Source: Euzebyella marina
GTDB taxonomy: Bacteria; Bacteroidota; Bacteroidia; Flavobacteriales; Flavobacteriaceae
Direction of reading: 5' to 3'
Assembly (NCBI RefSeq): GCF_014855515.1
Contig: NZ_JACYFK010000001.1
Coordinates: 1,488,001-1,552,000, forward strand
Length of the DNA stretch: 64,000 bases
The position numbers and the translations under genes are program-made. The first letter of the stretch is position 1; every line of letters begins with the position of its first letter. The notes beneath the pieces are model-generated. The model made no database searches and had not been told where the DNA came from. It was given only the letters and a program-made list of their open reading frames with translations. Below are positions 1 through 64,000 of this stretch, in pieces.

Positions 1-368
1 TCTTCAAAATCGTAATATTTTTCGGCCGAGGGAACTTCAAGTACTTTACCTGTTTTGTCGATATATTTCCATTCCCCATTTTCGGCTACCATGGCGTAAC
101 CTGAATCAAAATACTTTACTTTTTCATATTTGGGTTCAATGGCCCATTCGCCCGAAGGTTTTATATATCCCCATTTTTTGTCTTGAACTGCCGCCGCTAG
201 GCCATTTGAGAAAGTTTTGGCCTCCTCAAAACTGGGTTGGATCGCATACTTGCCCGTTTTGTCGATATAACCAAATTTGCCATCTTCCCTAACCAAGGAA
301 AGTTCTTGGGCGTAAACAATCACTGAATTCAGTGCTACTAATAACAGTAAAAAGCTTTTTGTTTTCAT
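1..368 (-). CDS. WG-repeat secreted protein, C-terminus beyond the left edge
   Basis: Only the first 122 or so residues lie in the window. The ATG at 366-368 opens a Sec signal peptide (MKTKSFLLLLVALNSVIVYA, cleavage before QEL). At least three tandem WG/KWG-type repeats of about 30 residues follow, seen as GKFGYIDKTGK, KKWGYIKPSGEWAI and GEWKYIDKTGKV. WG-repeat proteins are predicted beta-rich, exported and of unknown function. The gene lies downstream of the ammonia-lyase on the same strand with about 120 bp between them, so it may be separately transcribed. The full length cannot be judged. Confidence 0.75.
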   Translation of the reverse strand, partial: MKTKSFLLLLVALNSVIVYAQELSLVREDGKFGYIDKTGKYAIQPSFEEAKTFSNGLAAAVQDKKWGYIKPSGEWAIEPKYEKVKYFDSGYAMVAENGEWKYIDKTGKVLEVPSAEKYYDFE

Positions 369-487
369 TGTGTTAAAAATTTAAAATAACTACGTGTTTC
401 TTTTGTTCGAACCGAACGATAGCGGCGAAAAGAACGAATAGCTTTTTTAAATCGGGGCAATGTGCCTGCTGACTTTCCGCTCTATGG

Positions 488-2020
488 TTACTTGTTCTTA
501 TGGTTAGTGATAAAATCTTTCACTTGGTTAACATACGGATACATAATCGTATCTTCTTTGAACGGGGGAACTATATTGCGCACGGCATCGTACATTTTTT
601 TCGTTTTCGACGAGACCTTATCCTGTACACTAAGATACTCAATTGCCTGAACGACTGTTATCATTTCTATAGCAATTATTTCAAAAGCATTTTCGATGAC
701 TTTTTTGGTGATCAGGGCCGCATTGGTACCCATACTTACGATATCTTGATTGTCGTTGTTGTTGGGTATGCTATGAACATACATTGGGTTGGATAACATT
801 TGGTTTTCGGCCGTTGTAGAGGTTGCCGTAAACTGAACGCCCTGCATACCAAAGTTAAGGCCTAAGGTGCCCAGGTTGACGAACGGGGGAAGAATGTCGT
901 TCAGCTTTGAATTCATTAAATAATTGAGCTGGCGTTCGGCCAACATACTCATTTTTGTTACCACGATCTTGAGTTTATCCATTTCCAATGAGACGTAATC
1001 TCCGTGAAAATTGCCGCCATGGTATACATTTTTCTGGGCCACATCAACAATGGGGTTGTCATTGGCCGAATTGACCTCTTCTATCAAAATTCGCTGTACA
1101 TCGTTAAGCGTGTCCAGCACCGGCCCAAGAATTTGTGGCACACAGCGAATCGAGTAGTATTCTTGCACTTTCTCTTCAAATACTGATACATTTCCGTTAG
1201 TATCGGTGTATAAGTGATGCTCTCTTTTTCGCGTGAGCGTACTGTCTTTTAAATGGCTGCGCATCGAACGTGCGATTTCGCGCTGCCCTTTGTGTTTTTT
1301 GGTGGAGTTCAAGGCTTCCGAAAGGTGGTCGTCATAAGCCTGCATTATTTCGTTAATGGCAGAAGAGCAGGCAATCATCCACTCCAAAAGGCGTCGGGTA
1401 TAAATGGTATTGACAACACCGATGCCGGTCATTACCGAAGTTCCGTTGATGAGCCCTAGGCCTTCCCTTAGTTTTACTTTGATGGGCTCAATACCTTCAA
1501 TTTCGAACACTTCTGTGGTAGGTCTTCGCTGGCCTTTATAGAATACTTCACCTTCACCAATCAGCACCAACGCTAAATGTGCCAACTGCACCAAATCGCC
1601 ACTCGCACCTACACCACCATGTTCATAAATATGGGGCGTAATGTTTTTGTTGATCAGTTCGGTCATAGTGCTTACCACCGAAACGTGTACACCCGAATTG
1701 CCCAAGCTAAGGGTGTTCAATCGGGCCAGCATGGCAGCTCTTACGTACTTTTCCGGTATTGGTTTGCCCGTGCCAGATGCGTGACTTCTGATAAGATTAT
1801 ACTGTAACTGTAAGGTTTCGGAGTCTTTTATCTTGTATTGCGCCATAGGGCCGAAGCCGGTGTTGACGCCATATATGACCTTGTTCTTGGAGAATTCTTT
1901 TAGAAAATCAAAGCTTTTTTGAACGGTTTCGATTACCTTATGGTCGACGGAAAGGGGTTCGTTGTCAAAAATTACACTATAAAACTCCTCAATTCCTAAC
2001 TTTCCTTTAATTTCTGGCAT
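488..2020 (-). CDS. Aromatic amino acid ammonia-lyase, probably tyrosine ammonia-lyase (FjTAL type)
   Basis: 510 residues of the HAL/PAL/TAL family. The MIO cofactor triad A139-S140-G141 sits in GGVGASGDLVQ, and the catalytic loop tyrosine Y50 sits in YGVNTGFGP. The substrate-selectivity pair is S79-H80 (IRSHASG). That pair looks histidine-specific by the usual rule, but the Flavobacterium johnsoniae tyrosine ammonia-lyase (FjTAL) has the same SH pair. The whole sequence here, for example QLQYNLIRSH, closely resembles FjTAL as I remember it. The expected reaction is L-tyrosine to p-coumarate plus ammonia, the source of the aryl head group of flexirubin-type pigments. The gene is divergent from the halogenase-like flavoenzyme at 2190. 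No hutU, hutI or hutF is nearby, which argues against histidine degradation. Confidence 0.85.
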   Translation of the reverse strand: MPEIKGKLGIEEFYSVIFDNEPLSVDHKVIETVQKSFDFLKEFSKNKVIYGVNTGFGPMAQYKIKDSETLQLQYNLIRSHASGTGKPIPEKYVRAAMLARLNTLSLGNSGVHVSVVSTMTELINKNITPHIYEHGGVGASGDLVQLAHLALVLIGEGEVFYKGQRRPTTEVFEIEGIEPIKVKLREGLGLINGTSVMTGIGVVNTIYTRRLLEWMIACSSAINEIMQAYDDHLSEALNSTKKHKGQREIARSMRSHLKDSTLTRKREHHLYTDTNGNVSVFEEKVQEYYSIRCVPQILGPVLDTLNDVQRILIEEVNSANDNPIVDVAQKNVYHGGNFHGDYVSLEMDKLKIVVTKMSMLAERQLNYLMNSKLNDILPPFVNLGTLGLNFGMQGVQFTATSTTAENQMLSNPMYVHSIPNNNDNQDIVSMGTNAALITKKVIENAFEIIAIEMITVVQAIEYLSVQDKVSSKTKKMYDAVRNIVPPFKEDTIMYPYVNQVKDFITNHKNK

Positions 2021-2189
2021 TTTTCGGTTGGTCTTCGATATATTTCTAGTTTTTCGGGAGGGCTAAAATAAATAATTCAGAATGCAAATTACTAATAAAT
2101 AGGTAAGGATTATCGTATTTTTACTTTGTATTTTTAGCAATCTCATTTCCTTTTCAGCTCGTAGAACTTTAAGTTTAGAAGGAAGATTT

Positions 2190-3452
2190 ATGACCAAAAC
2201 CATGCAAAACGAATCTGTAGACGTACTAATTATCGGGGCTGGGCCATCAGGGGCCGTATCGGCCGCGTATCTCTTTAAGCAAGGCCTTAAGGTAAAGGTC
2301 GTTGAGAAAAGCAAGTTTCCGAGATTCGTAATAGGTGAAAGCCTATTGCCCCGCTGCATGGATCATTTTGAAGAGGTCGGCTTATTAGAGGAATTGAAAA
2401 AAAGAAATTACGAAGTCAAGGCAGGCGCCCGATTTATGAGAGGCGATAAAATCTGTAATTTCGATTTTAGTAAGAAATTTACGGAAGGATGGGACTGGAC
2501 ATGGCAAGTGCCCAGGGCCGATTTCGATAAAACCTTAACCGATACCCTAGAAGGTTGGGGCGTAGACATTGACTTTGAAAAGGAAGTGGTGGGGGTCGAT
2601 TTTAATGGCAGTGATTCGATTACAACCATTAAAGATATCGATGGAAGTCTCTCCGCCATATCGGCCAAGTTCATTGTCGATTCAAGCGGTCATGGTAGGG
2701 TTTTGCCACGACTTTTAGATTTGGATAAACCTTCAGATATAGGGCGACACTCCTCTATATTCACTCATGTAAAAGACAGTAAAAGGCCGCAAGGTCGAGA
2801 GGGTACCATCATCACTTTTGATATCGTTAGCCTAGAAACCTGGCTCTGGGTTATTCCTTTTTCAAATGGGTACACCAGTATCGGATTCGTAGGCCCATCC
2901 GATTATATCGAATCTTTTCAGGGATCTCACACGGAAAAACTGCGGGAAATGATGAAACTTTCCGAATATTACTTTGATCGGTTTGATGGTCTGGAATATG
3001 AATTTGAGCCTGTGATCATCAAGAACATCGCCAAATCTGTAAAAAAGCTTTATGGGGAAGGCTTTGTGCTAACAGGCAATAGTGCCGAGTTTTTAGATCC
3101 TGTATTTTCATCGGGGGTCACCTTTGCGACTGAATCTTCGTTGGTTGCTTCGAAATTGATAGCGAAGCAGCTGGCAGGTGAAACGGTCGATTGGGAAAAA
3201 GAGTATGCCGAGTACATGAAAGAAGGGGTGAACGTTTTTGCTACTTATGTAAAGGAGTGGTACACGGGCAACCTACAGACCATATTTTTCGATAGCAACG
3301 ATAACCCAACAATCAAGGCTCAAATATGCGCTGTACTGGCTGGATATGTGTGGGATAAAGAAAATCCGTTTGTGAAAAACCATCACCGACTGGTGAAAAC
3401 AGTGGCCCGAATAGCTGAAATGGAAAAAGAGGCCGATAAGTCGATAGGTTGA
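2190..3452 (+). CDS. FAD-dependent oxidoreductase of the flavin halogenase/monooxygenase type
   Basis: 420 residues. The N-terminal Rossmann motif GAGPSG (about residues 16-21) binds FAD, and IGESLLP (near residue 49) is typical of tryptophan-halogenase-like flavoproteins. The sequence WLWVIP at about residues 218-223 matches the WxWxIP signature of flavin-dependent halogenases and related monooxygenases. A second aromatic-rich stretch, GWDWTWQVPRADFD, lies near residue 108. Divergent pairing with the FjTAL-like lyase suggests an aryl substrate, for example a hydroxycinnamoyl or aryl-polyene thioester, but this is inference. The sequence does not decide between halogenation and hydroxylation. 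No flavin reductase or acyl carrier protein gene is in view. Confidence 0.8.
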   Translation: MTKTMQNESVDVLIIGAGPSGAVSAAYLFKQGLKVKVVEKSKFPRFVIGESLLPRCMDHFEEVGLLEELKKRNYEVKAGARFMRGDKICNFDFSKKFTEGWDWTWQVPRADFDKTLTDTLEGWGVDIDFEKEVVGVDFNGSDSITTIKDIDGSLSAISAKFIVDSSGHGRVLPRLLDLDKPSDIGRHSSIFTHVKDSKRPQGREGTIITFDIVSLETWLWVIPFSNGYTSIGFVGPSDYIESFQGSHTEKLREMMKLSEYYFDRFDGLEYEFEPVIIKNIAKSVKKLYGEGFVLTGNSAEFLDPVFSSGVTFATESSLVASKLIAKQLAGETVDWEKEYAEYMKEGVNVFATYVKEWYTGNLQTIFFDSNDNPTIKAQICAVLAGYVWDKENPFVKNHHRLVKTVARIAEMEKEADKSIG

Positions 3453-3465
3453 AACCTATTTCTTT
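3444..3465 (+). terminator. Weak hairpin terminator after the flavoenzyme gene
   Basis: ATAGGT (3444-3449) and ACCTAT (3454-3459) form a 6-bp stem around the stop codon with a TGAA loop, followed by a T-rich run (TTTCTTT). The stem is short, so the call is tentative. It would separate this gene from the convergent gene ending at 3490. Confidence 0.35.
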
Positions 3466-3489
3466 AACGACCTCCAATAGTTTATCGGA

Positions 3490-4101
3490 TTAAAAAGCTT
3501 TCGTCTTCTTGAGAACCAGTCTGGCAAAAGACTTGCCTGTTTTGGCATAGCCTTCGCCTAAACGGTCTTCGTTGCTGAAACTACTGCCCCATTGGTCTCC
3601 CGGAGCGTTTTCACTAGAAACTTCTGCCAAAACGTTGCTTGGGTCGGCCGTTTCAACAAATTTGAGGTTGGTAGTTACCTTGGCGGGTTGTTTCATAACT
3701 CCTGCATCCCAACCTGGGTAGAGCCAAACGGTTTCAACTATCAGGGTGTACTTGGCATCGGCCAAGCCTTCTTTAAAAGCTAATTGGTGGTCGTCATAAA
3801 AATAGCGGTTCATGAGTTCTAAGAACTTAGGCTGCCAAATCAATTCAGGGGCCGCTTCCCACTTTTTCTTCCAAGTATCGCCTTTACCCGGTGATTTTTC
3901 TTCCATTTCTGCAGCATGTTCTGCTACATACTGTTCTTCGGGAAGATTCTTTTTGAGCAGTTTCATGTTGTCGTAAACGAACTCGACATTAACTTCTTGT
4001 TGTCCAGGTAGAAAGTCGAAATCTCCCTCTTCAATCTTTAACTTTTGGGCAGTAGCCAGGCCGGTGATGGTCAAGGCCATTAGTAGTACGAATTTTTTCA
4101 T
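3490..4101 (-). CDS. Secreted protein of unknown function
   Basis: 203 residues starting with a clear Sec signal peptide (MKKFVLLMALTITGLATA, cleavage before QKL). The mature part is mixed alpha/beta, with several Trp/Tyr residues, a conserved-looking ELIWQPKFLELMNRYF segment near the middle and a beta-rich end (YTLIVETVWLYPGWDAGV). I do not recognise a named family. A phrase such as YTLIVETVWLYPGW with downstream FARLVLKK is reminiscent of small flavobacterial periplasmic proteins annotated only as hypothetical. It is convergent with the flavoenzyme gene and about 75 bp beyond the serine hydrolase on the same strand. AT-rich inverted repeats, for example ATCAATC/GATTGAT at 4176-4192, lie at the end of the hydrolase gene. 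Confidence 0.7.
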   Translation of the reverse strand: MKKFVLLMALTITGLATAQKLKIEEGDFDFLPGQQEVNVEFVYDNMKLLKKNLPEEQYVAEHAAEMEEKSPGKGDTWKKKWEAAPELIWQPKFLELMNRYFYDDHQLAFKEGLADAKYTLIVETVWLYPGWDAGVMKQPAKVTTNLKFVETADPSNVLAEVSSENAPGDQWGSSFSNEDRLGEGYAKTGKSFARLVLKKTKAF

Positions 4102-4176
4102 AATGGTTATAATTGAAATCTTTACCTTTTATGTTTGATAATCAAAAACGTTAACATTTCAATGTTATTTTATAAA

Positions 4177-5466
4177 TCAATCATCGATTGATGCGAAGAC
4201 CATTTGTCGAAATTTCCATCCCGTCTCATCATTGACCTTACCTTGGGTCTGTTTCATTAGTATGCCGATCACTTTTTCTTCGGGGTCTGCAAAGTACTGG
4301 GTGTTGAAGTATCCTCCCCAGTCAAAAGTTCCGTTACTTCCCCAGCCGCCAGCAGCTACACCTTTGGGTGTTACTACGCCGAAAGCAAGGCCGTAATGCC
4401 TTGTGCCATCACCAAAAAAATCTTTCGATTGGTTCTGCATCATACTTTCAATAGTTGTTCTGCTGAGAATTCTGGTACCGTTCAATTCGCCACCGTTAAG
4501 GTACATCTGTAGAAAAGTAGCATAGTCTTTGGCCGTACTTGATAATCCAGCTCCACCGGAAAAGAACTTTTGAGCTCCTTTCTTGGGGTAGTCGGTATCA
4601 TAAAAAGTGTTTGGGTATTTCTCCCATTTTCCATCGTTGATTTGCTGTACGGTAACGAGTCTGTCGTGTTTATCCTTAGGTAAATAGAACCATGTATCAT
4701 CCATTCCAAGAGGGTCGAAAATTCGGGTTCTCAAAAACTCATCGAAAGCAACCCCTGATATGACCTCGATAAAATATCCTAAAACATCAAGCCCTTCGCT
4801 ATACACGTAGGCATCGCCAGGGTTATGATGAAGCGGTAGTTGAGCCAATTTTTTCACGCTGCTCTCTATTGAAATATCTTCTGTGGTGAAAAGGTCGGTA
4901 ATACCGGCTTTCTTATAAATTTTCTTGAACCGTTCATCACCATCAATAACCCCGTAACCCAAACCGGAAGTGTGTGTCAATAAATGCCGAATGGTAATTT
5001 CGTTTTTGGCCGGTAGGGTCGTATAGGTGTCGTTTAGAATGCTGTAAGAATCTAAGATTTGCGGGTCTTTGAATTCGGGAATGTATTTTGAGATGGGGTC
5101 ATCTAATCGAAATTTGCCTTCTTCCCAGAGCATCATCACCGCTGTAGAGGTAATGGCCTTTGTTTGTGAGGCAATTCGAAAAATGGTGTTTTTTTCCATA
5201 GATTTTTTGGCCTTGTTGTCGGCCATGCCATATGCTTCGTGAAAAACTATTTTGCCATCTTTTGCAATCAGGGCGACCGCACCAGGTACCTGGTCTTGCT
5301 GTACAGCATCTTTGAGCATTTGGTCTATTTTATCGAGCCGGGCTTGTGAAATACCAGCTTCATTGGCAGTGGCCGTTTGAAGGGGCGTCGATTTTTGTAA
5401 TGACGGCGTTTGACCGAAAGAAATAAAACAAGAAAGTGAAAGTAGTAAGGTGGTTAATTTTTTCAT
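4177..5466 (-). CDS. Secreted serine hydrolase, beta-lactamase/class C-esterase family
   Basis: 429 residues. A Sec signal peptide (MKKLTTLLLSLSCFISFGQ) directs export. The catalytic SxxK motif is S-Q-T-K in FRIASQTKAITS (about residue 100), and the second motif is Y-S-E in YVYSEGLDVLGY (near residue 223). The length and the HTSGLGYG segment fit the family of class C beta-lactamase-like esterases, carboxypeptidases and D-aminopeptidases. The substrate cannot be read from the sequence. It is monocistronic as far as visible and divergent from the LytTR regulator. A second family member at 32934 differs in being a lipoprotein. Confidence 0.85.
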   Translation of the reverse strand: MKKLTTLLLSLSCFISFGQTPSLQKSTPLQTATANEAGISQARLDKIDQMLKDAVQQDQVPGAVALIAKDGKIVFHEAYGMADNKAKKSMEKNTIFRIASQTKAITSTAVMMLWEEGKFRLDDPISKYIPEFKDPQILDSYSILNDTYTTLPAKNEITIRHLLTHTSGLGYGVIDGDERFKKIYKKAGITDLFTTEDISIESSVKKLAQLPLHHNPGDAYVYSEGLDVLGYFIEVISGVAFDEFLRTRIFDPLGMDDTWFYLPKDKHDRLVTVQQINDGKWEKYPNTFYDTDYPKKGAQKFFSGGAGLSSTAKDYATFLQMYLNGGELNGTRILSRTTIESMMQNQSKDFFGDGTRHYGLAFGVVTPKGVAAGGWGSNGTFDWGGYFNTQYFADPEEKVIGILMKQTQGKVNDETGWKFRQMVFASIDD

Positions 5467-5704
5467 GATGGAAATTTACCTAAAAATAGGTGTTTTTCTC
5501 ACATTAAATAAGGGTGTGGTTTTAAATGGGTGTTGGGTAGTGGAGCCTTACCTGTTTTCTATAACAGATAGATTATATGTCATAACTAAGCGGAAAGTTT
5601 AGAAAAGGATTTTTAAGTTTGTCTAAGTACAGGGAAGTAATTAAAAACAGAGCAACTCTCAATAGTAAAATGAATTATCAAAAACTAACAATAGATTCTT
5701 AAGG

Positions 5705-6562
5705 GTGAAAATTTCTTGGACTGGTCTTTTACTAAAAAATAAACAAAGTTTTTATTTAAGTGGGGACAGAAAGAAATATTGGTATTCGGCATTTTTTTTG
5801 GGCTTCTTTGTCGCTTTAATTTTAATCGGGCTAAAGCCGTTTGAAAAAAATATAATAGACCACCCACATATCACGCTTGTTCGAATTGGTGTCGGATTAA
5901 TTTGCACGGGGGTCTATATTTTAGGTTATGAAATTTTATTGAATTGTTATAAGACCATTAAGTTCAATTACCTAAAACTGATTCTTTTTGATGTTTTTCT
6001 AGCTCTAATCAGTGTGATTCTAATTTTTCTTTATGACCGTTTAATCGTTGTAAAGGATGGACATGTTACTTTTGGTTTCCTGTTAGAGTACATTTTAGTA
6101 TTGGCACTGCCATTTTATCCAATTATCCTTTTTATTTTTCATTTTTTCAAAGTAGCCATATTTCCTATTCAGATATATCCACCCATCACTAAAAATAATA
6201 TATCAGAACATGAAAATGTATTACATATTAAGGAGAATGGTTCATTGGAGGTACTCTCTATAAAAGAAGAACATCTTTTGTATATTCAATCTCAGGATAA
6301 TTACGTTGAAATACATTATTTTAAAGATGGTAATTATACTAAATATCTAATGCGTGGAACGCTGAAGAAAATTTTAAAGGATTTTACCTTTCTTTTTAAA
6401 GTACATAGATCGTTCGTTGTGAATCCGCATAATATAGACGAACTTATAGGTAACTCTAACAAAGCCTCCATTACTTTTAAAGGTATGGATTCTACCATTC
6501 CGGTTTCCAAGTCGAATTACTCTTCACTTAAAAATTATCTATCTACTCGTACCAATATCTAG
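5705..6562 (+). CDS. Membrane-anchored LytTR-type DNA-binding regulator
   Basis: 285 residues. Four hydrophobic segments in the first 160 residues look like transmembrane helices, and the C-terminal 100 residues form a LytTR DNA-binding domain (HLLYIQSQDNYVEIHYF, then FKVHRSFVVNP and GMDSTIPVSKSNY). There is no receiver domain, so it is a one-piece membrane sensor-regulator rather than a classical response regulator. The start is GTG at 5705-5707; an in-frame stop at 5666-5668 and no in-frame ATG leave no better choice. A TAAGTTTG box at 5614-5621 could be its promoter -7 element. The gene is markedly AT-rich compared with its surroundings. Confidence 0.8.
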   Translation: MKISWTGLLLKNKQSFYLSGDRKKYWYSAFFLGFFVALILIGLKPFEKNIIDHPHITLVRIGVGLICTGVYILGYEILLNCYKTIKFNYLKLILFDVFLALISVILIFLYDRLIVVKDGHVTFGFLLEYILVLALPFYPIILFIFHFFKVAIFPIQIYPPITKNNISEHENVLHIKENGSLEVLSIKEEHLLYIQSQDNYVEIHYFKDGNYTKYLMRGTLKKILKDFTFLFKVHRSFVVNPHNIDELIGNSNKASITFKGMDSTIPVSKSNYSSLKNYLSTRTNI

Positions 6563-6777
6563 TCATTTCGCCACAAAAGAACCAGTTTCTTAATTCATAA
6601 ATTGAGTTCTTATAAATTTGAACCTATGTAATAGGTGTTTTGAGCTAGATTTTTTCAAGGAATTTATTTGACCTATTTGTTCGACGCTTAATTTACAATT
6701 ATCGTATTCCTTTAAGCATAAAGTAAATAATCAAGAATATTTAAGGAGATAGTGTTTACTAATTTATAATAGGCTAA

Positions 6778-7914
6778 ATGAGATATTTTAATTTTTTAGT
6801 GATTTTCTTTTTTCCTCTCTTAATGCATTCCCAAAGCTCAGATACCCTAGTAGACATAGGAGGGTATAAAATGCATTTCAACATAATGAAAGGAAAAGGA
6901 ACTCCAATTCTTTTCGAAGCGGGTGCAGGTAACGATGGTTCTGTCTGGGACAACATTTTGGAAAAAATCCATAAAGTTACGGGTACAACATTGATTACTT
7001 ATGACCGATCTGGGTTTGGAAAAAGTGAATTGAACCCTAATCTAAAAAGCGATACCGATTTTGGAATTTTAAACGGTATGAAAGAACTGGAGACGGGTCT
7101 TTCAAGGTTGGGGTACGATAATGATATTATTTTGGTTTCCCACTCGTATGGTGGGTTGTATAATTTACTCTATGCAAATAAACATCCTAAAAAAGTAAAA
7201 TCCGTGGTTTTAATTGATGTAACGCTTAACAATTTTTGGAATGATGAATTACTGACAATGAGAGATAACAATGTCGATATTAGTACAATACCTAAACCTT
7301 CAGGAGATTATTTTTTGAATGTCAATTACAATGAAACCATGCGATATGCGAGAAGTATACATTTCCCAGATAGTATACCGTTACTAAATATTTTTCCTGA
7401 AAACTCTTTACCAGGTTTACCAGAGGAACTTTCGACTAGGTGGAGAAAACTTCACGAAGAACTTGACGACAATAAAGATAATGTTACAAACATTATCGCC
7501 AAAGGAAGTGGTCATGCCGTATTTCTGGATAATCCTTCGCTAATTATCAATGCAGTCGTTAAAGCGTACTCAAAAACATTGGATAAAGAGCAACAAATTG
7601 AGCTGTTACCAAAGGCTTTAGACAATGCCATGGAATTGTCTATTGAAACTAAGATGAATAATCGTTCAGAACAAGATTTGAATGCATTGGGATATTCATT
7701 TTTGGGAAATGAAGAATTAGATAAGGCTTTAGAAGTTTTCAAATTAAATACAATTTTATTTCCAGATAGTTCTAATGCGTATGACAGTTATGGCGAAGCT
7801 TTATTAAAATCAAATCGAAAAGCAGAAGCAATCGAAATGTATGAGAAATCAATTGAATTGAATCCGGAAAATGAAAACGGAAAGAAAATGTTGATACAAT
7901 TAAGACAACAATAG
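6778..7914 (+). CDS. Secreted alpha/beta hydrolase fused to C-terminal TPR repeats
   Basis: 378 residues. A signal peptide (MRYFNFLVIFFFPLLMHSQ) is followed by an alpha/beta hydrolase fold. The nucleophile elbow is V-S-H-S-Y-G-G (about residue 122), ITYDRSGFGKS is the usual strand/loop before it, and GSGHAVFLDNP carries the catalytic His. From about residue 275 the chain changes to tetratricopeptide repeats (ALGYSFLGNEELDKALEVF, then SNAYDSYGEALLKSNRKAEA and MYEKSIELNPENENG). Such hydrolase-TPR fusions occur in Bacteroidota, where the repeats may bind a protein partner. The substrate is unknown. It lies in the AT-rich patch, probably monocistronic. Confidence 0.8.
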   Translation: MRYFNFLVIFFFPLLMHSQSSDTLVDIGGYKMHFNIMKGKGTPILFEAGAGNDGSVWDNILEKIHKVTGTTLITYDRSGFGKSELNPNLKSDTDFGILNGMKELETGLSRLGYDNDIILVSHSYGGLYNLLYANKHPKKVKSVVLIDVTLNNFWNDELLTMRDNNVDISTIPKPSGDYFLNVNYNETMRYARSIHFPDSIPLLNIFPENSLPGLPEELSTRWRKLHEELDDNKDNVTNIIAKGSGHAVFLDNPSLIINAVVKAYSKTLDKEQQIELLPKALDNAMELSIETKMNNRSEQDLNALGYSFLGNEELDKALEVFKLNTILFPDSSNAYDSYGEALLKSNRKAEAIEMYEKSIELNPENENGKKMLIQLRQQ

Positions 7915-7945
7915 TTCTATACCATAAAAACAAAGAATACGGGTA

Positions 7946-8247
7946 ATGAATCTAGATATGCTTTTCTCGTCAGAATTGACCCTTCATAACAAGACGATAT
8001 TGATACTATTGAGCTTTTAAGTTATGATAATTAACTCGGCGAATTTGAATCGCGAGTAAATAACAGAAGTGATTTTGAGGAATTTTTTGATTTTTGCCCC
8101 GAAACTAAAAAGCAAAAAGAATTGTACCCTCACTTAATTTTTGATAAGAACTATAATAAACCCATTGGGCTGATCCTGTTCGGTAACATAAGTCTTAATT
8201 ACAGAAGATTGGAGATTGGTTGGATATGGATAGTTCTTAAATCATAA
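7946..8247 (+). pseudogene. Decayed GNAT (RimJ/RimL-type) acetyltransferase gene
   Basis: From ATG 7946 a frame reads a plausible GNAT N-terminus (SSELTLHNKT) but hits a stop at 8018-8020. In another frame, 8041-8247 encodes a recognisable GNAT centre: SRVNNRSDFEEF, then YPHLIFDKNYNKPIG, FGNISLNYRRLEIGWIWI and a stop. In intact relatives this block is followed by the acetyl-CoA-binding half, which is missing here. The remnant therefore shows a stop, a frameshift, an internal deletion and 3' loss. It fills the gap of about 360 bp between the hydrolase and EF-hand genes; nothing else was seen there. Confidence 0.65.
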
Positions 8248-8274
8248 CTTAGGGAAAAGTTTAAAAAAGACTAG

Positions 8275-8580
8275 ATGAAGTTAAAGATTTTGAAATTCAT
8301 CATAGTCGCAGTAGCCTTTTATATTGGTTTGAATGTTGCTGTTCATTTTCGATGGGAATACCGTAGCCGAAAAATCAAAAGAGAGTTGATTGCCAAATAT
8401 GATTCAAATCAAGATGGGGTATTTTCCCTTGAAGAATCTCATCCGGAATTGACTGAAGGACTACTAAAATTAGGGAGTGATACCGCAAGAGGTATTTCTC
8501 CATTAACCTTAATTCCCGTATCCTTATTATTGGCTATTCTAACCACTTATATTTATAACACACGCAGAAAAAACTATTAA
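8275..8580 (+). CDS. Small membrane protein with one EF-hand calcium-binding loop
   Basis: 101 residues. A hydrophobic segment near the N-terminus (FIIVAVAFYIGLNVAVHF) and another at the C-terminus (TLIPVSLLLAILTTYIY) flank a soluble stretch. That stretch holds a canonical EF-hand loop, DSNQDGVFSLEE (about residues 44-55), with D/N/D/S/E at positions 1, 3, 5, 9 and 12. A single loop between two membrane segments suggests calcium sensing or dimerisation at the envelope, but no function is established. It directly follows the GNAT remnant. Confidence 0.65.
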   Translation: MKLKILKFIIVAVAFYIGLNVAVHFRWEYRSRKIKRELIAKYDSNQDGVFSLEESHPELTEGLLKLGSDTARGISPLTLIPVSLLLAILTTYIYNTRRKNY

Positions 8581-8735
8581 GGGAAGGTTCGTAAAAAATA
8601 TTGTAAAAGGGGAGGTTTAATTCTAAAGACATCAACTGAATAAAATACCATTTTAAACTGGAGAGGTGCAAATCATCACTATGTTACAACTAAAAGATTT
8701 AGCTTCTGAACACAGCTAAAAAAATCCCATAAAAG

Positions 8736-9569
8736 TTAAAAATTCACGGTCACTCCTAAGGTGCCCGGACCAAAGTTAAGGTTCCAGCTAGTTCTTTTGT
8801 CTTGAGCGTTATATTTCTCGTTGTATTTCCGGTCGAGATATTTGTCAATCGACTCTACTGTTGCTACGCTTATAGCAATGGCAAAAACGAAGTCACTCAA
8901 CCAATGCTGTCCGTCCCAAATTCTTGAAAGGCCGGGTATAGCCCCTAAAGTATAGATGCCTGCCTTTGCCCAAGGGCTCTTGAATTGCTTTCCGATAGCA
9001 TATGCGTTGGTAAAGGCCAACAATGCATGGCCTGAAGGAAACGAGTGAAAATTACGACTTGAGTTGAAGGGGTCAAAAGTATCCTTTCCTAAATTAGCTA
9101 TGGGTCTTGCCCTGCCTACTGCTGATTTTAGAACCTGTTGTAGAAAACCCGCTGAAGTTGCTGATGATATCAATAATACACCTGTTCTTCGCAATTTTTC
9201 GTTTTTGGCGATCAATCCCGTTAGATATACCCCAGAAGTGACCAAATAGTTGTTTTCAGGGCTGCCATAAAAAGTTCCGTACGAACGAATGACCTCCGGT
9301 ACTCCTTCCTTTTGAAGGCGAATAAAGCGAGAGGTATCATCATCAATCAGATAGACCGCCCCGGTGCCCGCTACCACACCTCCGAACTGAGCCCATTGTT
9401 TACCCTGCCAATGAAAAGGTCTGGCATAGGAGTAACCCACACCTTTGAACATATTAACAAAATCATACTTGAACATATCCCAACGTTTTTCACTGGGTAC
9501 CACAATGCTATCTTGGGAAAAGGAAGAACTGAAGGATAAAAAGGCCAGAACGAACAAAATCTTTTTCAT
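8736..9569 (-). CDS. Secreted PAP2-family phosphatase
   Basis: 277 residues from the ATG at 9567-9569, which begins a good signal peptide (MKKILFVLAFLSFSSSFSQ); a TTG three codons upstream is less likely. All three PAP2 active-site blocks are present: K-x6-R-P (KSAVGRARP), S-x-P-S-G-H (HSFPSGHALLAF) and S-R-x5-H-x3-D (SRIWDGQHWLSD). Members dephosphorylate lipid phosphates such as phosphatidate or undecaprenyl diphosphate on the outer face of the inner membrane. A CAAAAATA string at 9576-9583 is the complement of a TATTTTTG -7 box, right before the start. The gene stands alone. Confidence 0.88.
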   Translation of the reverse strand: MKKILFVLAFLSFSSSFSQDSIVVPSEKRWDMFKYDFVNMFKGVGYSYARPFHWQGKQWAQFGGVVAGTGAVYLIDDDTSRFIRLQKEGVPEVIRSYGTFYGSPENNYLVTSGVYLTGLIAKNEKLRRTGVLLISSATSAGFLQQVLKSAVGRARPIANLGKDTFDPFNSSRNFHSFPSGHALLAFTNAYAIGKQFKSPWAKAGIYTLGAIPGLSRIWDGQHWLSDFVFAIAISVATVESIDKYLDRKYNEKYNAQDKRTSWNLNFGPGTLGVTVNF

Positions 9570-9702
9570 AGGGGGCAAAAATAATAGCTACGCTTGTTTT
9601 AAGAAGAATCGGTTTAAAATAAAACTAACTCATTTGCGAGCGCTACAGATTATAACCTCGTCAATTTAAAGTTATTGTGGTAAATATGGCGAAGATGGGT
9701 TT

Positions 9703-10605
9703 TCAAAAGTAGATTTTCTGGGCGAGTCGATAGGTGTTGGCATGTGCCTCAACAATCACTTTGATATCGGGAGAATAACCACCGCCCATACTACATTGTA
9801 CAGGAATATGGTGTTCGTGACAGGTATTAAGCACAAATTCGTCCCTTTCTTTACAGCCTTGCAAGGTAAGCGACAAAGTACCCAGTTTGTCGGACTCTAG
9901 AACATCTACCCCTGATAGGTAGAAAATAAAATCGGGTTTTACCGTTTCTAGTAAATGGGGTAAGGTTTCTTTTAACAAGCCGAGATATTCCTGGTCTTCG
10001 GTCCCCTTTTTTAACGAAATGTCCAGGTCCGACACCTCTTTCTTAAAGGGGTAATTGCCTTCTCCGTGCATAGAGAAGGTGAAAACAGAATCGTCATTTT
10101 GAAAAATTTCTGCCGTTCCGTTTCCTTGGTGCACATCCAAATCAATAATCAGTATTTTTTTGGCCCAACCGTTTGCTTGCAGGTATCTGGCACCAATAGC
10201 TTGGTCGTTCAGCATACAAAAGGCTTCTCCGCGGTCGCTGTAAGCGTGGTGCGTACCGCCGGCTATATTCATTGAAATGCCATATTTTATTGCGTATTCA
10301 CAGGCTTTCATCGTGCCATCGGCAATAATGCGCTCCCTTTCCACCAAGTTTTCGCTTAAGGGAAAGCCAATTTTTCTAGCCTCACGGGGCGGTATTTTAA
10401 TATTCAATAAGTCATAAAAATACTCAGGGTCGTGAACGGCTACAATGTGCTTGTCATTGGGTGTTACGGGTTCGAAAAAATTTTCGGGCGAGCAAGTACC
10501 TTCGTGTAAGAGCTGTTTGGGCAAAAGCTCGTATTTGACCATGGGGAAACGGTGCCCTTCGGGTAATGGGTGATTATAAATAGGGTGATAGGCTATTTTT
10601 AGCAT
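9703..10605 (-). CDS. Histone deacetylase-like (class II/AcuC-type) zinc amidohydrolase
   Basis: 300 residues of the arginase/deacetylase fold. The catalytic His pair (GGTHHAYSDRG), zinc ligands D and H (IIDLDVHQGNGT), the third zinc ligand (YLSGVDVLESD) and the glycine-rich end loop with its Tyr (MGGGYSPD) are all intact, so the enzyme should be active. Bacterial relatives remove acetyl groups from polyamines, proteins or small molecules; the substrate here is unknown. Its ATG lies two bases after the tex stop codon, so it is translationally coupled to tex. Confidence 0.87.
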   Translation of the reverse strand: MLKIAYHPIYNHPLPEGHRFPMVKYELLPKQLLHEGTCSPENFFEPVTPNDKHIVAVHDPEYFYDLLNIKIPPREARKIGFPLSENLVERERIIADGTMKACEYAIKYGISMNIAGGTHHAYSDRGEAFCMLNDQAIGARYLQANGWAKKILIIDLDVHQGNGTAEIFQNDDSVFTFSMHGEGNYPFKKEVSDLDISLKKGTEDQEYLGLLKETLPHLLETVKPDFIFYLSGVDVLESDKLGTLSLTLQGCKERDEFVLNTCHEHHIPVQCSMGGGYSPDIKVIVEAHANTYRLAQKIYF

Positions 10606-10607
10606 GG

Positions 10608-12740
10608 CTATAAATCGCCTTTATGTAGTTTTAACTGAATTCGTTTTCGAGGGATGTCAACTTGCAAGACCTTCACTATAATTTGTTGATGTAAATGAAC
10701 ATGTTCGTTCACATCTTTGACAAAGGCATCGGCAAGGTTAGAGACATGAATAAGCCCACTTTCTTTGATGCCAATATCAACAAAACACCCAAAATTGGTA
10801 ATGTTGTTGACGATACCGGGCAGCAATTGACCTTCTCGCAGGTCATCAATAGTTTTAATGTTCTGGTCAAAAGTAAACACCTTCGCTTTCTCCCTAAGGT
10901 CCAATCCGGGTTTTTCCAGTTCCTTTATAATATCTTGAAGGGTAGGTAGGTCGATTTCATCGGTACAGTAATGTTTGAGTTGAATACTTTTTAAGATTTC
11001 TTTGTTTCCGATTATTTCGGATAATGGCATCTTTTTATCCTTGGCCATCTGTTCTACTATACCGTAACTTTCGGGGTGAACGGCAGAATCATCCAAGGGG
11101 TTTTTTGCATTTTTTATTCGAAGGAAAGCGGCGCCCTGTTCAAAGGCCTTTTCACCTAATCGAGCTACTTTTTTAATGTCGGAACGTTTGCTGAATGGGC
11201 CGTTTTCGTTACGGTGAGCCACGATGTTCTCGGCCAATTTAGGGCCAATTCCTGAAACGTAACTTAAAAGCGGAACACTGGCCGTATTGATGTTTACGCC
11301 AACGGAGTTTACACAGCTCTCCACTGTTCTATCGAGAGAGGTCTGTAGCTTGTTTTGGTCTACATCATGCTGGTATTGCCCCACACCGATAGATTTAGGG
11401 TCTATTTTCACCAACTCGGCCAACGGGTCTGCCAATCTTCTGCCTATTGAGACCGCACCGCGTACGGTAACATCGTAGTTCGGGAATTCTTCTCTTGCAA
11501 TTTTCGAGGCGGAATAAATAGAGGCACCGGCCTCGCTCACCACATAAACTTCAACCGGATTTTTAAAATGTACCCTCTTTACCAAACGCTCCGTTTCGCG
11601 GGAAGCCGTACCATTACCAATGGCAATAGCCTCAATTTTATAGGCGTCTGCCAATGTGCTCAGTTTTTTCAGGGCACCCTTGGTATCATTTTGCGGTGCA
11701 TGCGGAAAAATGGTTTCATTGTGCTCCAAATCTCCGGTGGCACTCAAACAGACCACCTTACAACCCGTTCTAAAACCTGGGTCAATGGCCAAAATTCGTT
11801 TTTCACCTACTGGGGAGCCTAATAGCAATTGCTGTAAGTTCTTGGCGAATACTTTAATGGCATCATCATCGGCCTCCTCTTTAGCCTTTTTTAAAAGTTC
11901 GTTGGATAAAGAGGGAAACAACAACCTTTTGTAAGCATCTTCTATAGCCATTTGAATTTGCGGCGTACACGAATTGTTCGATTTAATGGTACGTTGCTCG
12001 ATTTTAGAAAGGATAAAATCAGTATCCAATTCTAATTTCACTCTTATAAAACCTTCGTTTTCAGCTCTAAGAATGGCCAATAAACGATGCGAAGGGCAAC
12101 GGTTGAGCGATTCGCTCCAATCAAAATAATCTCTGAACTTTTGGGCCGCCTCTTCATCTTTTTTGGTAGAAACCACCTTTGTTGTCAGCATAGCAGACCT
12201 TTCCAATTGTGAACGGATGAGGTTTCTAATGGAGATTCGCTCATTAAGCCATTCGGCAATGATGTGTCGAGCTCCCTCCAGGGCGGCATCTGTATCAGGG
12301 ACTTCGGAATTGGAATATTGGTGGGCTGCCGACTCAATATCTCGATGGTTTTGGGCCATGATGATTTTAGCCAAAGGCTCCAAACCGTTTTTACGAGCTG
12401 TTTCGGCTTTGGTTTTTCTCTTTTTCTTAAAAGGAAGGTAGAGGTCTTCCAAACTCGTCAAATCTTCGGTCTGGGCAATCTTGTTTTTAAGGTCTTCTGT
12501 TAAAGAATCTTGTTCTTCAATGGCTTTTAGAATCGTTTCCTTTCTCTTTTCAAGATTTTCAAACTGCGTTTTGAACTCCACAATTTGACCAATCTGTACT
12601 TCATCAAGGTTGCCTGTCTTTTCTTTGCGGTAGCGGGCGATAAAGGGAATGGTACAGTCTTCATTAAGCAGTTCAACCGTGTTTTTGATACCTTTTTCGG
12701 GAAGCTGGGTATGTTTTAAGATATAGGCTAAGAGATTCAT
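10608..12740 (-). CDS. tex: Tex-family RNA-binding transcription accessory protein
   Basis: 710 residues, close to the usual Tex length. In order: the N-terminal helical/HTH region (IPFIARYRKEKTGNLDE), a YqgF/RNase H-like domain in the middle (EKRILAIDPGFRTGCKVV), helix-hairpin-helix motifs (GIGPKLAENIVAHR, with FSKRSDIKKV following) and a C-terminal S1 RNA-binding domain (GQLLPGIVNNITNFGCFVDIG split around residue 640). Tex binds nucleic acid and influences transcription and expression of surface factors; the exact role differs between species. It forms a two-gene operon with the deacetylase-like gene downstream. Confidence 0.95.
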   Translation of the reverse strand: MNLLAYILKHTQLPEKGIKNTVELLNEDCTIPFIARYRKEKTGNLDEVQIGQIVEFKTQFENLEKRKETILKAIEEQDSLTEDLKNKIAQTEDLTSLEDLYLPFKKKRKTKAETARKNGLEPLAKIIMAQNHRDIESAAHQYSNSEVPDTDAALEGARHIIAEWLNERISIRNLIRSQLERSAMLTTKVVSTKKDEEAAQKFRDYFDWSESLNRCPSHRLLAILRAENEGFIRVKLELDTDFILSKIEQRTIKSNNSCTPQIQMAIEDAYKRLLFPSLSNELLKKAKEEADDDAIKVFAKNLQQLLLGSPVGEKRILAIDPGFRTGCKVVCLSATGDLEHNETIFPHAPQNDTKGALKKLSTLADAYKIEAIAIGNGTASRETERLVKRVHFKNPVEVYVVSEAGASIYSASKIAREEFPNYDVTVRGAVSIGRRLADPLAELVKIDPKSIGVGQYQHDVDQNKLQTSLDRTVESCVNSVGVNINTASVPLLSYVSGIGPKLAENIVAHRNENGPFSKRSDIKKVARLGEKAFEQGAAFLRIKNAKNPLDDSAVHPESYGIVEQMAKDKKMPLSEIIGNKEILKSIQLKHYCTDEIDLPTLQDIIKELEKPGLDLREKAKVFTFDQNIKTIDDLREGQLLPGIVNNITNFGCFVDIGIKESGLIHVSNLADAFVKDVNEHVHLHQQIIVKVLQVDIPRKRIQLKLHKGDL

Positions 12741-12845
12741 GTAAATTCTTATGGTTGAGACTAAACTGTTTTTTTAGTAAGCCAAGTGAAAGTGGCTAAA
12801 CTTTAAATTTAGAGACCTATTTGTTCAAAATGGAATAGAGAGATG

Positions 12846-12906
12846 GTTAATTCCCACTCCTAGGTTCTCGACTACGCTCGACCTGACAATTAATGGGAAA
12901 GTTAAC
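12846..12906. repeat. Palindromic intergenic element after metG
   Basis: An outer inverted repeat (GTTAATTCCCA at 12846-12856 against TGGGAAAGTTAAC at 12894-12906, with a 2-nt bulge) encloses an imperfect palindrome, AGGTTCTCGACTACGCTCGACCT written in part as TCGA-ctacgc-TCGA at 12868-12881. It touches the metG stop codon. The inner core resembles a short palindromic motif I have seen often between flavobacterial genes. It could act as a hairpin terminator for metG or be a dispersed repeat unit. No second copy was seen in this window. Confidence 0.5.
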
Positions 12907-14971
12907 TAATCCCTTCGCCGTTACCAACACCTTCTTCATCGGGGTTGACGAAAACCAATTTACCCTCTTTGCTTTCGGTCATCAGAATCATGCCCTGACT
13001 TTCAACACCACGTAAAGGTCGCGGTGCCAAATTGACCAGAACAGTAACTTTTTTACCGATAATCTCTTCTGGCTTGAAGCTTTCAGCGATACCCGAAACA
13101 ATAGTTCTGGTGTCAATGCCGGTATCTACCTTTAAAACCAGTAATTTTTTGGTCTTAGGCATTTTTTCGGCTTCCAAAATTGTACCTACACGCATATCCA
13201 ATTTCGTAAAATCATCAAAGGTGATGGTCTCTTTTTGAGGTGTGACCGCTTTCTTTTCGTTCTCGTTCGCTTTTTTGGTAGCTTCCAATTTATCTAATTG
13301 TTTTTGAATTTCGCTGTCCTCTATTTTTCTGAACAACAACTGTGATTGATTGATTTTATGTACCGCCGGTAACAACGATTCTTTTTGCGAAACATCGTTC
13401 CAGCCCAAGTCGGTAGATAGGGCCAGTATTGATTTTAATTTATTGGAAGTAAAAGGCACGAAAGGCTCACTTAAAACAGCTAGACCAGTAGCTATTTGCA
13501 GGGCGACATACATTATCGTTTGCACCCTTTCTTCGTCTTGTTTAATAACCTTCCAAGGTTCTTCGTCGGCCAAATACTTATTACCCAAACGTGCTAGGTT
13601 CATTAATTCTTGGGCCGCTTCCCTAAAGCGGTATCTTTCCAAGGAATTGGAAATAACTTCTGGATATTTTTTAAGGGCATCCAAAGTTTCTTGGTCCACC
13701 TCGGTAAAGTCGGACGGTGCAGGAATTACCCCATCATAATATTTGTTGGTCAATACAACCACCCGGTTGATGAAATTACCCAAGATGGCCACCAACTCAT
13801 TGTTGTTGCGGGCCTGAAAATCCTTCCAAGTAAAATCATTGTCCTTCGTTTCAGGTGTGTTGGCCGTTAGCGTATAGCGCAACACATCTTGCATATCAGG
13901 AAACTCTTCTAAGTATTCGTGCAACCAAACGGCCCAATTTTTAGAGGTGGAGAGCTTGTTGCCTTCCAAATTCAAGAACTCATTGGCCGGAACGTTTTCC
14001 GGAAGAATATAACCACCATGCGATTTTAGAATAGCGGGAAATATGATGCAGTGGAAAACAATGTTGTCTTTCCCAATAAAATGAACCAATTTGGTGTCTT
14101 TGTCTTTCCAATAAGGCTCCCAATCTTTTCCTTCTCTTTTTGCCCACTCTTTAGTAGAAGAAATATAGCCGATAGGGGCATCGAACCAAACGTACAGTAC
14201 TTTACCTTCTCCGCCTTCTACCGGTACCGGTATACCCCAATCTAAATCTCTAGTAACGGCTCTAGGTTCAAGTCCACCATCTATCCAGCTTTTGCATTGC
14301 CCGTACACATTGGGTTTCCAATCGTTTTTATGTCCTTCAAGGATCCAATCCCTTAAAAAGCCTTCGTACCTGTCCAAAGGCAAGAACCAGTGTTTGGTTT
14401 CTTTTGTGGTAGGTGTGCTTCCTGTAATGGTTGATTTTGGGTTGATCAAATCAGTTGCATTTAACGAAGACCCACAATTTTCACATTGGTCACCATAGGC
14501 CTCTTCATGCCCGCATTTAGGGCAAGTGCCGATTACAAAACGATCGGCCAAAAATTGCTTGGCTTCTTCATCATATAATTGGGCGGTAGTCTCTTCAATA
14601 AAATCACCTTGCTCGTATAATTTTTTAAAGAAATCGGATGCCGTTTCGTGATGAACCTCGGCAGAAGTTCTAGAATAATTGTCGAAAGTAATGCCGAAGT
14701 CTTGAAACGACTTTTTAATGATGGCATGGTACTTATCGATAATCTCTTTGGGTGTTACCCCTTCTTTTTTGGCCTTCATTGAAATTGCGACCCCATGCTC
14801 ATCGCTTCCACAGACAAAGGCAACCTCTTTTCCGGTCAGTCTTAAGTATCTGGCGTAAATATCTGCAGGAACATATACACCCGCCAAGTGACCAATATGA
14901 ATTGGTCCGTTAGTATAGGGTAATGCAGCAGTAATGGTATAACGAGCGGGAGTAAGATTTTTTTCGGCCAT
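12902..14971 (-). CDS. metG: Methionyl-tRNA synthetase with C-terminal tRNA-binding domain
   Basis: 689 residues from the ATG at 14969-14971; the TTG one codon earlier is not needed. The class I signatures are HIGH (PIHIGHLAG, near residue 22) and KMSKS-type KLSTS ([10 protein letters not shown], about residue 340). A CPKCG...CENCG zinc knot lies around residue 150. The C-terminal 100 residues are an EMAP/Trbp111-like tRNA-binding domain ([20 protein letters not shown]). It charges tRNA-Met for initiation and elongation. A good promoter match sits immediately upstream, and a palindromic element follows. Confidence 0.97.
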
Positions 14972-14990
14972 CAAATTTGAAATTAGGCCA

Positions 14991-15022
14991 CAAAAATAAG
15001 GTTTTTGCTACGAGGGATACAA
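14991..15022 (-). promoter_or_regulatory. Bacteroidota-type promoter of metG
   Basis: On the minus strand TATTTTTG (14991-14998) matches the TAnnTTTG -7 consensus, and TTG (15020-15022) lies 21 bp upstream as the -33 element. This would place the transcription start about a dozen bases before the metG ATG. It is a pattern match only. Confidence 0.5.
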
Positions 15023-15042
15023 GTAATATTCAAAAAGCAAAA

Positions 15043-15068
15043 CCCTCGTAAATTAGGGTTAACGAGGG
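15043..15068 (-). terminator. Terminator after the DUF1800-DUF1501 genes
   Basis: CCCTCGT (15043-15049) and ACGAGGG (15062-15068) form a 7-bp GC-rich stem with a 12-nt loop. On the minus strand it is followed by TTTTGCTTTTTG. It lies about 30 bp after the DUF1501 stop codon. Confidence 0.6.
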
Positions 15069-15096
15069 CTTGTTAGGATTGATTGAAATTGATGTG

Positions 15097-16806
15097 CTAT
15101 GCGACCATAACCGATTTGCTCATTTTATGGTCTTGTACTTGTATGCGATAGATATATTTACCAGCTGCCAAATGACCCGGCATACTTTCTTTTATGTTGA
15201 TTTCATTGGCTCCGGCAGTCATGATGGTATTGCGTATGGTACCCACGCGCTGCCCAACTATGTTGAACAATTGAATATCTACATGGGCCGTTACCGGCAT
15301 TTCAATATAGATATGCGGGGCATCGTCTGTCGGATAGTACGGTTTGTGAACAATAGCATTTATCTCGGCACTGCTAGGCACTACAGGACTTTCGGTTTGA
15401 CTGTCAGGAGTAGTGGGAATGGTAGGTTCACCATCACTGTAAGCGATTTCAGGAAAATCGGTTCCACTACAATTAAAACCAAGATTTACAGGTGCATAGG
15501 GGTGGTCTAGTAAGTGTTGCTCTACTAATGGAATTGGAACGCAGAGCCACTCGGCCAAAACCGTGGCATACAAATCTCTAAAATCCATAGTGTACTCTAA
15601 ATTCCCCCGGCCATCAGGGTTGTCGAGAGTTGGATGCTCACCAACAAATGCACTGCCATTCAATCCTTTTCCGAAGAAAAGGGTAGGGGCGGCCTTGCCA
15701 TGATCGGTGCCGTTGGATCCATTTTCAAAAATTCTTCTACCAAACTCTGAAAACGTCATGCTCAGTACCTTATCGTCTTGTTCGGTATAAGCAAGGTCTT
15801 CGTAAAAATTGTTGATGGCAATCGATAAATTGCTCATTAGTCTCTCGTGCGCCAAGGGTTGGTTGCCATGGGTGTCAAAGCCTCCCATAGATATCATATA
15901 CACCTTTGTACCTAAGTTTCCTTTGATCAAACGGGCTAAAAGCGCCAATTGTCGGGCGAAGCCGTTGTCTTGATATTCTACCTGATTTTGGCCTCTTGAC
16001 CAAGCTTCGTGAATAATGCCTGAGTATTCGTAGGTGGTATTGGCCACACCTCTTAAAAATTTAAGTTGGTCGCCATACATACAGTCGTTGAACAGGGTAT
16101 CTTCTAAACCATATCGCACACCCGATTCGGCGATTTCCTCTAACTGGTCGATATTCGAGGTAACGAACGCATAATTGGTTTCTTCGCCTTGAAAAACCAA
16201 ACTACCGAACTGACCTATTTGAATGGCCGCTGGTGCGGGAGGGGGCGAAATAAGGTAATCAGGATATATGTTCTCAAAATGCCTTCCCATCCATCCCGTG
16301 TTCAACCCACTGAATCCGGTGGTTGTTAGGTCGGTGTTGGCAAAAATATCCGATCCCGTAAAGTGGGAAAGACTTTGCCCTTCATAACCTACGCCATGAA
16401 CCGCCTTGAACTGGCCTTGGTCCCACATTGCTTCCAAAGACTTCATGTAAGATGGCACACCGAACTCATCGGTAAGCTTCAATACTTTGCTCTCCGGAAT
16501 ATAAATGTTGGGTCGCGCGTTGGCGTATGAATCATATTGCTCAATGGGTATAACGGTGCTCAGACCATCGTTTCCACCCGAAAGACGAATAAGAATTAAA
16601 ATGTTGTCTGTTTCAGCGGCTGCAATAGCCGATGTTAGAGGTGACGGTGCCGAGGCCGTTAAAAAATTGGAACCTAGCATCATCGAACCTGATCCAGCTA
16701 TGCCGAGTGCCTGTAAAAATGAGCGTCTGCTCCATGCTTTATGTTCTTGGTCATGGCCTTCGTGTTGCAGGCCCTTATGAGGTGAATTATGGTGGGTATC
16801 GCACAT
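15097..16806 (-). CDS. DUF1501 protein with Tat signal and type IX sorting domain
   Basis: 569 residues. A His-rich leader (residues 5-22) precedes a twin-arginine motif S-R-R-S-F-L (26-31) and a hydrophobic stretch, so Tat export is expected. The central part is a DUF1501 domain (sulfatase-like fold; LIRLSGGNDGLSTVIP at the start, MGGFDTHGNQ and FSEFGRRIFENGSNGTDHG later). The last 75 residues look like a type A T9SS C-terminal domain (DIQLFNIVGQRVG, LAAGKYIYRIQV and a basic KSVMVA end), which would send it across the outer membrane. DUF1501 proteins nearly always pair with DUF1800 genes, as here (9 bp spacing). Their biochemical role is not established. Confidence 0.85.
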   Translation of the reverse strand: MCDTHHNSPHKGLQHEGHDQEHKAWSRRSFLQALGIAGSGSMMLGSNFLTASAPSPLTSAIAAAETDNILILIRLSGGNDGLSTVIPIEQYDSYANARPNIYIPESKVLKLTDEFGVPSYMKSLEAMWDQGQFKAVHGVGYEGQSLSHFTGSDIFANTDLTTTGFSGLNTGWMGRHFENIYPDYLISPPPAPAAIQIGQFGSLVFQGEETNYAFVTSNIDQLEEIAESGVRYGLEDTLFNDCMYGDQLKFLRGVANTTYEYSGIIHEAWSRGQNQVEYQDNGFARQLALLARLIKGNLGTKVYMISMGGFDTHGNQPLAHERLMSNLSIAINNFYEDLAYTEQDDKVLSMTFSEFGRRIFENGSNGTDHGKAAPTLFFGKGLNGSAFVGEHPTLDNPDGRGNLEYTMDFRDLYATVLAEWLCVPIPLVEQHLLDHPYAPVNLGFNCSGTDFPEIAYSDGEPTIPTTPDSQTESPVVPSSAEINAIVHKPYYPTDDAPHIYIEMPVTAHVDIQLFNIVGQRVGTIRNTIMTAGANEINIKESMPGHLAAGKYIYRIQVQDHKMSKSVMVA

Positions 16807-16815
16807 AGCTGTAGG

Positions 16816-18309
16816 TTATTTAAGTTGAAATTCGGGTTGACGGGCCAAATATTGCATTAGCAGATATACCTGTGAAGGGCCTTCCATTGAAGTCTGCAAC
16901 GTCCAAGTAGGTGTCGAGCCGCCCTCGTAGTATTGATCTTGCACATCGCTTCTAAATACGGTGTATGCCTTATCGTATTCCGAATCGTTTAATAGTCCTT
17001 TCGGTAATATAAAATCGATAATGGCCCGAGCAATTACATCTGGGTTATTGCTTGTCATGCCATCCATTCCTGTAAGCGATAGGCCAAAAGACCTGAACTG
17101 TTCGGGGTCGGCATTAAAAAATTCTTCTAATACACTTTCTATAGTCAGCCAACGCCCGATCATAAAATTGGTGTTAATCCAAGATCGGTCTCTTTGCCAA
17201 CCGGCTACATCAAAAGGGTTGAACAATTCTTGGCTTAAGAGTGCACTATAATTGATCATGCTTGATACCGTGACATCATCGTAGGTAAAGCTTGATTCGT
17301 TCAGTAGGTTGAAATAAATATCGAACGGACTTTTAATAATGACGCCAATAGCCTCATCATCAAAGAAATGTTGACTTTTAAATAATTGTGAAAGCACCGG
17401 TGCAATCTCAAAATTATTGGCCAAGAAAGTGCTTGCCATGCCAGATATAATGGTCTGGGCATTGCCCGCGGCATCTTGAGAGTCGGGGTGAACGAAAAAC
17501 TCATAGAGTTTTCTACAGATAAATTCGGCAATTTCATTGGCTCGTTGCTCGAACAATATGTCAATCACGTCATCATAACCCCAGTTGCCTGTTTGACCTA
17601 ATATAGTTTTGCTGTCGGTATCGTGGCGGTCATCTCTAAATTGTACGGATTCGCAACCTAGTTCGCCTCTCTCAACATAACCGGTTAAGGCACGTGCCGT
17701 TTCAATAATGTCTTCTTCAGTATACCCATTACCTTCGCCCAAAGTAAATAGCTCATAAAGTTCTCGGGCGTAGTTTTCGTTGGGGTTATGGCCGTTGTTA
17801 TAAACGCCATCCAAATAATACAACATGGCATCGGTAAGTCCGATTTCGCTAACAAATGTTTTAAAGTTACCTATTGCATTCTGCTGTAAGCAATCGATGT
17901 AGTGGTAGAGAAATGAATTACACTCGTACACTTTCAGCTCGGTAACAAAATGATTGCTCCAAAAGAAGCTAAGGCGGTCTCGTAGGTTGTTGTTCAGCAT
18001 TTGATTGGTGTAGGCCAAGCTGAACTCTTGCCTTTGTTGACGCACCATTGAGTTACGCTGCTCATCGTCTTCGGGGTAATTACTACCGTTCCAATCGGCC
18101 CAAGTAGGTGCTGTAACGGGCGGTTGGGCCAATGCCTGGTTAATTAGTGTATCTACCAATGAACCTGCATTTTGACCTTCTGCTTGATCGATAGTTTGTG
18201 CGGAGGCGCTGAACCCCAGTCTACGGTACAGGTGTGCAGCCTTCGACCTGTTCAAGGGAGTGTTATACGGCGCTAGGGAAGCCGTATTACAGTTGATAAA
18301 GTATTCCAT
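16816..18309 (-). CDS. DUF1800 domain protein
   Basis: 497 residues, typical length. Recognised by the conserved run of phrases of this family: HLYRRLGFSASAQTID at the N-terminus, DRLSFFWSNHFVTEL, ENYARELYELFTLGEGNGYT and ETARALTGY. No clear signal peptide is seen, unlike its partner DUF1501 protein, so it may depend on the partner for export, which is inference. It is the first gene of a two-gene operon. DUF1800/DUF1501 pairs are widespread in Planctomycetes, Bacteroidota and Proteobacteria; function unknown. Confidence 0.87.
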   Translation of the reverse strand: MEYFINCNTASLAPYNTPLNRSKAAHLYRRLGFSASAQTIDQAEGQNAGSLVDTLINQALAQPPVTAPTWADWNGSNYPEDDEQRNSMVRQQRQEFSLAYTNQMLNNNLRDRLSFFWSNHFVTELKVYECNSFLYHYIDCLQQNAIGNFKTFVSEIGLTDAMLYYLDGVYNNGHNPNENYARELYELFTLGEGNGYTEEDIIETARALTGYVERGELGCESVQFRDDRHDTDSKTILGQTGNWGYDDVIDILFEQRANEIAEFICRKLYEFFVHPDSQDAAGNAQTIISGMASTFLANNFEIAPVLSQLFKSQHFFDDEAIGVIIKSPFDIYFNLLNESSFTYDDVTVSSMINYSALLSQELFNPFDVAGWQRDRSWINTNFMIGRWLTIESVLEEFFNADPEQFRSFGLSLTGMDGMTSNNPDVIARAIIDFILPKGLLNDSEYDKAYTVFRSDVQDQYYEGGSTPTWTLQTSMEGPSQVYLLMQYLARQPEFQLK

Positions 18310-18503
18310 AGTTTTCAGTAGGCTTTAAGAACCGTTTATGTGCTTGGGGTCAATTCTTAACGTACTGGGGTTTTGTATAGTATGGTGATTGATGTATTTT
18401 CGATGTATGGCATAATTAATTACGAATCATACACAATATTTGGCGTTAGGTAACCCTATTTTTCGATGAACCGCCGCTCTTTGAAATAGATTTAAGGAAA
18501 ACT

Positions 18504-18863
18504 ATGGGCAAACACAATGAATTTGGTAAGGAAGGAGAGAAAATAGCAGTTGATTTTTTAGTAGGAAAAGGATATGAAATCGTAGCCCAGAACTATCGTT
18601 ACCTTAAAGCTGAAATAGACATTATCGCTAAGAAAAAGGAGGTATTGGCCGTAGTAGAGGTGAGGGCGAGAAGTAATGACCGTATTATACCGATTGCAGA
18701 AACCATCACCCCAAAAAAGATAAAGCTTTTGGTCTCGGCGGCAGACTATTTCGTAACCGAAAATGAAATCGATGCCGAGGTACGTTTTGATGTGGTTACT
18801 ATATTAAAGAATAGAAGCATTTTTAAGATTGAACATCTTGAAAATGCTTTTTATCATTTCTGA
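18504..18863 (+). CDS. yraN: YraN/UPF0102 family protein, predicted Holliday-junction-resolvase-like nuclease
   Basis: 119 residues, full length for the family. The endonuclease-fold pattern is visible: GKEGEKIAVDFLVGKGYEI, then E-I-D-I-I-A (KAEIDIIAKK), VVEVRAR and FDVVTI. The E/D and E-x-K-like (here E-V-R) positions match those of restriction-endonuclease-like folds. The cellular role is unproven. It precedes the ACT-domain gene by about 100 bp with a separate promoter between them. Confidence 0.88.
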   Translation: MGKHNEFGKEGEKIAVDFLVGKGYEIVAQNYRYLKAEIDIIAKKKEVLAVVEVRARSNDRIIPIAETITPKKIKLLVSAADYFVTENEIDAEVRFDVVTILKNRSIFKIEHLENAFYHF

Positions 18864-18907
18864 CGAGGGGAAAGTTGAGATGTTTTGAATTTTAGTATTA
18901 ACACAAT

Positions 18908-18938
18908 TTGTTTTATTTATAACAATGTGTTATTTTTG
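18908..18938 (+). promoter_or_regulatory. Bacteroidota-type promoter overlapped by an inverted repeat
   Basis: TTG (18908-18910) and TATTTTTG (18931-18938) are separated by 20 bp, a close match to the -33/-7 consensus, and lie just before the ACT-domain gene. A 7-bp inverted repeat, TAACACA (18899-18905) and TGTGTTA (18926-18932), brackets the core promoter and partly overlaps the -7 box, so it could be an operator. Confidence 0.5.
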
Positions 18939-18961
18939 CTCTGCAACCAACTAAGAGCATC

Positions 18962-19621
18962 ATGAAAACAATATCGTCGGTCGTTGAGCAATACATAAAA
19001 AAGAAGCCGTTTTTACAAAGTGCATTGGCACAAGGTATTATCAATCTAACCTCTCTTTCAAGAATTGTTAAGCCTGAAATTGAAGATGAGTTAGGAAAGG
19101 ATATTCGTAATGGGGCTATCGTTATGGCACTGAAAAGACTGTCCGATGATCTAGAATTTCGCGCTACACATAAGATTATAAAAGTGTTGAAGAATATCGG
19201 CGAGATTACGGTTCGATCTTCTTTGACCGACTTCACTTTTTTTATATCTGAATCAATATTAGAGGTGCAGGCCGAGCTTCTTGAAGAAGTCAATAAAAAT
19301 AAAGATGTTTTTTATACTTCATCTAGAGGTGTGAACGAACTGAATATTGTAGTAAGTAACAGCTTAGATCAAACCGTCGAAACCCTTTTTAAAGAAGAAA
19401 AGTGTACCCAAAAAGCAGAAAATTTATCTTCGATTACTGTAAAGCTTCCAGCCGAAAACGTTAGCGTACCGGGTATATATTATTTTATATTTCAGCGTTT
19501 GGCATGGGAGGGCATTGTTCTGTACGAGGTTATCTCAACCACCAATGAATTTACCATTTTGGTAGACGATACCCAAGTAGATGTGGCCTTCAAGACTATA
19601 AAAGACTTGAAGACCCTCTAA
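18962..19621 (+). CDS. Stand-alone ACT-domain protein with N-terminal helical domain
   Basis: 219 residues. The C-terminal 60 residues (ITVKLPAENVSVPGIYYF, LAWEGIVLYEVISTTNEFT and FTILVDDTQVDVAFKTI) read like the ACT domain of aspartate kinases. No kinase domain is present. The N-terminal 110 residues (SVVEQYIKKKPFLQSALAQG, IVMALKRLSDDL) are helical and look like a winged-helix DNA-binding unit. A ligand-sensing regulator of amino acid metabolism is the natural guess but unproven. A bona fide aspartate kinase lies elsewhere at 52746. The stop is 3 bp from the convergent CocE gene. Confidence 0.7.
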   Translation: MKTISSVVEQYIKKKPFLQSALAQGIINLTSLSRIVKPEIEDELGKDIRNGAIVMALKRLSDDLEFRATHKIIKVLKNIGEITVRSSLTDFTFFISESILEVQAELLEEVNKNKDVFYTSSRGVNELNIVVSNSLDQTVETLFKEEKCTQKAENLSSITVKLPAENVSVPGIYYFIFQRLAWEGIVLYEVISTTNEFTILVDDTQVDVAFKTIKDLKTL

Positions 19622-19624
19622 ACT

Positions 19625-21550
19625 TTAATCTTTAATAAATTCTGTGGCTTGCCCCCTGAAAGGTTCCGGCAAACAGCAATCTTGGGTGCCGCCTACCTCA
19701 ACGGAAGATGATCCATATACTTTTATGGTAGATTTGATGAAATCATCTTCATTGGCCTTATAGATATTCTCAACATACTTCTGCGGATTTCTATCAATAT
19801 AAGGGAACCAAGTACTATGAATCTGAATCATTATGCGATGCCCTTTTTTAAAGGTGTGCAAAATATCTTGAAGTCTAAAATCGACATCGCTTATTTCTCC
19901 GGGAACAAAAGGTTCAGGTTTTTCAAAGCTATTTCTAAAACGACCTCGAAATACTTCGGCCCTTACTAGTTGCTGATAACCTCCCATAATAATATTATCC
20001 GGGTTGTGCTCATAGTTTTCATGGTCTGAAGGATAGACGTCGATCAACTTAACAACAAAGTCGCCATCGGTACCGGTAATGGCCACCTTTAATTTTGCCA
20101 GAATTTCTCCGGCCAGCACTTTTGGGTTGTCCAAAGGTTCGGTTTCGAAGGTAAGCACATCGGGCCTACGTGAGGCATGTCTTTGATCATCTGACATATA
20201 ACGTCTGGGAGTAAAGGTCAGCCCTTCGGTTTGTGAGGTGTAAGGTACCGGCTTTTGAGGGTCGCTCGTATATTCGAAAACGGCATCTTCGTTGATAGGT
20301 CCGTTAACACTAAGTTGCCCATTTCCACCAAAATGCAGGCTCACAGGTTCTATATCGATTGGTGGCCATTGTTCAAACTTCATCCATTCTTTCGAACCTG
20401 TATCGAACATATAGGCTTCCGGCAGTTTGTAAATGTTTTTGCTTTTCAAGTTATGGGCAAAGAAATTACGTTCTATTTCTCTTTGAAAAAAGGTAGAGAT
20501 GCTGTCACCAAAATAGATATGGTTGTGAACGGTTTTACCGGTTTCTTTCGCCCATCCGCCATGGTCCCAAGGTCCCATGACAATCGTGTTTTTGGCTTTC
20601 GGGCTTGTGGCTTCCACCGTTTTATAAATATTCAATGGGCCATAAAGATCCTCGGCATCGTACCATCCTCCAACGGTCATAACGGCATGGTCGATATCTT
20701 TTAAATGGGGAAGAATATTTCTCTTTTGCCAGAATTCATCATAATTAGGGTGGTCAACTATCTGGTTCCAAAAGAAATTGTCTTTGTGATATTTTTCGGT
20801 AATATTTTTTAAGGGGCCTAATTTTAGAAAGAAATCATACGCATCGGAAGCGGGGTTGCCATAGAGCCTCATTAATTTTTCGGTATACCAAGGATCTCTG
20901 GTAAGACTGTCTTTTTGATAACCAAATACGGCAAAGGCAGCCGTATAGCTTTCTAAATAGGCACCTTGGTGATGAAAATCGTCAAAAAAGAAATCGGCTA
21001 TCGGCGCTTGTGGCGAAGAAGCCTTTAGTGCAGGGTGGGCATCGATCATGCCGGCCGCGGTATAGTGCCCGGGATAAGAAATGCCATACATGCCCACGCG
21101 ACCATTATTGCCTTTAATGTTTTTGATCATCCATTCTATTGAGTCATAGGTGTCGCTACTTTCATCAATGTCTTTTTTGTTTCTCGGTTTGTTGCCGGGT
21201 ATGTTCGGTCTCATATTGTCAAACTCTCCATCTGACATATAACGACCACGTACATCTTGAAAAACGAATATATACCCGTCTTCTACCAGATATTTTGAAG
21301 GGTAGCCGCTGTATTGATAGTTTGAATGTTTTGAGGCATTGTAACAAGTTCTGTTTAAGAGAATCGGGTATTTTTTAGTTTGGTCTTTAGGAGTATAGAC
21401 TACCGTGAACAGTTCGGCACCGTCTCGCATGGGAATACGGTATTCCTTTAGGTCATAATGACTTTTAAAATAATCGGCGTCTATTTCTTGTCCGCAAGAA
21501 ATCGTTACGGTCATTAGAAATATCAGTAAAACAAACTTGTTTAGTTGCAT
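19625..21550 (-). CDS. Exported CocE/NonD-type X-Pro dipeptidyl-peptidase-like hydrolase
   Basis: 641 residues. The N-terminus (MQLNKFVLLIFLMTVTISC) is a signal sequence that may end in a lipidated Cys. The alpha/beta hydrolase part shows YRIPMRDGAELFTVVYTPK, the nucleophile elbow G-I-S-Y-P-G (near residue 158) and GPWDHGGW with the catalytic His. The C-terminal jelly-roll domain is seen as ILAKLKVAITGTDGDFVVKL and QIHSTWFPYIDRNPQ. Members cleave cocaine esters, glutaryl-7-ACA or acyl-peptide bonds. The gene lies 244 bp downstream of the RraA-like gene on the same strand and may belong to the same catabolic block. Confidence 0.87.
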   Translation of the reverse strand: MQLNKFVLLIFLMTVTISCGQEIDADYFKSHYDLKEYRIPMRDGAELFTVVYTPKDQTKKYPILLNRTCYNASKHSNYQYSGYPSKYLVEDGYIFVFQDVRGRYMSDGEFDNMRPNIPGNKPRNKKDIDESSDTYDSIEWMIKNIKGNNGRVGMYGISYPGHYTAAGMIDAHPALKASSPQAPIADFFFDDFHHQGAYLESYTAAFAVFGYQKDSLTRDPWYTEKLMRLYGNPASDAYDFFLKLGPLKNITEKYHKDNFFWNQIVDHPNYDEFWQKRNILPHLKDIDHAVMTVGGWYDAEDLYGPLNIYKTVEATSPKAKNTIVMGPWDHGGWAKETGKTVHNHIYFGDSISTFFQREIERNFFAHNLKSKNIYKLPEAYMFDTGSKEWMKFEQWPPIDIEPVSLHFGGNGQLSVNGPINEDAVFEYTSDPQKPVPYTSQTEGLTFTPRRYMSDDQRHASRRPDVLTFETEPLDNPKVLAGEILAKLKVAITGTDGDFVVKLIDVYPSDHENYEHNPDNIIMGGYQQLVRAEVFRGRFRNSFEKPEPFVPGEISDVDFRLQDILHTFKKGHRIMIQIHSTWFPYIDRNPQKYVENIYKANEDDFIKSTIKVYGSSSVEVGGTQDCCLPEPFRGQATEFIKD

Positions 21551-21794
21551 GGTGAAGGTTTTTTGAATGTCTCGGGCCTAAAGATAGCAATATACTTGCT
21601 TGCTAGCCCAATGGGAATAGGGCTAACCTTAAATGATTTCAAACCATTAAAGCTTGTTATTGAAAATCAGGTAAATGATACATTTCGATTACTGCACCAA
21701 AAGGAGAAGATGTTTGCGTCAATTGCATTTTCTTTTTCTCGAGCCCATTCAATCAGGCTTGATGCCATAAAAAGTAGACAAGCAAGAATTTGAT

Positions 21795-22721
21795 TTACCA
21801 AGTTCTTTTTTCGAGAACTTTATTTAGCTCTTCGGCTGTCATTTTACCCTTATCGGGATTTTTTTCTAACCAGGTTAAAAAGTCTTTTTTGACCTTGTCA
21901 GACCATTTACCGTCAATCTCTCCGGTAGAATATTTTCCTGCTTTTACCATTTCGAAGCCAAAAAGGTCTTTTAGGCCTACAAATTCACTGGTAAACACTA
22001 CCTGTTCGGCCAAATGGGCAGGTACGAATAGAACCCCTTCACTTTTTCCGATTACCAAGTCGCCCGGTAATACGATGGCATCACCTATTCGTATAGCGGT
22101 ATTAAGCCCCATTAACACCATTTCTTGCAAGAAAGAAGGATGAAAATCGCGAACGAAGGCGTTGAAGCCTTCCAGTTCAGATATCGACTCTAAATCTCTG
22201 GCACTGCCATTAAAGACTACACCATTTCCTGATTTTGCGAATATAGAGTTGGCCAATGTAGCACCCATTAAGGTTCCGGCCTCAATTTTTCCGAACCCGT
22301 CTGCCACATAAACATCGCCCGTGGTCAACACATCGATAGGCCATGAATTGGTATCACCTTTTCTACCTTGCTTATTAACTCCTCTGTCTTTAATGTTCTT
22401 TTCAACATCGGGCCTGCTAGGCATGAACATAGCCGTAACCGCCCTGCCAACAACTACATTGTTGTTGACCATTTTCCACTCCCCGGCAAATTGATTGTTA
22501 TAGCCTTCGTTTTTTAGAACCGTCCACGCATCATCGACCGATATATGCTTTGCTCTCTCTACAAGGTCATCGGATATTTTGGGACGACCGTCTTCAAATC
22601 TTTCCCCTTCCCAAGAAGAAGTCAAGAAAACAAGCTCTTCTTTTGGTATTGTCTGTGAATAAAGGTGGGTGGCAAATAATAAGAATGCGGCTGTAAATAG
22701 TTGAATGGCTCGGATCTTCAT
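21795..22721 (-). CDS. Exported RraA-like protein (aldolase/decarboxylase family)
   Basis: 308 residues, longer than cytoplasmic RraA proteins (about 160-230) because of a signal peptide (MKIRAIQLFTAAFLLFATHLYSQ) and an extra N-terminal region. The RraA core is present: LTTGDVYVADGFGKIEAGT, GNGVVFNGSARD with the conserved Arg-Asp pair, and GDAIVLPGDLVIGKSEGVLFVP. Relatives include 4-hydroxy-4-methyl-2-oxoglutarate aldolase/oxaloacetate decarboxylase and RNase E inhibitors; a periplasmic location rules out the latter. It follows the FecR gene by 30 bp and shares its operon with the ECF sigma factor, which ties its expression to the SusCD locus. Confidence 0.8.
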   Translation of the reverse strand: MKIRAIQLFTAAFLLFATHLYSQTIPKEELVFLTSSWEGERFEDGRPKISDDLVERAKHISVDDAWTVLKNEGYNNQFAGEWKMVNNNVVVGRAVTAMFMPSRPDVEKNIKDRGVNKQGRKGDTNSWPIDVLTTGDVYVADGFGKIEAGTLMGATLANSIFAKSGNGVVFNGSARDLESISELEGFNAFVRDFHPSFLQEMVLMGLNTAIRIGDAIVLPGDLVIGKSEGVLFVPAHLAEQVVFTSEFVGLKDLFGFEMVKAGKYSTGEIDGKWSDKVKKDFLTWLEKNPDKGKMTAEELNKVLEKRTW

Positions 22722-22751
22722 AAATTTAATAGGGGGTAAGGGGTAAGCGAT

Positions 22752-23618
22752 TTATTTTTTCTCTTTTTTAAGAGTAACGATTGTCTTTTCACTCTCATTG
22801 ATTTCGAAATTTACATCATTTATCAATGAAAGTACCTTCAATATTTGACCTAAAGAGTCGGATTTGTTGATTCTTAAAGTAACCAACTTGTTTTTTGTCA
22901 TTTCGTTAGTTTCAAATTGGTAGCCGAAACGTTCTTCGATGAAGTGAAAGAGTTTTTCCAGTTCAATATTGTTGAGGTCACTGTATTTGTTTCCTGCACT
23001 AAAGCTGAGGTCTGTCTCAAACTTTTTGACCTGCACCTTACCTTTGTCCAATAAGAAACTCTCACCGGGGATAATGGCCCAAGAACGCCTATTTTCAGTA
23101 TCCTTTAAAGACATTAGTATTCTTCCCGAGTAAAGCGACACCTCGGTTTTTTCAAGGTCTTCATTTTCTGTAACTAAAAATGAAGTGCCCAAAACGCGGG
23201 TAGATGTGCGACTGGTTTCAACCGTGAACTCTTTTAGGCTATCTTTTACGACATCAAAAAAAGCTTGGCCTGACAAGGCGACTTCTCTCTTTGAAAATTT
23301 TTTGTTGTAACTGACCGTTGAATTCGGTTTTAAAATGACAATACTACTATCGGGCAGAATAAATTCTTTATCAAGTTGAGTGTAATTGTTTATTTCAATA
23401 GTAGAGCGGTCGACACTTAATAAATAAAGAGCTGGAAGCAATAGTAGCATTATTGCAGCGGCAATGGCCCATTTAAAGGAACGTTTTGGAGAACGCGACC
23501 TTATGGTAGACTCAAGCTCGGACCATGAATTCTTGATCTGGGTCTTGGGAACGGGCGGAAAGTCTTGGCCCCAAGCAGTTTCCATTCTTTTTTCTATGTC
23601 GGACTCGTAATTTTCCAC
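22752..23618 (-). CDS. FecR-family anti-sigma factor
   Basis: 288 residues. An N-terminal cytoplasmic sigma-binding part of about 45 residues precedes a single membrane helix (WAIAAAIMLLLLPALYLLSV). The periplasmic FecR domain follows (KEFILPDSSIVILKPNSTVS, FSKREVALSGQAFFDV, LGTSFLV). The C-terminal DUF4974/STN-like domain (LEKLFHFIEERFGYQFE) contacts the TonB receptor in known systems. The start is GTG at 23616-23618; ATG at residue 12 is an alternative. It lies 49 bp after the sigma gene and transmits the SusC signal inward. Confidence 0.9.
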   Translation of the reverse strand: MENYESDIEKRMETAWGQDFPPVPKTQIKNSWSELESTIRSRSPKRSFKWAIAAAIMLLLLPALYLLSVDRSTIEINNYTQLDKEFILPDSSIVILKPNSTVSYNKKFSKREVALSGQAFFDVVKDSLKEFTVETSRTSTRVLGTSFLVTENEDLEKTEVSLYSGRILMSLKDTENRRSWAIIPGESFLLDKGKVQVKKFETDLSFSAGNKYSDLNNIELEKLFHFIEERFGYQFETNEMTKNKLVTLRINKSDSLGQILKVLSLINDVNFEINESEKTIVTLKKEKK

Positions 23619-23667
23619 TTATATATTGCCGTTTATACTCTTAGAACAATTCAGGATTGAATATTTC

Positions 23668-24216
23668 CTAATTCTTTTTGTTTTTTTCTTTCTCCAATTC
23701 TTGCTTAATATGATTCTGGGCCAAATAAATATGATTTGCGATTGTTTTTTTTGAAATGTTCAGTGATGCAGCTATCTCTTCATACGATAGGTTTTCTATT
23801 TTATGCAACACAAAAACTTCGCGCCTTTTGTTGGGCAAACTTTTTAAAACACTGTACAGCCATTCTAAGTTAATTTCATCTTGACCCGTATTTTCTTTGA
23901 TTTCAGTGGCCCCGAAAAAGTTCTTTTCTTCGGTCGGCACTAATTTTGACTCCCGTTTTAAATGGTTGAGAATAATATTGCGGCAGATAGTGTATATCTG
24001 TTTGTCTATTAAGACGTCTTCCTTTAATTTATCCCTGTTTTCCCAAAGTCTTAAAAACGTTTGTTGTACGAAGTCGTCCGGTTCTAGGGTGGGGGAGTTG
24101 AATTTCTTTGCGAACCAGTATAACTTGGAGTAAAAGAGCGAGTATAATTTTTCTAAAGAGCTTAGGTTTCCTTTTTTTATACTCTTAACCAAGAAATATG
24201 TATTCTGATCTTTCAA
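23668..24216 (-). CDS. ECF-type RNA polymerase sigma factor (FecI-like)
   Basis: 182 residues with sigma region 2 (LEPDDFVQQTFLRLWENRDK) and region 4 (KRREVFVLHKIENLSYEEIA, then SKKTIANHIYLAQNHIKQ). The start is TTG at 24214-24216, the only reasonable initiation codon after the in-frame stop upstream. It heads the sigma/anti-sigma/RraA-like operon, which begins just after the terminator of the SusCD operon. It most likely activates the SusCD promoter when substrate is bound, by analogy with Bacteroides systems. Confidence 0.9.
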   Translation of the reverse strand: MKDQNTYFLVKSIKKGNLSSLEKLYSLFYSKLYWFAKKFNSPTLEPDDFVQQTFLRLWENRDKLKEDVLIDKQIYTICRNIILNHLKRESKLVPTEEKNFFGATEIKENTGQDEINLEWLYSVLKSLPNKRREVFVLHKIENLSYEEIAASLNISKKTIANHIYLAQNHIKQELEKEKNKKN

Positions 24217-24329
24217 ATAATGGACAAGTGTTTTTGAGGAGATCCAAATAGGGCTTATAAACTTAAGCTTTACTTAAAAAACTACAAACAATATTTTGCT
24301 AAAGATTGGTGGAATTTTTTAAAAAGAAA

Positions 24330-24354
24330 TACCGGACTTAATAAAAGCCCGGTA
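24330..24354 (-). terminator. Terminator of the SusC-to-amidohydrolase operon
   Basis: TACCGGACTT (24330-24339) and AAGCCCGGTA (24345-24354) form a 10-bp stem with a short loop. The one imperfect pair is A-C on the plus strand but G-U in minus-strand RNA, and on that strand the stem runs into ATTTCTTTTT. All of this marks it as a minus-strand terminator. Confidence 0.7.
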
Positions 24355-24408
24355 AATCAAAACTAACTTAACTAACTCAACTGTTTTTGTAATCTTCTTA
24401 TCTAATTT

Positions 24409-25644
24409 TTATTTGGATAGGGACCGTCCGTTAAGGTCATAAACTACCTTTCCGTCTCGAATGGTCAACTCACATTCTAATCGTACTTTGCCTTTTTCAA
24501 GGTGGCCTGTGTAATCGAAATACCCAAAATCACCTTTGTTCAATTTGAGAATGGCCACATCTGCCGGCATATCGGCAGATAGATTGCCCAGTTCTTCACG
24601 AAGTATGGCCTTCGCCGGATTCCATGTTGTGGCTTCTATCACTTCTTCAAGCTCCATGCCCATCACTAAGAATTTTGACATGACACTTAAAAGGTCTTTC
24701 ATCGCATTGTTCATACTGCCGATATGTAGATCGGTACTTATAGTATTTGGGTAAAAGCCAGATTTAACTGCCGGTATGGCTTGGGAGTATGCAAAGCTGA
24801 TCCCACCGTAGCCGACATCGAATACGATACCTTTTTCCTGTGCTTTTGAAACAAAAGGTTTCAGTTCTTTCGAATTAACGTCTACAACAGTCTCCCTCGT
24901 TTCCAATTCGGCAAATGCATGGGTGTAAATATCTCCGGGGCGTAGATGTTGCATGAATAGTTCTTCTATCGAAAGCGGAGGTCGGCTTCCCCCAAAATCT
25001 ATAATCACAGGTTTTTTAGAGAGGTTTCCGGCCTCAACGGCACGGTCAACCGGTGTCCAGTCTGGCCCCTCGTAATGGGCTACCTTAAAACCAACTATAT
25101 CATCAGAATATTTTTGGGCCATTTGGGCACTCAACTTGGCATTCATGTCATTGGTATCTTGCTCGTAATTTCCTCCGCGCATACCTTCGCCCACAATGTT
25201 TAAAAATGAAAGAACTCTTGTCTTTGAGCGGTCAATGATATTCTCTTTGAATGTAGGAAATGATTTCCAACCCGATCCACCACAGTCGACCACGGTAGTG
25301 ATACCTGTGCGAAAACTAAAGCCGTCTGGGGCCACCGAACCTGGTCCATTACTATATGCCCGACCCGCTTCAGTACCTGCAAATACATGCTGATGAATAT
25401 CGATCAAACCCGGGGTAACATAAAGCCCCTTGGCCTCAACAACTTTTTCGGCATCTTTAGTATTAATATTCTTGGCCACCTTGACAATCTTGTTATCCTT
25501 GATTGCCACATCCATTACTTCATCAATACTGTTTTTGGGGTCAATGACATGTCCGCCCTTAATAACGATGGAGTATTCTTGCGACCATGAGATGTTAAGG
25601 CAGAGAAGCAACCCTATAATCAGTAGACTCTGTTGTTTTTTCAT
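24409..25644 (-). CDS. Exported amidohydrolase-superfamily metallohydrolase (EF_0837/deacetylase type)
   Basis: 411 residues from the ATG at 25642-25644, chosen because it begins a good signal peptide (MKKQQSLLIIGLLLCLNISWS, before QEY); the upstream TTG does not. Metal-binding HxH is in TPGLIDIHQHVFAG, a candidate bridging Lys is in VGFKVAHYEG, and the catalytic Asp is in STDLHIGSMN. The adenine-deaminase/dihydroorotase-like frame VKGGHVIDPKNSID is at the N-terminus. Family members hydrolyse N-acyl or O-acyl groups on alpha-substituted acids; the substrate here is unknown. It follows the PLP enzyme by 43 bp, a pairing also seen in other bacteria (EF_0837/EF_0838, dga-type loci). Confidence 0.85.
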   Translation of the reverse strand: MKKQQSLLIIGLLLCLNISWSQEYSIVIKGGHVIDPKNSIDEVMDVAIKDNKIVKVAKNINTKDAEKVVEAKGLYVTPGLIDIHQHVFAGTEAGRAYSNGPGSVAPDGFSFRTGITTVVDCGGSGWKSFPTFKENIIDRSKTRVLSFLNIVGEGMRGGNYEQDTNDMNAKLSAQMAQKYSDDIVGFKVAHYEGPDWTPVDRAVEAGNLSKKPVIIDFGGSRPPLSIEELFMQHLRPGDIYTHAFAELETRETVVDVNSKELKPFVSKAQEKGIVFDVGYGGISFAYSQAIPAVKSGFYPNTISTDLHIGSMNNAMKDLLSVMSKFLVMGMELEEVIEATTWNPAKAILREELGNLSADMPADVAILKLNKGDFGYFDYTGHLEKGKVRLECELTIRDGKVVYDLNGRSLSK

Positions 25645-25687
25645 TTGTGTTACTTGTGTTCTTATAATTTTCAACCTGTCTTATCTC

Positions 25688-26914
25688 TTAGGAAAGATGG
25701 TCTTGTAAAATTTGTTTCAACCTTTCGGCTACTATGCTCACTTGCTCTTCCCTTAAAAGAACCACTCCAACGTTCAGTAACTGCTTGCCGTCTTTTTTGG
25801 CGACGTTGGTCACGATGCTCGGGGTACCGTTCTTTAGTGCTTCATAAATCTCTTTTGGATTGGCCTTAAGCTTGCTTTCGTTCCAAGAAACATGTAGGCT
25901 GGGGAAGGCATTAGCAGGGCCAGGATTGATGTAGGTTTCCCCGGTTACACCAGCAACTGATTCTACCACTGATTTAATGCTCTCTACTCGAGACAACCAT
26001 TCTTGCCATTCTTTTTTGTGGTCACGGCCTAAATAGGCTTTGAGGGCGGCATACATACCAAAAATCTCTTCTTTGTTTACCTTCATGGGCCTGCCTATCG
26101 GCGCTTCATGAGGGCTATGGTTCAATTTGGCAGCTTCTATCAAATCTTTTCTTCCGAATAAAAGACCGGCGCTCTGTGGGCCACGGATCATTTTACCTCC
26201 CGAAAAAGTAACGAGGTCAAAGCCCATTTTCTGAAATTTAAAAAGATTTTCAACCGGAGGTACATCGGCGGCAGCATCGATAAAAGAAGGTACGTTCTTC
26301 TTCTTTGCCCGTGCCACGAACTCTTCATGGGTGATGGTCGATTTTTCGGCCGCATTAAAGAAAAGGGCCATTACCGTATTCTCGTTGATAGCCTTTTCCA
26401 TCTCATCGGCATCGTCTACCTCAATGATTTTTGCTCCTGTTGTGGTAATCGCTTGGTCGAAAACATACCTGTGCGATTTTTGCATGATAACCTCTGGTCG
26501 GGGTCCCGGTAAATTGGGTAATAGCTTGGTCTTTTCAAGGTCATCGCCAGTAATACATGCTGCGGTTGCTAGAACCATGGCACATGCGGCACCGGAGGTA
26601 ACCATGGCCGCTTCACATTTTAGCATTTCTGCAATTTTTGCCCCTACCTTGTCTTGCAGTTCGTGCATGTTGGCAAAGTCGTGTGCCGTTGAATTTATGG
26701 CATCCAATACTTCAGGTAGCATTAGCGAACCCGATAAAAAGGTCATGGTAACATTGGCGTTGATTACTCTAGTGATGCCTAGTTCTTCGAAATAATCAAT
26801 CTTTGATGTCGGTTTTTCGTCATTTGCCTTTAAGGCCAGTGATTCTGGCCGGCACATTAAACTTCCTGCGATGGGTACCAAAGACAGGTTTTTGACAGCG
26901 TCCCTTCTTTTCAT
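25688..26914 (-). CDS. Exported SelA-like PLP-dependent enzyme (candidate ammonia-lyase)
   Basis: 408 residues from the ATG at 26912-26914, which gives an N-terminus M-K-R-R-D-A-V-K-N-L with a hydrophobic stretch, a Tat-type signal. The longer frame would overlap ridA by 19 bp and lacks sense. The fold is aminotransferase class V/SelA-like: TSGAACAMVLATAACI, PSFIDAAADVPP and the PLP lysine in TFSGGKMIRGPQSAGL. Closest in character to D-glucosaminate-6-phosphate ammonia-lyase (DgaE) and EF_0838-type proteins. Tat export fits an enzyme that folds around its cofactor in the cytoplasm. Neighbour RidA suggests the product is an enamine/imine. Confidence 0.82.
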   Translation of the reverse strand: MKRRDAVKNLSLVPIAGSLMCRPESLALKANDEKPTSKIDYFEELGITRVINANVTMTFLSGSLMLPEVLDAINSTAHDFANMHELQDKVGAKIAEMLKCEAAMVTSGAACAMVLATAACITGDDLEKTKLLPNLPGPRPEVIMQKSHRYVFDQAITTTGAKIIEVDDADEMEKAINENTVMALFFNAAEKSTITHEEFVARAKKKNVPSFIDAAADVPPVENLFKFQKMGFDLVTFSGGKMIRGPQSAGLLFGRKDLIEAAKLNHSPHEAPIGRPMKVNKEEIFGMYAALKAYLGRDHKKEWQEWLSRVESIKSVVESVAGVTGETYINPGPANAFPSLHVSWNESKLKANPKEIYEALKNGTPSIVTNVAKKDGKQLLNVGVVLLREEQVSIVAERLKQILQDHLS

Positions 26915-26943
26915 AAAATTTAGTGTTTTATGCTCATTTGGTT

Positions 26944-27414
26944 TTACACATATGCTATACAATCCATTTCTACCAATGAATCTCCCGGTACACCACCTTG
27001 GGCAACGGCCACAGTGGTTCTTACGGGTGGTTTGTCGCCAAAACGACCTTTGTATACTTCGTTCATGGCTTGGTAATCGGCAATGTCGTTAAGAAAAACA
27101 CTGACCTTTACCACCTTATCCATCGATGAGCCTGCTTTGATTAGCTCTTTTTCAAGCTCTTTGAGAACTATTTCGGTATGCGCCTTTATTTCAAAAGGTT
27201 CGGTATGGGCACCTTTACCAGCAATAAAAATCAAATTGCCTACTCGGGTAGAACCGGAGAAAAGGGGTACACCTTGAAAATCCTTTATATTATTGGCAGT
27301 TTTAAAGGAGGGTTCTTCAGTTTCGTATGCCCTAACCGAGCTAACACCGAATAAGGTGGCCAGGCCTAAACCTAATTTTTTGAACGAGGCTCTTCTTCCA
27401 TTTTTTACTTTCAT
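26944..27414 (-). CDS. Exported RidA-family enamine/imine deaminase
   Basis: 156 residues, about 28 more than cytoplasmic RidA, owing to an N-terminal signal (GRRASFKKLGLGLATLFG), twin-arginine in type and ending VRA. The RidA core is complete: LFSGSTRVGNLIFIAG, VSVFLNDIADYQAMNEVY and PPVRTTVAVAQG, which carries the catalytic Arg, with VEMDCIAYV for the conserved Glu. RidA hydrolyses reactive enamines/imines released by PLP dehydratases and lyases, giving 2-keto acids. Here it sits between susD and the PLP enzyme gene (29 bp before it), so it probably serves that enzyme in the periplasm. Confidence 0.87.
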   Translation of the reverse strand: MKVKNGRRASFKKLGLGLATLFGVSSVRAYETEEPSFKTANNIKDFQGVPLFSGSTRVGNLIFIAGKGAHTEPFEIKAHTEIVLKELEKELIKAGSSMDKVVKVSVFLNDIADYQAMNEVYKGRFGDKPPVRTTVAVAQGGVPGDSLVEMDCIAYV

Positions 27415-27481
27415 AGTTCTCTTTTTTAGAAATGAATTGTATAGTTATGTTGGTTGTTGGTTAATCTGGTTTGGTATATGG

Positions 27482-29032
27482 TTATGGCTTATCCCACCAG
27501 ACGGTACTGGTAAAAGAGTTTCCTACACCTTGTCTATCAACAGCTTCCTGAAAATTGGCTGCGTTGATGGTGCTTTCTGCGTCAGGTAATACAAAGCGGG
27601 TCGGTATGACGCCACCAGTAAGATTTCCTGGGTAGTTGACGGGGGTCAGTTCCGGATAGCCCGTTCTTCTCCAATTGGCAAAAATTTCATATCCATCCAA
27701 GAATAAAGACACCCATTTTTGAGTATGGATCTGTTCCATTTGTTCATCCATAGAACCACCTGTCAAATAAGGGTTTTGTTCTAGATAACTATCTACCCTG
27801 GTGCTGCTGATAACGCCATCTTCGCCAAAGAGCGACCATTGGGCCATACCTGCCCTTACGGCCGATTCGTATGCACTTTGTGCATCGCCATCGTACCAAC
27901 CTCTTAAGGCCGCTTCTGACAAAAGAAGGTCAACCTCGGCATTGGTAAAAACCAGTAGGGGGGCATCGTATCTTAAAATGGTATTCGGATGAGGTTCTGA
28001 GTAAATGGCAAATTCTGCGGGCTTGCTGTTAAAAGCCGCATTTTGCATGCCTTCTTGCAAGGTAGAGGTAGTATCGGCCACATATCTGTCACCGTTAAGA
28101 ACCCAAACGACCGAAATGGCATTTAATCTTGGGTCTCCTGTAGTTTTAAGGTGGTCAATAAAGGTTTTGGCCAGTTTGCCTCCTTCTACATTATCCTCAC
28201 TTTGCGGATCGATATAATCGCCATCAAGAAGCGCCGTGGCTATCGGGTTTCTACTGGAAACTTGAGAACCATCAACATAATCAATCTTTGCCAAATCATC
28301 GTTACTGGTCATAACACCGCCGGCAATGGCTTTTTCGACCCATGTTTGAGCCAATTGTTCATCTACATTGGTCAATCTCATACCCAAGCGCAGCATTAAC
28401 GAGTAAGCGAATTTTCTCCATTTATCAACATTACCGTCATAGATAAGGTCTGAAGAACCAAAGCTTGTGAGTGAAGGATTTAAGGCGGAAGCCGCTTCCT
28501 CCAATTCATTGAGCATATCGGCATAGATAGCCGATTGTTCGTCATATTTAGGTGTGTACACCTGACCGCTAATACCTTGACCGGCCTCGCTGTAAGGCAC
28601 GTCGCCATACAAATCTGTTATATGATGAAAAATATACGCTCTCCAAATACGGGCTATCGAAAGCTTGGTAACATCTTCCGGGTTTTCGCTTAAGGCTTTG
28701 ATAACCTCTTGTATCTCATTCACCGCATTGGGGTAAACAGCGGTAAAGTAGCCTTTAGAGTAACCATCGTTGAAATATTTATCTCCCGCAGCAGGTACTT
28801 CTTTATAGGTGGCAAATTGTTGCATAGATCCCCCAATGGTCAAGGCTGAGGTTCCGAAGTAACTAACGTTGACCGCATCTAACTGCGCCTTGCTAAAAAG
28901 GTATTCAGGAATGATCTCGCCGTAGGCATCGGGGTTCTCGTTGAGTGACTCAAGACCTTTATCGCATGATAGCAGCGAAAGCCCTATTGCGCTAATGGCC
29001 AGATATTTTGATATAATGAAATTTACTTTCAT
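27482..29032 (-). CDS. SusD/RagB-like outer-membrane substrate-binding lipoprotein
   Basis: 516 residues. A lipoprotein signal (AISAIGLSLLSC, lipid Cys followed by DKG) anchors it to the outer membrane. The SusD_2-type pattern is clear: LESLNENPDAYGEIIPEYLF, SIARIWRAYIFHHITDLYGD with VPYSEAG after it, and GYEIFANWRRTGYPEL near the C-terminus. SusD caps the SusC pore and delivers substrate. Unlike polysaccharide loci, no glycoside hydrolase is nearby, so the cargo is more likely an amino-acid-like or peptide compound. It starts 19 bp after susC. Confidence 0.93.
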   Translation of the reverse strand: MKVNFIISKYLAISAIGLSLLSCDKGLESLNENPDAYGEIIPEYLFSKAQLDAVNVSYFGTSALTIGGSMQQFATYKEVPAAGDKYFNDGYSKGYFTAVYPNAVNEIQEVIKALSENPEDVTKLSIARIWRAYIFHHITDLYGDVPYSEAGQGISGQVYTPKYDEQSAIYADMLNELEEAASALNPSLTSFGSSDLIYDGNVDKWRKFAYSLMLRLGMRLTNVDEQLAQTWVEKAIAGGVMTSNDDLAKIDYVDGSQVSSRNPIATALLDGDYIDPQSEDNVEGGKLAKTFIDHLKTTGDPRLNAISVVWVLNGDRYVADTTSTLQEGMQNAAFNSKPAEFAIYSEPHPNTILRYDAPLLVFTNAEVDLLLSEAALRGWYDGDAQSAYESAVRAGMAQWSLFGEDGVISSTRVDSYLEQNPYLTGGSMDEQMEQIHTQKWVSLFLDGYEIFANWRRTGYPELTPVNYPGNLTGGVIPTRFVLPDAESTINAANFQEAVDRQGVGNSFTSTVWWDKP

Positions 29033-29051
29033 AAGAATGGTTTTATTGCAT

Positions 29052-32000
29052 TTAGAATTTTACGCTCAAATTGATTCCGTAACTCATAGTTCTAGGCACA
29101 CCAAAAGCTTCTAAACCTTGGGCATTGCCATTGGTATAACTTGATTCTGGATCAAAAAGGTCTGTGTTTTTATAAAGGATGGCCAAGTTTCTACCGACCA
29201 ACGAAACAGATAAAGATTGTAATTCTTTAATCTTATTCAACGGAAGGCTATAAGTCAAGATAACTTGACGAAGTTTTACAAAACTACCATCGTAGACGAA
29301 AATGTCGGTGTAATTCTTTTGGTTGTCGTAATAGGTATCTAATTCCTCAACAGGAACTACCCTTGAGTAGGGGTTTCCATTTAAATCGACCCCAGATAAT
29401 TGAAGTCCGTTTTCTCTACCAGGTAAAGTGGCTTTTGTTAAACCGAACCTATGGGCATATTGCGCGAGGTTAGAGTAAATGGAGTTTCCGAACTTACCAT
29501 CTAGAAGTACGTTCAATGAGAAGTTTTTGTATTTAAAAGTGTTGGTAAGACCCATGGTCAAAGGAGGTACACCTTCACCAAGTTCCATAATCTCGCTTCT
29601 TAGCTCATAACCACTGTTTTGGTCATAAATGATTTCACCGGCATCGTTTCTGGCCATACGGTATCCCCAAATGGTACCGTAAGGTCTTCCGACCACGTTT
29701 TGAATCGAACCGCCACCGATTCCACTACCAACCTGAATGGTATTCAATCCTTCGGCGAGCGACACAATCTCACTTTTATTATAAGCCATGTTATAGCTCA
29801 CGTCCCAAGAAAAATTATCATTTCTGATCGGTGTACCTGAAATAAGCATTTCAATACCCTTGTTGCTAATTTCACCAACATTTAAAAGTGCCTGTGTATA
29901 ACCGGAAGCCGTTGAAATATCTGATTGAACGATGTCATCGGTAGTTTTTCTGTTGTAGAAAGTAAGGTCAAGACCCAATCGGTTGTTCAGCATTCTCAAA
30001 TCAAGACCGGCCTCATAAGTAGTAGAGGTAAGAGGTCGTAAATTCGGATTGGTTACCAAACTGGATGAAATCGCCTGAAGAGGTCTACCGTTATGACCTC
30101 CTTGTACGGTACCGTAAGTCTGGTTGATTAAGTAAGGATCTGGAGCACCGCCCCCTACTTCGGCCCATGAGCCTCTTAATTTGAATAGATTGATTGCTTG
30201 TGGTAGCTCAAAAGCTTGAGATACCAAGAAGCTACCACCAACCGAAGGGTAAAAAATACTATTGTTTTCAGGGCTTAGCGTAGAGAACCAATCTTGGCGA
30301 CCTGTCAATGTCAAATAGGCGAACCCTTTATAACCAAAATCTACCGAACCGAACAAAGAATTGACTCCTGTAGTTCTGTTAATAGGGGTAGTGGTCAGGG
30401 TAGCCAAGTTGGTATAGCTATAGAATTCCGGGATGGTAAACTCACTACCGCTGATTTGGGTAGAATTATTAATGTTCTTCTGTTTGTTACCACCTACTAA
30501 AGCCGTCAAATTAAAATCTTCGAAAAGGTCAACCGAGTAATTGGCGGTTAAAAGCATGTTAGTTTCCGACACATCAGACTTTAAAGACTCATAGCTTCCC
30601 TGAGGTCTAAAGGCTGTATAGGAAGGAGTGATGCCTTCATATTCGAAGTTGTAGAAATCTCTACTGACGCTTCCCCTTAGATATAGATTGTCCAAAATAT
30701 CATAGCGAAGATTGAACTGGCCGATAAAACGGTTTTTCTTATCGTTGTTTTTGTATCGGTTCACGACCCAATATGGGTTGTTCGCCACGTTAACTGGGTT
30801 CCATAACAATTCAGTTCCGTCTTCATAATAACCGGGGGCCATATTGGTAACATCGACCGTATTGGATACCAAGTTAGTTGCCCATGCGGAATTGTAATCG
30901 GCATAACCGGTACCTGGCCTGTTGCTGGCCTTTTCCAAGTTGTACTGAACCACTGTTTCTAGGCTTAATCGCTCGCTTAATTTGGCATTCAAGCTCAAGT
31001 TGGTGGTTTTTCTGTTGAACGATGAATTAGGAACTACACTTTGATTGTCGGTATTGGAAAGCGATATTCTATAATTGATGTCTTCGTTACCTCCCGAAAA
31101 AGCAATGGTGTTAACGAAATTGGTTCCGGTACGGTAAAAGTTTTTGATATTGTCTTTCACATTAACGGGGGAGTACGGTCTTTCAACACCGTCGAATTGA
31201 ACAACGGGCGAGCCATCCATTAAAGCGCCATAAGAAAGTCTACCCCATTCGATAGCTTCATCTTGTGTAGCGGGTTTTCTACCATTTGCTCCCGCCCCGT
31301 ATACATATTGAAAATCTGGAAATATAGATGGGGTGTCAAAAGTAACGTTGCTGTTAAACTGCACGCCAATACCTCTTTGAGCAACCCCTTTTTTGGTAGT
31401 AATCAAAATAACACCGTTAGAAGCTCGTGAACCGTAAAGTGCAGCAGCAGCACCTCCTTTAAGAACACTGATGGTTTCAATGTCATCAGGGTTGATACCT
31501 GCAATACCATCACCACGGTCAACGTTGATTCCTTGACCATCAGTGGTAGAACCGCCACCGGGTATAGAGTTGTCAATGGGCATGCCGTTAACTACATATA
31601 GTGGTTGGTTATTGCCCGATAGCGATCCGTTTCCCCTGATAATGACCCTACTTGATCCACCTGGCCCTGTGGCAAGCCCTGTAGCGTTTACCCCTGCTAT
31701 TTTTCCGGTAAGGGCATTGGCAATATTTGTTTCCCGTGCATCGGTAAACTCATCGCCGGCCACCTCAGATACGGAGTAGGCCAAAGCCTTTTCATCCCTT
31801 TTTATACCTAGGGCCGTCACTACGACTTCATCAAGTGCTTGGGCATCTTCGGCAAGGGTCACGTTAACAACGTCAGTACTGCCGTCCAATGTCTGTTCTA
31901 CCGTTTTCATGCCCAAGTATGAGAATACAAGTGTAGCCGTGCTAGATTCTACTTCAATGGAGTAATTGCCATCAAAGTCGCTCAATGCGCCATTGGTGCT

Positions 32001-32399
32001 GCCCTTTTCTTGCACCGTAACCCCAGGTAGGGGTACACCATCGGCGTCTAATACCTGACCGGTAATGACACTACTCTGGTCGGGAGCTTCGGTTTTGGTC
32101 TTTGTGGGAAGAGCATCTTGAGATATGGCTATGTTATTGCCCACGATACGAAAGGTGTAAACCGTTCTTTGTGTAAATTCTTGCAGTACCAGCTCTACCG
32201 TTTTGTTCTCGAAAGCATATTCGCCCGGTAATTTGTCTTTGGTGTTGATATCATCTGCGTAGGCAAATTTGTAATTGGTCTGCGATTCGATAATACTAAT
32301 TACCCGCCCAAGGGTTGGCCCGCTAAGCGAAAGCGATACTTCTTGCGGATTACCCATCGAGGGCAGGTAAAAAAGTAGTAGTAATAATATTTGCTTCAT
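29052..32399 (-). CDS. SusC/RagA TonB-dependent outer-membrane importer with STN signalling domain
   Basis: 1115 residues. In order: signal peptide; an STN domain at about 22-90 (LSLSGPTLGRVISIIESQTN), the part that talks to FecR; a carboxypeptidase-regulatory-like domain at about 95-170 (VITGQVLDADGVPLPGVTVQ); a TonB-box/plug region (LDEVVVTALGIKRDEKAL, then NGVILITTKKG); and a long beta-barrel ending in aromatic SYGINLSVKF. It actively imports the substrate bound by SusD using TonB energy. It heads the five-gene operon and is preceded by a long untranslated region. Confidence 0.95.
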   Translation of the reverse strand: MKQILLLLLFYLPSMGNPQEVSLSLSGPTLGRVISIIESQTNYKFAYADDINTKDKLPGEYAFENKTVELVLQEFTQRTVYTFRIVGNNIAISQDALPTKTKTEAPDQSSVITGQVLDADGVPLPGVTVQEKGSTNGALSDFDGNYSIEVESSTATLVFSYLGMKTVEQTLDGSTDVVNVTLAEDAQALDEVVVTALGIKRDEKALAYSVSEVAGDEFTDARETNIANALTGKIAGVNATGLATGPGGSSRVIIRGNGSLSGNNQPLYVVNGMPIDNSIPGGGSTTDGQGINVDRGDGIAGINPDDIETISVLKGGAAAALYGSRASNGVILITTKKGVAQRGIGVQFNSNVTFDTPSIFPDFQYVYGAGANGRKPATQDEAIEWGRLSYGALMDGSPVVQFDGVERPYSPVNVKDNIKNFYRTGTNFVNTIAFSGGNEDINYRISLSNTDNQSVVPNSSFNRKTTNLSLNAKLSERLSLETVVQYNLEKASNRPGTGYADYNSAWATNLVSNTVDVTNMAPGYYEDGTELLWNPVNVANNPYWVVNRYKNNDKKNRFIGQFNLRYDILDNLYLRGSVSRDFYNFEYEGITPSYTAFRPQGSYESLKSDVSETNMLLTANYSVDLFEDFNLTALVGGNKQKNINNSTQISGSEFTIPEFYSYTNLATLTTTPINRTTGVNSLFGSVDFGYKGFAYLTLTGRQDWFSTLSPENNSIFYPSVGGSFLVSQAFELPQAINLFKLRGSWAEVGGGAPDPYLINQTYGTVQGGHNGRPLQAISSSLVTNPNLRPLTSTTYEAGLDLRMLNNRLGLDLTFYNRKTTDDIVQSDISTASGYTQALLNVGEISNKGIEMLISGTPIRNDNFSWDVSYNMAYNKSEIVSLAEGLNTIQVGSGIGGGSIQNVVGRPYGTIWGYRMARNDAGEIIYDQNSGYELRSEIMELGEGVPPLTMGLTNTFKYKNFSLNVLLDGKFGNSIYSNLAQYAHRFGLTKATLPGRENGLQLSGVDLNGNPYSRVVPVEELDTYYDNQKNYTDIFVYDGSFVKLRQVILTYSLPLNKIKELQSLSVSLVGRNLAILYKNTDLFDPESSYTNGNAQGLEAFGVPRTMSYGINLSVKF

Positions 32400-32865
32400 A
32401 ATGAATGTTTCTTTTTAGAACTATTGCTTAAATAGAAATAGGGTGATAATCTTTGGCCCGAATAGCTTTCTTATAAAGAATCGGGAAGTAGAAAATTTGG
32501 TTGTTTAGAACTTGCCAAAAGGCAGTGCGGTGAAGAGATTCTTTTTTTCATTTCATTTAGTTTTTGGTTGGAATATTTTCGGGTTATCAAATCGTTAACC
32601 CGGTTTTGTTTTCTACTTACTTGATCAAGGTAAATAGACGGAAGACCTGTTTTTGAAAAACCTTTTTCATTGGTCTTCACATCGTTTTAACAACCAAAGG
32701 AAAAAATGTTCCTAATTATTTTTTTACTTTTTCTTCATTTTTGCATAATATTCGAATGGTGGTGTCATTTTTTTTGAAAATGATGTATATAATTCCTTCT
32801 TTTTGTAGAAATAATTAAATGTCAGATTTCGTTGTAAACCGATTTTTGGGTTATATGGGAAAAAA
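32400..32865. other. Long intergenic region upstream of the SusC operon
   Basis: About 470 AT-rich bases between the SusC start and the next terminator. It must hold the operon promoter, but no clear TAnnTTTG box was found on the minus strand, which fits use of the dedicated ECF sigma factor. Small inverted repeats are present: TCATTTT/AAAATGA (32765-32783) and TTCTT-ata-AAGAA (32468-32480). A 69-codon frame (32471-32680, minus) has no family resemblance and is not called. Confidence 0.45.
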
Positions 32866-32901
32866 CAACGGCGGAACCTGATTTTTCAGGTTCCGCCGTT
32901 G
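32866..32901 (-). terminator. Strong terminator after the lipoprotein serine hydrolase
   Basis: A perfect 16-bp stem (32866-32881 with 32886-32901), rich in GGCGGAACC, closes a TTTT loop. Leftward it runs into AAAAAA on the plus strand, which is a U-tract on the minus strand; rightward a TTTTTT run makes it possibly bidirectional. It insulates the SusC promoter region from the serine hydrolase transcript. Confidence 0.88.
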
Positions 32902-32933
32902 GGAACTTTTTTGAATGTCGATTTTTAGTTCTT

Positions 32934-34205
32934 CTACTCTACTTCTATAGGTCCATACACAGCATCTCTAAAACTTTTGTGAAGACCAATTTGATCATAG
33001 GGAAATAATTGAACAAACATAACTGCTGTGAGGTCATTTACAGGGTCTACCCAAAATAAGGTGCTGGCGGCACCATCCCAAAAGAATTCTCCTACCACAC
33101 CATTATTTTCATCTGCGTTGGCAGGTGGCGCGGTTCTAACGGCAAAGTCGATACCAAAACCAACTTGACCTTTGCTAGGTAAAAAATGTCGTTCGGTAAT
33201 GCTATCGGCCAATTGGTTGGTAGCCATTAACTGTACCGTTTCAGGTTTTAATATCTCTACCGAATCAATACTGCCCTCGTGCACGAGCATTCGCGCGAAT
33301 TTCATATAATCGTCTAATGTAGAAGTCAGTCCTGAACCTCCTCTGGTCAGGGGCCATTTTTCAAGATAGTTGCTGTAGGTGAGGGTATCTCTTTCTATGG
33401 TTCCTTTACCTGTTCTACGGTAAAGTGCCGCAAAACGCTTACGATCTTTCTCGGGAATGAAATAGCGGGTCTCCTCCATTCCTAATTTATCAAGTACGTG
33501 TTCGCGAACATATTGCTGGTAGGGCATGCCGGAAATTCTTTCCACTAGAAAAGCCTGCACATCAACGCAAGGGCCATAGAGCCATTCTTCACCAGGATGA
33601 AACTGTAGCGGTAACTTTCCCATTTTCTCGGCCATTTCAACCAAGTTGTTATTTCTGTTCAATGCATCGGCCTCGGCAACCATTTTTCCTAAGGGTGTAT
33701 CACCAATTCCGGCAAAACCGGCAGTATGTCTAGTAATATCACGAATGGTTATGGGTCTTCGGGCATCTTCTAGAATTGGTTTTCCACTGGAATCTTCACC
33801 AACATAGACTTTCATATCGGCAAATTCAGGGGCGTATTTTTCAAGAGGGTCATCTAACTGAAACTTGCCTTCTTCAAATAATGTCATAAGTGCCGTTCCG
33901 GTGACAGGTTTGGTCATTGAGTAAATTTGTACGATCGTAGACCTATCCATAGGTTTTTGCGCTTCTACATCGGCGAAACCAAATGCATTGAAATAGACTT
34001 CTTTGTCTTTTTCGTAAATCAAGGCCGAAACCCCTGCAATATCGCCCGCGTCGACAAAACTTTTCAGAACTGAGTCTATTCTTTGCTTTACCGAGTCGGA
34101 GACGATCGGGTTTTCGGTCGTTTGTACTTTTTCGTTGCCTGTTTCTTTACAAGATAAAACTAGGGCTAGCATGGCAATTGCAATGCTAATTGAAGTTGTT
34201 TTCAT
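32934..34205 (-). CDS. Lipoprotein serine hydrolase, beta-lactamase/D-aminopeptidase family
   Basis: 423 residues. A lipoprotein signal (AIAMLALVLSC-KE) replaces the plain signal peptide of the paralogue at 4177. The SxxK motif is S-M-T-K in IYSMTKPVTGTALM (about residue 97), and YGPCVDVQAFLVE corresponds to the Tyr motif region. The core phrases ITRHTAGFAG and LTRGGSGLTSTLDDYMKFAR are typical. It is last in a run from the Ldh gene (31 bp gap), and the strong terminator follows. A D-amino-acid-containing peptide or an ester is a possible substrate; the choice is not fixed by sequence. Confidence 0.87.
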   Translation of the reverse strand: MKTTSISIAIAMLALVLSCKETGNEKVQTTENPIVSDSVKQRIDSVLKSFVDAGDIAGVSALIYEKDKEVYFNAFGFADVEAQKPMDRSTIVQIYSMTKPVTGTALMTLFEEGKFQLDDPLEKYAPEFADMKVYVGEDSSGKPILEDARRPITIRDITRHTAGFAGIGDTPLGKMVAEADALNRNNNLVEMAEKMGKLPLQFHPGEEWLYGPCVDVQAFLVERISGMPYQQYVREHVLDKLGMEETRYFIPEKDRKRFAALYRRTGKGTIERDTLTYSNYLEKWPLTRGGSGLTSTLDDYMKFARMLVHEGSIDSVEILKPETVQLMATNQLADSITERHFLPSKGQVGFGIDFAVRTAPPANADENNGVVGEFFWDGAASTLFWVDPVNDLTAVMFVQLFPYDQIGLHKSFRDAVYGPIEVE

Positions 34206-34236
34206 AAGGTGTAGTTTATAGTTGTTGAGTCGTATT

Positions 34237-35256
34237 TTAATTGGCTAGAGCGCATACCTTTTTCCAGATTTCCGTACTGACAGGAATTCCCTCTTTTTTG
34301 TTCCTTTCCCGAGTAAGAACCGTTCGTTCACCGGGGTAGTAGGTTCTATCGCCTTCTTTCAATGGTTCAACATTGTGGGTAAAATCGATAATCTCTTTTA
34401 ATAATCTCTCTTGAATATCGGTATCGTTAAAGTTATTTCTCGAAATACAGATGAAAACCTGAGAAAGCGCTACCTCTAGATCCTTTCCGGCAATTTTTGA
34501 AGTTGAATTACCCAGTGATAGAACGGTTGCCAACATATCCAATACCATCGAAAGGGCAGAGCCTTTCCAATAGCCTATGGGTAAACCTCTTTCCTTTACC
34601 AAGATTTTTTTCGGGTCGTTAGAGAGTTGGTCGTTATCGTCCCACCCGCCAGGAAATGGTAATTTCTCGCCTTTTAAGCGGTAATCGTTGATTTTTCCAA
34701 AGGCGAATTGCGATATGGCCATGTCAAGTACAATATGTCCCTCTTTTCTTGGAATCGAAACAATAAACGGATTGTTGCCCAATCTACTGTCTTTTCCGCC
34801 CCAAGGCGGCATATTGGGTTGGGTATTGGTAAACATAATTCCGATACAGTCATTATTGGCAGCTTGCCAACCGTAGGTGCCGCCGCGCATCCAATGATTG
34901 GTGTTACGAAGGGCGACTAAACCCATGCCATGCTTTTGTGCCAGTTCAATTGCCCTATCGGTGCACTTTATGCCATTAATGATGCCGGGGCCTAATTTAC
35001 CGTCCCATCTTTCTATACTGCCCATTCCTTCGACCTTTTCCGCCTCCGCATTTATATCTACAAGTCCCTTTTCCACATAATCGATAAAAAGGGGCACTCG
35101 ATTAATGCCATGAGAGTTGATGCCGTCTAAAGTGCTCTCACTGTAAGTGTTTGCCAATTGTTGTGCCTTCGATGGGGTGAAATCATATTTGAGAAAAAGG
35201 TTCAAAAGAACTTGCTGCATTTCTTCAAATGGAATTCTCTTTTGGTTGGATGACAT
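34237..35256 (-). CDS. Ldh-family NAD(P)-dependent 2-keto acid/imine reductase
   Basis: 339 residues of the malate/L-lactate/ureidoglycolate dehydrogenase family, which is unrelated to classical Rossmann dehydrogenases. Typical landmarks: YSESTLDGINSHGINRVPLF, the catalytic His region ALRNTNHWMRGGTYGWQAA, FTNTQPNMPPWGG and LDMAISQFAFGKI. Family members reduce 2-oxo acids, 2,3-diketogulonate, sulfopyruvate or cyclic imines such as piperideine-2-carboxylate. Its presence next to a predicted deamination locus suggests reduction of a keto acid or imine product in the cytoplasm. It is about 80 bp downstream of the transporter gene. Confidence 0.88.
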   Translation of the reverse strand: MSSNQKRIPFEEMQQVLLNLFLKYDFTPSKAQQLANTYSESTLDGINSHGINRVPLFIDYVEKGLVDINAEAEKVEGMGSIERWDGKLGPGIINGIKCTDRAIELAQKHGMGLVALRNTNHWMRGGTYGWQAANNDCIGIMFTNTQPNMPPWGGKDSRLGNNPFIVSIPRKEGHIVLDMAISQFAFGKINDYRLKGEKLPFPGGWDDNDQLSNDPKKILVKERGLPIGYWKGSALSMVLDMLATVLSLGNSTSKIAGKDLEVALSQVFICISRNNFNDTDIQERLLKEIIDFTHNVEPLKEGDRTYYPGERTVLTRERNKKEGIPVSTEIWKKVCALAN

Positions 35257-35337
35257 TATAGAAAGGAATGTTTTTGATTAAGGTTTTTTCAAAAATGTTG
35301 ACCGTGAACTTTTTTGAAAGTAAAAGGATGAGGTAAG

Positions 35338-36186
35338 TTAACCTTTTTTTGTATTCAATCTCGTAATCAAAAAGCTACTAATCAAAATCAAGATACCGCC
35401 TAATACAGTATTAATGCTGAGGGTTTCATTTCTTACGAAATAGCCCAGGGCAATGGCACTTATGATTTCGATGTACATGAGTCCGGAAGCTGTTGATGCG
35501 GGCAGATGCTTAAGGCCGTAAAAGAAAAGCTGGAACACAACGATGCCAATCCAAAATCCGTAAAAAACTCCCAAGCCTATCTGTTCCCACTCCACCGCTG
35601 GAAGAAAAAATAAAAAAGGAATAAAGAAGACGCTACTTATAAGGTTTTGATATACAATCGTCTGATTTTGGGTGTAATAATGCGATTCAGATTTGAACAT
35701 CACAACGGTAATGGCATAACCAAAAGCGCAAAGAACCGCTGCTACCATACCGATCATATCATTGTTCTCAAACGAAAATGATTTATCGGAGTAGGTGACG
35801 GCCATACCTACAAAGGCCAAAAAAAGTAGGCCGACCTGTTCTTTTAAGAGAGGTCTTTTATAATATTTGACTTCAATCAGAAAAACAAATATGGGCCAAG
35901 AGTAGACCAGAACAATGGCATTACCGATAGAGGTATATATGAAGGCAAGCAAGTAAAAATAAAGGCGTACCACATTGATGGTAGAAGCCAAAAGCATTTT
36001 TTTATAATTACCGGTGAAAAGCGGTTTTGATTTACTGAAAAGAACGGGCAGTAAAATTAAAATAGGCACCATGGTGCGAAAAAATGCGATAGCCCCCGCA
36101 GAAAGGGTGTTCATTTGTTTAATGAGTACCCCATTACTGCCAGCGATAACAGCACATAAAATAATTGCGTAAAGTGCTTTTTTCAA
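35338..36186 (-). CDS. DMT-superfamily (EamA) membrane transporter
   Basis: 282 residues with about ten hydrophobic segments arranged as two EamA repeats (GSNGVLIKQMNTLSAGAIAF at the first, ASTASGLMYIEIISAIALGY in the second). DMT proteins mostly export amino acids or metabolites; the cargo is unknown. The start codon is TTG at 36184-36186, one base after the stop codon of the upstream gene (TAG-A-TTG), so translation is probably coupled to the esterase-like gene. Confidence 0.85.
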   Translation of the reverse strand: MKKALYAIILCAVIAGSNGVLIKQMNTLSAGAIAFFRTMVPILILLPVLFSKSKPLFTGNYKKMLLASTINVVRLYFYLLAFIYTSIGNAIVLVYSWPIFVFLIEVKYYKRPLLKEQVGLLFLAFVGMAVTYSDKSFSFENNDMIGMVAAVLCAFGYAITVVMFKSESHYYTQNQTIVYQNLISSVFFIPFLFFLPAVEWEQIGLGVFYGFWIGIVVFQLFFYGLKHLPASTASGLMYIEIISAIALGYFVRNETLSINTVLGGILILISSFLITRLNTKKG

Positions 36187-36187
36187 T

Positions 36188-37477
36188 CTACTGCCTTAAT
36201 TTGGCATACAACCAATCGTTACGCATTTCTCTTTGTTCGGGGAAGGTCCAGTGTTGCGTTTCCAAGAAAACCTTCAGCTCTTTTTTTGCCGTAATCAGAT
36301 TATAGGCCGAATACATAGATGCAGGCGGACAAACATTATCGTTATACCCCCAACTATACCAGCCTTCAGCTTTTACGAAGCGCGCGAAGTTGGCCACATC
36401 AAAGTATTTCGATACTTCGATTTTTTCGGGCTTATTGGTAAACTCATCAACAAAAATTTGAGGCCAGCCACCGGCACGGCCATGCAGAAAGCCTGTCATA
36501 TCGGATAGGGCGGGATAGAAAGCGGCCAAATAATCAATACGGTCATCTAGACCGGCGGTAACTATTGATAAGGCCCCACCTTGGCTTCCGCCGGTTACCC
36601 CAATATCTTCACCATTGAATTTATCAAGGCTTTCAAGAAAATCAACCGACCTTACACAGCCCAGATAGACCCTTCGATAATACATGTTGTCTTTGTCGTC
36701 TAGATTAAAAGTTTGGTAACCGTTTAAGGCGCCAGCTCCTAAGTTGTCGTAAACAGACTTGTCCATATTGACAGGAATACCATGAATGCCAATAGTGAAT
36801 GATACAAACCCTTCGGCTGCTTCGTTGATTTCGCCGTAATAGGGTCTTATACCCGCGCCGGGTACGTGTAGAATGGCAGGATACTTCCCTTCTTTTTTTG
36901 GCATGGTCAGAATACCATATATTTTGCCCTTTACATTATTGAGGCTAACGTGATACACATCAACCTTATCGGTACAACGTTCCGGCATTAAGGTGAGTAC
37001 GGGCTCCATAGGTATTTGCGCCAGTTCATCCTTTCCTTTCTTCCAAAACTCTTCAAAATCTTTCGGAAGGGTCGTAGTAGGCTTGATACGTTCGGGTTCA
37101 AAACCTATAGTGGTGTAAGAGCTGTATTCCTTTCCGTCTACGGTAACAGTAGCGCTACATCGTAAAAAACCCGGATGGTCAAACTTTTTCGCTTTTACGG
37201 TAGTATTGTTTTTAAGGGTAATCGAACCCTCTTTCCATAATGGCAACTCTCTATAACCGGCATCAGGCCCGATAGTATATTTTATTTCTACACCTTCTAA
37301 GGGAACTTTGTTCTTCAGAACATTAATCGAAAATTCTGCTTGTTCACCAGTGTTGTACGTCCAATCCGCTTCGCTCGGTGTAATGATTACCTCGACCAGC
37401 TGCTTGCTAGGTTGTGCAAATAAGCCTATGCAGCAGCCAAAAATGAAAAATAGGCTGGTAAGTGTTCTTAGGTTCAT
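36188..37477 (-). CDS. Secreted acetyl-xylan-esterase/cephalosporin-deacetylase-like alpha/beta hydrolase
   Basis: 429 residues. A signal peptide (SLFFIFGCCIGLFAQ) and an N-terminal beta-sandwich of about 120 residues precede the AXE1-type hydrolase domain. The nucleophile elbow is G-G-S-Q-G-G (VTGGSQGGALSIV, near residue 292), DDRIDYLAAFYPALSD follows, and the His lies near the C-terminus (ETQHWTFPEQ). AXE1 members deacetylate short acetylated sugars or cephalosporin C. The extra N-terminal domain is usual in Bacteroidota versions. It shares coupling with the DMT transporter and may supply deacetylated substrate. Confidence 0.84.
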   Translation of the reverse strand: MNLRTLTSLFFIFGCCIGLFAQPSKQLVEVIITPSEADWTYNTGEQAEFSINVLKNKVPLEGVEIKYTIGPDAGYRELPLWKEGSITLKNNTTVKAKKFDHPGFLRCSATVTVDGKEYSSYTTIGFEPERIKPTTTLPKDFEEFWKKGKDELAQIPMEPVLTLMPERCTDKVDVYHVSLNNVKGKIYGILTMPKKEGKYPAILHVPGAGIRPYYGEINEAAEGFVSFTIGIHGIPVNMDKSVYDNLGAGALNGYQTFNLDDKDNMYYRRVYLGCVRSVDFLESLDKFNGEDIGVTGGSQGGALSIVTAGLDDRIDYLAAFYPALSDMTGFLHGRAGGWPQIFVDEFTNKPEKIEVSKYFDVANFARFVKAEGWYSWGYNDNVCPPASMYSAYNLITAKKELKVFLETQHWTFPEQREMRNDWLYAKLRQ

Positions 37478-37541
37478 GGTTTAGGTCGGTTATAGTTGAA
37501 AAGTGCTACTAAGATACGAATAGCCTTCGAGTAAAAAGAGG

Positions 37542-37988
37542 TTAGTCGTTTGTTCTTGGCAACATATTTCTGATAGCACTTATTTTCCAAACGTCATCCT
37601 CCAGAACGGCTACAAAGGTGCTCCACATTTTACGTACAGTACCATCTGAATTTTTTATTTCATAACGGGCATCGATTATGGCAACGGAGGTATTTAGAAA
37701 CCTTGTTTGCTCCACTATCAACTTTCTGTCGCCCGGGTTGGCGGAAGAACTGCGCAGCATACCTTCTTTGGCTAGCTCATATCCCTTTCGCCACTCGCCG
37801 GTAGAAACCAACTGATCGATATCTTTGTTCAATATCTTGCTCAGAAGAACCGTATCTTTTTGATCTCGAGCAAGTGCGTATTGGTCAATCAGTTCGAAAA
37901 GCGGTTTTTCATTGGAGGAGGGGGTAGATTGTGCTAAGCAGTTAAAGCTAAGAACAATGAGTGCGATAAAGGATAAAATGACTTTCAT
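37542..37988 (-). CDS. Secreted NTF2-like (SnoaL/DUF4440) small protein
   Basis: 148 residues. A signal peptide (MKVILSFIALIVLSFNCLAQ) is followed by an NTF2-like cone fold: FELIDQYALARDQKDTVLLS, then LNKDIDQLVSTGEW, and a beta-rich end with MWSTFVAVLEDDVWKISAIR. DUF4440/SnoaL-like proteins bind small ligands; some are enzymes, many are not. It lies 64 bp before the esterase-like gene, on the same strand, so it could be part of that operon. Function not known. Confidence 0.75.
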   Translation of the reverse strand: MKVILSFIALIVLSFNCLAQSTPSSNEKPLFELIDQYALARDQKDTVLLSKILNKDIDQLVSTGEWRKGYELAKEGMLRSSSANPGDRKLIVEQTRFLNTSVAIIDARYEIKNSDGTVRKMWSTFVAVLEDDVWKISAIRNMLPRTND

Positions 37989-38060
37989 ACCAACTATTTT
38001 AAGGTTGAACCTAAAACCGGAAGATTTTAAATTTTAGATATATGAAAGATACTGAAAGTA

Positions 38061-41000
38061 TTATTTGTCGGCCAAGGCAGGTGCGGCCATTTTGTCAAAG
38101 GGTGCCAATGCTTGAAGAGCCTTTGCAATACTGGTAATAGCGCCAAAGGTTAACAATAACCTTAAGCCATTTCTTGTTTGTTTTTCTTTTAAAGTACAAT
38201 GTTGTGGATGGCTTTGCACAAATTGTAACACCCTAGTAAAGGTCGCACTTTGATAAAAAGCCGACTGTTGATCGGCAACAAAATAGCCGATTAGCTTACT
38301 CTTTTTCATTACTACCTTCTCAATACCTATTTGATTAGCGATCCATTTGATACGAACGGAATTCAAAAGGTCTTCAGCCTCTGAAGGAAGTTCTCCGAAA
38401 CGGTCAACGAGTTGAGATTCAAATTTTTGAAGCTCGTTCTCATCGTTAACCGAATTAAGTTCGGTATATAGATTCAAGCGTTCGGTGATGTTATTGATGT
38501 AATCATCAGGAAAAAGAAGTTCAAAATCGGTGTCAATCTGGGTTTCTTTCACAAAGACTTTTTCCTTATGCCCCTCAACCTCTTCATAAAGTTCTTTAAA
38601 CTCATTCTCTTTCAGTTCGTCAATGGCCTCCGCCAATATCTTTTGGTAGGTATCAAAGCCGATTTCGTTTATAAACCCGCTCTGTTCTCCTCCTAAAAGG
38701 TCACCAGCACCGCGAATCTCCAAATCTTTCATGGCAATATTAAAACCACTACCTAATTCGGTAAACTGTTCAAGTGCTTCTATGCGTTTTCGGGCATCGG
38801 CCGTCATTACTTCATACGGTGGGGTGATAAAAAAGCAAAAGGCCTTTTTGTTACTTCTGCCGACACGGCCTCGCATCTGGTGCAAATCGCTTAGTCCGAA
38901 GTTATTAGCGTTGTTGATGAAAATGGTATTCGCATTGGTAACATCAAGGCCGCTTTCGACAATAGTGGTCGAAACCAAGACATCAAATTCACCGTTCATG
39001 AAACTTAACATGAGTGCCTCTAGTTTCTTGCCCTCCATTTGCCCATGGCCAATACCTACTTTGGCATCGGGCACCAAACGCTGGATCATACCAGCTACCT
39101 CTTTGATGTTTTCGATGCGGTTGTGTATAAAGAAAACCTGCCCTCCTCGCTGAATTTCATACGAAACAGCATCCCTGATTACTTCTTCGTTCAATCTTAC
39201 TACCCTGCTTTCAATGGGGTATCTGTTGGGCGGCGGCGTACTAATTACCGACAGGTCTCTTGCGGCCATAAGGCTGAACTGTAAGGTTCTGGGTATCGGT
39301 GTTGCCGTGAGGGTGAGTACGTCGACGTTTTCCTTTATTGACTTTAATTTGTCTTTTACGGCTACCCCAAATTTTTGTTCCTCGTCAACGATTAACAGTC
39401 CTAAATCAGCGAACTTCACATTTTTGTTCACCAGTTGATGGGTTCCGATTATAATATCGACCTTGCCAGCGGCTAAATTCTCTAAAGTTTCCCGACGTTC
39501 TTTAGCCGTTCTAAACCGATTAAGGTAGTCGACAGTAACCGGCATATCACTTAGCCTCTCGGAGAATGTTCTAAAGTGTTGAAACGCCAAAATTGTGGTT
39601 GGCACTAAAACAGCTACTTGCTTGCCATTATCAACAGCTTTAAAAGCGGCCCTTATGGCCACTTCTGTTTTACCGAAGCCTACATCCCCACAGATGAGAC
39701 GGTCCATCGGGCGCTCGCTCTCCATGTCACGTTTAAAATCTTCGGTCGCTTTGCTTTGGTCTGGGGTGTCTTCGTATATGAACGAGGCTTCCAGCTCATT
39801 TTGCAAATAACTGTCAGGGTCATACTGAAAACCTTTTTCCAGCCTACGCTTGGCGTAAATCTTAATGAGGTCAAAAGCGATTTTCTTGACGCGCGTCTTG
39901 GTTTTTTGCTTCAGTTTCTTCCAAGCTGCCGAACCCAGTTTAAAAATCTTGGGCGGCGCACCGTCTTTGCCGTTGAACTTCGAAATTTTATGAAGGGAAT
40001 GAATACTCACATACAGAATATCACGCTCACCATACATTAACTTGATGGCCTCCTGTTTTTTTCCCTCAACATCGATTTTTTGTAATCCACCGAATTTACC
40101 TATACCGTGATCGATATGGGTAACATAATCGCCAATCTCAAGTTTGTTCAATTCTTTTAGAGTGATGGCCTGTTTTTTCGCGTATCCGTTTTTCAGTTGA
40201 AACTTATGGTAACGCTCAAAAATCTGATGGTCTGTATAACAGACAATCTTAAGGTCGTCGTCAATAAAACCTTGATAAAGTGGTAGTACAGGGGTTTCGT
40301 AATACACCTTTCGGCTTACGTCTTCAAAAATGGCATGAAAACGTTTGGCCTGCTGTTCACTGGCACAAAAAATATAATTGGTGTAACCTTTGGCCTTGTG
40401 CGCATTGAGGTCATCGATCAACAAGTTGAACTTTTTGTTGAAAGAAGGCTGAGGCTTGGTGTTAAAACTGATTTCCTCTGCATTTAGAAATAGAGATGAG
40501 GAAGTGCCCATAGAAACCAATGCCAAATCTTGAAGTTGCACTTTGAACGATTCGGAATTCAAAAAAAGCTCTTCAGGTTCCACATGTTTTACCTCTTTAG
40601 AGAGTTTGTCAAAAGCTTCACCTGCTTTCTTGTAAAAATCATCTAAACGGTCGAACAAGAAATCGGCATTCTTAATGAAAACGGTAGTTTCATTAGCAAT
40701 GTACTGTAGAAAGCTTTCGCGCCTTTCCTCTAAAAGCTTGTTCGCAACATTGGGTATTATGGTAATTTTTTCCACCTTTTCGGTCGAAAGCTGACTTTCT
40801 ACATCAAAGGTGCGTATGCTATCAACATCATCACCGAAAAACTCGATACGGTACGGTTGGTCGTGAGAAAAAGAAAATACATCAACAATACCGCCACGAA
40901 CCGAAAATTCGCCGGGTTCGGTAACAAAATCTACCCGCTTGAATCGATATTCAAAAAGAACCTCGTTTAAAAAATCAAGGGAAAGGCTATCGTCTATTTT

Positions 41001-41486
41001 GATTTTTAGGGTGTTCTTTTGAAGTTCTTTTCGGGTAACTACTTTTTCAAAAAGCGCATCAGGGTAGGTAACCACAATTGCCGGCTTTTTTCTGGAGTTG
41101 ATACGGTTAAGTACCTCGGCACGCAGTAAGACGTTCGCATTGTCGGTTTCTTCAATTTGATAGGGTCTGCGGTAACTGCCAGGGTAAAAGAGAACATCTT
41201 GTTCACCCATCAAATGTTCTAAGTCATTCAAATAATAAGCTGCCTCTTCCTTATCATTGAATATTAAAAGAAAAGGTCTTTTTGCTATCGCGAAGGCTTC
41301 TGATACGACCAGTGAAAGTGATGACCCGGTAAGTCCGTTAAGAACGGTGCTTTTTTGACCATTGGATATAGCATTTCCTAGTTTCCGGGTATTGGGAGAC
41401 TGCGCGTAGAACTGTTGGAATGCAATTTGGGTCAATCGTGAAATTTTGAGGCACAAAGATAAGCATACCTCCTGAACCGATGCCAT
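38061..41486 (-). CDS. mfd: Transcription-repair coupling factor
   Basis: 1141 residues. In order: UvrB-homology N-terminal region (VVSEAFAIAKRPFLLIFND), the RNA polymerase interaction domain (LEIGDYVTHIDHGIGKFGGL), SF2 translocase motifs (CGDVGFGKTEVAIRAAFKA for Walker A, LIVDEEQKFGV for DEEQ, TLTATPIPRTLQFSL) and a C-terminal TRCF domain. Mfd removes stalled RNA polymerase and recruits UvrA. The ATG at 41486 adds an odd Cys-rich lead of 17 residues; a TTG at 41433-41435 before TQIAFQQFYAQSP may be the natural start. Divergent from the SDR gene. Confidence 0.96.
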   Translation of the reverse strand: MASVQEVCLSLCLKISRLTQIAFQQFYAQSPNTRKLGNAISNGQKSTVLNGLTGSSLSLVVSEAFAIAKRPFLLIFNDKEEAAYYLNDLEHLMGEQDVLFYPGSYRRPYQIEETDNANVLLRAEVLNRINSRKKPAIVVTYPDALFEKVVTRKELQKNTLKIKIDDSLSLDFLNEVLFEYRFKRVDFVTEPGEFSVRGGIVDVFSFSHDQPYRIEFFGDDVDSIRTFDVESQLSTEKVEKITIIPNVANKLLEERRESFLQYIANETTVFIKNADFLFDRLDDFYKKAGEAFDKLSKEVKHVEPEELFLNSESFKVQLQDLALVSMGTSSSLFLNAEEISFNTKPQPSFNKKFNLLIDDLNAHKAKGYTNYIFCASEQQAKRFHAIFEDVSRKVYYETPVLPLYQGFIDDDLKIVCYTDHQIFERYHKFQLKNGYAKKQAITLKELNKLEIGDYVTHIDHGIGKFGGLQKIDVEGKKQEAIKLMYGERDILYVSIHSLHKISKFNGKDGAPPKIFKLGSAAWKKLKQKTKTRVKKIAFDLIKIYAKRRLEKGFQYDPDSYLQNELEASFIYEDTPDQSKATEDFKRDMESERPMDRLICGDVGFGKTEVAIRAAFKAVDNGKQVAVLVPTTILAFQHFRTFSERLSDMPVTVDYLNRFRTAKERRETLENLAAGKVDIIIGTHQLVNKNVKFADLGLLIVDEEQKFGVAVKDKLKSIKENVDVLTLTATPIPRTLQFSLMAARDLSVISTPPPNRYPIESRVVRLNEEVIRDAVSYEIQRGGQVFFIHNRIENIKEVAGMIQRLVPDAKVGIGHGQMEGKKLEALMLSFMNGEFDVLVSTTIVESGLDVTNANTIFINNANNFGLSDLHQMRGRVGRSNKKAFCFFITPPYEVMTADARKRIEALEQFTELGSGFNIAMKDLEIRGAGDLLGGEQSGFINEIGFDTYQKILAEAIDELKENEFKELYEEVEGHKEKVFVKETQIDTDFELLFPDDYINNITERLNLYTELNSVNDENELQKFESQLVDRFGELPSEAEDLLNSVRIKWIANQIGIEKVVMKKSKLIGYFVADQQSAFYQSATFTRVLQFVQSHPQHCTLKEKQTRNGLRLLLTFGAITSIAKALQALAPFDKMAAPALADK

Positions 41487-41565
41487 TCATTTTTAACGAA
41501 TTTGCATTACAAAAAACCTTAAAAAAGCTGCAACTTGCTAAGTACAATTTAACCTAATAGTAAAT

Positions 41566-42351
41566 ATGGATTTTCAATTAAAAAATAAAAAAGCACTCAT
41601 CACCGGATCAACAAAAGGAATAGGTAAAGCCATTGCCGAGACCTTGTTGAAAGAAGGAGCTGAGGTCATCATAAATGGTAGAAGCAAGGCTTCTGTAGAG
41701 AATGCTGTAAAAGAGCTTGAAAATAAAGTGACCGATGCCCAAATAACCGGTGTTGCTTGTGATTTTTCAAAATCGGAGGAAATTGAACATTTAATTAAAG
41801 AGGTTGGTGAGGTTGATATTCTCATCAATAATGTCGGCATTTTTGAGCCAAAAGAGTTTTTGGATATTACAGATGATGACTGGCATAGATTCTATGAAGT
41901 AAATGTTATGAGCGGAGTGCGAATGTCACGTGCATTTATGCCGCAGATGCTAAAGAATGACTGGGGGCGAATTATATTTATTTCTAGTGAAAGCGGAATC
42001 AATATTCCTGTTGAGATGGTGCATTACGGAATGACAAAGACCGCTCAATTGGCTATTTCTAGAGGTATGGCCGAAACCACCAAAGGCACTGGGGTTACAG
42101 TGAATGCGGTTTTACCAGGCCCTACTTTATCGGAAGGTGTAAAGGAATTTGCCGGAATCGGTGAAGAGCAATCAAAAGAAGAGGTCGAAAAAGAGTTCTT
42201 CAAGACCGAAAGGCCTTCTTCCCTTATCCAAAGATTTGCTAGTCCGCAAGAGGTGGCCAATATGGTAGCCTATATAGCCAGCCCTCTTTCTTCGGCTACG
42301 AACGGGGCCGCGATAAAAGTTGATGGCGGCGTGGTTAAAACAGCTTTTTAA
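41566..42351 (+). CDS. SDR-family NAD(P)-dependent oxidoreductase
   Basis: 261 residues. The cofactor motif is T-G-S-T-K-G-I-G (ALITGSTKGIGKAI), NNVG is at about residue 88 (DILINNVGIFEP), the catalytic Ser lies in FISSESGINIP, and Y-G-M-T-K is the active-site Tyr/Lys pair. A full-length classical SDR resembling 3-oxoacyl-ACP-reductase-like proteins; substrate not readable. It is followed after 11 bp by the flavoprotein at 42363, so the two form an operon and may share a redox route. Confidence 0.9.
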   Translation: MDFQLKNKKALITGSTKGIGKAIAETLLKEGAEVIINGRSKASVENAVKELENKVTDAQITGVACDFSKSEEIEHLIKEVGEVDILINNVGIFEPKEFLDITDDDWHRFYEVNVMSGVRMSRAFMPQMLKNDWGRIIFISSESGINIPVEMVHYGMTKTAQLAISRGMAETTKGTGVTVNAVLPGPTLSEGVKEFAGIGEEQSKEEVEKEFFKTERPSSLIQRFASPQEVANMVAYIASPLSSATNGAAIKVDGGVVKTAF

Positions 42352-42362
42352 TCTGGTAACCA

Positions 42363-43712
42363 ATGGAAGGCAAAAAGTTTGATGTATTTGTAATCGGTAG
42401 CGGTGTAGCAGGGCAAACGGTTGCCCTTAAGTGCGCCAAGGCAGGCATGCGCGTAGCCATTGCCGATAATAGAGAGTTTGGCGGTACTTGTGCCAATCGT
42501 GGTTGTGACCCAAAGAAGGTTTTGTTGGCTGCTACCGAAGCCCTTGATATGGCCCAACGATTGAAGGGCAAAGGTATTGAAGGCAACTTGAAGATAAGTT
42601 GGAAAAAACTTCAAAAATTCAAGGGTAGTTTTACCGATTCTATTCCCGCAAGAACCGAGGAAAAACTTAGGGAAGCGGGCATCAAACTCTATCATCAATC
42701 GCCCAGTTTTGAAGGTAATCAATCGCTTTTAGTGGAGGGAAAAAAGATAAAGGCCGAGAAGATAGTGGTTGCTACGGGGTACGAGCCAAGAAAATTGAGT
42801 GTAAAGGGAAGTAAGTTTTTGAAGACTAGTGATGATTTTTTAAATCTGAAAAAGCTTCCTAAAAAAATAGTTTTTGTAGGAGCTGGGTATATCGGGATGG
42901 AGTTTGCTCATATGGCCTGTAGAGCGGGATCAGATGTTACTGTTATCGACTCTGGTAAAAGGCCTTTAAAGTCTTTCGACCCTGACCTAGTTTCTGAACT
43001 GACATCGTTTTCAAAGAAAATGGGAATCGAATTCGTTTTCGGTGGCAAAATAGAATCTATAAAAAAAGGCAGGAAGAAGTTCAAGCTGATTTATAAGAAA
43101 GGAGGCCACTCAAAGGAGTTAAAAGCCGATGCCGTTTTCAATACTGCAGGTAGAGTCCCTGCTATTTCCGCTCTTGATTTGGCAAAAGGTAATGTCTCCT
43201 TTAATGAAAACGGTATCGAAACCAATAGCTATTTGCAAAGCAAATCGAATGAGTTTGTTTATGCTTGCGGTGACGTTTCCGACAACGGACTCCCCTTGAC
43301 CCCCTTATCAGGTAGGGAAGGGTATATTGTGGCCGAAAACATTTTGAAAAATAACCAGAAAAAGGTAGGCATTCCTGTTATTCCATCGGTTGTTTTCACC
43401 TTGCCCCATCTAGCTTCGGTGGGCTACTCTGAAGAAGAGGCAAAGAGCCGTTATAAAAATGTTGTGGTCAAGACCAATGATGCTACTAAGTGGTTCAACG
43501 CCAAAAGAGTAAATGCATCGATATATGCCTATAAAGTTATTTTGAACGAAAGAACAGAGGAAATTGTCGGGGCTCATCTTCTAGGTCCACAGGCTGCGGA
43601 AACTATCAATATTATGACGATGGCCATTAACCAAAAAATGAAGGCAGATGAATTACAAGCTACATTGTTTACCTACCCATCTTGGACGAACGACCTTAAA
43701 AGCATGGTCTAA
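42363..43712 (+). CDS. Pyridine nucleotide-disulfide oxidoreductase lacking the usual C-terminal His-Glu dyad
   Basis: 449 residues. FAD motif GSGVAG (VFVIGSGVAGQTVAL), redox-active pair C-x4-C in GGTCANRGCDPKKVLL (about residues 43-48), NAD(P) motif GAGYIGMEFA, and ACGDVSDNGLPLTPLSG. The interface segment where lipoamide dehydrogenases and glutathione reductases carry H-P-T-x-x-E reads FTYPSWTNDL, so the catalytic base is missing or different. It is therefore probably not a lipoamide dehydrogenase. Candidates are a low-molecular-weight thiol or metal reductase. It is cotranscribed with the SDR gene. Confidence 0.87.
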   Translation: MEGKKFDVFVIGSGVAGQTVALKCAKAGMRVAIADNREFGGTCANRGCDPKKVLLAATEALDMAQRLKGKGIEGNLKISWKKLQKFKGSFTDSIPARTEEKLREAGIKLYHQSPSFEGNQSLLVEGKKIKAEKIVVATGYEPRKLSVKGSKFLKTSDDFLNLKKLPKKIVFVGAGYIGMEFAHMACRAGSDVTVIDSGKRPLKSFDPDLVSELTSFSKKMGIEFVFGGKIESIKKGRKKFKLIYKKGGHSKELKADAVFNTAGRVPAISALDLAKGNVSFNENGIETNSYLQSKSNEFVYACGDVSDNGLPLTPLSGREGYIVAENILKNNQKKVGIPVIPSVVFTLPHLASVGYSEEEAKSRYKNVVVKTNDATKWFNAKRVNASIYAYKVILNERTEEIVGAHLLGPQAAETINIMTMAINQKMKADELQATLFTYPSWTNDLKSMV

Positions 43713-43731
43713 GAGTTCGGTAATCCTTGGT

Positions 43732-44541
43732 TTACGATGTGCTTTTACCTTTTTGTCTTTGTTGCCACTTTTTAAAGGGGTTGGTATCTCTGTTTTGATA
43801 ACCGTGTATTAAAGTTGTAACGACTAAAATTATAGCGGAGGTTAAAGCAACATTGGCAATAGTAGGGTATTCCATTCGGTGACGCATATAGATGGCAAAG
43901 AATGCCCAGATACCCACAGCGGCAAACTCCCTCATATTTCTTCTCCAAATCATTAGCAGGTTCACGCATAAGGCCACAGCTATCATAATGATGGTCCAAT
44001 TTTCTTCTGTTACCATAAAGCCTTGCCAGTCTAGCTTGGTTAGATATGCAGACACATTTGCAATACTGGCCACTGCAATCCACCCACTATACAGGCATAT
44101 AGGCCACCAGACAAACGCTATTATTTCAATAGGAGCATCCCAATTCTCCATATTGGTGTTCAAAACAATTTTTATCAAAGAGTAAAGAAGTACAAACATG
44201 ATAAGTACCGATAGGCCGGTCAGGTCAAAAACAAAAGCCAGAACCCATAGAGCATTTAGAATGTTGGCTGTAGTGAACCAGTACCCTGTACTTACTATGA
44301 AATCTTTGCTTTTCTTATCGTTGAAAGCTCTTTTAATCTGAAAAAAGCAATAGCCCAAAAGACTCAAAAAGATGATGCCCCAAATGGAAAAAGCATAATC
44401 GGCGGGAGTAAAGAGATTATCATATTTCTTACTGATTTCACCAATGGTGGTATGGTTGAACAGCTTAATTTGTGACAGGTAGTTGATGACAATTACCAAG
44501 AGCACAGAGAATAAATTAATGATTGAAAGTCTTTTGGCCAT
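43732..44541 (-). CDS. TspO/MBR-like tryptophan-rich membrane protein
   Basis: 269 residues with about eight hydrophobic segments. FTPADYAFSIWGIIF and NILNALWVLAFVF resemble the TspO pattern (F-x-P-P-x-W...W), and Trp residues are frequent (WWPICLYSGW). Classical TspO has five helices in about 160 residues, so this is a longer relative of the tryptophan-rich sensory protein type. TspO binds porphyrins; the ligand here is not known. Standalone, convergent with the flavoprotein gene. CAAAAGTA at 44559-44566 is the complement of a possible -7 box. Confidence 0.7.
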   Translation of the reverse strand: MAKRLSIINLFSVLLVIVINYLSQIKLFNHTTIGEISKKYDNLFTPADYAFSIWGIIFLSLLGYCFFQIKRAFNDKKSKDFIVSTGYWFTTANILNALWVLAFVFDLTGLSVLIMFVLLYSLIKIVLNTNMENWDAPIEIIAFVWWPICLYSGWIAVASIANVSAYLTKLDWQGFMVTEENWTIIMIAVALCVNLLMIWRRNMREFAAVGIWAFFAIYMRHRMEYPTIANVALTSAIILVVTTLIHGYQNRDTNPFKKWQQRQKGKSTS

Positions 44542-44638
44542 ATTTGGGGTGAATGGGCCAAAAGTAGATGGTATTGTTGAAGATAAAGAGCGGCATCAAC
44601 GTAAAATCTAACCTAAATACAATTTAGGACACCTAAAT

Positions 44639-45271
44639 TTATACTTTTATAACTTCTTCTCCGGCAATAACATACACTTCATCTTTATCGCTAGGTTTCA
44701 GGGTGTAGCTGCCTGTGAATTCGCCAAAGGCAGGTAGGATCATTTGGTCTTCGGTTTTAAAAAAGCAGGGCAGTTTTAATCGTTGCCTGCCTGCACCTTG
44801 CAACCGAACCGCCGGATGAATGTGGCCACATAGGTTGTAATAACCATTACGAGTCTCTGGGTGGTGGGTCAGAAGAAAATTCTCTGTCGTCAGTTCTTCA
44901 AACTGCTCAACCCCCAAACTTTCAAATTTTTCTGGGGCAATTATGTCGTGATTGCCTGTAATCAATGTGATTTTTGAAGGTGTGCGAGCCATCCAGTTTT
45001 CGAACAATACCCATTCTTTGTTTAAAGATGAATGAAAAAGATCACCCAAAAAACAGATTTCAAAAGGTTGGTAATAACTGACCAGTCGGTCTAATAGCAA
45101 ATAGTTTTTATGAACGGCGTGTCTGGGTAAGGCAGCACCAAATTTTCGAAAATGGGTCACTTTTCCTAAATGAACGTCACTGATCAATAAACAAGACTTC
45201 TCTTTCCAAAAGACAGCCCCAGAGGCGTGTAATTGAAAATTTTGATCTTTTAATTTTAGGGGATAAGACAT
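44639..45271 (-). CDS. pdeM: Ligase-associated DNA damage response endonuclease PdeM
   Basis: 210 residues from the ATG at 45269-45271; the longer frame begins with TTG and adds ten non-family residues. It has the calcineurin-like phosphoesterase motifs D-V-H (LLISDVHLGKVTHFR), G-D (FLGDLFHSS), G-N-H-D (LITGNHDII) and G-H-x-H (LCGHIHPAVRL). PdeM is the metal-dependent nuclease/phosphoesterase of the four-gene ligase-associated repair cluster. It is the last gene, 38 bp after the helicase. Confidence 0.92.
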   Translation of the reverse strand: MSYPLKLKDQNFQLHASGAVFWKEKSCLLISDVHLGKVTHFRKFGAALPRHAVHKNYLLLDRLVSYYQPFEICFLGDLFHSSLNKEWVLFENWMARTPSKITLITGNHDIIAPEKFESLGVEQFEELTTENFLLTHHPETRNGYYNLCGHIHPAVRLQGAGRQRLKLPCFFKTEDQMILPAFGEFTGSYTLKPSDKDEVYVIAGEEVIKV

Positions 45272-45309
45272 ACGAACCAATGCTCCTGAAAAACCGTTCA
45301 AAAATACGT

Positions 45310-47769
45310 CTATTTCATTAAAATTTTGGTCATGCGTTTGATACGGTCGGCTAGCTTTTCGTTACTGAGTTTTTCCCTGAGACGATCGGTGATTATAGGA
45401 AAAGAGAAAGGAGTAGCCTTTTCGCAATCTTTCCACACGATTTGTTGTTTGCCGATTCGCTCCAAGGCCATTCGTAAACGACCTTCTTCTAATTGATGTT
45501 CAAAAGTTTCGGTGAAAGCTTGCTGAAAAAGTAGGTTGTTTGGTTCGTAATCGCGAAAAACATCGAAAAGTAACTGGGAACTGCTTTGAAGGTGCTTCAT
45601 TTTGACACCTTTTTCAGGGTAACCGGTAAAGACCATTCCGCTAATAACGGCTATGTCCCTAAATTTTCGCCGGGCCATTTCATTGCTGTTCAAACTTCTT
45701 TGTAAGTCGGCCAGCATATATTCCGGCGTGAAGAGGTTATTGTCGATTACCGCTTGTATGTCAATGGGTTTGTCACTAAGCATTTCAAAACCATAGTCAT
45801 TAAAGGCCAAAGAGCAGGTAATGGGGCTTAAAAGACTTACCCTGTACGACAATAGACTGCTCATGGCCTCGTGCACCGCCCGCCCCTCAAATGGATAAAA
45901 AATGTGATGATAGCCATCACGGGTCTTGAATGTCTCTATCAGAAATTCGGAAGGGGATGGTACGATACTTTCTTCACGTTGCTTGTCAAATATATGCTTT
46001 AACGACTTTAGTTCAGGTCCGCTTAACTGATGGGCTGCTGCTTTGTAAAGTTCTTGGCGCAATAGTTCTGACATTTGTGCAGAGAAGCTTAGTCGGCCGC
46101 CCATCCAACTAGGAACTTTGTTCGTTCTTTTGGTAGAATTACGAACATGCGCTTGCATGCCTTTGATTCGAATGAACTCAAGATTTCGGCCGGCAAAAGT
46201 AAAGACATCCCCTTGGGTCAATTTTGAAATAAAATATTCTTCAATCGAACCTATATACCCTCCTTTTTGATAACGAACGCTTATGGTGGCATCACCAACA
46301 ATAGTGCCTATCTGAAACCGATGCCGCATGGCAACGCCCCGATTGTTCACTTTGAATTTTCCGTCAGCTTCTATTTCTACCTTTTTATATTCGTCATAAC
46401 TGCTCAGGCTTTGACTGCCCAATACCAAAAAATTAAGCAGCCATTGCCATTGTTCTTCGGTAATACCTTGGTAACAAAAGGTCTGTTGAATTTCAGGAAA
46501 GATTTCACCCGGGTAAAATCCGTCTGAAACCGCCAGAGTAGTAAGATATTGCAATAAAACGTCATAGCTATTGAGGTAGGGCAGCCGATCCTCGACTGCA
46601 TTTTCCTTTACGACGACCTGCAATGCCGATGCCTCGATGAGCTCCATAGCGTGGGTCGGTAAAAAATGAATGACACTCTCCTTGCCTGGGCGGTGACCAC
46701 TTCGGCCGGCACGCTGAAGAAAACGGGCCACCCCTTTTGGCCCACCAATTTGTATCACGGTTTCCACCGGTGCAAAATCTACCCCAAGATCTAAACTTGA
46801 GGTACACACCACAGCTTTTAAGCTCTCATTGCGTATGGCTTGCTCGACCCATAATCGGGTCTCTTTATTGATGCTGCCGTGGTGCATGGCCATTTCACCG
46901 GCATATTCCGGATGTTTCTCAAGAATTTTTTGAAACCATATCTCACATTGGCTGCGGGTATTGGTAAATAGAAGGGTCGTTTTGCTATTGTTGATTATCG
47001 GTACTACCTCCTCTAAGAGGTGCAGACCTAAATGCCCTCGCCATGGAAAGGTTTCCATGGTTTTGGGGATGATACTCTTGACCGTAATCTTCTTTTTGAG
47101 GTTGGCCCTGACCATGACCGAATTTTGTAATTGCTCGCTGTTCGGGCCTAATAGCACTCGGCGGGCCTGTTCTAAATTTCCAATGGTCGCCGAAATGCCC
47201 CAGATCCGTAAATCTTTACAAATAGTTTTAAGGCGACTGAGGCCCAGTTCCATCTGAATGCCCCTTTTAGTGCCCAAAAGTTCATGCCATTCATCGACGA
47301 CAATAGCTGAACAGTCTTTAAAAATTGAGGCATAACCTTTTGAAGACAATAGAAGTTGTAGGCTTTCCGGGGTGGTGATTAAAAGGTCTGGCATAGCCTT
47401 CTTTTGACTGGCCCGTTCTTTGGTCGACGTATCGCCCGTTCGTATGCCGACCGTCATTTGGGTACCCAGGTCTACGGTGATACGTTCGGCAGATTGTCTG
47501 ATTTCTTGCGATAGGGCCCGAAGTGGGGTTATCCATATAGCTTTGAGGCCTTTTTTGTGTTTTGTGCGGTATTCAGGATTCTTTTTGATGTAATTCAATA
47601 CAATCGGAAACCATAGGGCATAGGTTTTACCACTTCCAGTAGGTGCGTTGAGCAGACCATGTTTTCCCGCCAAAAAAGCCTTCCACGATTCTTTCTGAAA
47701 GGCAAAAGGTTGCCAATTTTGCTCATGGAACCAATCGGTCGCTATGCTGAAAAGTTCTTTTTGGTTCAT
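45310..47769 (-). CDS. Ligase-associated DNA damage response DEXH-box helicase (Lhr-like)
   Basis: 819 residues. Walker A is N-A-P-T-G-S-G-K-T (LLNAPTGSGKTYAL), Walker B is D-E-W-H (IVVDEWHELLG), the SF2 motif is ISATIGNLEQAR, and the C-terminal RecA domain ends in QRAGRSGHRPG. The long tail fits the Lhr-type family rather than UvrB or RecQ. It would unwind or remodel DNA ends for the nuclease and ligase encoded next to it. The start lies 4 bp after the ligase stop codon. Confidence 0.93.
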   Translation of the reverse strand: MNQKELFSIATDWFHEQNWQPFAFQKESWKAFLAGKHGLLNAPTGSGKTYALWFPIVLNYIKKNPEYRTKHKKGLKAIWITPLRALSQEIRQSAERITVDLGTQMTVGIRTGDTSTKERASQKKAMPDLLITTPESLQLLLSSKGYASIFKDCSAIVVDEWHELLGTKRGIQMELGLSRLKTICKDLRIWGISATIGNLEQARRVLLGPNSEQLQNSVMVRANLKKKITVKSIIPKTMETFPWRGHLGLHLLEEVVPIINNSKTTLLFTNTRSQCEIWFQKILEKHPEYAGEMAMHHGSINKETRLWVEQAIRNESLKAVVCTSSLDLGVDFAPVETVIQIGGPKGVARFLQRAGRSGHRPGKESVIHFLPTHAMELIEASALQVVVKENAVEDRLPYLNSYDVLLQYLTTLAVSDGFYPGEIFPEIQQTFCYQGITEEQWQWLLNFLVLGSQSLSSYDEYKKVEIEADGKFKVNNRGVAMRHRFQIGTIVGDATISVRYQKGGYIGSIEEYFISKLTQGDVFTFAGRNLEFIRIKGMQAHVRNSTKRTNKVPSWMGGRLSFSAQMSELLRQELYKAAAHQLSGPELKSLKHIFDKQREESIVPSPSEFLIETFKTRDGYHHIFYPFEGRAVHEAMSSLLSYRVSLLSPITCSLAFNDYGFEMLSDKPIDIQAVIDNNLFTPEYMLADLQRSLNSNEMARRKFRDIAVISGMVFTGYPEKGVKMKHLQSSSQLLFDVFRDYEPNNLLFQQAFTETFEHQLEEGRLRMALERIGKQQIVWKDCEKATPFSFPIITDRLREKLSNEKLADRIKRMTKILMK

Positions 47770-47773
47770 TTTC

Positions 47774-49387
47774 TTATTCCGTCTCTACAGTATGCGGAAT
47801 CAATGCTTTTAAATCTTCCAATGAATTTGCTTCATGTATCTTCTTGTCTTTTCGCCATCTCAATATTCTGGGAAAACGGGTCGCAACTCCACTTTTATGC
47901 CTTTTAGATTCGGCGATACCTTCAAAGGCAATTTCAAAAACATGATGCGGTGTAACACTGCGTACGGGGCCGAAGCGCTCAAGTGTGTTCTTTTTGATCC
48001 ATGCATCAACCTTTCTGAACTCGGCGTCGGTCAAACCTGAATAGGCCTTGGCAAAGGTTACCAATTCTTTTTCTCCTTCCTCGTTTTCGTTCCAAAGGGC
48101 AAAGGTATAATCGGTAAATAGATTACTTCGCCTTCCGTGACCGCGCATGGCGTAGGTAAGAACGGCATCGATTGTTAAGGGGTCAACCTTCCATTTCCAC
48201 CAGTCTCCCTTTTTTCTTCCGACCAGATAAGGAGAATCTTTTCGTTTGAACATTAACCCCTCACTGCGCTTTTCGCGCGACAGTTCTCTCTCTTCCGCTA
48301 CCTCTTGCCAAGAGGTGAACTCCATTTTCTCAGAGAGAAAAAGAGGTATGCCATCTTGCCCGGCAACCATCTTTTCTAAAAGATTTCTTCTCTTACTATA
48401 TGGTCTAGTACGAATATCTTCCCCTTGCCATTCCAAAAGGTCGTATGCTTTTAAAATTACAGGGGTCTTTTTGAGCAGTGCTTTTGAAACATTCTTTCTT
48501 CCAATCCTAGTCTGTAAATCGTTAAAAGTGCCAATTTCTTTATTTGGGTAGGGGAGAATTTCACCATCTATTACAGTTCCATTGGGCAATCTACCTATAA
48601 AAACTTCGAATTCCGGATACTTGTCCGTAACCAATTCTTCTCCACGGCTCCATGTGAAAAGTTCGTTGTTGCGAACTATTATTTGCGCTCGAATGCCATC
48701 CCATTTATGTTCGAAAGACCATTCGGTAACATCGCCCAAAGATTCGGGCTCGTTCTCAAGGGCGTATGCCAAGTAGAAAGGGTATGGTTTTGAAAGGTAA
48801 TCGCTCTTTTTTTCTTCCAAAATCAAATCTTGAAAATCAATGGTATTGGGGTCCCAGTTGCCCATCAGTTTGTAGGCTAGAATGTCTTCATCGATACCCG
48901 TTGCTTTTGCCAAGGCCCGAGTCATTAATTTTTGGCTGACCCCTATTCGAAAACCACCGGTAATTAATTTTGTGAAAACGAATCGACCATAGTAATCAAG
49001 TTGTTTCCAATTTCGGTACAAATAGGCTTTTTTGTCTTCATCACTTTGGGCTTTTAGCCAAATCATTTCTTGCAAGAATGCCGAAAGCGATTTATCCGTT
49101 GAACTCTCATCGGAAGGTACTACTAAGGCAATGGTTTCGGCCAAGTCGCCAACAATATGGTAGCTTTCTTCGAACAGCCATAATGGAATATGCGCCAGCT
49201 CAGAAGCCCATTCTCTAAGCAGGGTCGTATTGACAGGTCTTGGGGGTCTTCTATGCGAGAGAATGGCAATGGTCCAAACCTTATCTTGGTCTGGGGCATT
49301 GGTAAAGTATTCTGCCAAAGCCGCTACTTTTACATTGGTCTTATTAGTGCCATCTAAGGTTTTTATGAGTTGAGAGAACTTTTTCAT
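47774..49387 (-). CDS. ATP-dependent DNA ligase (ligase-associated DNA damage response)
   Basis: 537 residues. The adenylation motif K-x-D-G is in FEHKWDGIRAQI (lysine about residue 224). Further nucleotidyltransferase motifs are VIDGEILPY, SEGLMFKRKDSPY and WWKWKVDP. The N-terminal DNA-binding domain and C-terminal OB domain are both present, so it is full length. It joins DNA ends independently of the housekeeping NAD+-dependent LigA. Its ATG overlaps the exonuclease stop (ATGA), showing tight translational coupling. Confidence 0.95.
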   Translation of the reverse strand: MKKFSQLIKTLDGTNKTNVKVAALAEYFTNAPDQDKVWTIAILSHRRPPRPVNTTLLREWASELAHIPLWLFEESYHIVGDLAETIALVVPSDESSTDKSLSAFLQEMIWLKAQSDEDKKAYLYRNWKQLDYYGRFVFTKLITGGFRIGVSQKLMTRALAKATGIDEDILAYKLMGNWDPNTIDFQDLILEEKKSDYLSKPYPFYLAYALENEPESLGDVTEWSFEHKWDGIRAQIIVRNNELFTWSRGEELVTDKYPEFEVFIGRLPNGTVIDGEILPYPNKEIGTFNDLQTRIGRKNVSKALLKKTPVILKAYDLLEWQGEDIRTRPYSKRRNLLEKMVAGQDGIPLFLSEKMEFTSWQEVAEERELSREKRSEGLMFKRKDSPYLVGRKKGDWWKWKVDPLTIDAVLTYAMRGHGRRSNLFTDYTFALWNENEEGEKELVTFAKAYSGLTDAEFRKVDAWIKKNTLERFGPVRSVTPHHVFEIAFEGIAESKRHKSGVATRFPRILRWRKDKKIHEANSLEDLKALIPHTVETE

Positions 49388-50409
49388 ACAGATTCAGAAA
49401 TTTCAGTTTCTACATTCAGCTCTGCATTTTCACCTTCGAATTGGGTCGCTTCCGTACGGGCATCATAGCCTAAATCTCGTAGGTAGCGCGAAAAAATATC
49501 GGTATAGCCATGGGTGCATATAACTTTTTCGGCTCCGATTTCCTTTATGGCTTCTAAAAGACTCGGCCAATCACAATGATCGCTGAGCACGAAGCCCTTG
49601 TCAATGGCGCGTCGTCTACGGGCACCTCGAAAGGCCATCCAACCACTAGCAGACGCGGTGACGAAGGGCACCATTCGGCGGATCCAAGTACTACCATGTG
49701 CGGATGGCGGTGCAATGACCATATGTCCCTTAATATCTTCTTTTTTGGTGTCTCGTGTAATTCGCTCGGTAGCCGGAAAATCAATCATAGGCCTCAAAAC
49801 ATCGGTCATGTTTTCAATAGCACCATGGGTATAAATTTTTCCGATATTGGGGTCTAAATGCTTTAATAGGCGTTGCGCTTTTCCTAAAGAATACCCGAAG
49901 AGTACTGAAGTTTGTCCGTTAGACTTGTTTTGAGCCCACCATTCGTTGATGTCTTTAAATACTTCTTTTTGAGGGCGCCATAGAAAAGCCGGTAGACCAA
50001 ATGTACATTCGGTAATGAACGTATGGCACTTAATACTCTCATAGGGGGTTGCCACCCCGTCGTTTTCCAATTTGTAATCTCCGGTGAACACCCAAATCTC
50101 ACCTTTATGTTCAACCCTAACTTGGGAAGAACCGATAATATGACCGGCGGGGTACAATGTGAACTTTACACCGTTTACTGTAAATGTCTCGCCCCATTCT
50201 TTGCCTGCTACCTCTATATCGCCCAAACGATGTTTGATAATCGGCACATTGGTCGGATGGGTTATGTATTGTTTATGCCCCCATCTACTGTGGTCTGCAT
50301 GGCCATGGGTAATGATAGCTTTGTCAACCGGTTTCCAAGGGTCAAGATATACCTTGGCCGCATGGCAATAGATACCTTTTTCGGTGAATTCTAGTAATGG
50401 CTTTTTCAT
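49384..50409 (-). CDS. Ligase-associated DNA damage response exonuclease (metallo-beta-lactamase fold)
   Basis: 341 residues from the third in-frame ATG (MKKPLLEFTEKG). The first ATG (50430) falls inside a perfect inverted repeat and the second is at 50415. The MBL metal motif H-x-H-x-D-H is in ITHGHADHSRWG, YPAGHIIGSSQVRVEH is the beta-CASP-type continuation, and SDHCDWPSLLEAI and ICTHGYTDIF end the site. Related to SNM1/Artemis-type nucleases that trim DNA ends. It heads the operon: exonuclease, ligase, helicase, PdeM. Confidence 0.92.
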   Translation of the reverse strand: MKKPLLEFTEKGIYCHAAKVYLDPWKPVDKAIITHGHADHSRWGHKQYITHPTNVPIIKHRLGDIEVAGKEWGETFTVNGVKFTLYPAGHIIGSSQVRVEHKGEIWVFTGDYKLENDGVATPYESIKCHTFITECTFGLPAFLWRPQKEVFKDINEWWAQNKSNGQTSVLFGYSLGKAQRLLKHLDPNIGKIYTHGAIENMTDVLRPMIDFPATERITRDTKKEDIKGHMVIAPPSAHGSTWIRRMVPFVTASASGWMAFRGARRRRAIDKGFVLSDHCDWPSLLEAIKEIGAEKVICTHGYTDIFSRYLRDLGYDARTEATQFEGENAELNVETEISESV

Positions 50410-50421
50410 GGGCATTAGAAA

Positions 50422-50448
50422 GTTAAGCATATTAGCGGTATGCTTAAC
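50422..50448. promoter_or_regulatory. Perfect 10-bp palindrome before the DNA repair operon
   Basis: GTTAAGCATA (50422-50431) and TATGCTTAAC (50439-50448) are exact inverted copies around a 7-nt spacer, just upstream of the likely exonuclease start. It has no T-tract and sits at the 5' end of the operon, which favours a repressor or activator site over a terminator. It does not match any operator I know. Confidence 0.5.
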
Positions 50449-50600
50449 AGATGTAAAAATTCATTAAAGTGTTTTATTTGATGATAAATATCAAAGCCTC
50501 TATAGATTTGGTGCTTTATCAGCTATTAAAACCCTAATTAAACTGTTAGGTTAGGGCTAAAATAATCGGGATTGGTAGGAATAATGACCTCTAAAAAAAT

Positions 50601-50608
50601 TATATTTG
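50601..50608 (+). promoter_or_regulatory. Promoter -7 box for the TerB-like gene
   Basis: TATATTTG matches the TAnnTTTG consensus 20 bp before the ATG. A clear TTG -33 element at the right distance is absent. Confidence 0.35.
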
Positions 50609-50628
50609 CTGCCACAAATTAGAATTTT

Positions 50629-51051
50629 ATGGCAATTGCAGACCTTTATATCAGCGGAGAACACAGACGTAATTTGGCCCATTTTGCGGCGCTTGCCACT
50701 TTGGCAGCGGTCGATGGTGAGATCAGTTCAGAAGAGAAAACAATGCTCGATAAGTTTGCCAATAGATTGGATATTACCGAGGCTGAGTATAAAGAAGTAA
50801 TGAAGAAAGAGAACAAGTATCCGATTGTTCCTCCACACGATAGTCAAGGTCGTTTAGAAAGACTTTACGATTTGTTCAGACTTGTTTTTTCTGACCATCT
50901 TATTGATCAAGAAGAAATGGTTTTGTTGAAGAAATATGCAATCGGACTCGGTTTTTCAGGGAGTCAGGCAGATAAAATTATCGAGCGCTCAACTGCTATT
51001 TTCAGTGGTAAAATTGACTTCGACGACTATCTGTACCTTTTAAAGCACTAA
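50629..51051 (+). CDS. TerB-family small cytoplasmic protein
   Basis: 140 residues, all helical. Two TerB-like repeats are visible, each with acidic residues in a turn after a helix: LAAVDGEISSEEKTML and FRLVFSDHLIDQEEMVLL. TerB proteins bind calcium or other metals and are linked to tellurite resistance and membrane stress, but many family members outside ter operons have unknown roles. No other ter gene is nearby. It is monocistronic, between divergent and convergent minus-strand genes. Confidence 0.8.
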   Translation: MAIADLYISGEHRRNLAHFAALATLAAVDGEISSEEKTMLDKFANRLDITEAEYKEVMKKENKYPIVPPHDSQGRLERLYDLFRLVFSDHLIDQEEMVLLKKYAIGLGFSGSQADKIIERSTAIFSGKIDFDDYLYLLKH

Positions 51052-51103
51052 ACTTCCGTTTTCTAAAAGATTTGTTGGCCAGTTGGTTTTACCACGAGGT
51101 ATC

Positions 51104-52111
51104 TCAATGATATTTGGTCAAAAACTCCTGCAGCTTCAATACCATATTACGGCTACCGCAGAAAAACGGAATGCGTTGGTGCAATTCTTTAGGTTGTACA
51201 TCTAAAATGCGGGTTTTCCCGCCAATTGCTAGTCCGTTGGCCTGTTCGGCTAAAAATGCCATTGGGTTGCACTCATATAAAAGGCGAAGTTTTCCTTCTT
51301 CGGTAACACTGCTTTTTGGGTACATGTAGATGCCTCCCTTAATCATGTTCCTATGAAAATCGGAAACTAGCGATCCTATGTACCGCGAAGTGTATGGGCG
51401 GTCGCCTTCCTCTTCTTGGCAATATTTAATATAGTCTTTTACTCCTTGATGAAAATGAATGTAGTTACCCTCGTTCACCGAATAAATACGGCCATCTTCA
51501 GGAAATTTCATGTTCGGATGCGATAGATAAAACGTTCCGATAGCAGGGTTGAGGGTAAAACCGTTAACTCCGTCCCCAGTGGTGTATACCAGCATGGTAG
51601 AAGTACCGTAAACCACATAGCCGGCGGCCACTTGATTTTTGCCAGGTTGCAAGAAATCTTCTAAAGTTACAGGGGTGCCAACTGGGGTAATCCTACGATA
51701 AATGGAGAAGATGGTACCTACCGATACGTTCACATCAATGTTAGATGATCCGTCTAATGGATCGATGAGAACTACATATTTATTCTGATGCTGATTGTCG
51801 TTACTATTGATGGAGATGAAATCGTCTTCCTCTTCAGAAGCAATGCCACAAACAATTTCGCGATTGGTCAAAGTTTGAATAAACTTTTCATTGGCCAGTA
51901 CATCTAATTTCTGTTGGTCTTCCCCTTGAATATTGGTTTCACCGGCCGCACCTAAAATATCTACAAGACCGGCTTTGTTTACCTCATGGTTTACTACTTT
52001 TGCCGCCAATCTAATGGCATTTATAAGTTTAGAGAGTTCGCCAGAAGAATATTTGAATGAGTTTTGGTTTTCGATGATGTATTCTCCGAGGGTGCGGTTT
52101 TTAGTAGACAT
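51104..52111 (-). CDS. fbp: Class I fructose-1,6-bisphosphatase
   Basis: 335 residues, full length. The metal-binding motifs are [11 protein letters not shown] (E-E pair) and [18 protein letters not shown] (D-P-L-D-G-S-S, the family hallmark). The substrate loop is [15 protein letters not shown], and ARYIG-like [15 protein letters not shown] plus GGIYMYP complete the site. It dephosphorylates fructose 1,6-bisphosphate in gluconeogenesis, which suits growth on amino acids or organic acids. Its 5' region is shared divergently with the GNAT gene at 52224. Confidence 0.97.
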
Positions 52112-52197
52112 GTAGTAAAGACTGTTGGTTCACCCACAAATATCGGGTATTTTGTGAAAGAACCCTATTTTCATTTTACATTACTTTTTTAAATATA

Positions 52198-52205
52198 TAA
52201 CTTTG
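52198..52205 (+). promoter_or_regulatory. Promoter -7 box for the GNAT-lysC genes
   Basis: TAACTTTG matches TAnnTTTG and lies 18 bp before the ATG at 52224. It overlaps the TTG that opens the longest frame, which argues for the ATG start. The -33 element is not clear. Confidence 0.4.
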
Positions 52206-52223
52206 TGTTTTATTTGTAACAAT

Positions 52224-52709
52224 ATGGATTTTACTATTAGGGAGGCTACGGTAGCCGATATGACTGAAGTTAGAAGATTGATACAAGAATTAGCCATTTT
52301 CGAAAAAGAGGAAGATGCCGTTGAGGTAACTGTTGAAGACTTGGTAGCCGATGGGTTTGGTGAGCGGCCTCTATTTCAATGTTTTGTGGGTGAAAGTCAC
52401 GGCGAAATTGTCGGCATGGCCCTTGTGTACAACCGTTATTCGACTTGGAAAGGCCCTGTAGTGCATCTTGAAGATTTGATTGTTACCAAAAAAATGAGAG
52501 GTAGTGGACTTGGTAGTGCGCTTTTGTCGCAAGTGGTTCAATACTCCAATGATTTAGGAGTTAAAAGAATCAGTTGGGAAGTTCTAGATTGGAACGAACC
52601 GGCCATAAAATTTTATGAAAGTAAGGGCGCGAAAGTGTTACGTGATTGGGATGTAGTTCAGATGGATGAGAAAGGTATCAAAACCTTTTTAGAGCAAGTT
52701 AAAAATTAA
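52224..52709 (+). CDS. GNAT-family N-acetyltransferase
   Basis: 161 residues from the ATG at 52224; the longer frame starts with TTG inside a promoter box. Recognised by the N-terminal FTIREATVADMTEVRRL, the beta4 strand VVHLEDLIVTKKMRGSGLGS (V-x3-R-G-x-G-x-G acetyl-CoA loop) and the C-terminal WNEPAIKFYESKGAKVL. It is a diamine/small-amine acetyltransferase-like protein by overall pattern, but the substrate is uncertain. It precedes lysC by 36 bp and is probably cotranscribed. Confidence 0.87.
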   Translation: MDFTIREATVADMTEVRRLIQELAIFEKEEDAVEVTVEDLVADGFGERPLFQCFVGESHGEIVGMALVYNRYSTWKGPVVHLEDLIVTKKMRGSGLGSALLSQVVQYSNDLGVKRISWEVLDWNEPAIKFYESKGAKVLRDWDVVQMDEKGIKTFLEQVKN

Positions 52710-52745
52710 AAGGTCTTTCAGAGACCATTGAAAATATAGCTTTTT

Positions 52746-53993
52746 ATGCGAGTATTCAAGTTCGGCGGGGCGTCGGTGAAAGACGCGGCTGGAGTTAAAA
52801 ATGTAGTAAAGGTGCTTCAAGAGACAGGGCATGAGAACACCTTATTGGTCGTATCGGCCATGGGTAAGACCACCAATGCGATGGAAGCCATTGTCAATGC
52901 CTATTTTAATGATAAGGAAGCTTTGGCCGGTAATGTTCAAGAGAGTATTGATTACCATGAGACCATTCTTCAAGATTTATTTTCCAACCCGAAACACGTC
53001 ATTTTCGTAAGGGTAAAAGAGCTTTTCGATGAAGTGAAAGGTTTTTTGGCATGGAATAAATCACCTAAATATAACTTTGTATATGACCAAGTAGTCGGTT
53101 ACGGTGAATTGATTTCTACCACGATTCTTAGTCATTATTTCAATGAAATCGGCCTTACATGTAATTGGCTTGATGTAAGGGATTATATTAAGACCGATGA
53201 CAGTTATCGTGACGTATCGGTTAATTGGGAAAAAACACAGGAAAGGGTTAAGAGTATAGATCGATCTAAGTTGCACATTACACAAGGGTTCTTGGGTAGT
53301 GATGACAATAACTTTACCACCACCTTGGGTAGAGAAGGGTCTGATTACACCGCGGCCATTTTGGCCTACTGCCTTAATGCCGATTCGGTAACTATTTGGA
53401 AAGATGTACCTGGTGTTTTAAATGCCGACCCAAGGTACTTTAACGAGGCGCAACTGTTGAATAAAATCTCATACAGAGAAGCTATTGAGCTTGCTTTTTA
53501 CGGAGCTTCGGTTATTCACCCGAAAACATTGCAGCCTTTGCAACAAAAAGAGATTCCGCTTCACGTAAAATCGTTCGTGAACCCCAAAGACCCCGGAACT
53601 ACTGTGGGCAAAGGCATCGGTATTGAACCGGAAGTGCCCTGCTTTATCGTTAAAAAGAATCAGGTGTTAATGAAACTATCTTCATTAGACTTTTCTTTCA
53701 TTGTTGAAGATAGCATCAGTGAACTTTTCAAACTGCTACATGACCATAAAATGAAGGTAGATCTTATACAGAATTCCGCCATTAGTTTTTCGGTCTGTGT
53801 CGACAACCGATTCGGCCGTTTAGACGAGTTGCTTAATTTGTTGAAAAGCAGGTTTAAGGTTGTTCATCATGAAGGTGTATCGCTTTATACCATTCGACAT
53901 TTCAATGAAAAGGCTATCGAGTCACTTCAGAACGGACACGAAATTTTGTTGGAGCAGCGTAGCAAAGAAACTGTGCAGTTGGTAGTCAAATAA
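52746..53993 (+). CDS. lysC: Aspartate kinase, monofunctional
   Basis: 415 residues. The kinase domain opens with MRVFKFGGASVKDA (K-F-G-G), continues with TTTLGREGSDYTAAILAYCL and VTIWKDVPGVLNADPR, and the substrate-binding IELAFYGASVIHPKT follows. A C-terminal ACT region (VLMKLSSLDFSFIVEDSISE) would mediate feedback. No homoserine dehydrogenase domain is fused. It commits aspartate to lysine, threonine and methionine synthesis. It follows the GNAT gene in the same direction. Confidence 0.94.
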   Translation: MRVFKFGGASVKDAAGVKNVVKVLQETGHENTLLVVSAMGKTTNAMEAIVNAYFNDKEALAGNVQESIDYHETILQDLFSNPKHVIFVRVKELFDEVKGFLAWNKSPKYNFVYDQVVGYGELISTTILSHYFNEIGLTCNWLDVRDYIKTDDSYRDVSVNWEKTQERVKSIDRSKLHITQGFLGSDDNNFTTTLGREGSDYTAAILAYCLNADSVTIWKDVPGVLNADPRYFNEAQLLNKISYREAIELAFYGASVIHPKTLQPLQQKEIPLHVKSFVNPKDPGTTVGKGIGIEPEVPCFIVKKNQVLMKLSSLDFSFIVEDSISELFKLLHDHKMKVDLIQNSAISFSVCVDNRFGRLDELLNLLKSRFKVVHHEGVSLYTIRHFNEKAIESLQNGHEILLEQRSKETVQLVVK

Positions 53994-54080
53994 TCTTACG
54001 CCGATTGTTTCATATTTGTTAAAACTGGGAAGCACCTCTGCTGTTTTTTCTATATTAGGGCTCTGCAAATAAATTAATTT

Positions 54081-55898
54081 ATGGGATTAGTAACCGCAAA
54101 AGAGGTGGCATCAGCCACTAATCTTGATAGGTTCGGTTTTTTTGGAACTTTCGTAGCATGGATTTTTTTGAAGGTTTCAAAAATTTCGAATATGAATAAG
54201 CGGTACGATAAAATGAGCCATTTAAATGGCAAAGATTTTTTAGACGCGGTTCTTGAAAACTATGAAATAGATTACGAGGTTCCAGAAGATGATCTCAAAC
54301 GTTTACCCAAAGCAGGTCCGTTTATTACGATTAGCAATCACCCGCTTGGCGGAATCGACGGCATCGTATTGTTGAAGATAATGCTGAAATATAGGCCAGA
54401 TTACAAGGTGATGGCCAATTTTCTTTTACAACGGTTCAAGCCCCTCGCACATTACATTTTTCCCGTTAACCCCTTTGAAGACCGAAAAGAGGTGAAAAGC
54501 AGTATGTCAGGTTTTAAAAATGCGCTTTTGCATGTGAAGGCGGGTTACCCATTAGGAATTTTTCCTGCCGGAGAAGTCTCTACTAAAAAAGAAGCGGGTA
54601 TCGTGGTTGATAGAGATTGGGAGGAAGCTGCCATCAAATTAATCAAAAGAGCCGAGGTGCCTGTCGTTCCTGTTTACTTTCATGCCAGAAATAGCAAAAT
54701 GTTTTATCGCTTGGCCAAGATCAGTGGCCTTTTTCGAACGGCCAAACTGCCTTCTGAGGTGTACTCGCAATGGAAAAGGCCAATAAAGGTCAGAATTGGC
54801 CAACCAATTTCGGTGGCCACGCAAAAGGAGCAGGAAACACTGGAAGAATATACTGCTCTGCTTAGAAGAAAAACCTACATTCTGGCAAATGCCTATGAAA
54901 AAGAGCGGTTGATCGATCAATTACCATCGCTTAAATTACCCAAACAACCCCGAAAAATAGCTCAACCCATACGTTCAGAATTGATACAGGCCGAGATAGA
55001 AAAATTGGTCGACAATGATCGACGGTTATTGCAGAGCAAGAATTACGAGGTATTCTTGGCACCGGCTAAAGAAATGCCTTTTTCACTACAAGAAATAGGG
55101 CGTCAGCGTGAGGTTACCTTTAGAGAAATAGGCGAGGGCACGAATAACTCCATCGATATTGATCAATTCGATGCTTATTACCACCATATGTTCTTATGGG
55201 ATAATGAGGCCAAGGTGATAGCGGGAGCGTATCGAATGGGGTTAGGCTCCCAAATTTTTTCAAAATACGGAATCGACGGATTTTATCTTCAAGATTTGTT
55301 TCGGTTTGAACCGGAGCTATTCGGTATGATGAGCCATTCCATAGAAATGGGTAGGGCTTATATTATGAAAGAATATCAGCAAAAGCCAATGCCACTTTTT
55401 CTTTTATGGAAAGGAATCGTTCATACCACACTCCGCCACCCAGAGCACAAATACCTTATCGGGGGCGTAAGTATCAGTAATCAGTTCTCTAACTTTTCTA
55501 AGTCTTTAATGATCGAATTCATGAAAAGTAACTATTGGGACCCATACGTAGCGCAGTATGTGAGACCTAAAAAGGAGTTCAAGGTAAAATTAAAGGATGC
55601 CGATAAAGAGTTTGTTTTTGATGAGACCCAAGCCGACCTTATCAAGTTTGATCGGTTGATTGATGAGGTAGAGCCAGGTAATCTAAGATTACCGGTATTA
55701 ATCAAGAAATATATCAAACAAAATGCAAAAGTGGTTGCCTTTAATGTTGATCCATTATTCAATAATGCCGTTGATGGCTTAATGTATATCAAAATCGAAG
55801 ATTTGCCTGAGAGTACTGTAAAGCCCGTAATGGAAGAATTTCAGGCCGAATTAGAAAGAAAAATGACAGAAGCCCAGCAACAGGAGGCCGGGGCTTAG
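54081..55898 (+). CDS. olsF: Bifunctional ornithine/amino-acid lipid synthase OlsF (PlsC-like plus GNAT-like)
   Basis: 605 residues. The N-terminal half is a lysophospholipid-acyltransferase domain: N-H-P-L-G-G-I-D at 86-93 (His and Asp one residue wider apart than the HX4D of PlsC) and F-P-A-G-E-V-S in place of FPEGTRS. The C-terminal half resembles the OlsB/GlsB N-acyltransferase of the GNAT/hemolysin type (EVFLAPAKEMPFSLQEIGRQ, GAYRMGLGSQIFSKYGIDGF). This order matches OlsF proteins from Flavobacterium johnsoniae and Serratia, which make ornithine lipid in two acylation steps. The amino acid used here could instead be glycine or another. Confidence 0.88.
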   Translation: MGLVTAKEVASATNLDRFGFFGTFVAWIFLKVSKISNMNKRYDKMSHLNGKDFLDAVLENYEIDYEVPEDDLKRLPKAGPFITISNHPLGGIDGIVLLKIMLKYRPDYKVMANFLLQRFKPLAHYIFPVNPFEDRKEVKSSMSGFKNALLHVKAGYPLGIFPAGEVSTKKEAGIVVDRDWEEAAIKLIKRAEVPVVPVYFHARNSKMFYRLAKISGLFRTAKLPSEVYSQWKRPIKVRIGQPISVATQKEQETLEEYTALLRRKTYILANAYEKERLIDQLPSLKLPKQPRKIAQPIRSELIQAEIEKLVDNDRRLLQSKNYEVFLAPAKEMPFSLQEIGRQREVTFREIGEGTNNSIDIDQFDAYYHHMFLWDNEAKVIAGAYRMGLGSQIFSKYGIDGFYLQDLFRFEPELFGMMSHSIEMGRAYIMKEYQQKPMPLFLLWKGIVHTTLRHPEHKYLIGGVSISNQFSNFSKSLMIEFMKSNYWDPYVAQYVRPKKEFKVKLKDADKEFVFDETQADLIKFDRLIDEVEPGNLRLPVLIKKYIKQNAKVVAFNVDPLFNNAVDGLMYIKIEDLPESTVKPVMEEFQAELERKMTEAQQQEAGA

Positions 55899-55901
55899 TT
55901 T

Positions 55902-56393
55902 TTAGTCATTACCGACCATTCTGCTTCGGCGTTCGTAGAGTAGATTGTCTTTCCACACACCTTCTCTTTTACCGATACGTTCCCTTTTACCGATAAAGCG
56001 AAATCCCATTTTCTCGTGCAATCGCACACTGCCTTCATTCTCCGGAAAAATACCGGATTGAATGGTCCAAAGACCATTGGCCTCACTTTCTTTGATCAAT
56101 TCGGACATCAATGCAGACCCCACACCTTTTCCCCTGGCATTCTTAGATATGTACACGCTCACTTCGCCTACGCCTCCGTAGACGCATCTACTCGATACGT
56201 GCGATAAGGCCGCCCAACCTAGAATGGTCTCATCTTCTTCGGCTACAAGCCTGCAGAATTTCGTGTGGGCATTATCCCAAGAGCTATAGTCGGGCACCTG
56301 TGTTTCAAAAGTAGCTATACCGGTGGCCAACCCTTCTTCATAGATTTTCGCCACTGACGGCCAATCATTTTCAAGCATATTTCTGATGGTCAT
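55902..56393 (-). CDS. GNAT-family acetyltransferase, phosphinothricin/methionine-sulfoximine type
   Basis: 163 residues. MTIRNMLENDWPSVAKIYEE and GLATGIATFETQVPDYSSWD are characteristic of the PAT/MddA subgroup that acetylates phosphinothricin or methionine sulfoximine. The acetyl-CoA loop is R-G-K-G-V-G-S-A (KNARGKGVGSALM). Whether it acts on a toxic amino acid analogue here is not shown. It is convergent with olsF with 3 bp between stops. Confidence 0.86.
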   Translation of the reverse strand: MTIRNMLENDWPSVAKIYEEGLATGIATFETQVPDYSSWDNAHTKFCRLVAEEDETILGWAALSHVSSRCVYGGVGEVSVYISKNARGKGVGSALMSELIKESEANGLWTIQSGIFPENEGSVRLHEKMGFRFIGKRERIGKREGVWKDNLLYERRSRMVGND

Positions 56394-56450
56394 AAGGAAT
56401 AAGCTTTAAGGTTTACTCAGTTTAAAAAAAAGGAGATTGAATAAAAGTCT

Positions 56451-57038
56451 TTAAAACCAAGGCTTTTTACCTACTTGATATGTATTGTAGAAATCTTCAT
56501 CTGATTTGGTCAGATAAATAATTCCTTCTACTACACCTACGACCCATACGGCGAGAGCCAAGAAATATCCGATTATAAAACAAGCGGTCACCCACCCGAT
56601 GACACTGCCAGCGAGCATAATGATTCCTTCTTTTTGATAACCAAGTATGAACTTGTGAACACCTGCCCAGCCGAGAAACAATGCCAGTAAGCCAGCCAAT
56701 AATTTTTTATTCTCGCCATCGGCCCCTGCAAATGCCTGTTTGGCACCCTCGGTAAATTCATTGGCCGTTTTCTTGGCATCGTTGGCAAAATCGCTCGCCG
56801 CTTTTTTGGTGTCTTCAGCAAAGTCTTTACTTTTTTCCTTGGCTTTTTCGGCAAAATCTTCAGCGGCCTCTTTTGCTTCCTCAAATTTATCATGGGCTTT
56901 ATCACCTAGGTTTTCGCCCTCTTTACTATTTTTCTCAAAGGCTTCTGAGGCTTCACTTCTCAAGTCGCCTTCGCCTTGGTTGATAGGGTTGATGGCATCT
57001 TCGCCATCACCTTTCCCGAATTTTTTGTCTTCTGACAT
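56451..57038 (-). CDS. TM2-domain membrane protein with repetitive LEA-like stretch
   Basis: 195 residues. The C-terminal 80 residues form a TM2 domain: GLLALFLGWAGVHKFILGYQ, then two membrane helices and FYNTYQVGKKPWF. The first 110 residues are charged and repetitive, built of 11-residue-like units such as AKEKSKDFAEDTKKAASDFA, a low-complexity helix resembling LEA or apolipoprotein repeats. This could be a membrane-surface amphipathic rod. No established function; TM2 proteins are widespread. Its neighbours give no functional lead. Confidence 0.8.
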   Translation of the reverse strand: MSEDKKFGKGDGEDAINPINQGEGDLRSEASEAFEKNSKEGENLGDKAHDKFEEAKEAAEDFAEKAKEKSKDFAEDTKKAASDFANDAKKTANEFTEGAKQAFAGADGENKKLLAGLLALFLGWAGVHKFILGYQKEGIIMLAGSVIGWVTACFIIGYFLALAVWVVGVVEGIIYLTKSDEDFYNTYQVGKKPWF

Positions 57039-57088
57039 TGGTTTGATATTTGGTGGTTAAACGAACTTAAATGTACCGAATTTACCGA

Positions 57089-57475
57089 TTATAAAAAAGC
57101 CTTATCTATGGGTTCCCAAAGCTCAATTTTATTACCGTCCGGGTCAAGGATCCAACCGAACTTGCCGTAGTCATATTCTTCGATTTCACCTACAACGGTA
57201 ACACCTTCCTCCCTTAGAACTTGAAGTAACTCTTTGAGGTTTTCGACCCTAAAGTTCATCATGAAAGACGACTTGCTCGGTTCATAATAATCGGTGTCTT
57301 CACTCATCGGGCTCCACTGCGTTGAGCAGTCGTTACCTTCCTTATCCTTCCACCAGAAAGTGCAGCCATATTGGTCGGTTTGAAGATCTAGATGATTTTT
57401 ATACCATTCTTTAATTTTGTCGGGATCTTTTGATTTGAAAAAGAATCCGCCCAAGCCTGTAACTCTTTTTTTCAT
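57089..57475 (-). CDS. VOC (glyoxalase/bleomycin-resistance) family protein
   Basis: 128 residues with the two beta-alpha-beta-beta-beta modules of the vicinal oxygen chelate fold: TGLGGFFFKSKDPDKIKEWY at the N-terminus, FRVENLKELLQVLREEGVTV and FGWILDPDGNKIELWEP at the C-terminus, where the Glu is the usual metal ligand. A small dioxygenase, lyase or resistance protein; the substrate is not readable. It lies 22 bp after the DUF1801 gene and close to a second VOC gene. Confidence 0.85.
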   Translation of the reverse strand: MKKRVTGLGGFFFKSKDPDKIKEWYKNHLDLQTDQYGCTFWWKDKEGNDCSTQWSPMSEDTDYYEPSKSSFMMNFRVENLKELLQVLREEGVTVVGEIEEYDYGKFGWILDPDGNKIELWEPIDKAFL

Positions 57476-57497
57476 GACGAATGCTTATTGGGTGCTG

Positions 57498-57956
57498 TTA
57501 TTTTCTTTTAATATTCTTCTCGTACAGTTCAATCCATTCGTCAACGGTCATTTTCGAACAAAGTTCTCCGATCAACTCATAGGGTATGTCGTTCATCGAT
57601 TTGAATCGAATGCAGCTTTTGCCCATGTCCAATTTTCTTTTGCAATGCTTGGGATATTCTGTAACGAACCAATCATGAATCTTTGGGTCTGCATAAATAC
57701 CCGAATGGTAAAGTGCTATGAAATTCTTTTGTGAAGCCAAATTGATGAACGGAAGTGGAAGCTTAGGGTCGCAATGGTAACCTGACGGATATTTTGAATG
57801 GGGCACTACGAAACCTAGCATTCCATAGCTGATTTGTTCTTCAAAGCCATCAGGAATATTATCTAGTATGGTCTTCCTGATTTTAGAAATGACCGGTCTT
57901 CTTTCTTCAGGAAGCTGGGCTATATAATCTTCTGGTGAGTCAGCTTTGTACTGCAT
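57498..57956 (-). CDS. DUF1801 (YdhG/YjbR-like) protein
   Basis: 152 residues. SPEDYIAQLPEERRPVISKI at the N-terminus and the segment EEQISYGMLGFVVPHSKYP followed by LPLPFINLASQKNFIALYH are typical of DUF1801, a small fold with no known activity. It sits between two VOC genes, with its ATG two bases before the neighbouring stop codon boundary (1 bp between genes), so the three are cotranscribed. Such small proteins often travel with VOC genes; the biological reason is unknown. Confidence 0.85.
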   Translation of the reverse strand: MQYKADSPEDYIAQLPEERRPVISKIRKTILDNIPDGFEEQISYGMLGFVVPHSKYPSGYHCDPKLPLPFINLASQKNFIALYHSGIYADPKIHDWFVTEYPKHCKRKLDMGKSCIRFKSMNDIPYELIGELCSKMTVDEWIELYEKNIKRK

Positions 57957-57957
57957 G

Positions 57958-58329
57958 CTATATATGTTGGTCGATTAGTATGGGGTTTCCATCGGGATCA
58001 TTGAGAATGATACTTCCGGGTCCGCTACCATTTTCATCCACCTCCGTCTCGATATCAACATGGCTTGCCTTTAATTGTTTTTGTAGTTCTCTGATATCGG
58101 CGAAATTCTCCAATGTTTGGGCATTTTCATCCCAACCCGGATTGAACGTCAGTATATTTTTATCGAACATGCCCTGAAAAAGTCCAATGGTGGCATTACC
58201 ATTTTTCATAATCAGCCAGTTTTGATCGATGTTGCCCCCAAAAATGGAGAAACCCAAATTTTCATAAAAAGACTTAGAAGCCTGAATATCCTTGACATTA
58301 AGACTCACCGAGAAATTTCCTAACTGCAT
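57958..58329 (-). CDS. VOC-family protein
   Basis: 123 residues. FSVSLNVKDIQASKSFYENL at the start, WLIMKNGNATIGLFQGMFD in the middle, and IILNDPDGNPILIDQ at the end follow the VOC pattern. The terminal Glu ligand of glyoxalases appears as Asp (ILIDQH), which may change metal binding. It is first in a three-gene run with DUF1801 and the second VOC gene. Confidence 0.85.
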   Translation of the reverse strand: MQLGNFSVSLNVKDIQASKSFYENLGFSIFGGNIDQNWLIMKNGNATIGLFQGMFDKNILTFNPGWDENAQTLENFADIRELQKQLKASHVDIETEVDENGSGPGSIILNDPDGNPILIDQHI

Positions 58330-58408
58330 CGTAGTAGTATTTGTTGAGTGAAACCTTATTAAGATAATACTTCCTTCATAAAAGAACTATCGTCTAACCT
58401 TTCTAAAG

Positions 58409-59365
58409 TTAGCAAAATTTGTCTTTCACTTTGTTGACTACCGTCAATGCCAATTTTTCTAGACTTTCAACTGTCCATCCAGCTACGTGCGGTGATAGAA
58501 TGACATTTTCAGCTTGTACTAAATACTCAAATGCATCGGGTAGTTTGTGTGTCGAAGGTGAATCGCTTTTGAACATGTTTTCGAAGGAAGATTTTTCATA
58601 TTCAAGTACGTCGAGACCTGCACCTAAAACTTTGCCCGATTTTAGTGCATTTACCAAATCTTCAGTAACAACACATTTACCTCTAGCTGTGTTCAACAAC
58701 CAAAAGGGGTTATGGAATTTTTCTATAAAAGTGGAGTTGATCATGCCAATGGTCATTTCCGTTTGCGGTACATGAAGGCTAATGACCTGGCTTCGTTGGT
58801 GAAGCTCTAAGATACCCACCTGTCTGGCATTTTCATCGCCTACGCCGCCTTCGATATCATAACAGATAACTTCTTTAACATCGAAGCCTTTTAATTTTTT
58901 AGCAAAGGCTTTGCCCATATTTCCGTACCCTATAATGCCGACGGTCTTGCCCTCTAGTTCTACACCGCGATTACCCTCTCGATCCCAAACTCCCGAGCGC
59001 ACCTCACGGTCGGCCTTGTTCAATTTGTTGAAAAGGGAAAGTAGCATGCCCAAGGTATGCTCGCCGACAGCATTTCTATTTCCTTCCGGTGCGGCAGCCA
59101 AAAAAATATCATTGGCAATAGCGTATTTCGTATCGATGTTTTCAAGGCCTGCGCCCAAACGGCCTATGAATTTGAGATTAACGGCTTTTTCTAAAAAGTG
59201 TTGGTCAATCGTAAACCTACTGCGAATAATAAGCCCGTTGTATTCATGAATTTTAGCTTCGATGGCTTCCTTTGAAGAACTGTAGTCTTCATCGTTTTGA
59301 AAGCCCAATTCATTGAACTTATCAATAATTAATGGATGGTTTTTATCTACGTGTAATATTCTCAT
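58409..59365 (-). CDS. D-isomer-specific 2-hydroxyacid dehydrogenase
   Basis: 318 residues. The NAD motif G-x-G-x-x-G is GYGNMG (VGIIGYGNMGKAFA). The catalytic triad is Arg in NTARGKCVV, Glu in GAGLDVLEYE and His in SPHVAGW. The N-terminal part (FIGRLGAGLENIDTKYAIAN) resembles phosphoglycerate dehydrogenase but lacks the ACT domain of SerA, so it acts on some 2-hydroxy/2-keto acid pair. Standalone; the start follows a short leader of about 80 bp to mgtE. Confidence 0.9.
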   Translation of the reverse strand: MRILHVDKNHPLIIDKFNELGFQNDEDYSSSKEAIEAKIHEYNGLIIRSRFTIDQHFLEKAVNLKFIGRLGAGLENIDTKYAIANDIFLAAAPEGNRNAVGEHTLGMLLSLFNKLNKADREVRSGVWDREGNRGVELEGKTVGIIGYGNMGKAFAKKLKGFDVKEVICYDIEGGVGDENARQVGILELHQRSQVISLHVPQTEMTIGMINSTFIEKFHNPFWLLNTARGKCVVTEDLVNALKSGKVLGAGLDVLEYEKSSFENMFKSDSPSTHKLPDAFEYLVQAENVILSPHVAGWTVESLEKLALTVVNKVKDKFC

Positions 59366-59443
59366 GTACTGAAATTTGATATAAAGTATATGGTTGGTTT
59401 AGGTATAAGATGTTTTGTTATGGATGTGCTTCATATTACCGGG

Positions 59444-60796
59444 TTATATGCCTAAAACGGTTTTTGCAATCCAAAAATAGATAAGAATGCCAAAGATGTC
59501 GTTGCTGGTAGTAATAAAGGGGCCAGTGGCAATGGCAGGGTCGATGCCCCGTTTGTGTAGAAAAAGCGGAATAAAAGTACCGATGAAACCAGCTACAAGA
59601 ATAACTGCCACCAATGATATAGATATAGCCAATGCGGAAAGAAAGGCGCCTTTCCAAAGCCAAGTAAATATCAATAGAATAACGGCCAGAACTACACCGT
59701 TCAAAAGGGCCAAAAGCATTTCTTTCACCAAACGGTTGCCCACACTACCCTTAAGATCGTCGTTTGCCAGACCTTGTACGATAATTGCACTTGACTGTAC
59801 CCCTACGTTACCTGCCATGGCCGCAATCAGCGGTGTAAAAAAGAACAAGATGGCATGCTTACTAATCATTTCTTCGAAACCGCCCATTATGGCCGCAGCA
59901 CCTACGCCACCCACCAGACCTAAAAATAGCCAAGGCAAGCGCGCCCTGGTTAGCTGCCATATGCTGTCATCGGCTTCTACATCTTGAGAAATACCCGCAG
60001 CCATCTGGTAATCTTTATCGGCTTCCTCACGAATAACATCCACGATATCGTCAATGGTAATACGCCCGACGAGACGGCCGATTTCATCAACAACGGGAAT
60101 AGCCTCCAAATCATATTTTGACATGATTTTGGCCACTTCTTCCGGTTTTTCGTTCACATTGACAGAATCTACTTTCGGAATGTAAACATCGGCTATATGG
60201 GTGCGAGTCGATGTCGTCAGCAAGTCTTTCAAAGAAAGCCTTCCCTTGAGTTTATCTTCTTCATCGACCACGTAGATGGAGTGAACACGTGTAACGTTTT
60301 CGGCTTGCGCCCTCATTTCTTTAACGCATTTGAGAACGTCCCAACTTTCACGTACTTTGACCAGCTCTTTCGCCATTAGCCCTCCGGCGGAGTTTTCATC
60401 ATATCTTAAAAGGTCAACGATGTCTTTGGCGTGCTCTCGGTCTTCAATTTCCGAGATGACCTCTTGCACCATACTGGTGGGGAGTTCGCCAATAATATCG
60501 GCGGCATCATCAGTGTCAAGTTCGGCAAGCTCTTCGGCAATTTCTTTTGCTGAAAGATTTTTAAGAATGGCCTCCCTTATATCTTCATCAAGTTCGGTAA
60601 GTACATCCGATGTTTTATCGGTGTCAAGTAGCTTGATAAGGTAGGTGGCTTCATCTTCATTAAGCTCATTGATGATCTCTGCGATATCGGCATAGTGCAC
60701 ATCTTCCATTAAGCTAACCAATTCGGTATTGCTTTGGCTTTCGATGAGCTGCTCTATTTGGGCAACAAGTTCGTCTGTGAGCTTAAAAGGTGTCAT
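59444..60796 (-). CDS. mgtE: Magnesium transporter MgtE
   Basis: 450 residues, full length. The cytoplasmic N-domain (IEQLIESQSNTELVSLMEDV and the repeated LNEDEATYLIKLL, LDEDIREAILKNL pattern) is followed by two CBS domains (VYIPKVDSVNVNEKPEEVAK, then YDLEAIPVVDEIGRLVGRIT). Five transmembrane helices with FFTPLIAAMAGNVGVQSSAI form the pore. It is a Mg2+-gated channel of the inner membrane. CAAATCTA (60827-60834) is the complement of a possible -7 promoter box (TAGATTTG). Confidence 0.95.
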   Translation of the reverse strand: MTPFKLTDELVAQIEQLIESQSNTELVSLMEDVHYADIAEIINELNEDEATYLIKLLDTDKTSDVLTELDEDIREAILKNLSAKEIAEELAELDTDDAADIIGELPTSMVQEVISEIEDREHAKDIVDLLRYDENSAGGLMAKELVKVRESWDVLKCVKEMRAQAENVTRVHSIYVVDEEDKLKGRLSLKDLLTTSTRTHIADVYIPKVDSVNVNEKPEEVAKIMSKYDLEAIPVVDEIGRLVGRITIDDIVDVIREEADKDYQMAAGISQDVEADDSIWQLTRARLPWLFLGLVGGVGAAAIMGGFEEMISKHAILFFFTPLIAAMAGNVGVQSSAIIVQGLANDDLKGSVGNRLVKEMLLALLNGVVLAVILLIFTWLWKGAFLSALAISISLVAVILVAGFIGTFIPLFLHKRGIDPAIATGPFITTSNDIFGILIYFWIAKTVLGI

Positions 60797-60900
60797 TCTT
60801 TTCGAGGCGTATTAGAGTGACCGCGGCAAATCTAAAGAAAAAGCGGCAAAGGCTTGTACACTTTACGGCTTCTTAGTGCCCCTAATGAACAACTAGTGGT

Positions 60901-61770
60901 TTATTTTGGATCGTTGGCCACTAAATTTGTCAATTCGATAAAGTCTGAAACCCCCAATTGTTCCGGTCGCTTGTCGAAAATAGTGTGGTGGCGGGTCTCT
61001 TCGCTTAAATCGAAAGACTTTAGGCTGTTGCGAATAGTTTTTCGGCGTTGGTTAAAAGCTGTTTTTACTACCCTGAAAAAAAGTTTCTCGTCGCAACCGA
61101 GGGTGATGCTTTTTTTGCGAACCAAACGTAAAACACCCGATTGAACCTTTGGCGGTGGATCAAAAACTTGAGGAGGCACGGTAAAAAGGTACTCGGCATC
61201 ATAAAAAGCTTGTACAAGTACCGAAAGAATACCATAGGTTTTGCTTCCCGGTTTCTCACAGATTCGCTGGGCCACCTCTTTTTGGAACATACCGGAGAAT
61301 TCGATAACCTGTTCTTTTAAATCCAGCATTTTGAAGACAATCTGCGAAGAAATGTTGTAAGGAAAATTGCCAGTAATGGCAAATTGCTCGTCTCCGAACA
61401 AAGCTTTTAAATCGTAGTTTAAAAAATCTGCTTCTATAACCTCAAAAGTGCCATTGCCTTTAATCAACTTGGCATGCTCTAACGGAAAACTGTGATTGAG
61501 ATAAATAATGGAATCGGAATCGAGATCCATTGCAATCAATCTAATATTCCGATTGAGCAAATATTTGGTCAAAACCCCGGTTCCTGGGCCTATTTCTATC
61601 ACATTTACGTAATTCTCAAGCGATAGGGTGTCCGCTATTTTTTGGGCTATCTCTTCATCTTTTAAGAAATGTTGGCCTAAATGCTTCTTGGCCTTGATCG
61701 GACCTTTTTCATAAATGTCACCATTTGCACCTTCGAATTTACTCTTTCCTCTTCTTTTCTTCTTTGACAT
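60901..61770 (-). CDS. rsmA: 16S rRNA dimethyladenosine transferase
   Basis: 289 residues. A basic N-terminal tail ([10 protein letters not shown]) of about 25 residues precedes the core. The core shows [23 protein letters not shown] motif [20 protein letters not shown] (the NLPYN-type catalytic motif) and the C-terminal RRKTIRNSL. It dimethylates two adjacent adenines at the 3' end of 16S rRNA; loss gives kasugamycin resistance. It is the first gene after a mgtE gap of about 100 bp, downstream of the small gene at 61780. Confidence 0.95.
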
Positions 61771-61779
61771 ACAGCTAAT

Positions 61780-62091
61780 TTAAGGCTGTTTGGCCACATA
61801 GACCCAAGCTTCTTTACCTGATTTTAGATTGACCAATATGCGTTTATATTCCGGACCCTCGTAAGTGTCTGCTTGCTTTAGGTCTTGTGTACTGACTTCT
61901 AACGCGACCCCCTCAATACATTTATCTTTGTTAAATGCTTTTTGTATCACCAAATATTGGCCATAAGCCCTTGTTGAAGATAATTCGTAGCCTGGAAGCT
62001 GGTCATTATCCATTTTCAAGGTTTTGCCAAAAACCTGTTTTTGAATACCAAGATCTTTAAGGGTGCCGTAGCTGAATAGGTATTCTATCAA
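61780..62091 (-). CDS. Gamma-glutamylcyclotransferase-like (AIG2) small protein
   Basis: 103 residues. YLFSYGTLKDLGIQKQVFG carries the YGTL substrate-loop motif, and YEGPEYKRILVNLKSG holds the Glu used in catalysis by the GGCT/AIG2 family. The start must be TTG (62089-62091), because the conserved FSYGTL lies only six residues in. The TTG overlaps the stop of the upstream gene (TTGA). Cotranscribed between DUF4286 and rsmA. Real substrate unknown. Confidence 0.83.
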   Translation of the reverse strand: MIEYLFSYGTLKDLGIQKQVFGKTLKMDNDQLPGYELSSTRAYGQYLVIQKAFNKDKCIEGVALEVSTQDLKQADTYEGPEYKRILVNLKSGKEAWVYVAKQP

Positions 62092-62399
62092 TGTTCGCTA
62101 ATTATCTTAAGTTCGGTACTGAAGGATACAAATTTATTAGGGAACTTCTTCTGCTCATCATCATGGAGCCGTGGTTGGTCTTCATCGTAATACCGGTCTA
62201 GTGTTTCTTTGTCGACCGTAGTGTACTGAACCGAGTAGGTAACCCCGCCCATTTCTTCTTCGACCATTACCTTGGTCATTTTAGCGTTCAAGAATTTACC
62301 TGTCGCCAATATTTTGGGAATGTGGATTTCGTTCATCCATCTCAGCCATTCTTGATGAATAGCTTCTTCAATATTGGTCGTTACATTATATATGTACAT
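62088..62399 (-). CDS. DUF4286-family protein
   Basis: 103 residues from the ATG at 62397-62399; MYIYNVTTNIEEAIHQEWLR is the normal opening of DUF4286, and the longer frame would start with a TTG overlapping the TPR gene. The short protein is an alpha/beta unit resembling dimeric alpha-beta-barrel folds. No biochemical role is known. It sits in the same run as the TPR gene and rsmA. Confidence 0.82.
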   Translation of the reverse strand: MYIYNVTTNIEEAIHQEWLRWMNEIHIPKILATGKFLNAKMTKVMVEEEMGGVTYSVQYTTVDKETLDRYYDEDQPRLHDDEQKKFPNKFVSFSTELKIISEH

Positions 62400-62422
62400 A
62401 AAATTGTTCAGTTGTTTTTTGG

Positions 62423-64000
62423 TCAATTGATGGCATCGCCCCTTAAGGTTCTATAATATTTTCTGGCTTGCGGAGAAAAGTAACTGTCTTCATAGTCAAA
62501 AACAATTTTTTCGTAATGAATCATTGCCTTTTCGGGTTGGTTCAAAACTGTTCTGTAAAGTTCGCCAAGGGCGAAATGGGCATCATCGGCCAAAATATCG
62601 GAGGCATAGAACTCGGTAATTTTTAAATAATTGAATTCTGCGGCTGTGTAATCTTTCAATTCTTCCAGTAGTTGGCCTTGCTTGAGCAAAGCTTCGTCTT
62701 CAATTTTTTCTCCTTTGTGGTCTTCAAGTATACCGTTCAATTCTGATATGGCATCTTTTGTTTTCTTTTGGTAGGCCAGCAAATCTGCCCTGGCATATTT
62801 TTTAAGTGCCGTTTGCGTGCTGTCTTCAAGGGAATTATCAGATATCAATAAGCTTAATTGCATGGCATCATTGGCAATGAGCTGAGAGGTTGAACTTCGT
62901 AACACTTTCAACTGTGTTAAGGCCCAATCGAAGTCACCTTTATAAAAACTTGTTTGGGCAACCTTGAATCTGGCATTTTGCCCAAGAACGTCGTTTTTTA
63001 GGTTTTTTTGAATTTGTGAAAAGTAAATCAACGCCTCATTAAATCTTTTGTCGAAAACAAGAATATCACCCAGAGCCAGTTTAATGAAGGCTTTGCCTCT
63101 TTCGTTTAGGGGTAGCTCAAGGCAATTTTTTAGAATCTCGATTGCAGGTGTGGGCTTGTTCGTTCTAAAAGTCAAAAAATTGGCATATGCTACCTGTAAC
63201 TGTAATGTTTGAGGCCTGTACCCGTGTTGTTCTACTAGTGTTTTGAACTCTTTTTCAATACTTTGAAGCTTTTTGTCGTCACCATCTAGCAATTGTATAT
63301 CGATAAGATTGAGGGTGGCATTGAGGCGAACAATTTCATCACCTGTATTTTCGGAAATGAACTCATATATTTCTTTGGCAGTTTCCGTTTCATTTTCATC
63401 TAGGGTCAAATCCCCCAAATTCTCAAGCCTTTGAACAGAAGCACCATCCATACGTTTATAAATGGCCTTTTCTTGGCGAAACGCGCTGGCATATTGTTTT
63501 TGTTGTAGGAAAAGCCAGCTTAATAGTTCGTTCCAAAGCACATGTGGATTTTGTTGCGCATTTTGGACCAATAATTTTCTGAGAAGAAGATTGTTTTCAT
63601 TTTCAGGGTCTGACGATATAAAATCGTCAATGTTTCTTAAAACGTTCGATTTCGAGGTTCTTCCTTCAATTATCAAGTTGAGATACGATTCGTACATTTT
63701 TTCAACATTGCCCTGTTCACCGTACACCCGGGCCATTTGATAATTATAATCGAGCTTTGGGTTGCGTTCCATTGACTTCGAATATGCCTCAAGGGCCCTA
63801 TTCAACAAGGCGTATTTTTGAAACCTATAGCCTATGCCATACCCAAAATTTGGGTTTTCGTCAATTTTGGCGATAGCCTGAGAATAATAGTCTTCCGCTT
63901 TCTGGGGTAGCCCCTGCAGGGTATAGTTATAACCTAGTTCAATTAGTAAAGTGGGGTAGATATTACCTTCTTCAATCTTCTCTGTAATGAACTTTTCGGC
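62423..64000 (-). CDS. Large tetratricopeptide-repeat protein, N-terminus beyond the right edge
   Basis: At least 525 residues; the frame continues to the window edge without a stop, so its start lies outside. Many TPR units are visible: LIELGYNYTLQGLPQKAEDY near the edge, then LEAYSKSMERNPKLDYNYQ, AYANFLTFRTNKPTPAIEIL, ALIYFSQIQKNLKNDVLGQN and FALGELYRTVLNQPEKAMIH, ending in SPQARKYYRTLRGDAIN. This resembles large flavobacterial tetratricopeptide proteins thought to be periplasmic scaffolds. Function not established. It is followed by DUF4286, GGCT and rsmA genes. Confidence 0.82.
   Translation of the reverse strand, partial: AEKFITEKIEEGNIYPTLLIELGYNYTLQGLPQKAEDYYSQAIAKIDENPNFGYGIGYRFQKYALLNRALEAYSKSMERNPKLDYNYQMARVYGEQGNVEKMYESYLNLIIEGRTSKSNVLRNIDDFISSDPENENNLLLRKLLVQNAQQNPHVLWNELLSWLFLQQKQYASAFRQEKAIYKRMDGASVQRLENLGDLTLDENETETAKEIYEFISENTGDEIVRLNATLNLIDIQLLDGDDKKLQSIEKEFKTLVEQHGYRPQTLQLQVAYANFLTFRTNKPTPAIEILKNCLELPLNERGKAFIKLALGDILVFDKRFNEALIYFSQIQKNLKNDVLGQNARFKVAQTSFYKGDFDWALTQLKVLRSSTSQLIANDAMQLSLLISDNSLEDSTQTALKKYARADLLAYQKKTKDAISELNGILEDHKGEKIEDEALLKQGQLLEELKDYTAAEFNYLKITEFYASDILADDAHFALGELYRTVLNQPEKAMIHYEKIVFDYEDSYFSPQARKYYRTLRGDAIN

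Follow-up and report, generated by a model that had tools for sequence, protein, structure and literature searches.

The cytoplasm is the compartment in which PLP chemistry of the amino-acid type and the detoxification of enamines are usually placed. In Pseudoalteromonas prydzensis, the ong cluster serves the catabolism of oxidised chitin and, according to the excerpt of the report on which we draw, combines TonB-dependent import with an N-acetyl-aldonate deacetylase, a PLP-dependent deaminase and an essential RidA protein; deacetylation and deamination lead there to KDG without phosphorylation, as we propose for the module described here (PMC9537276). However, the same excerpt has OngB and OngC predicted as cytoplasmic, OngC as a fold type III enzyme, OngB as D-aminoacylase-like and KdgK as the following step (PMC9537276), whereas our module comprises a SelA/DgaE-like PLP enzyme, a cog3964-like deacylase, export-type signals and an RraA-like enzyme. 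The module would consequently work like ong without being a member of it, as the matches to family models (SelA/Aminotran_5 and PRK09237) suggest. A SelA-like PLP lyase is also found in dga-type/DGL loci, beside an amidohydrolase/deacetylase in E. faecalis (a 13-kb plasmid region compared here) and beside a KDGP aldolase in Lacticaseibacillus. These loci contain PTS transporter genes, and their enzymes lack an N-terminal extension and keep a His pair and three Args; in our module, these residues are absent and Tat-like signals are present.

A PLP enzyme that is folded with its cofactor, Tat-exported and periplasmic has precedents in PvdN and PtaA of Pseudomonas, although these serve siderophore tailoring rather than nutrient catabolism, and no RidA partner is mentioned in the portion of the source used here (PMC6206403). 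The initial, sequence-only reading of this DNA had called a PLP/RidA pair outside the inner membrane unusual, a view to be softened for the PLP enzyme in the light of these precedents. An exported PLP/RidA module is described in none of the papers among the best 1 to 20 of 1 to 798 matches that each of our literature searches covered. In alginate catabolism by Flavobacterium, FlDet shares with the module the RraA fold, the action on a 2-keto-3-deoxy sugar acid (proposed for the module) and the affiliation with the Bacteroidota, but it is described in the accessible part of the source, which mentions no export signal, as a dehydratase/decarboxylase acting on the 2-keto-3-deoxy aldarate KDGR (PMC8563752).

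Within the window, the 64,000-nucleotide stretch of Euzebyella marina DNA that was analysed, five genes follow each other on the minus strand. They encode a SusC/RagA-type TonB-linked outer-membrane transporter of 1115 amino acids (29052-32399; TIGR04056, 692.7 bits, above the cut-off), in which a domain search finds plug, barrel and carboxypeptidase-regulatory domains; its partner, a SusD-like outer-membrane lipoprotein of 516 amino acids (27482-29032; PF12771, 282.7 bits; PF12741, 233.2 bits); a RidA protein of the imine/enamine deaminase family with 156 amino acids (26944-27414; PF01042, 75 bits); the SelA/DgaE-like PLP enzyme with 408 amino acids (25688-26914); and a cog3964-type amidohydrolase/deacetylase with 411 amino acids (24409-25644; PRK09237, 427 bits against a cut-off of 371). 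For the latter two proteins, the mechanically called open reading frames were corrected to ATG starts at 26914 and 25644, respectively. The paired SusC and SusD genes constitute a SusCD import unit. That these five genes form one operon with short gaps and a shared terminator, as initially proposed, is borne out by their positions, by intergenic distances of 19, 67, 29 and 43 nt read from the sequence, and by a terminator-like hairpin (24354-24330, minus strand; 10 pairs and a T tract) after the amidohydrolase gene. A 16-pair terminator-like hairpin lies upstream of SusC (32901-32866). The hairpin scan as a whole gave no excess (9 found against a shuffle mean of 11.4), and scans for sigma-70 and Bacteroidota-type promoters gave no more sites than in shuffled sequences. 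An S15/CocE hydrolase and a beta-lactamase-family hydrolase flank the unit that extends from SusC to the amidohydrolase. On the same strand, the amidohydrolase gene is followed by genes for an ECF sigma factor (23668-24216; PF08281 and PF04542; TIGR02985, 106 bits, below the cut-off), a FecR-type anti-sigma factor (22752-23618; PF04773 and PF16344) and an RraA-like enzyme with the class II pyruvate-aldolase/keto-acid lyase fold and a Sec-type N-terminus (21795-22721; PF03737, 62 bits). The ECF sigma factor is likely the regulator of the SusCD unit. We confirmed the three enzymes named initially, but the RraA-like protein, a fourth enzyme with an export-type N-terminus, had been missed.

RidA and the PLP enzyme begin with twin-arginine-like N-termini (MKVKNGRRASFKKLGLGLATLFG and MKRRDAVKNLSLVPIAGSL, respectively), and this trait, already noted from the window, extends to their homologues. 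RR is present in 62/62 PLP enzymes, two truncated open reading frames (L047|3 and L053|3) being left out, and in 40/42 RidA proteins, the remaining two having RK; the motif R[RK]xxxK is found in 56/62 and 36/42 of them. By a home-made rule, not SignalP, 60/62 PLP enzymes and 38/42 RidA proteins carry a Tat-like signal versus 10/226 other open reading frames, and shuffled sequences passed this rule in 1.1% and 0.2% of cases in the PLP and RidA comparisons, respectively. Lack of the signals in most orthologues, the outcome that had been named as speaking against export, was consequently not what we found. TatC is encoded in 8/8 PLP-carrying genomes of our survey, and RR, a hydrophobic stretch and TatC, the features expected of a Tat substrate, thereby coincide under the home-made rule. 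The curated Tat model TIGR01409 matches only 3/32 aligned PLP rows, with a best E-value of 0.3, and was dropped as proof of Tat export because it is too weak on these rows. On plasmid NC_015065 of Granulicella (Acidobacteriota), the same enzyme set occurs; its two PLP enzymes and its RidA carry Tat-like signals with a classical appearance, and this RidA protein passes TIGR01409 (22.0 versus 16.7 bits). The Sec signal initially ascribed to the amidohydrolase can be recognised on reading its N-terminus (MKKQQSLLIIGLLLCLNISWSQ), but our equally home-made Sec-type rule is unspecific: it selects 41/44 amidohydrolases (one truncated protein, L053|6374, left out) and 29/32 RraA proteins, yet also 125/226 other open reading frames, and a stricter version selects 40/44, 29/32 and 96/226. 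As it fires on about half of the other open reading frames, it was dropped as proof of Sec export, and the predicted Sec export of the amidohydrolase and the RraA-like enzyme rests mainly on the N-termini as read. Export is the best-supported part of the whole interpretation, with the actual localisation predicted from these N-termini.

The PLP enzyme matches the SelA-related/DgaE model TIGR01437 with 202 bits versus a cut-off of 385, and thus falls short of membership; it also matches the SelA and Aminotran_5 models, and all 32 PLP rows of our alignment A1 match TIGR01437. Its best solved relative is DGL (7lc0; E = 3.9e-32), whose residues we number as in the 7lc0 chain, which puts the PLP lysine at 213 rather than at 217 as in the DGL paper. 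This lysine is kept in 64/64 aligned rows, and the carboxylate position Arg-226 is occupied by R in 41/64 rows and by K in 19/64, the window protein having R. As the alignment to 7lc0 shows the DGL His pair and three Args to be absent from the window protein, we do not file it as a DGL. Among the 64 rows, HH occurs in the loop in one, Arg at 301 in one and Arg at 332 in one; nearly all aligned PLP enzymes hence lack the phosphate-binding arginines and the proton-donor histidine of DGL. Loss of the arginine cluster fits an unphosphorylated substrate. DGL that loses its proton-donor histidine releases the free enamine, and the missing histidine could explain the RidA partner, although the two track imperfectly. 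Loss of His-163 was dropped as a predictor of a RidA neighbour, since the relation is broken in both directions, and now serves solely to rationalise the mechanism. His-163 is missing from haloarchaeal and Mesorhizobium enzymes around which no RidA is annotated in the region examined (the gene tables are incomplete), whereas Rhizobium PLP enzymes retain His-163 beside RidA.

In RidA, the arginine of the PPVR motif is present in 42/42 aligned homologues (R132 in PPVRTTV of the window protein); we take it to be the imine-carboxylate-binding residue, Arg-105 of Salmonella RidA, that marks the RidA subfamily. The amidohydrolase keeps HxH, K, H and D of what we take to be the metal-ligand set of cog3964/EF_0837-like enzymes (HxH, K, H, H, D), with Asp where the solved relative 8je0 has His, and Asp stands at this position in 43/44 amidohydrolases. 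Ornelas is said to have described in 2013 a cog3964 enzyme that deacetylates acetyl-mandelate and N-acetyl-D-amino acid esters. For RraA-type class II aldolases, we assume D-X20-R-D to be the pattern of the metal/pyruvate site. D-R-D is found in 25/32 homologues and the first D in 26/32; the window protein has A-R-D, and because A replaces the first D, its catalytic activity is uncertain. The corresponding RraA site residues are given as Arg-123 and Asp-124 in the excerpt of the source at hand (PMC5065237). Distant RraA relatives, matched below the cut-off, are annotated as aldolase/oxaloacetate decarboxylase.

Among 395 Bacteroidota genomes, the PLP enzyme was detected in 8, the amidohydrolase in 12 and RraA in 24, absences being soft since scoring was confined to the few top candidates of each genome. 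The latter two sets each include all 8 PLP genomes, and the four genomes with an amidohydrolase but without a detected PLP enzyme belong to one genus. All 15 amidohydrolase matches in the 8 PLP genomes fall inside PLP clusters. The homologous loci were gathered by PLP similarity and are hence related (13 of the 35 named loci are from Mucilaginibacter), and loci L001-L022 were excluded from the neighbour counts, L008-L022 being superseded by longer regions. An RraA-like gene is present in 30 of the 46 loci counted, an SBF symporter in 19, a GSDH-cytochrome in 18 and an SGL lactonase in 13; within the flanks, RidA is lacking from 7/46 and the amidohydrolase from 8/46. In the 8 PLP genomes, 8 of the 9 closest GSDH-cytochrome matches (of 32 in total) lie in PLP clusters, as do 5/22 SBF and 7/56 SGL matches, both above the expectation from the base fraction. 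Neither SBF, SGL nor GSDH-cytochrome was matched within the 64-kb window; a second copy of the module in the E. marina genome (L058) carries a GSDH-cytochrome. A CBM9-like protein also recurs among the neighbours of the module. The plasmid collection gave matches in 246 and 238 records, of which twelve regions were examined.

We infer substrate, reactions and localisation from these data, and hold it to be rather probable that the operon is an envelope-located, phosphate-free catabolic module for N-acetyl-2-amino-aldonates. Judged by its family, SusCD would import an N-acylated 2-amino sugar acid, free or as part of an oligomer, across the outer membrane, and the Sec-exported amidohydrolase would deacylate it in the periplasm, thereby releasing a free 2-amino-2-deoxy-aldonate, e.g., D-glucosaminate. 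The PLP enzyme, after acquiring fold and cofactor in the cytoplasm and subsequent Tat export, would eliminate the C3 hydroxyl group, as its homology to DGL suggests, to form an enamine/imine that the Tat-exported RidA would hydrolyse to ammonium and a 2-keto-3-deoxy-aldonate. The exported RraA-like enzyme would then act on the keto acid by retro-aldol cleavage or by dehydration/decarboxylation; the product may be taken up by an SBF-type symporter, for which many loci have a gene. In many relatives, a periplasmic fusion of a GSDH/sorbosone-type dehydrogenase with cytochrome c and an SMP-30 lactonase may convert the free amino sugar into the aldonate. ATP or a sugar phosphate would be required at no step. 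The initially proposed order of deacylation, PLP-dependent elimination, imine hydrolysis and keto-acid uptake agrees with the enzyme families, with the order in ong as given in the excerpted report (PMC9537276) and with the SBF symporter in 19/46 loci; the route had, however, been drawn too short, as the RraA-like enzyme and, in other loci, the sugar dehydrogenase-cytochrome c and the lactonase were missed. More tentatively, a complete amino-sugar route without phosphorylation may operate in the periplasm of Bacteroidota and be encoded on at least one plasmid from Acidobacteriota as well: oxidation of an N-acetylhexosamine linked to the respiratory chain, lactone opening, deacetylation, PLP-dependent elimination with release of the free enamine, hydrolysis by RidA, keto-acid cleavage by exported RraA and Na+-coupled product uptake. 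In this route, RidA would be needed outside the cytoplasm, since DGL owes its release of the imine to a proton donor that is missing from the PLP enzyme.

The export signals could alternatively be uncleaved membrane anchors or non-functional remnants, so that the PLP enzyme and RidA would face the cytoplasm and only the Sec-type enzymes would be periplasmic. The weakness of TIGR01409 on the PLP rows and the proline that many PLP enzymes have in their hydrophobic stretch (P14 in 29/32 rows) lend themselves to this view. Yet the twin arginine is found at R3-R4 in 32/32 PLP rows of A1, which holds 32 of the 62 full-length proteins, and in 31/31 chosen RidA rows (alignment A3, 30 of the 42 proteins plus L068, the 12 left out including both RK proteins), and no other position in the signal region is as well conserved, the next best being K8 (29/32 PLP rows) and K12 and K13 (27/31 RidA rows). 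Considering also the frequent R[RK]xxxK motif and the classical look of the Granulicella signals, we regard this alternative as very improbable.

The PLP enzyme might be no lyase at all but, for instance, a racemase, a transaminase or a beta-replacement enzyme, and RidA might have a different role such as that of a chaperone. The sub-threshold match to TIGR01437 and the missing DGL His pair leave room for this, and the available excerpt calls the role of OngD unknown even in ong (PMC9537276). With DGL as the best solved relative, an invariant PLP lysine, R or K at the carboxylate position of most rows, and a RidA partner that fits an enamine-releasing lyase, as far as the excerpted source goes (PMC9529869), we nevertheless consider it quite improbable. 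Substrates other than amino sugar acids form a further alternative: the exported module might act on N-acyl-D-amino acids or short peptides (e.g., N-acyl-D-serine, D-threonine or 3-hydroxyaspartate), with the PLP enzyme as a D-hydroxyamino-acid dehydratase and RraA as an oxaloacetate decarboxylase. In line with this scheme, a haloarchaeal PLP homologue has a D-aminoacylase in its vicinity, and a homologue from Mesorhizobium has a dipeptide epimerase. The two hydrolases flanking the window unit and the annotations of the distant, below-cut-off RraA relatives also agree with it, as does the deamination of D-serine and D-threonine by OngC mentioned in the excerpted ong report (PMC9537276). The recurrent neighbours are, however, of the sugar type (GSDH-cytochrome, SGL lactonase, CBM9-like protein), as is MR_MLE around RraA elsewhere, and the amino-acid scheme as a whole strikes us as unlikely.

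Should the amino-sugar-acid module hold true, its conserved exported PLP/RidA pair would show that cells can carry out chemistry that generates enamines beyond the inner membrane, in a compartment apart from their remaining PLP enzymes. Genes whose annotation stops at 'aminotransferase class V', 'RidA family' or 'RraA family' would acquire a function. RidA would be assigned a catalytic step within a pathway (for ong, the excerpt used here calls the role of RidA unknown; PMC9537276), and an ATP-free amino-sugar route would be added.

We also inspected seven RraA loci without the PLP enzyme, which account for 8 of the 33 places at which RraA lies outside a PLP cluster; one of them (L084) shares its contig with a PLP cluster about 25 kb apart. 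MR_MLE proteins with RR-type N-termini, judged by eye, occur in 6 of these loci and SBF in 4. As Tat-type MR_MLE dehydratases replace the PLP set in 6/7 PLP-less loci, the product of the amidohydrolase-PLP-RidA set is probably a 2-keto-3-deoxy acid. Because MR_MLE dehydratases and this set apparently take each other's place around RraA, the substrate class lends itself to a direct test. In the genome of E. marina itself, one PLP-less locus unites SusCD, MR_MLE, RraA, SBF, a PfkB kinase and a KDPG/KHG-type aldolase.

The gene unit that the sequence-only reading had described in the window lies on the minus strand and comprises SusC (32399-29052), SusD (29032-27482), RidA (27414-26944), a SelA/DgaE-like PLP enzyme (26914-25688) and an amidohydrolase (25644-24409). 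Its gene order, its short gaps (19-67 nt from SusC to the amidohydrolase) and the terminator-like hairpin past the amidohydrolase gene (24354-24330, minus strand) are all as described there. Genes for an ECF sigma factor, a FecR anti-sigma factor and an RraA-like protein (21795-22721) come next on the same strand. The N-terminus of the latter reads as Sec-type, and its gene belongs to the module, though it was absent from that reading.

A periplasmic PLP/RidA route had also been proposed. This proposal passed our signal, conservation and co-occurrence tests, but the curated Tat-signal model TIGR01409 matched just 3 of the 32 PLP rows from Bacteroidota, at best with E 0.3. Twin arginines stand ahead of the conserved core in 62/62 full-length PLP proteins, and RidA N-termini carry RR in 40 of 42 cases and RK in the remaining two. 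A home-made Tat rule, which asks for RR close to a Met and for a hydrophobic stretch without charged residues, classed 60/62 PLP enzymes and 38/42 RidA proteins as Tat-like, versus 10/226 other ORFs of the same loci, several of which resemble genuine Tat proteins by eye; shuffled N-termini passed in 1.1% (PLP) and 0.2% (RidA) of cases. Both arginines are present in all rows of the chosen alignments (32/32 PLP, 31/31 RidA), followed in conservation by K8 and P14 (29/32 each) in the PLP enzyme and by K12 and K13 (27/31) in RidA. TatC was found in 8/8 PLP-carrying genomes of our phylum survey. From these sequence features, we infer that the PLP enzyme and RidA are localised in the periplasm. The Tat rule was met by just 1/44 amidohydrolases and 0/32 RraA proteins. 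A simple Sec rule captured 41/44 and 29/32 of these, respectively, but also 125/226 other ORFs (40/44, 29/32 and 96/226 under a stricter version), so that their Sec signals rest mainly on N-termini read directly.

The most independent confirmation of the export signals comes from plasmid pACIX902 of Granulicella tundricola, because the remaining sequences are related (Mucilaginibacter contributes 13 of the 35 named loci). There, genes for a protein with a carboxypeptidase-regulatory domain (presumed to be a TonB-dependent receptor), RraA, a PLP enzyme, RidA, a second PLP enzyme, an amidohydrolase, a lactonase and a BBE-domain protein all point in one direction. Tat-like N-termini are seen on RidA and on both PLP enzymes, and this RidA passes TIGR01409.

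In the phylum survey (395 genomes, best few candidates per genome scored), the PLP enzyme occurred in 8 genomes from 7 genera. All eight are among both the 12 genomes with the amidohydrolase and the 24 with RraA. Hypergeometric values, which ignore phylogeny and rest on the few candidates scored per genome, were 3.6e-14 (amidohydrolase) and 5.4e-11 (RraA) by genome, and 1.1e-11 and 2.6e-8 by genus. Within the eight PLP genomes, 15/15 amidohydrolase matches and 5/12 RraA matches lay inside PLP clusters. The four genomes with an amidohydrolase and no PLP match among the best few candidates all belong to one other genus, and the amidohydrolase adjoins a lactonase gene in both of those examined.

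Our set of 46 homologous loci (45 Bacteroidota or, judged from named relatives, presumed Bacteroidota; one Acidobacteriota; several running into contig ends) contains RidA in 39, the amidohydrolase in 38, RraA in 30, SusD in 26 and SusC in 24. RidA and a PLP gene share a strand and lie within 150 nt of each other in 33 of the 39 RidA-bearing loci; two full-length loci (L040, L043) are without RidA, amidohydrolase and RraA. In 8/46 loci (L056-L060, L063, L065, L066) there is a further Rid-type protein, belonging to the YjgF_endoribonc family; the two copies scanned match PF14588, and that of L060 appears lipoprotein-like by eye. L058, from the window's own genome (C1:580000-598000), carries a second copy of the module at 7832-13221, with amidohydrolase, RidA, PLP enzyme, YjgF_endoribonc-type protein and GSDH-cytochrome c dehydrogenase. 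Several modules also contain a SelA-like paralogue of greater length (about 530-570 aa) that has RR close to the N-terminal end (L024, 3734-5326; L053, 4271-5875; L059, 10738-12456; L067, 8172-9848; L068, 10701-12296).

The top solved relative of the window PLP enzyme is DGL, which converts D-glucosaminate-6-phosphate to KDG-6-P; in PMC9529869, three arginines are modelled near the phosphate, and the H163A variant retains most of the kcat (20 versus 27 per second) but releases free enamine. In the window enzyme, the PLP lysine (found in 64/64 aligned rows) and the carboxylate Arg are retained, and His-162/163 and the three DGL arginines are missing. Among the 64 rows, HH in the loop, Arg at 301 and Arg at 332 each occur in one; Arg at 301 is present in one of the two Granulicella enzymes. 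As judged from the alignment, the loss of the arginines and the His pair would fit a substrate without phosphate and a requirement for RidA.

A missing His pair does not predict RidA cleanly, with exceptions both ways: Rhizobium PLP enzymes keep the pair beside RidA, and around haloarchaeal and Mesorhizobium enzymes, which are without it, the region read contains no annotated RidA. In a published haloarchaeal chitin cluster, however, a RutC-family protein accompanies a putative DGL homologue (PMC12343721); RutC is a Rid-family name in our family-model matches. On two Rhizobium plasmids (L070, 6411-8188; L072, 6412-8191), RidA adjoins a SelA-like enzyme of the His-pair type that has no Tat-like N-terminus, in a setting with ABC transporter genes; this is probably a cytoplasmic relative of the PLP/RidA pair. 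A Halomontanus plasmid (L069, 4567-8197) encodes a D-aminoacylase, a FAH-family protein and a PLP homologue in a row, with heparinase genes nearby.

The exported-type amidohydrolases have Asp (DFG) in 43/44 cases where the solved relative 8je0 has His, possibly a changed metal site. In D-X20-R-D, which we take to be the metal/pyruvate site pattern of RraA-type class II aldolases, the window RraA keeps R-D and has A at the first D, rendering its activity uncertain; D stands there in 26/32 homologues, and A or S in the window protein and five relatives.

For the exported route, we infer both substrate and reaction order. The ong pathway for oxidised chitin (PMC9537276) has the same step order, with an N-acetylglucosaminate substrate, as proposed for the module; however, it employs other PLP and deacetylase families, predicted to be cytoplasmic, whereas the module enzymes bear export-type signals. 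Its RidA is essential for growth, in a role that the authors call unknown. PvdN and PtaA are precedents for Tat-exported PLP enzymes (PMC6206403), and a Flavobacterium RraA-like enzyme acts on a 2-keto-3-deoxy sugar acid (PMC8563752).

RraA extends the proposed route, to which relatives add an uptake symporter and an oxidative front end. Clustering of unlabelled neighbours across the 46 loci recovered an SBF-type symporter in 19, a GSDH-type sugar dehydrogenase with cytochrome c in 18, an SMP-30/gluconolactonase (SGL) in 13 and a CBM9-like protein in six. Among NCBIfam models, the symporter scored best, below cut-off, against that for PanS, a ketopantoate/pantoate transporter. SBF, SGL and GSDH-cytochrome had no match within the window. 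In the eight PLP genomes, 5/22 SBF and 7/56 SGL matches fall in clusters making up 0.45% of the DNA, these families having been picked after the loci were seen; 8/9 of the closest GSDH-cytochrome matches lie in PLP clusters.

Enolase-superfamily (MR_MLE) enzymes, whose N-termini look RR-type by eye in every case, occur in six of the seven PLP-less RraA loci read, and SBF in four; MR_MLE and PLP genes stand together in two PLP loci (L025, L055). Three MR_MLE proteins were scanned (two encoded in PLP-less RraA loci, the third in a PLP locus), and galactonate dehydratase was the top NCBIfam model for each, below cut-off. Because MR_MLE sugar-acid dehydratases yield 2-keto-3-deoxy acids, the set of deacylase, PLP enzyme and RidA appears to be the equivalent, for amino sugar acids, of the MR_MLE step. 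One of the PLP-less RraA loci, a unit elsewhere in the window's own genome (L080, C2:494000-511000; 5151-16392), with SusC, SusD, a Tat-type MR_MLE enzyme, RraA, an SBF symporter, a PfkB kinase and a KDPG/KHG-type aldolase, suggests a second exported sugar-acid route parallel to the module. At 15097-16806, the window also encodes a protein of 569 aa whose N-terminus is clearly Tat-like (SRRSFLQALG); its C-terminus looks T9SS-like by eye.
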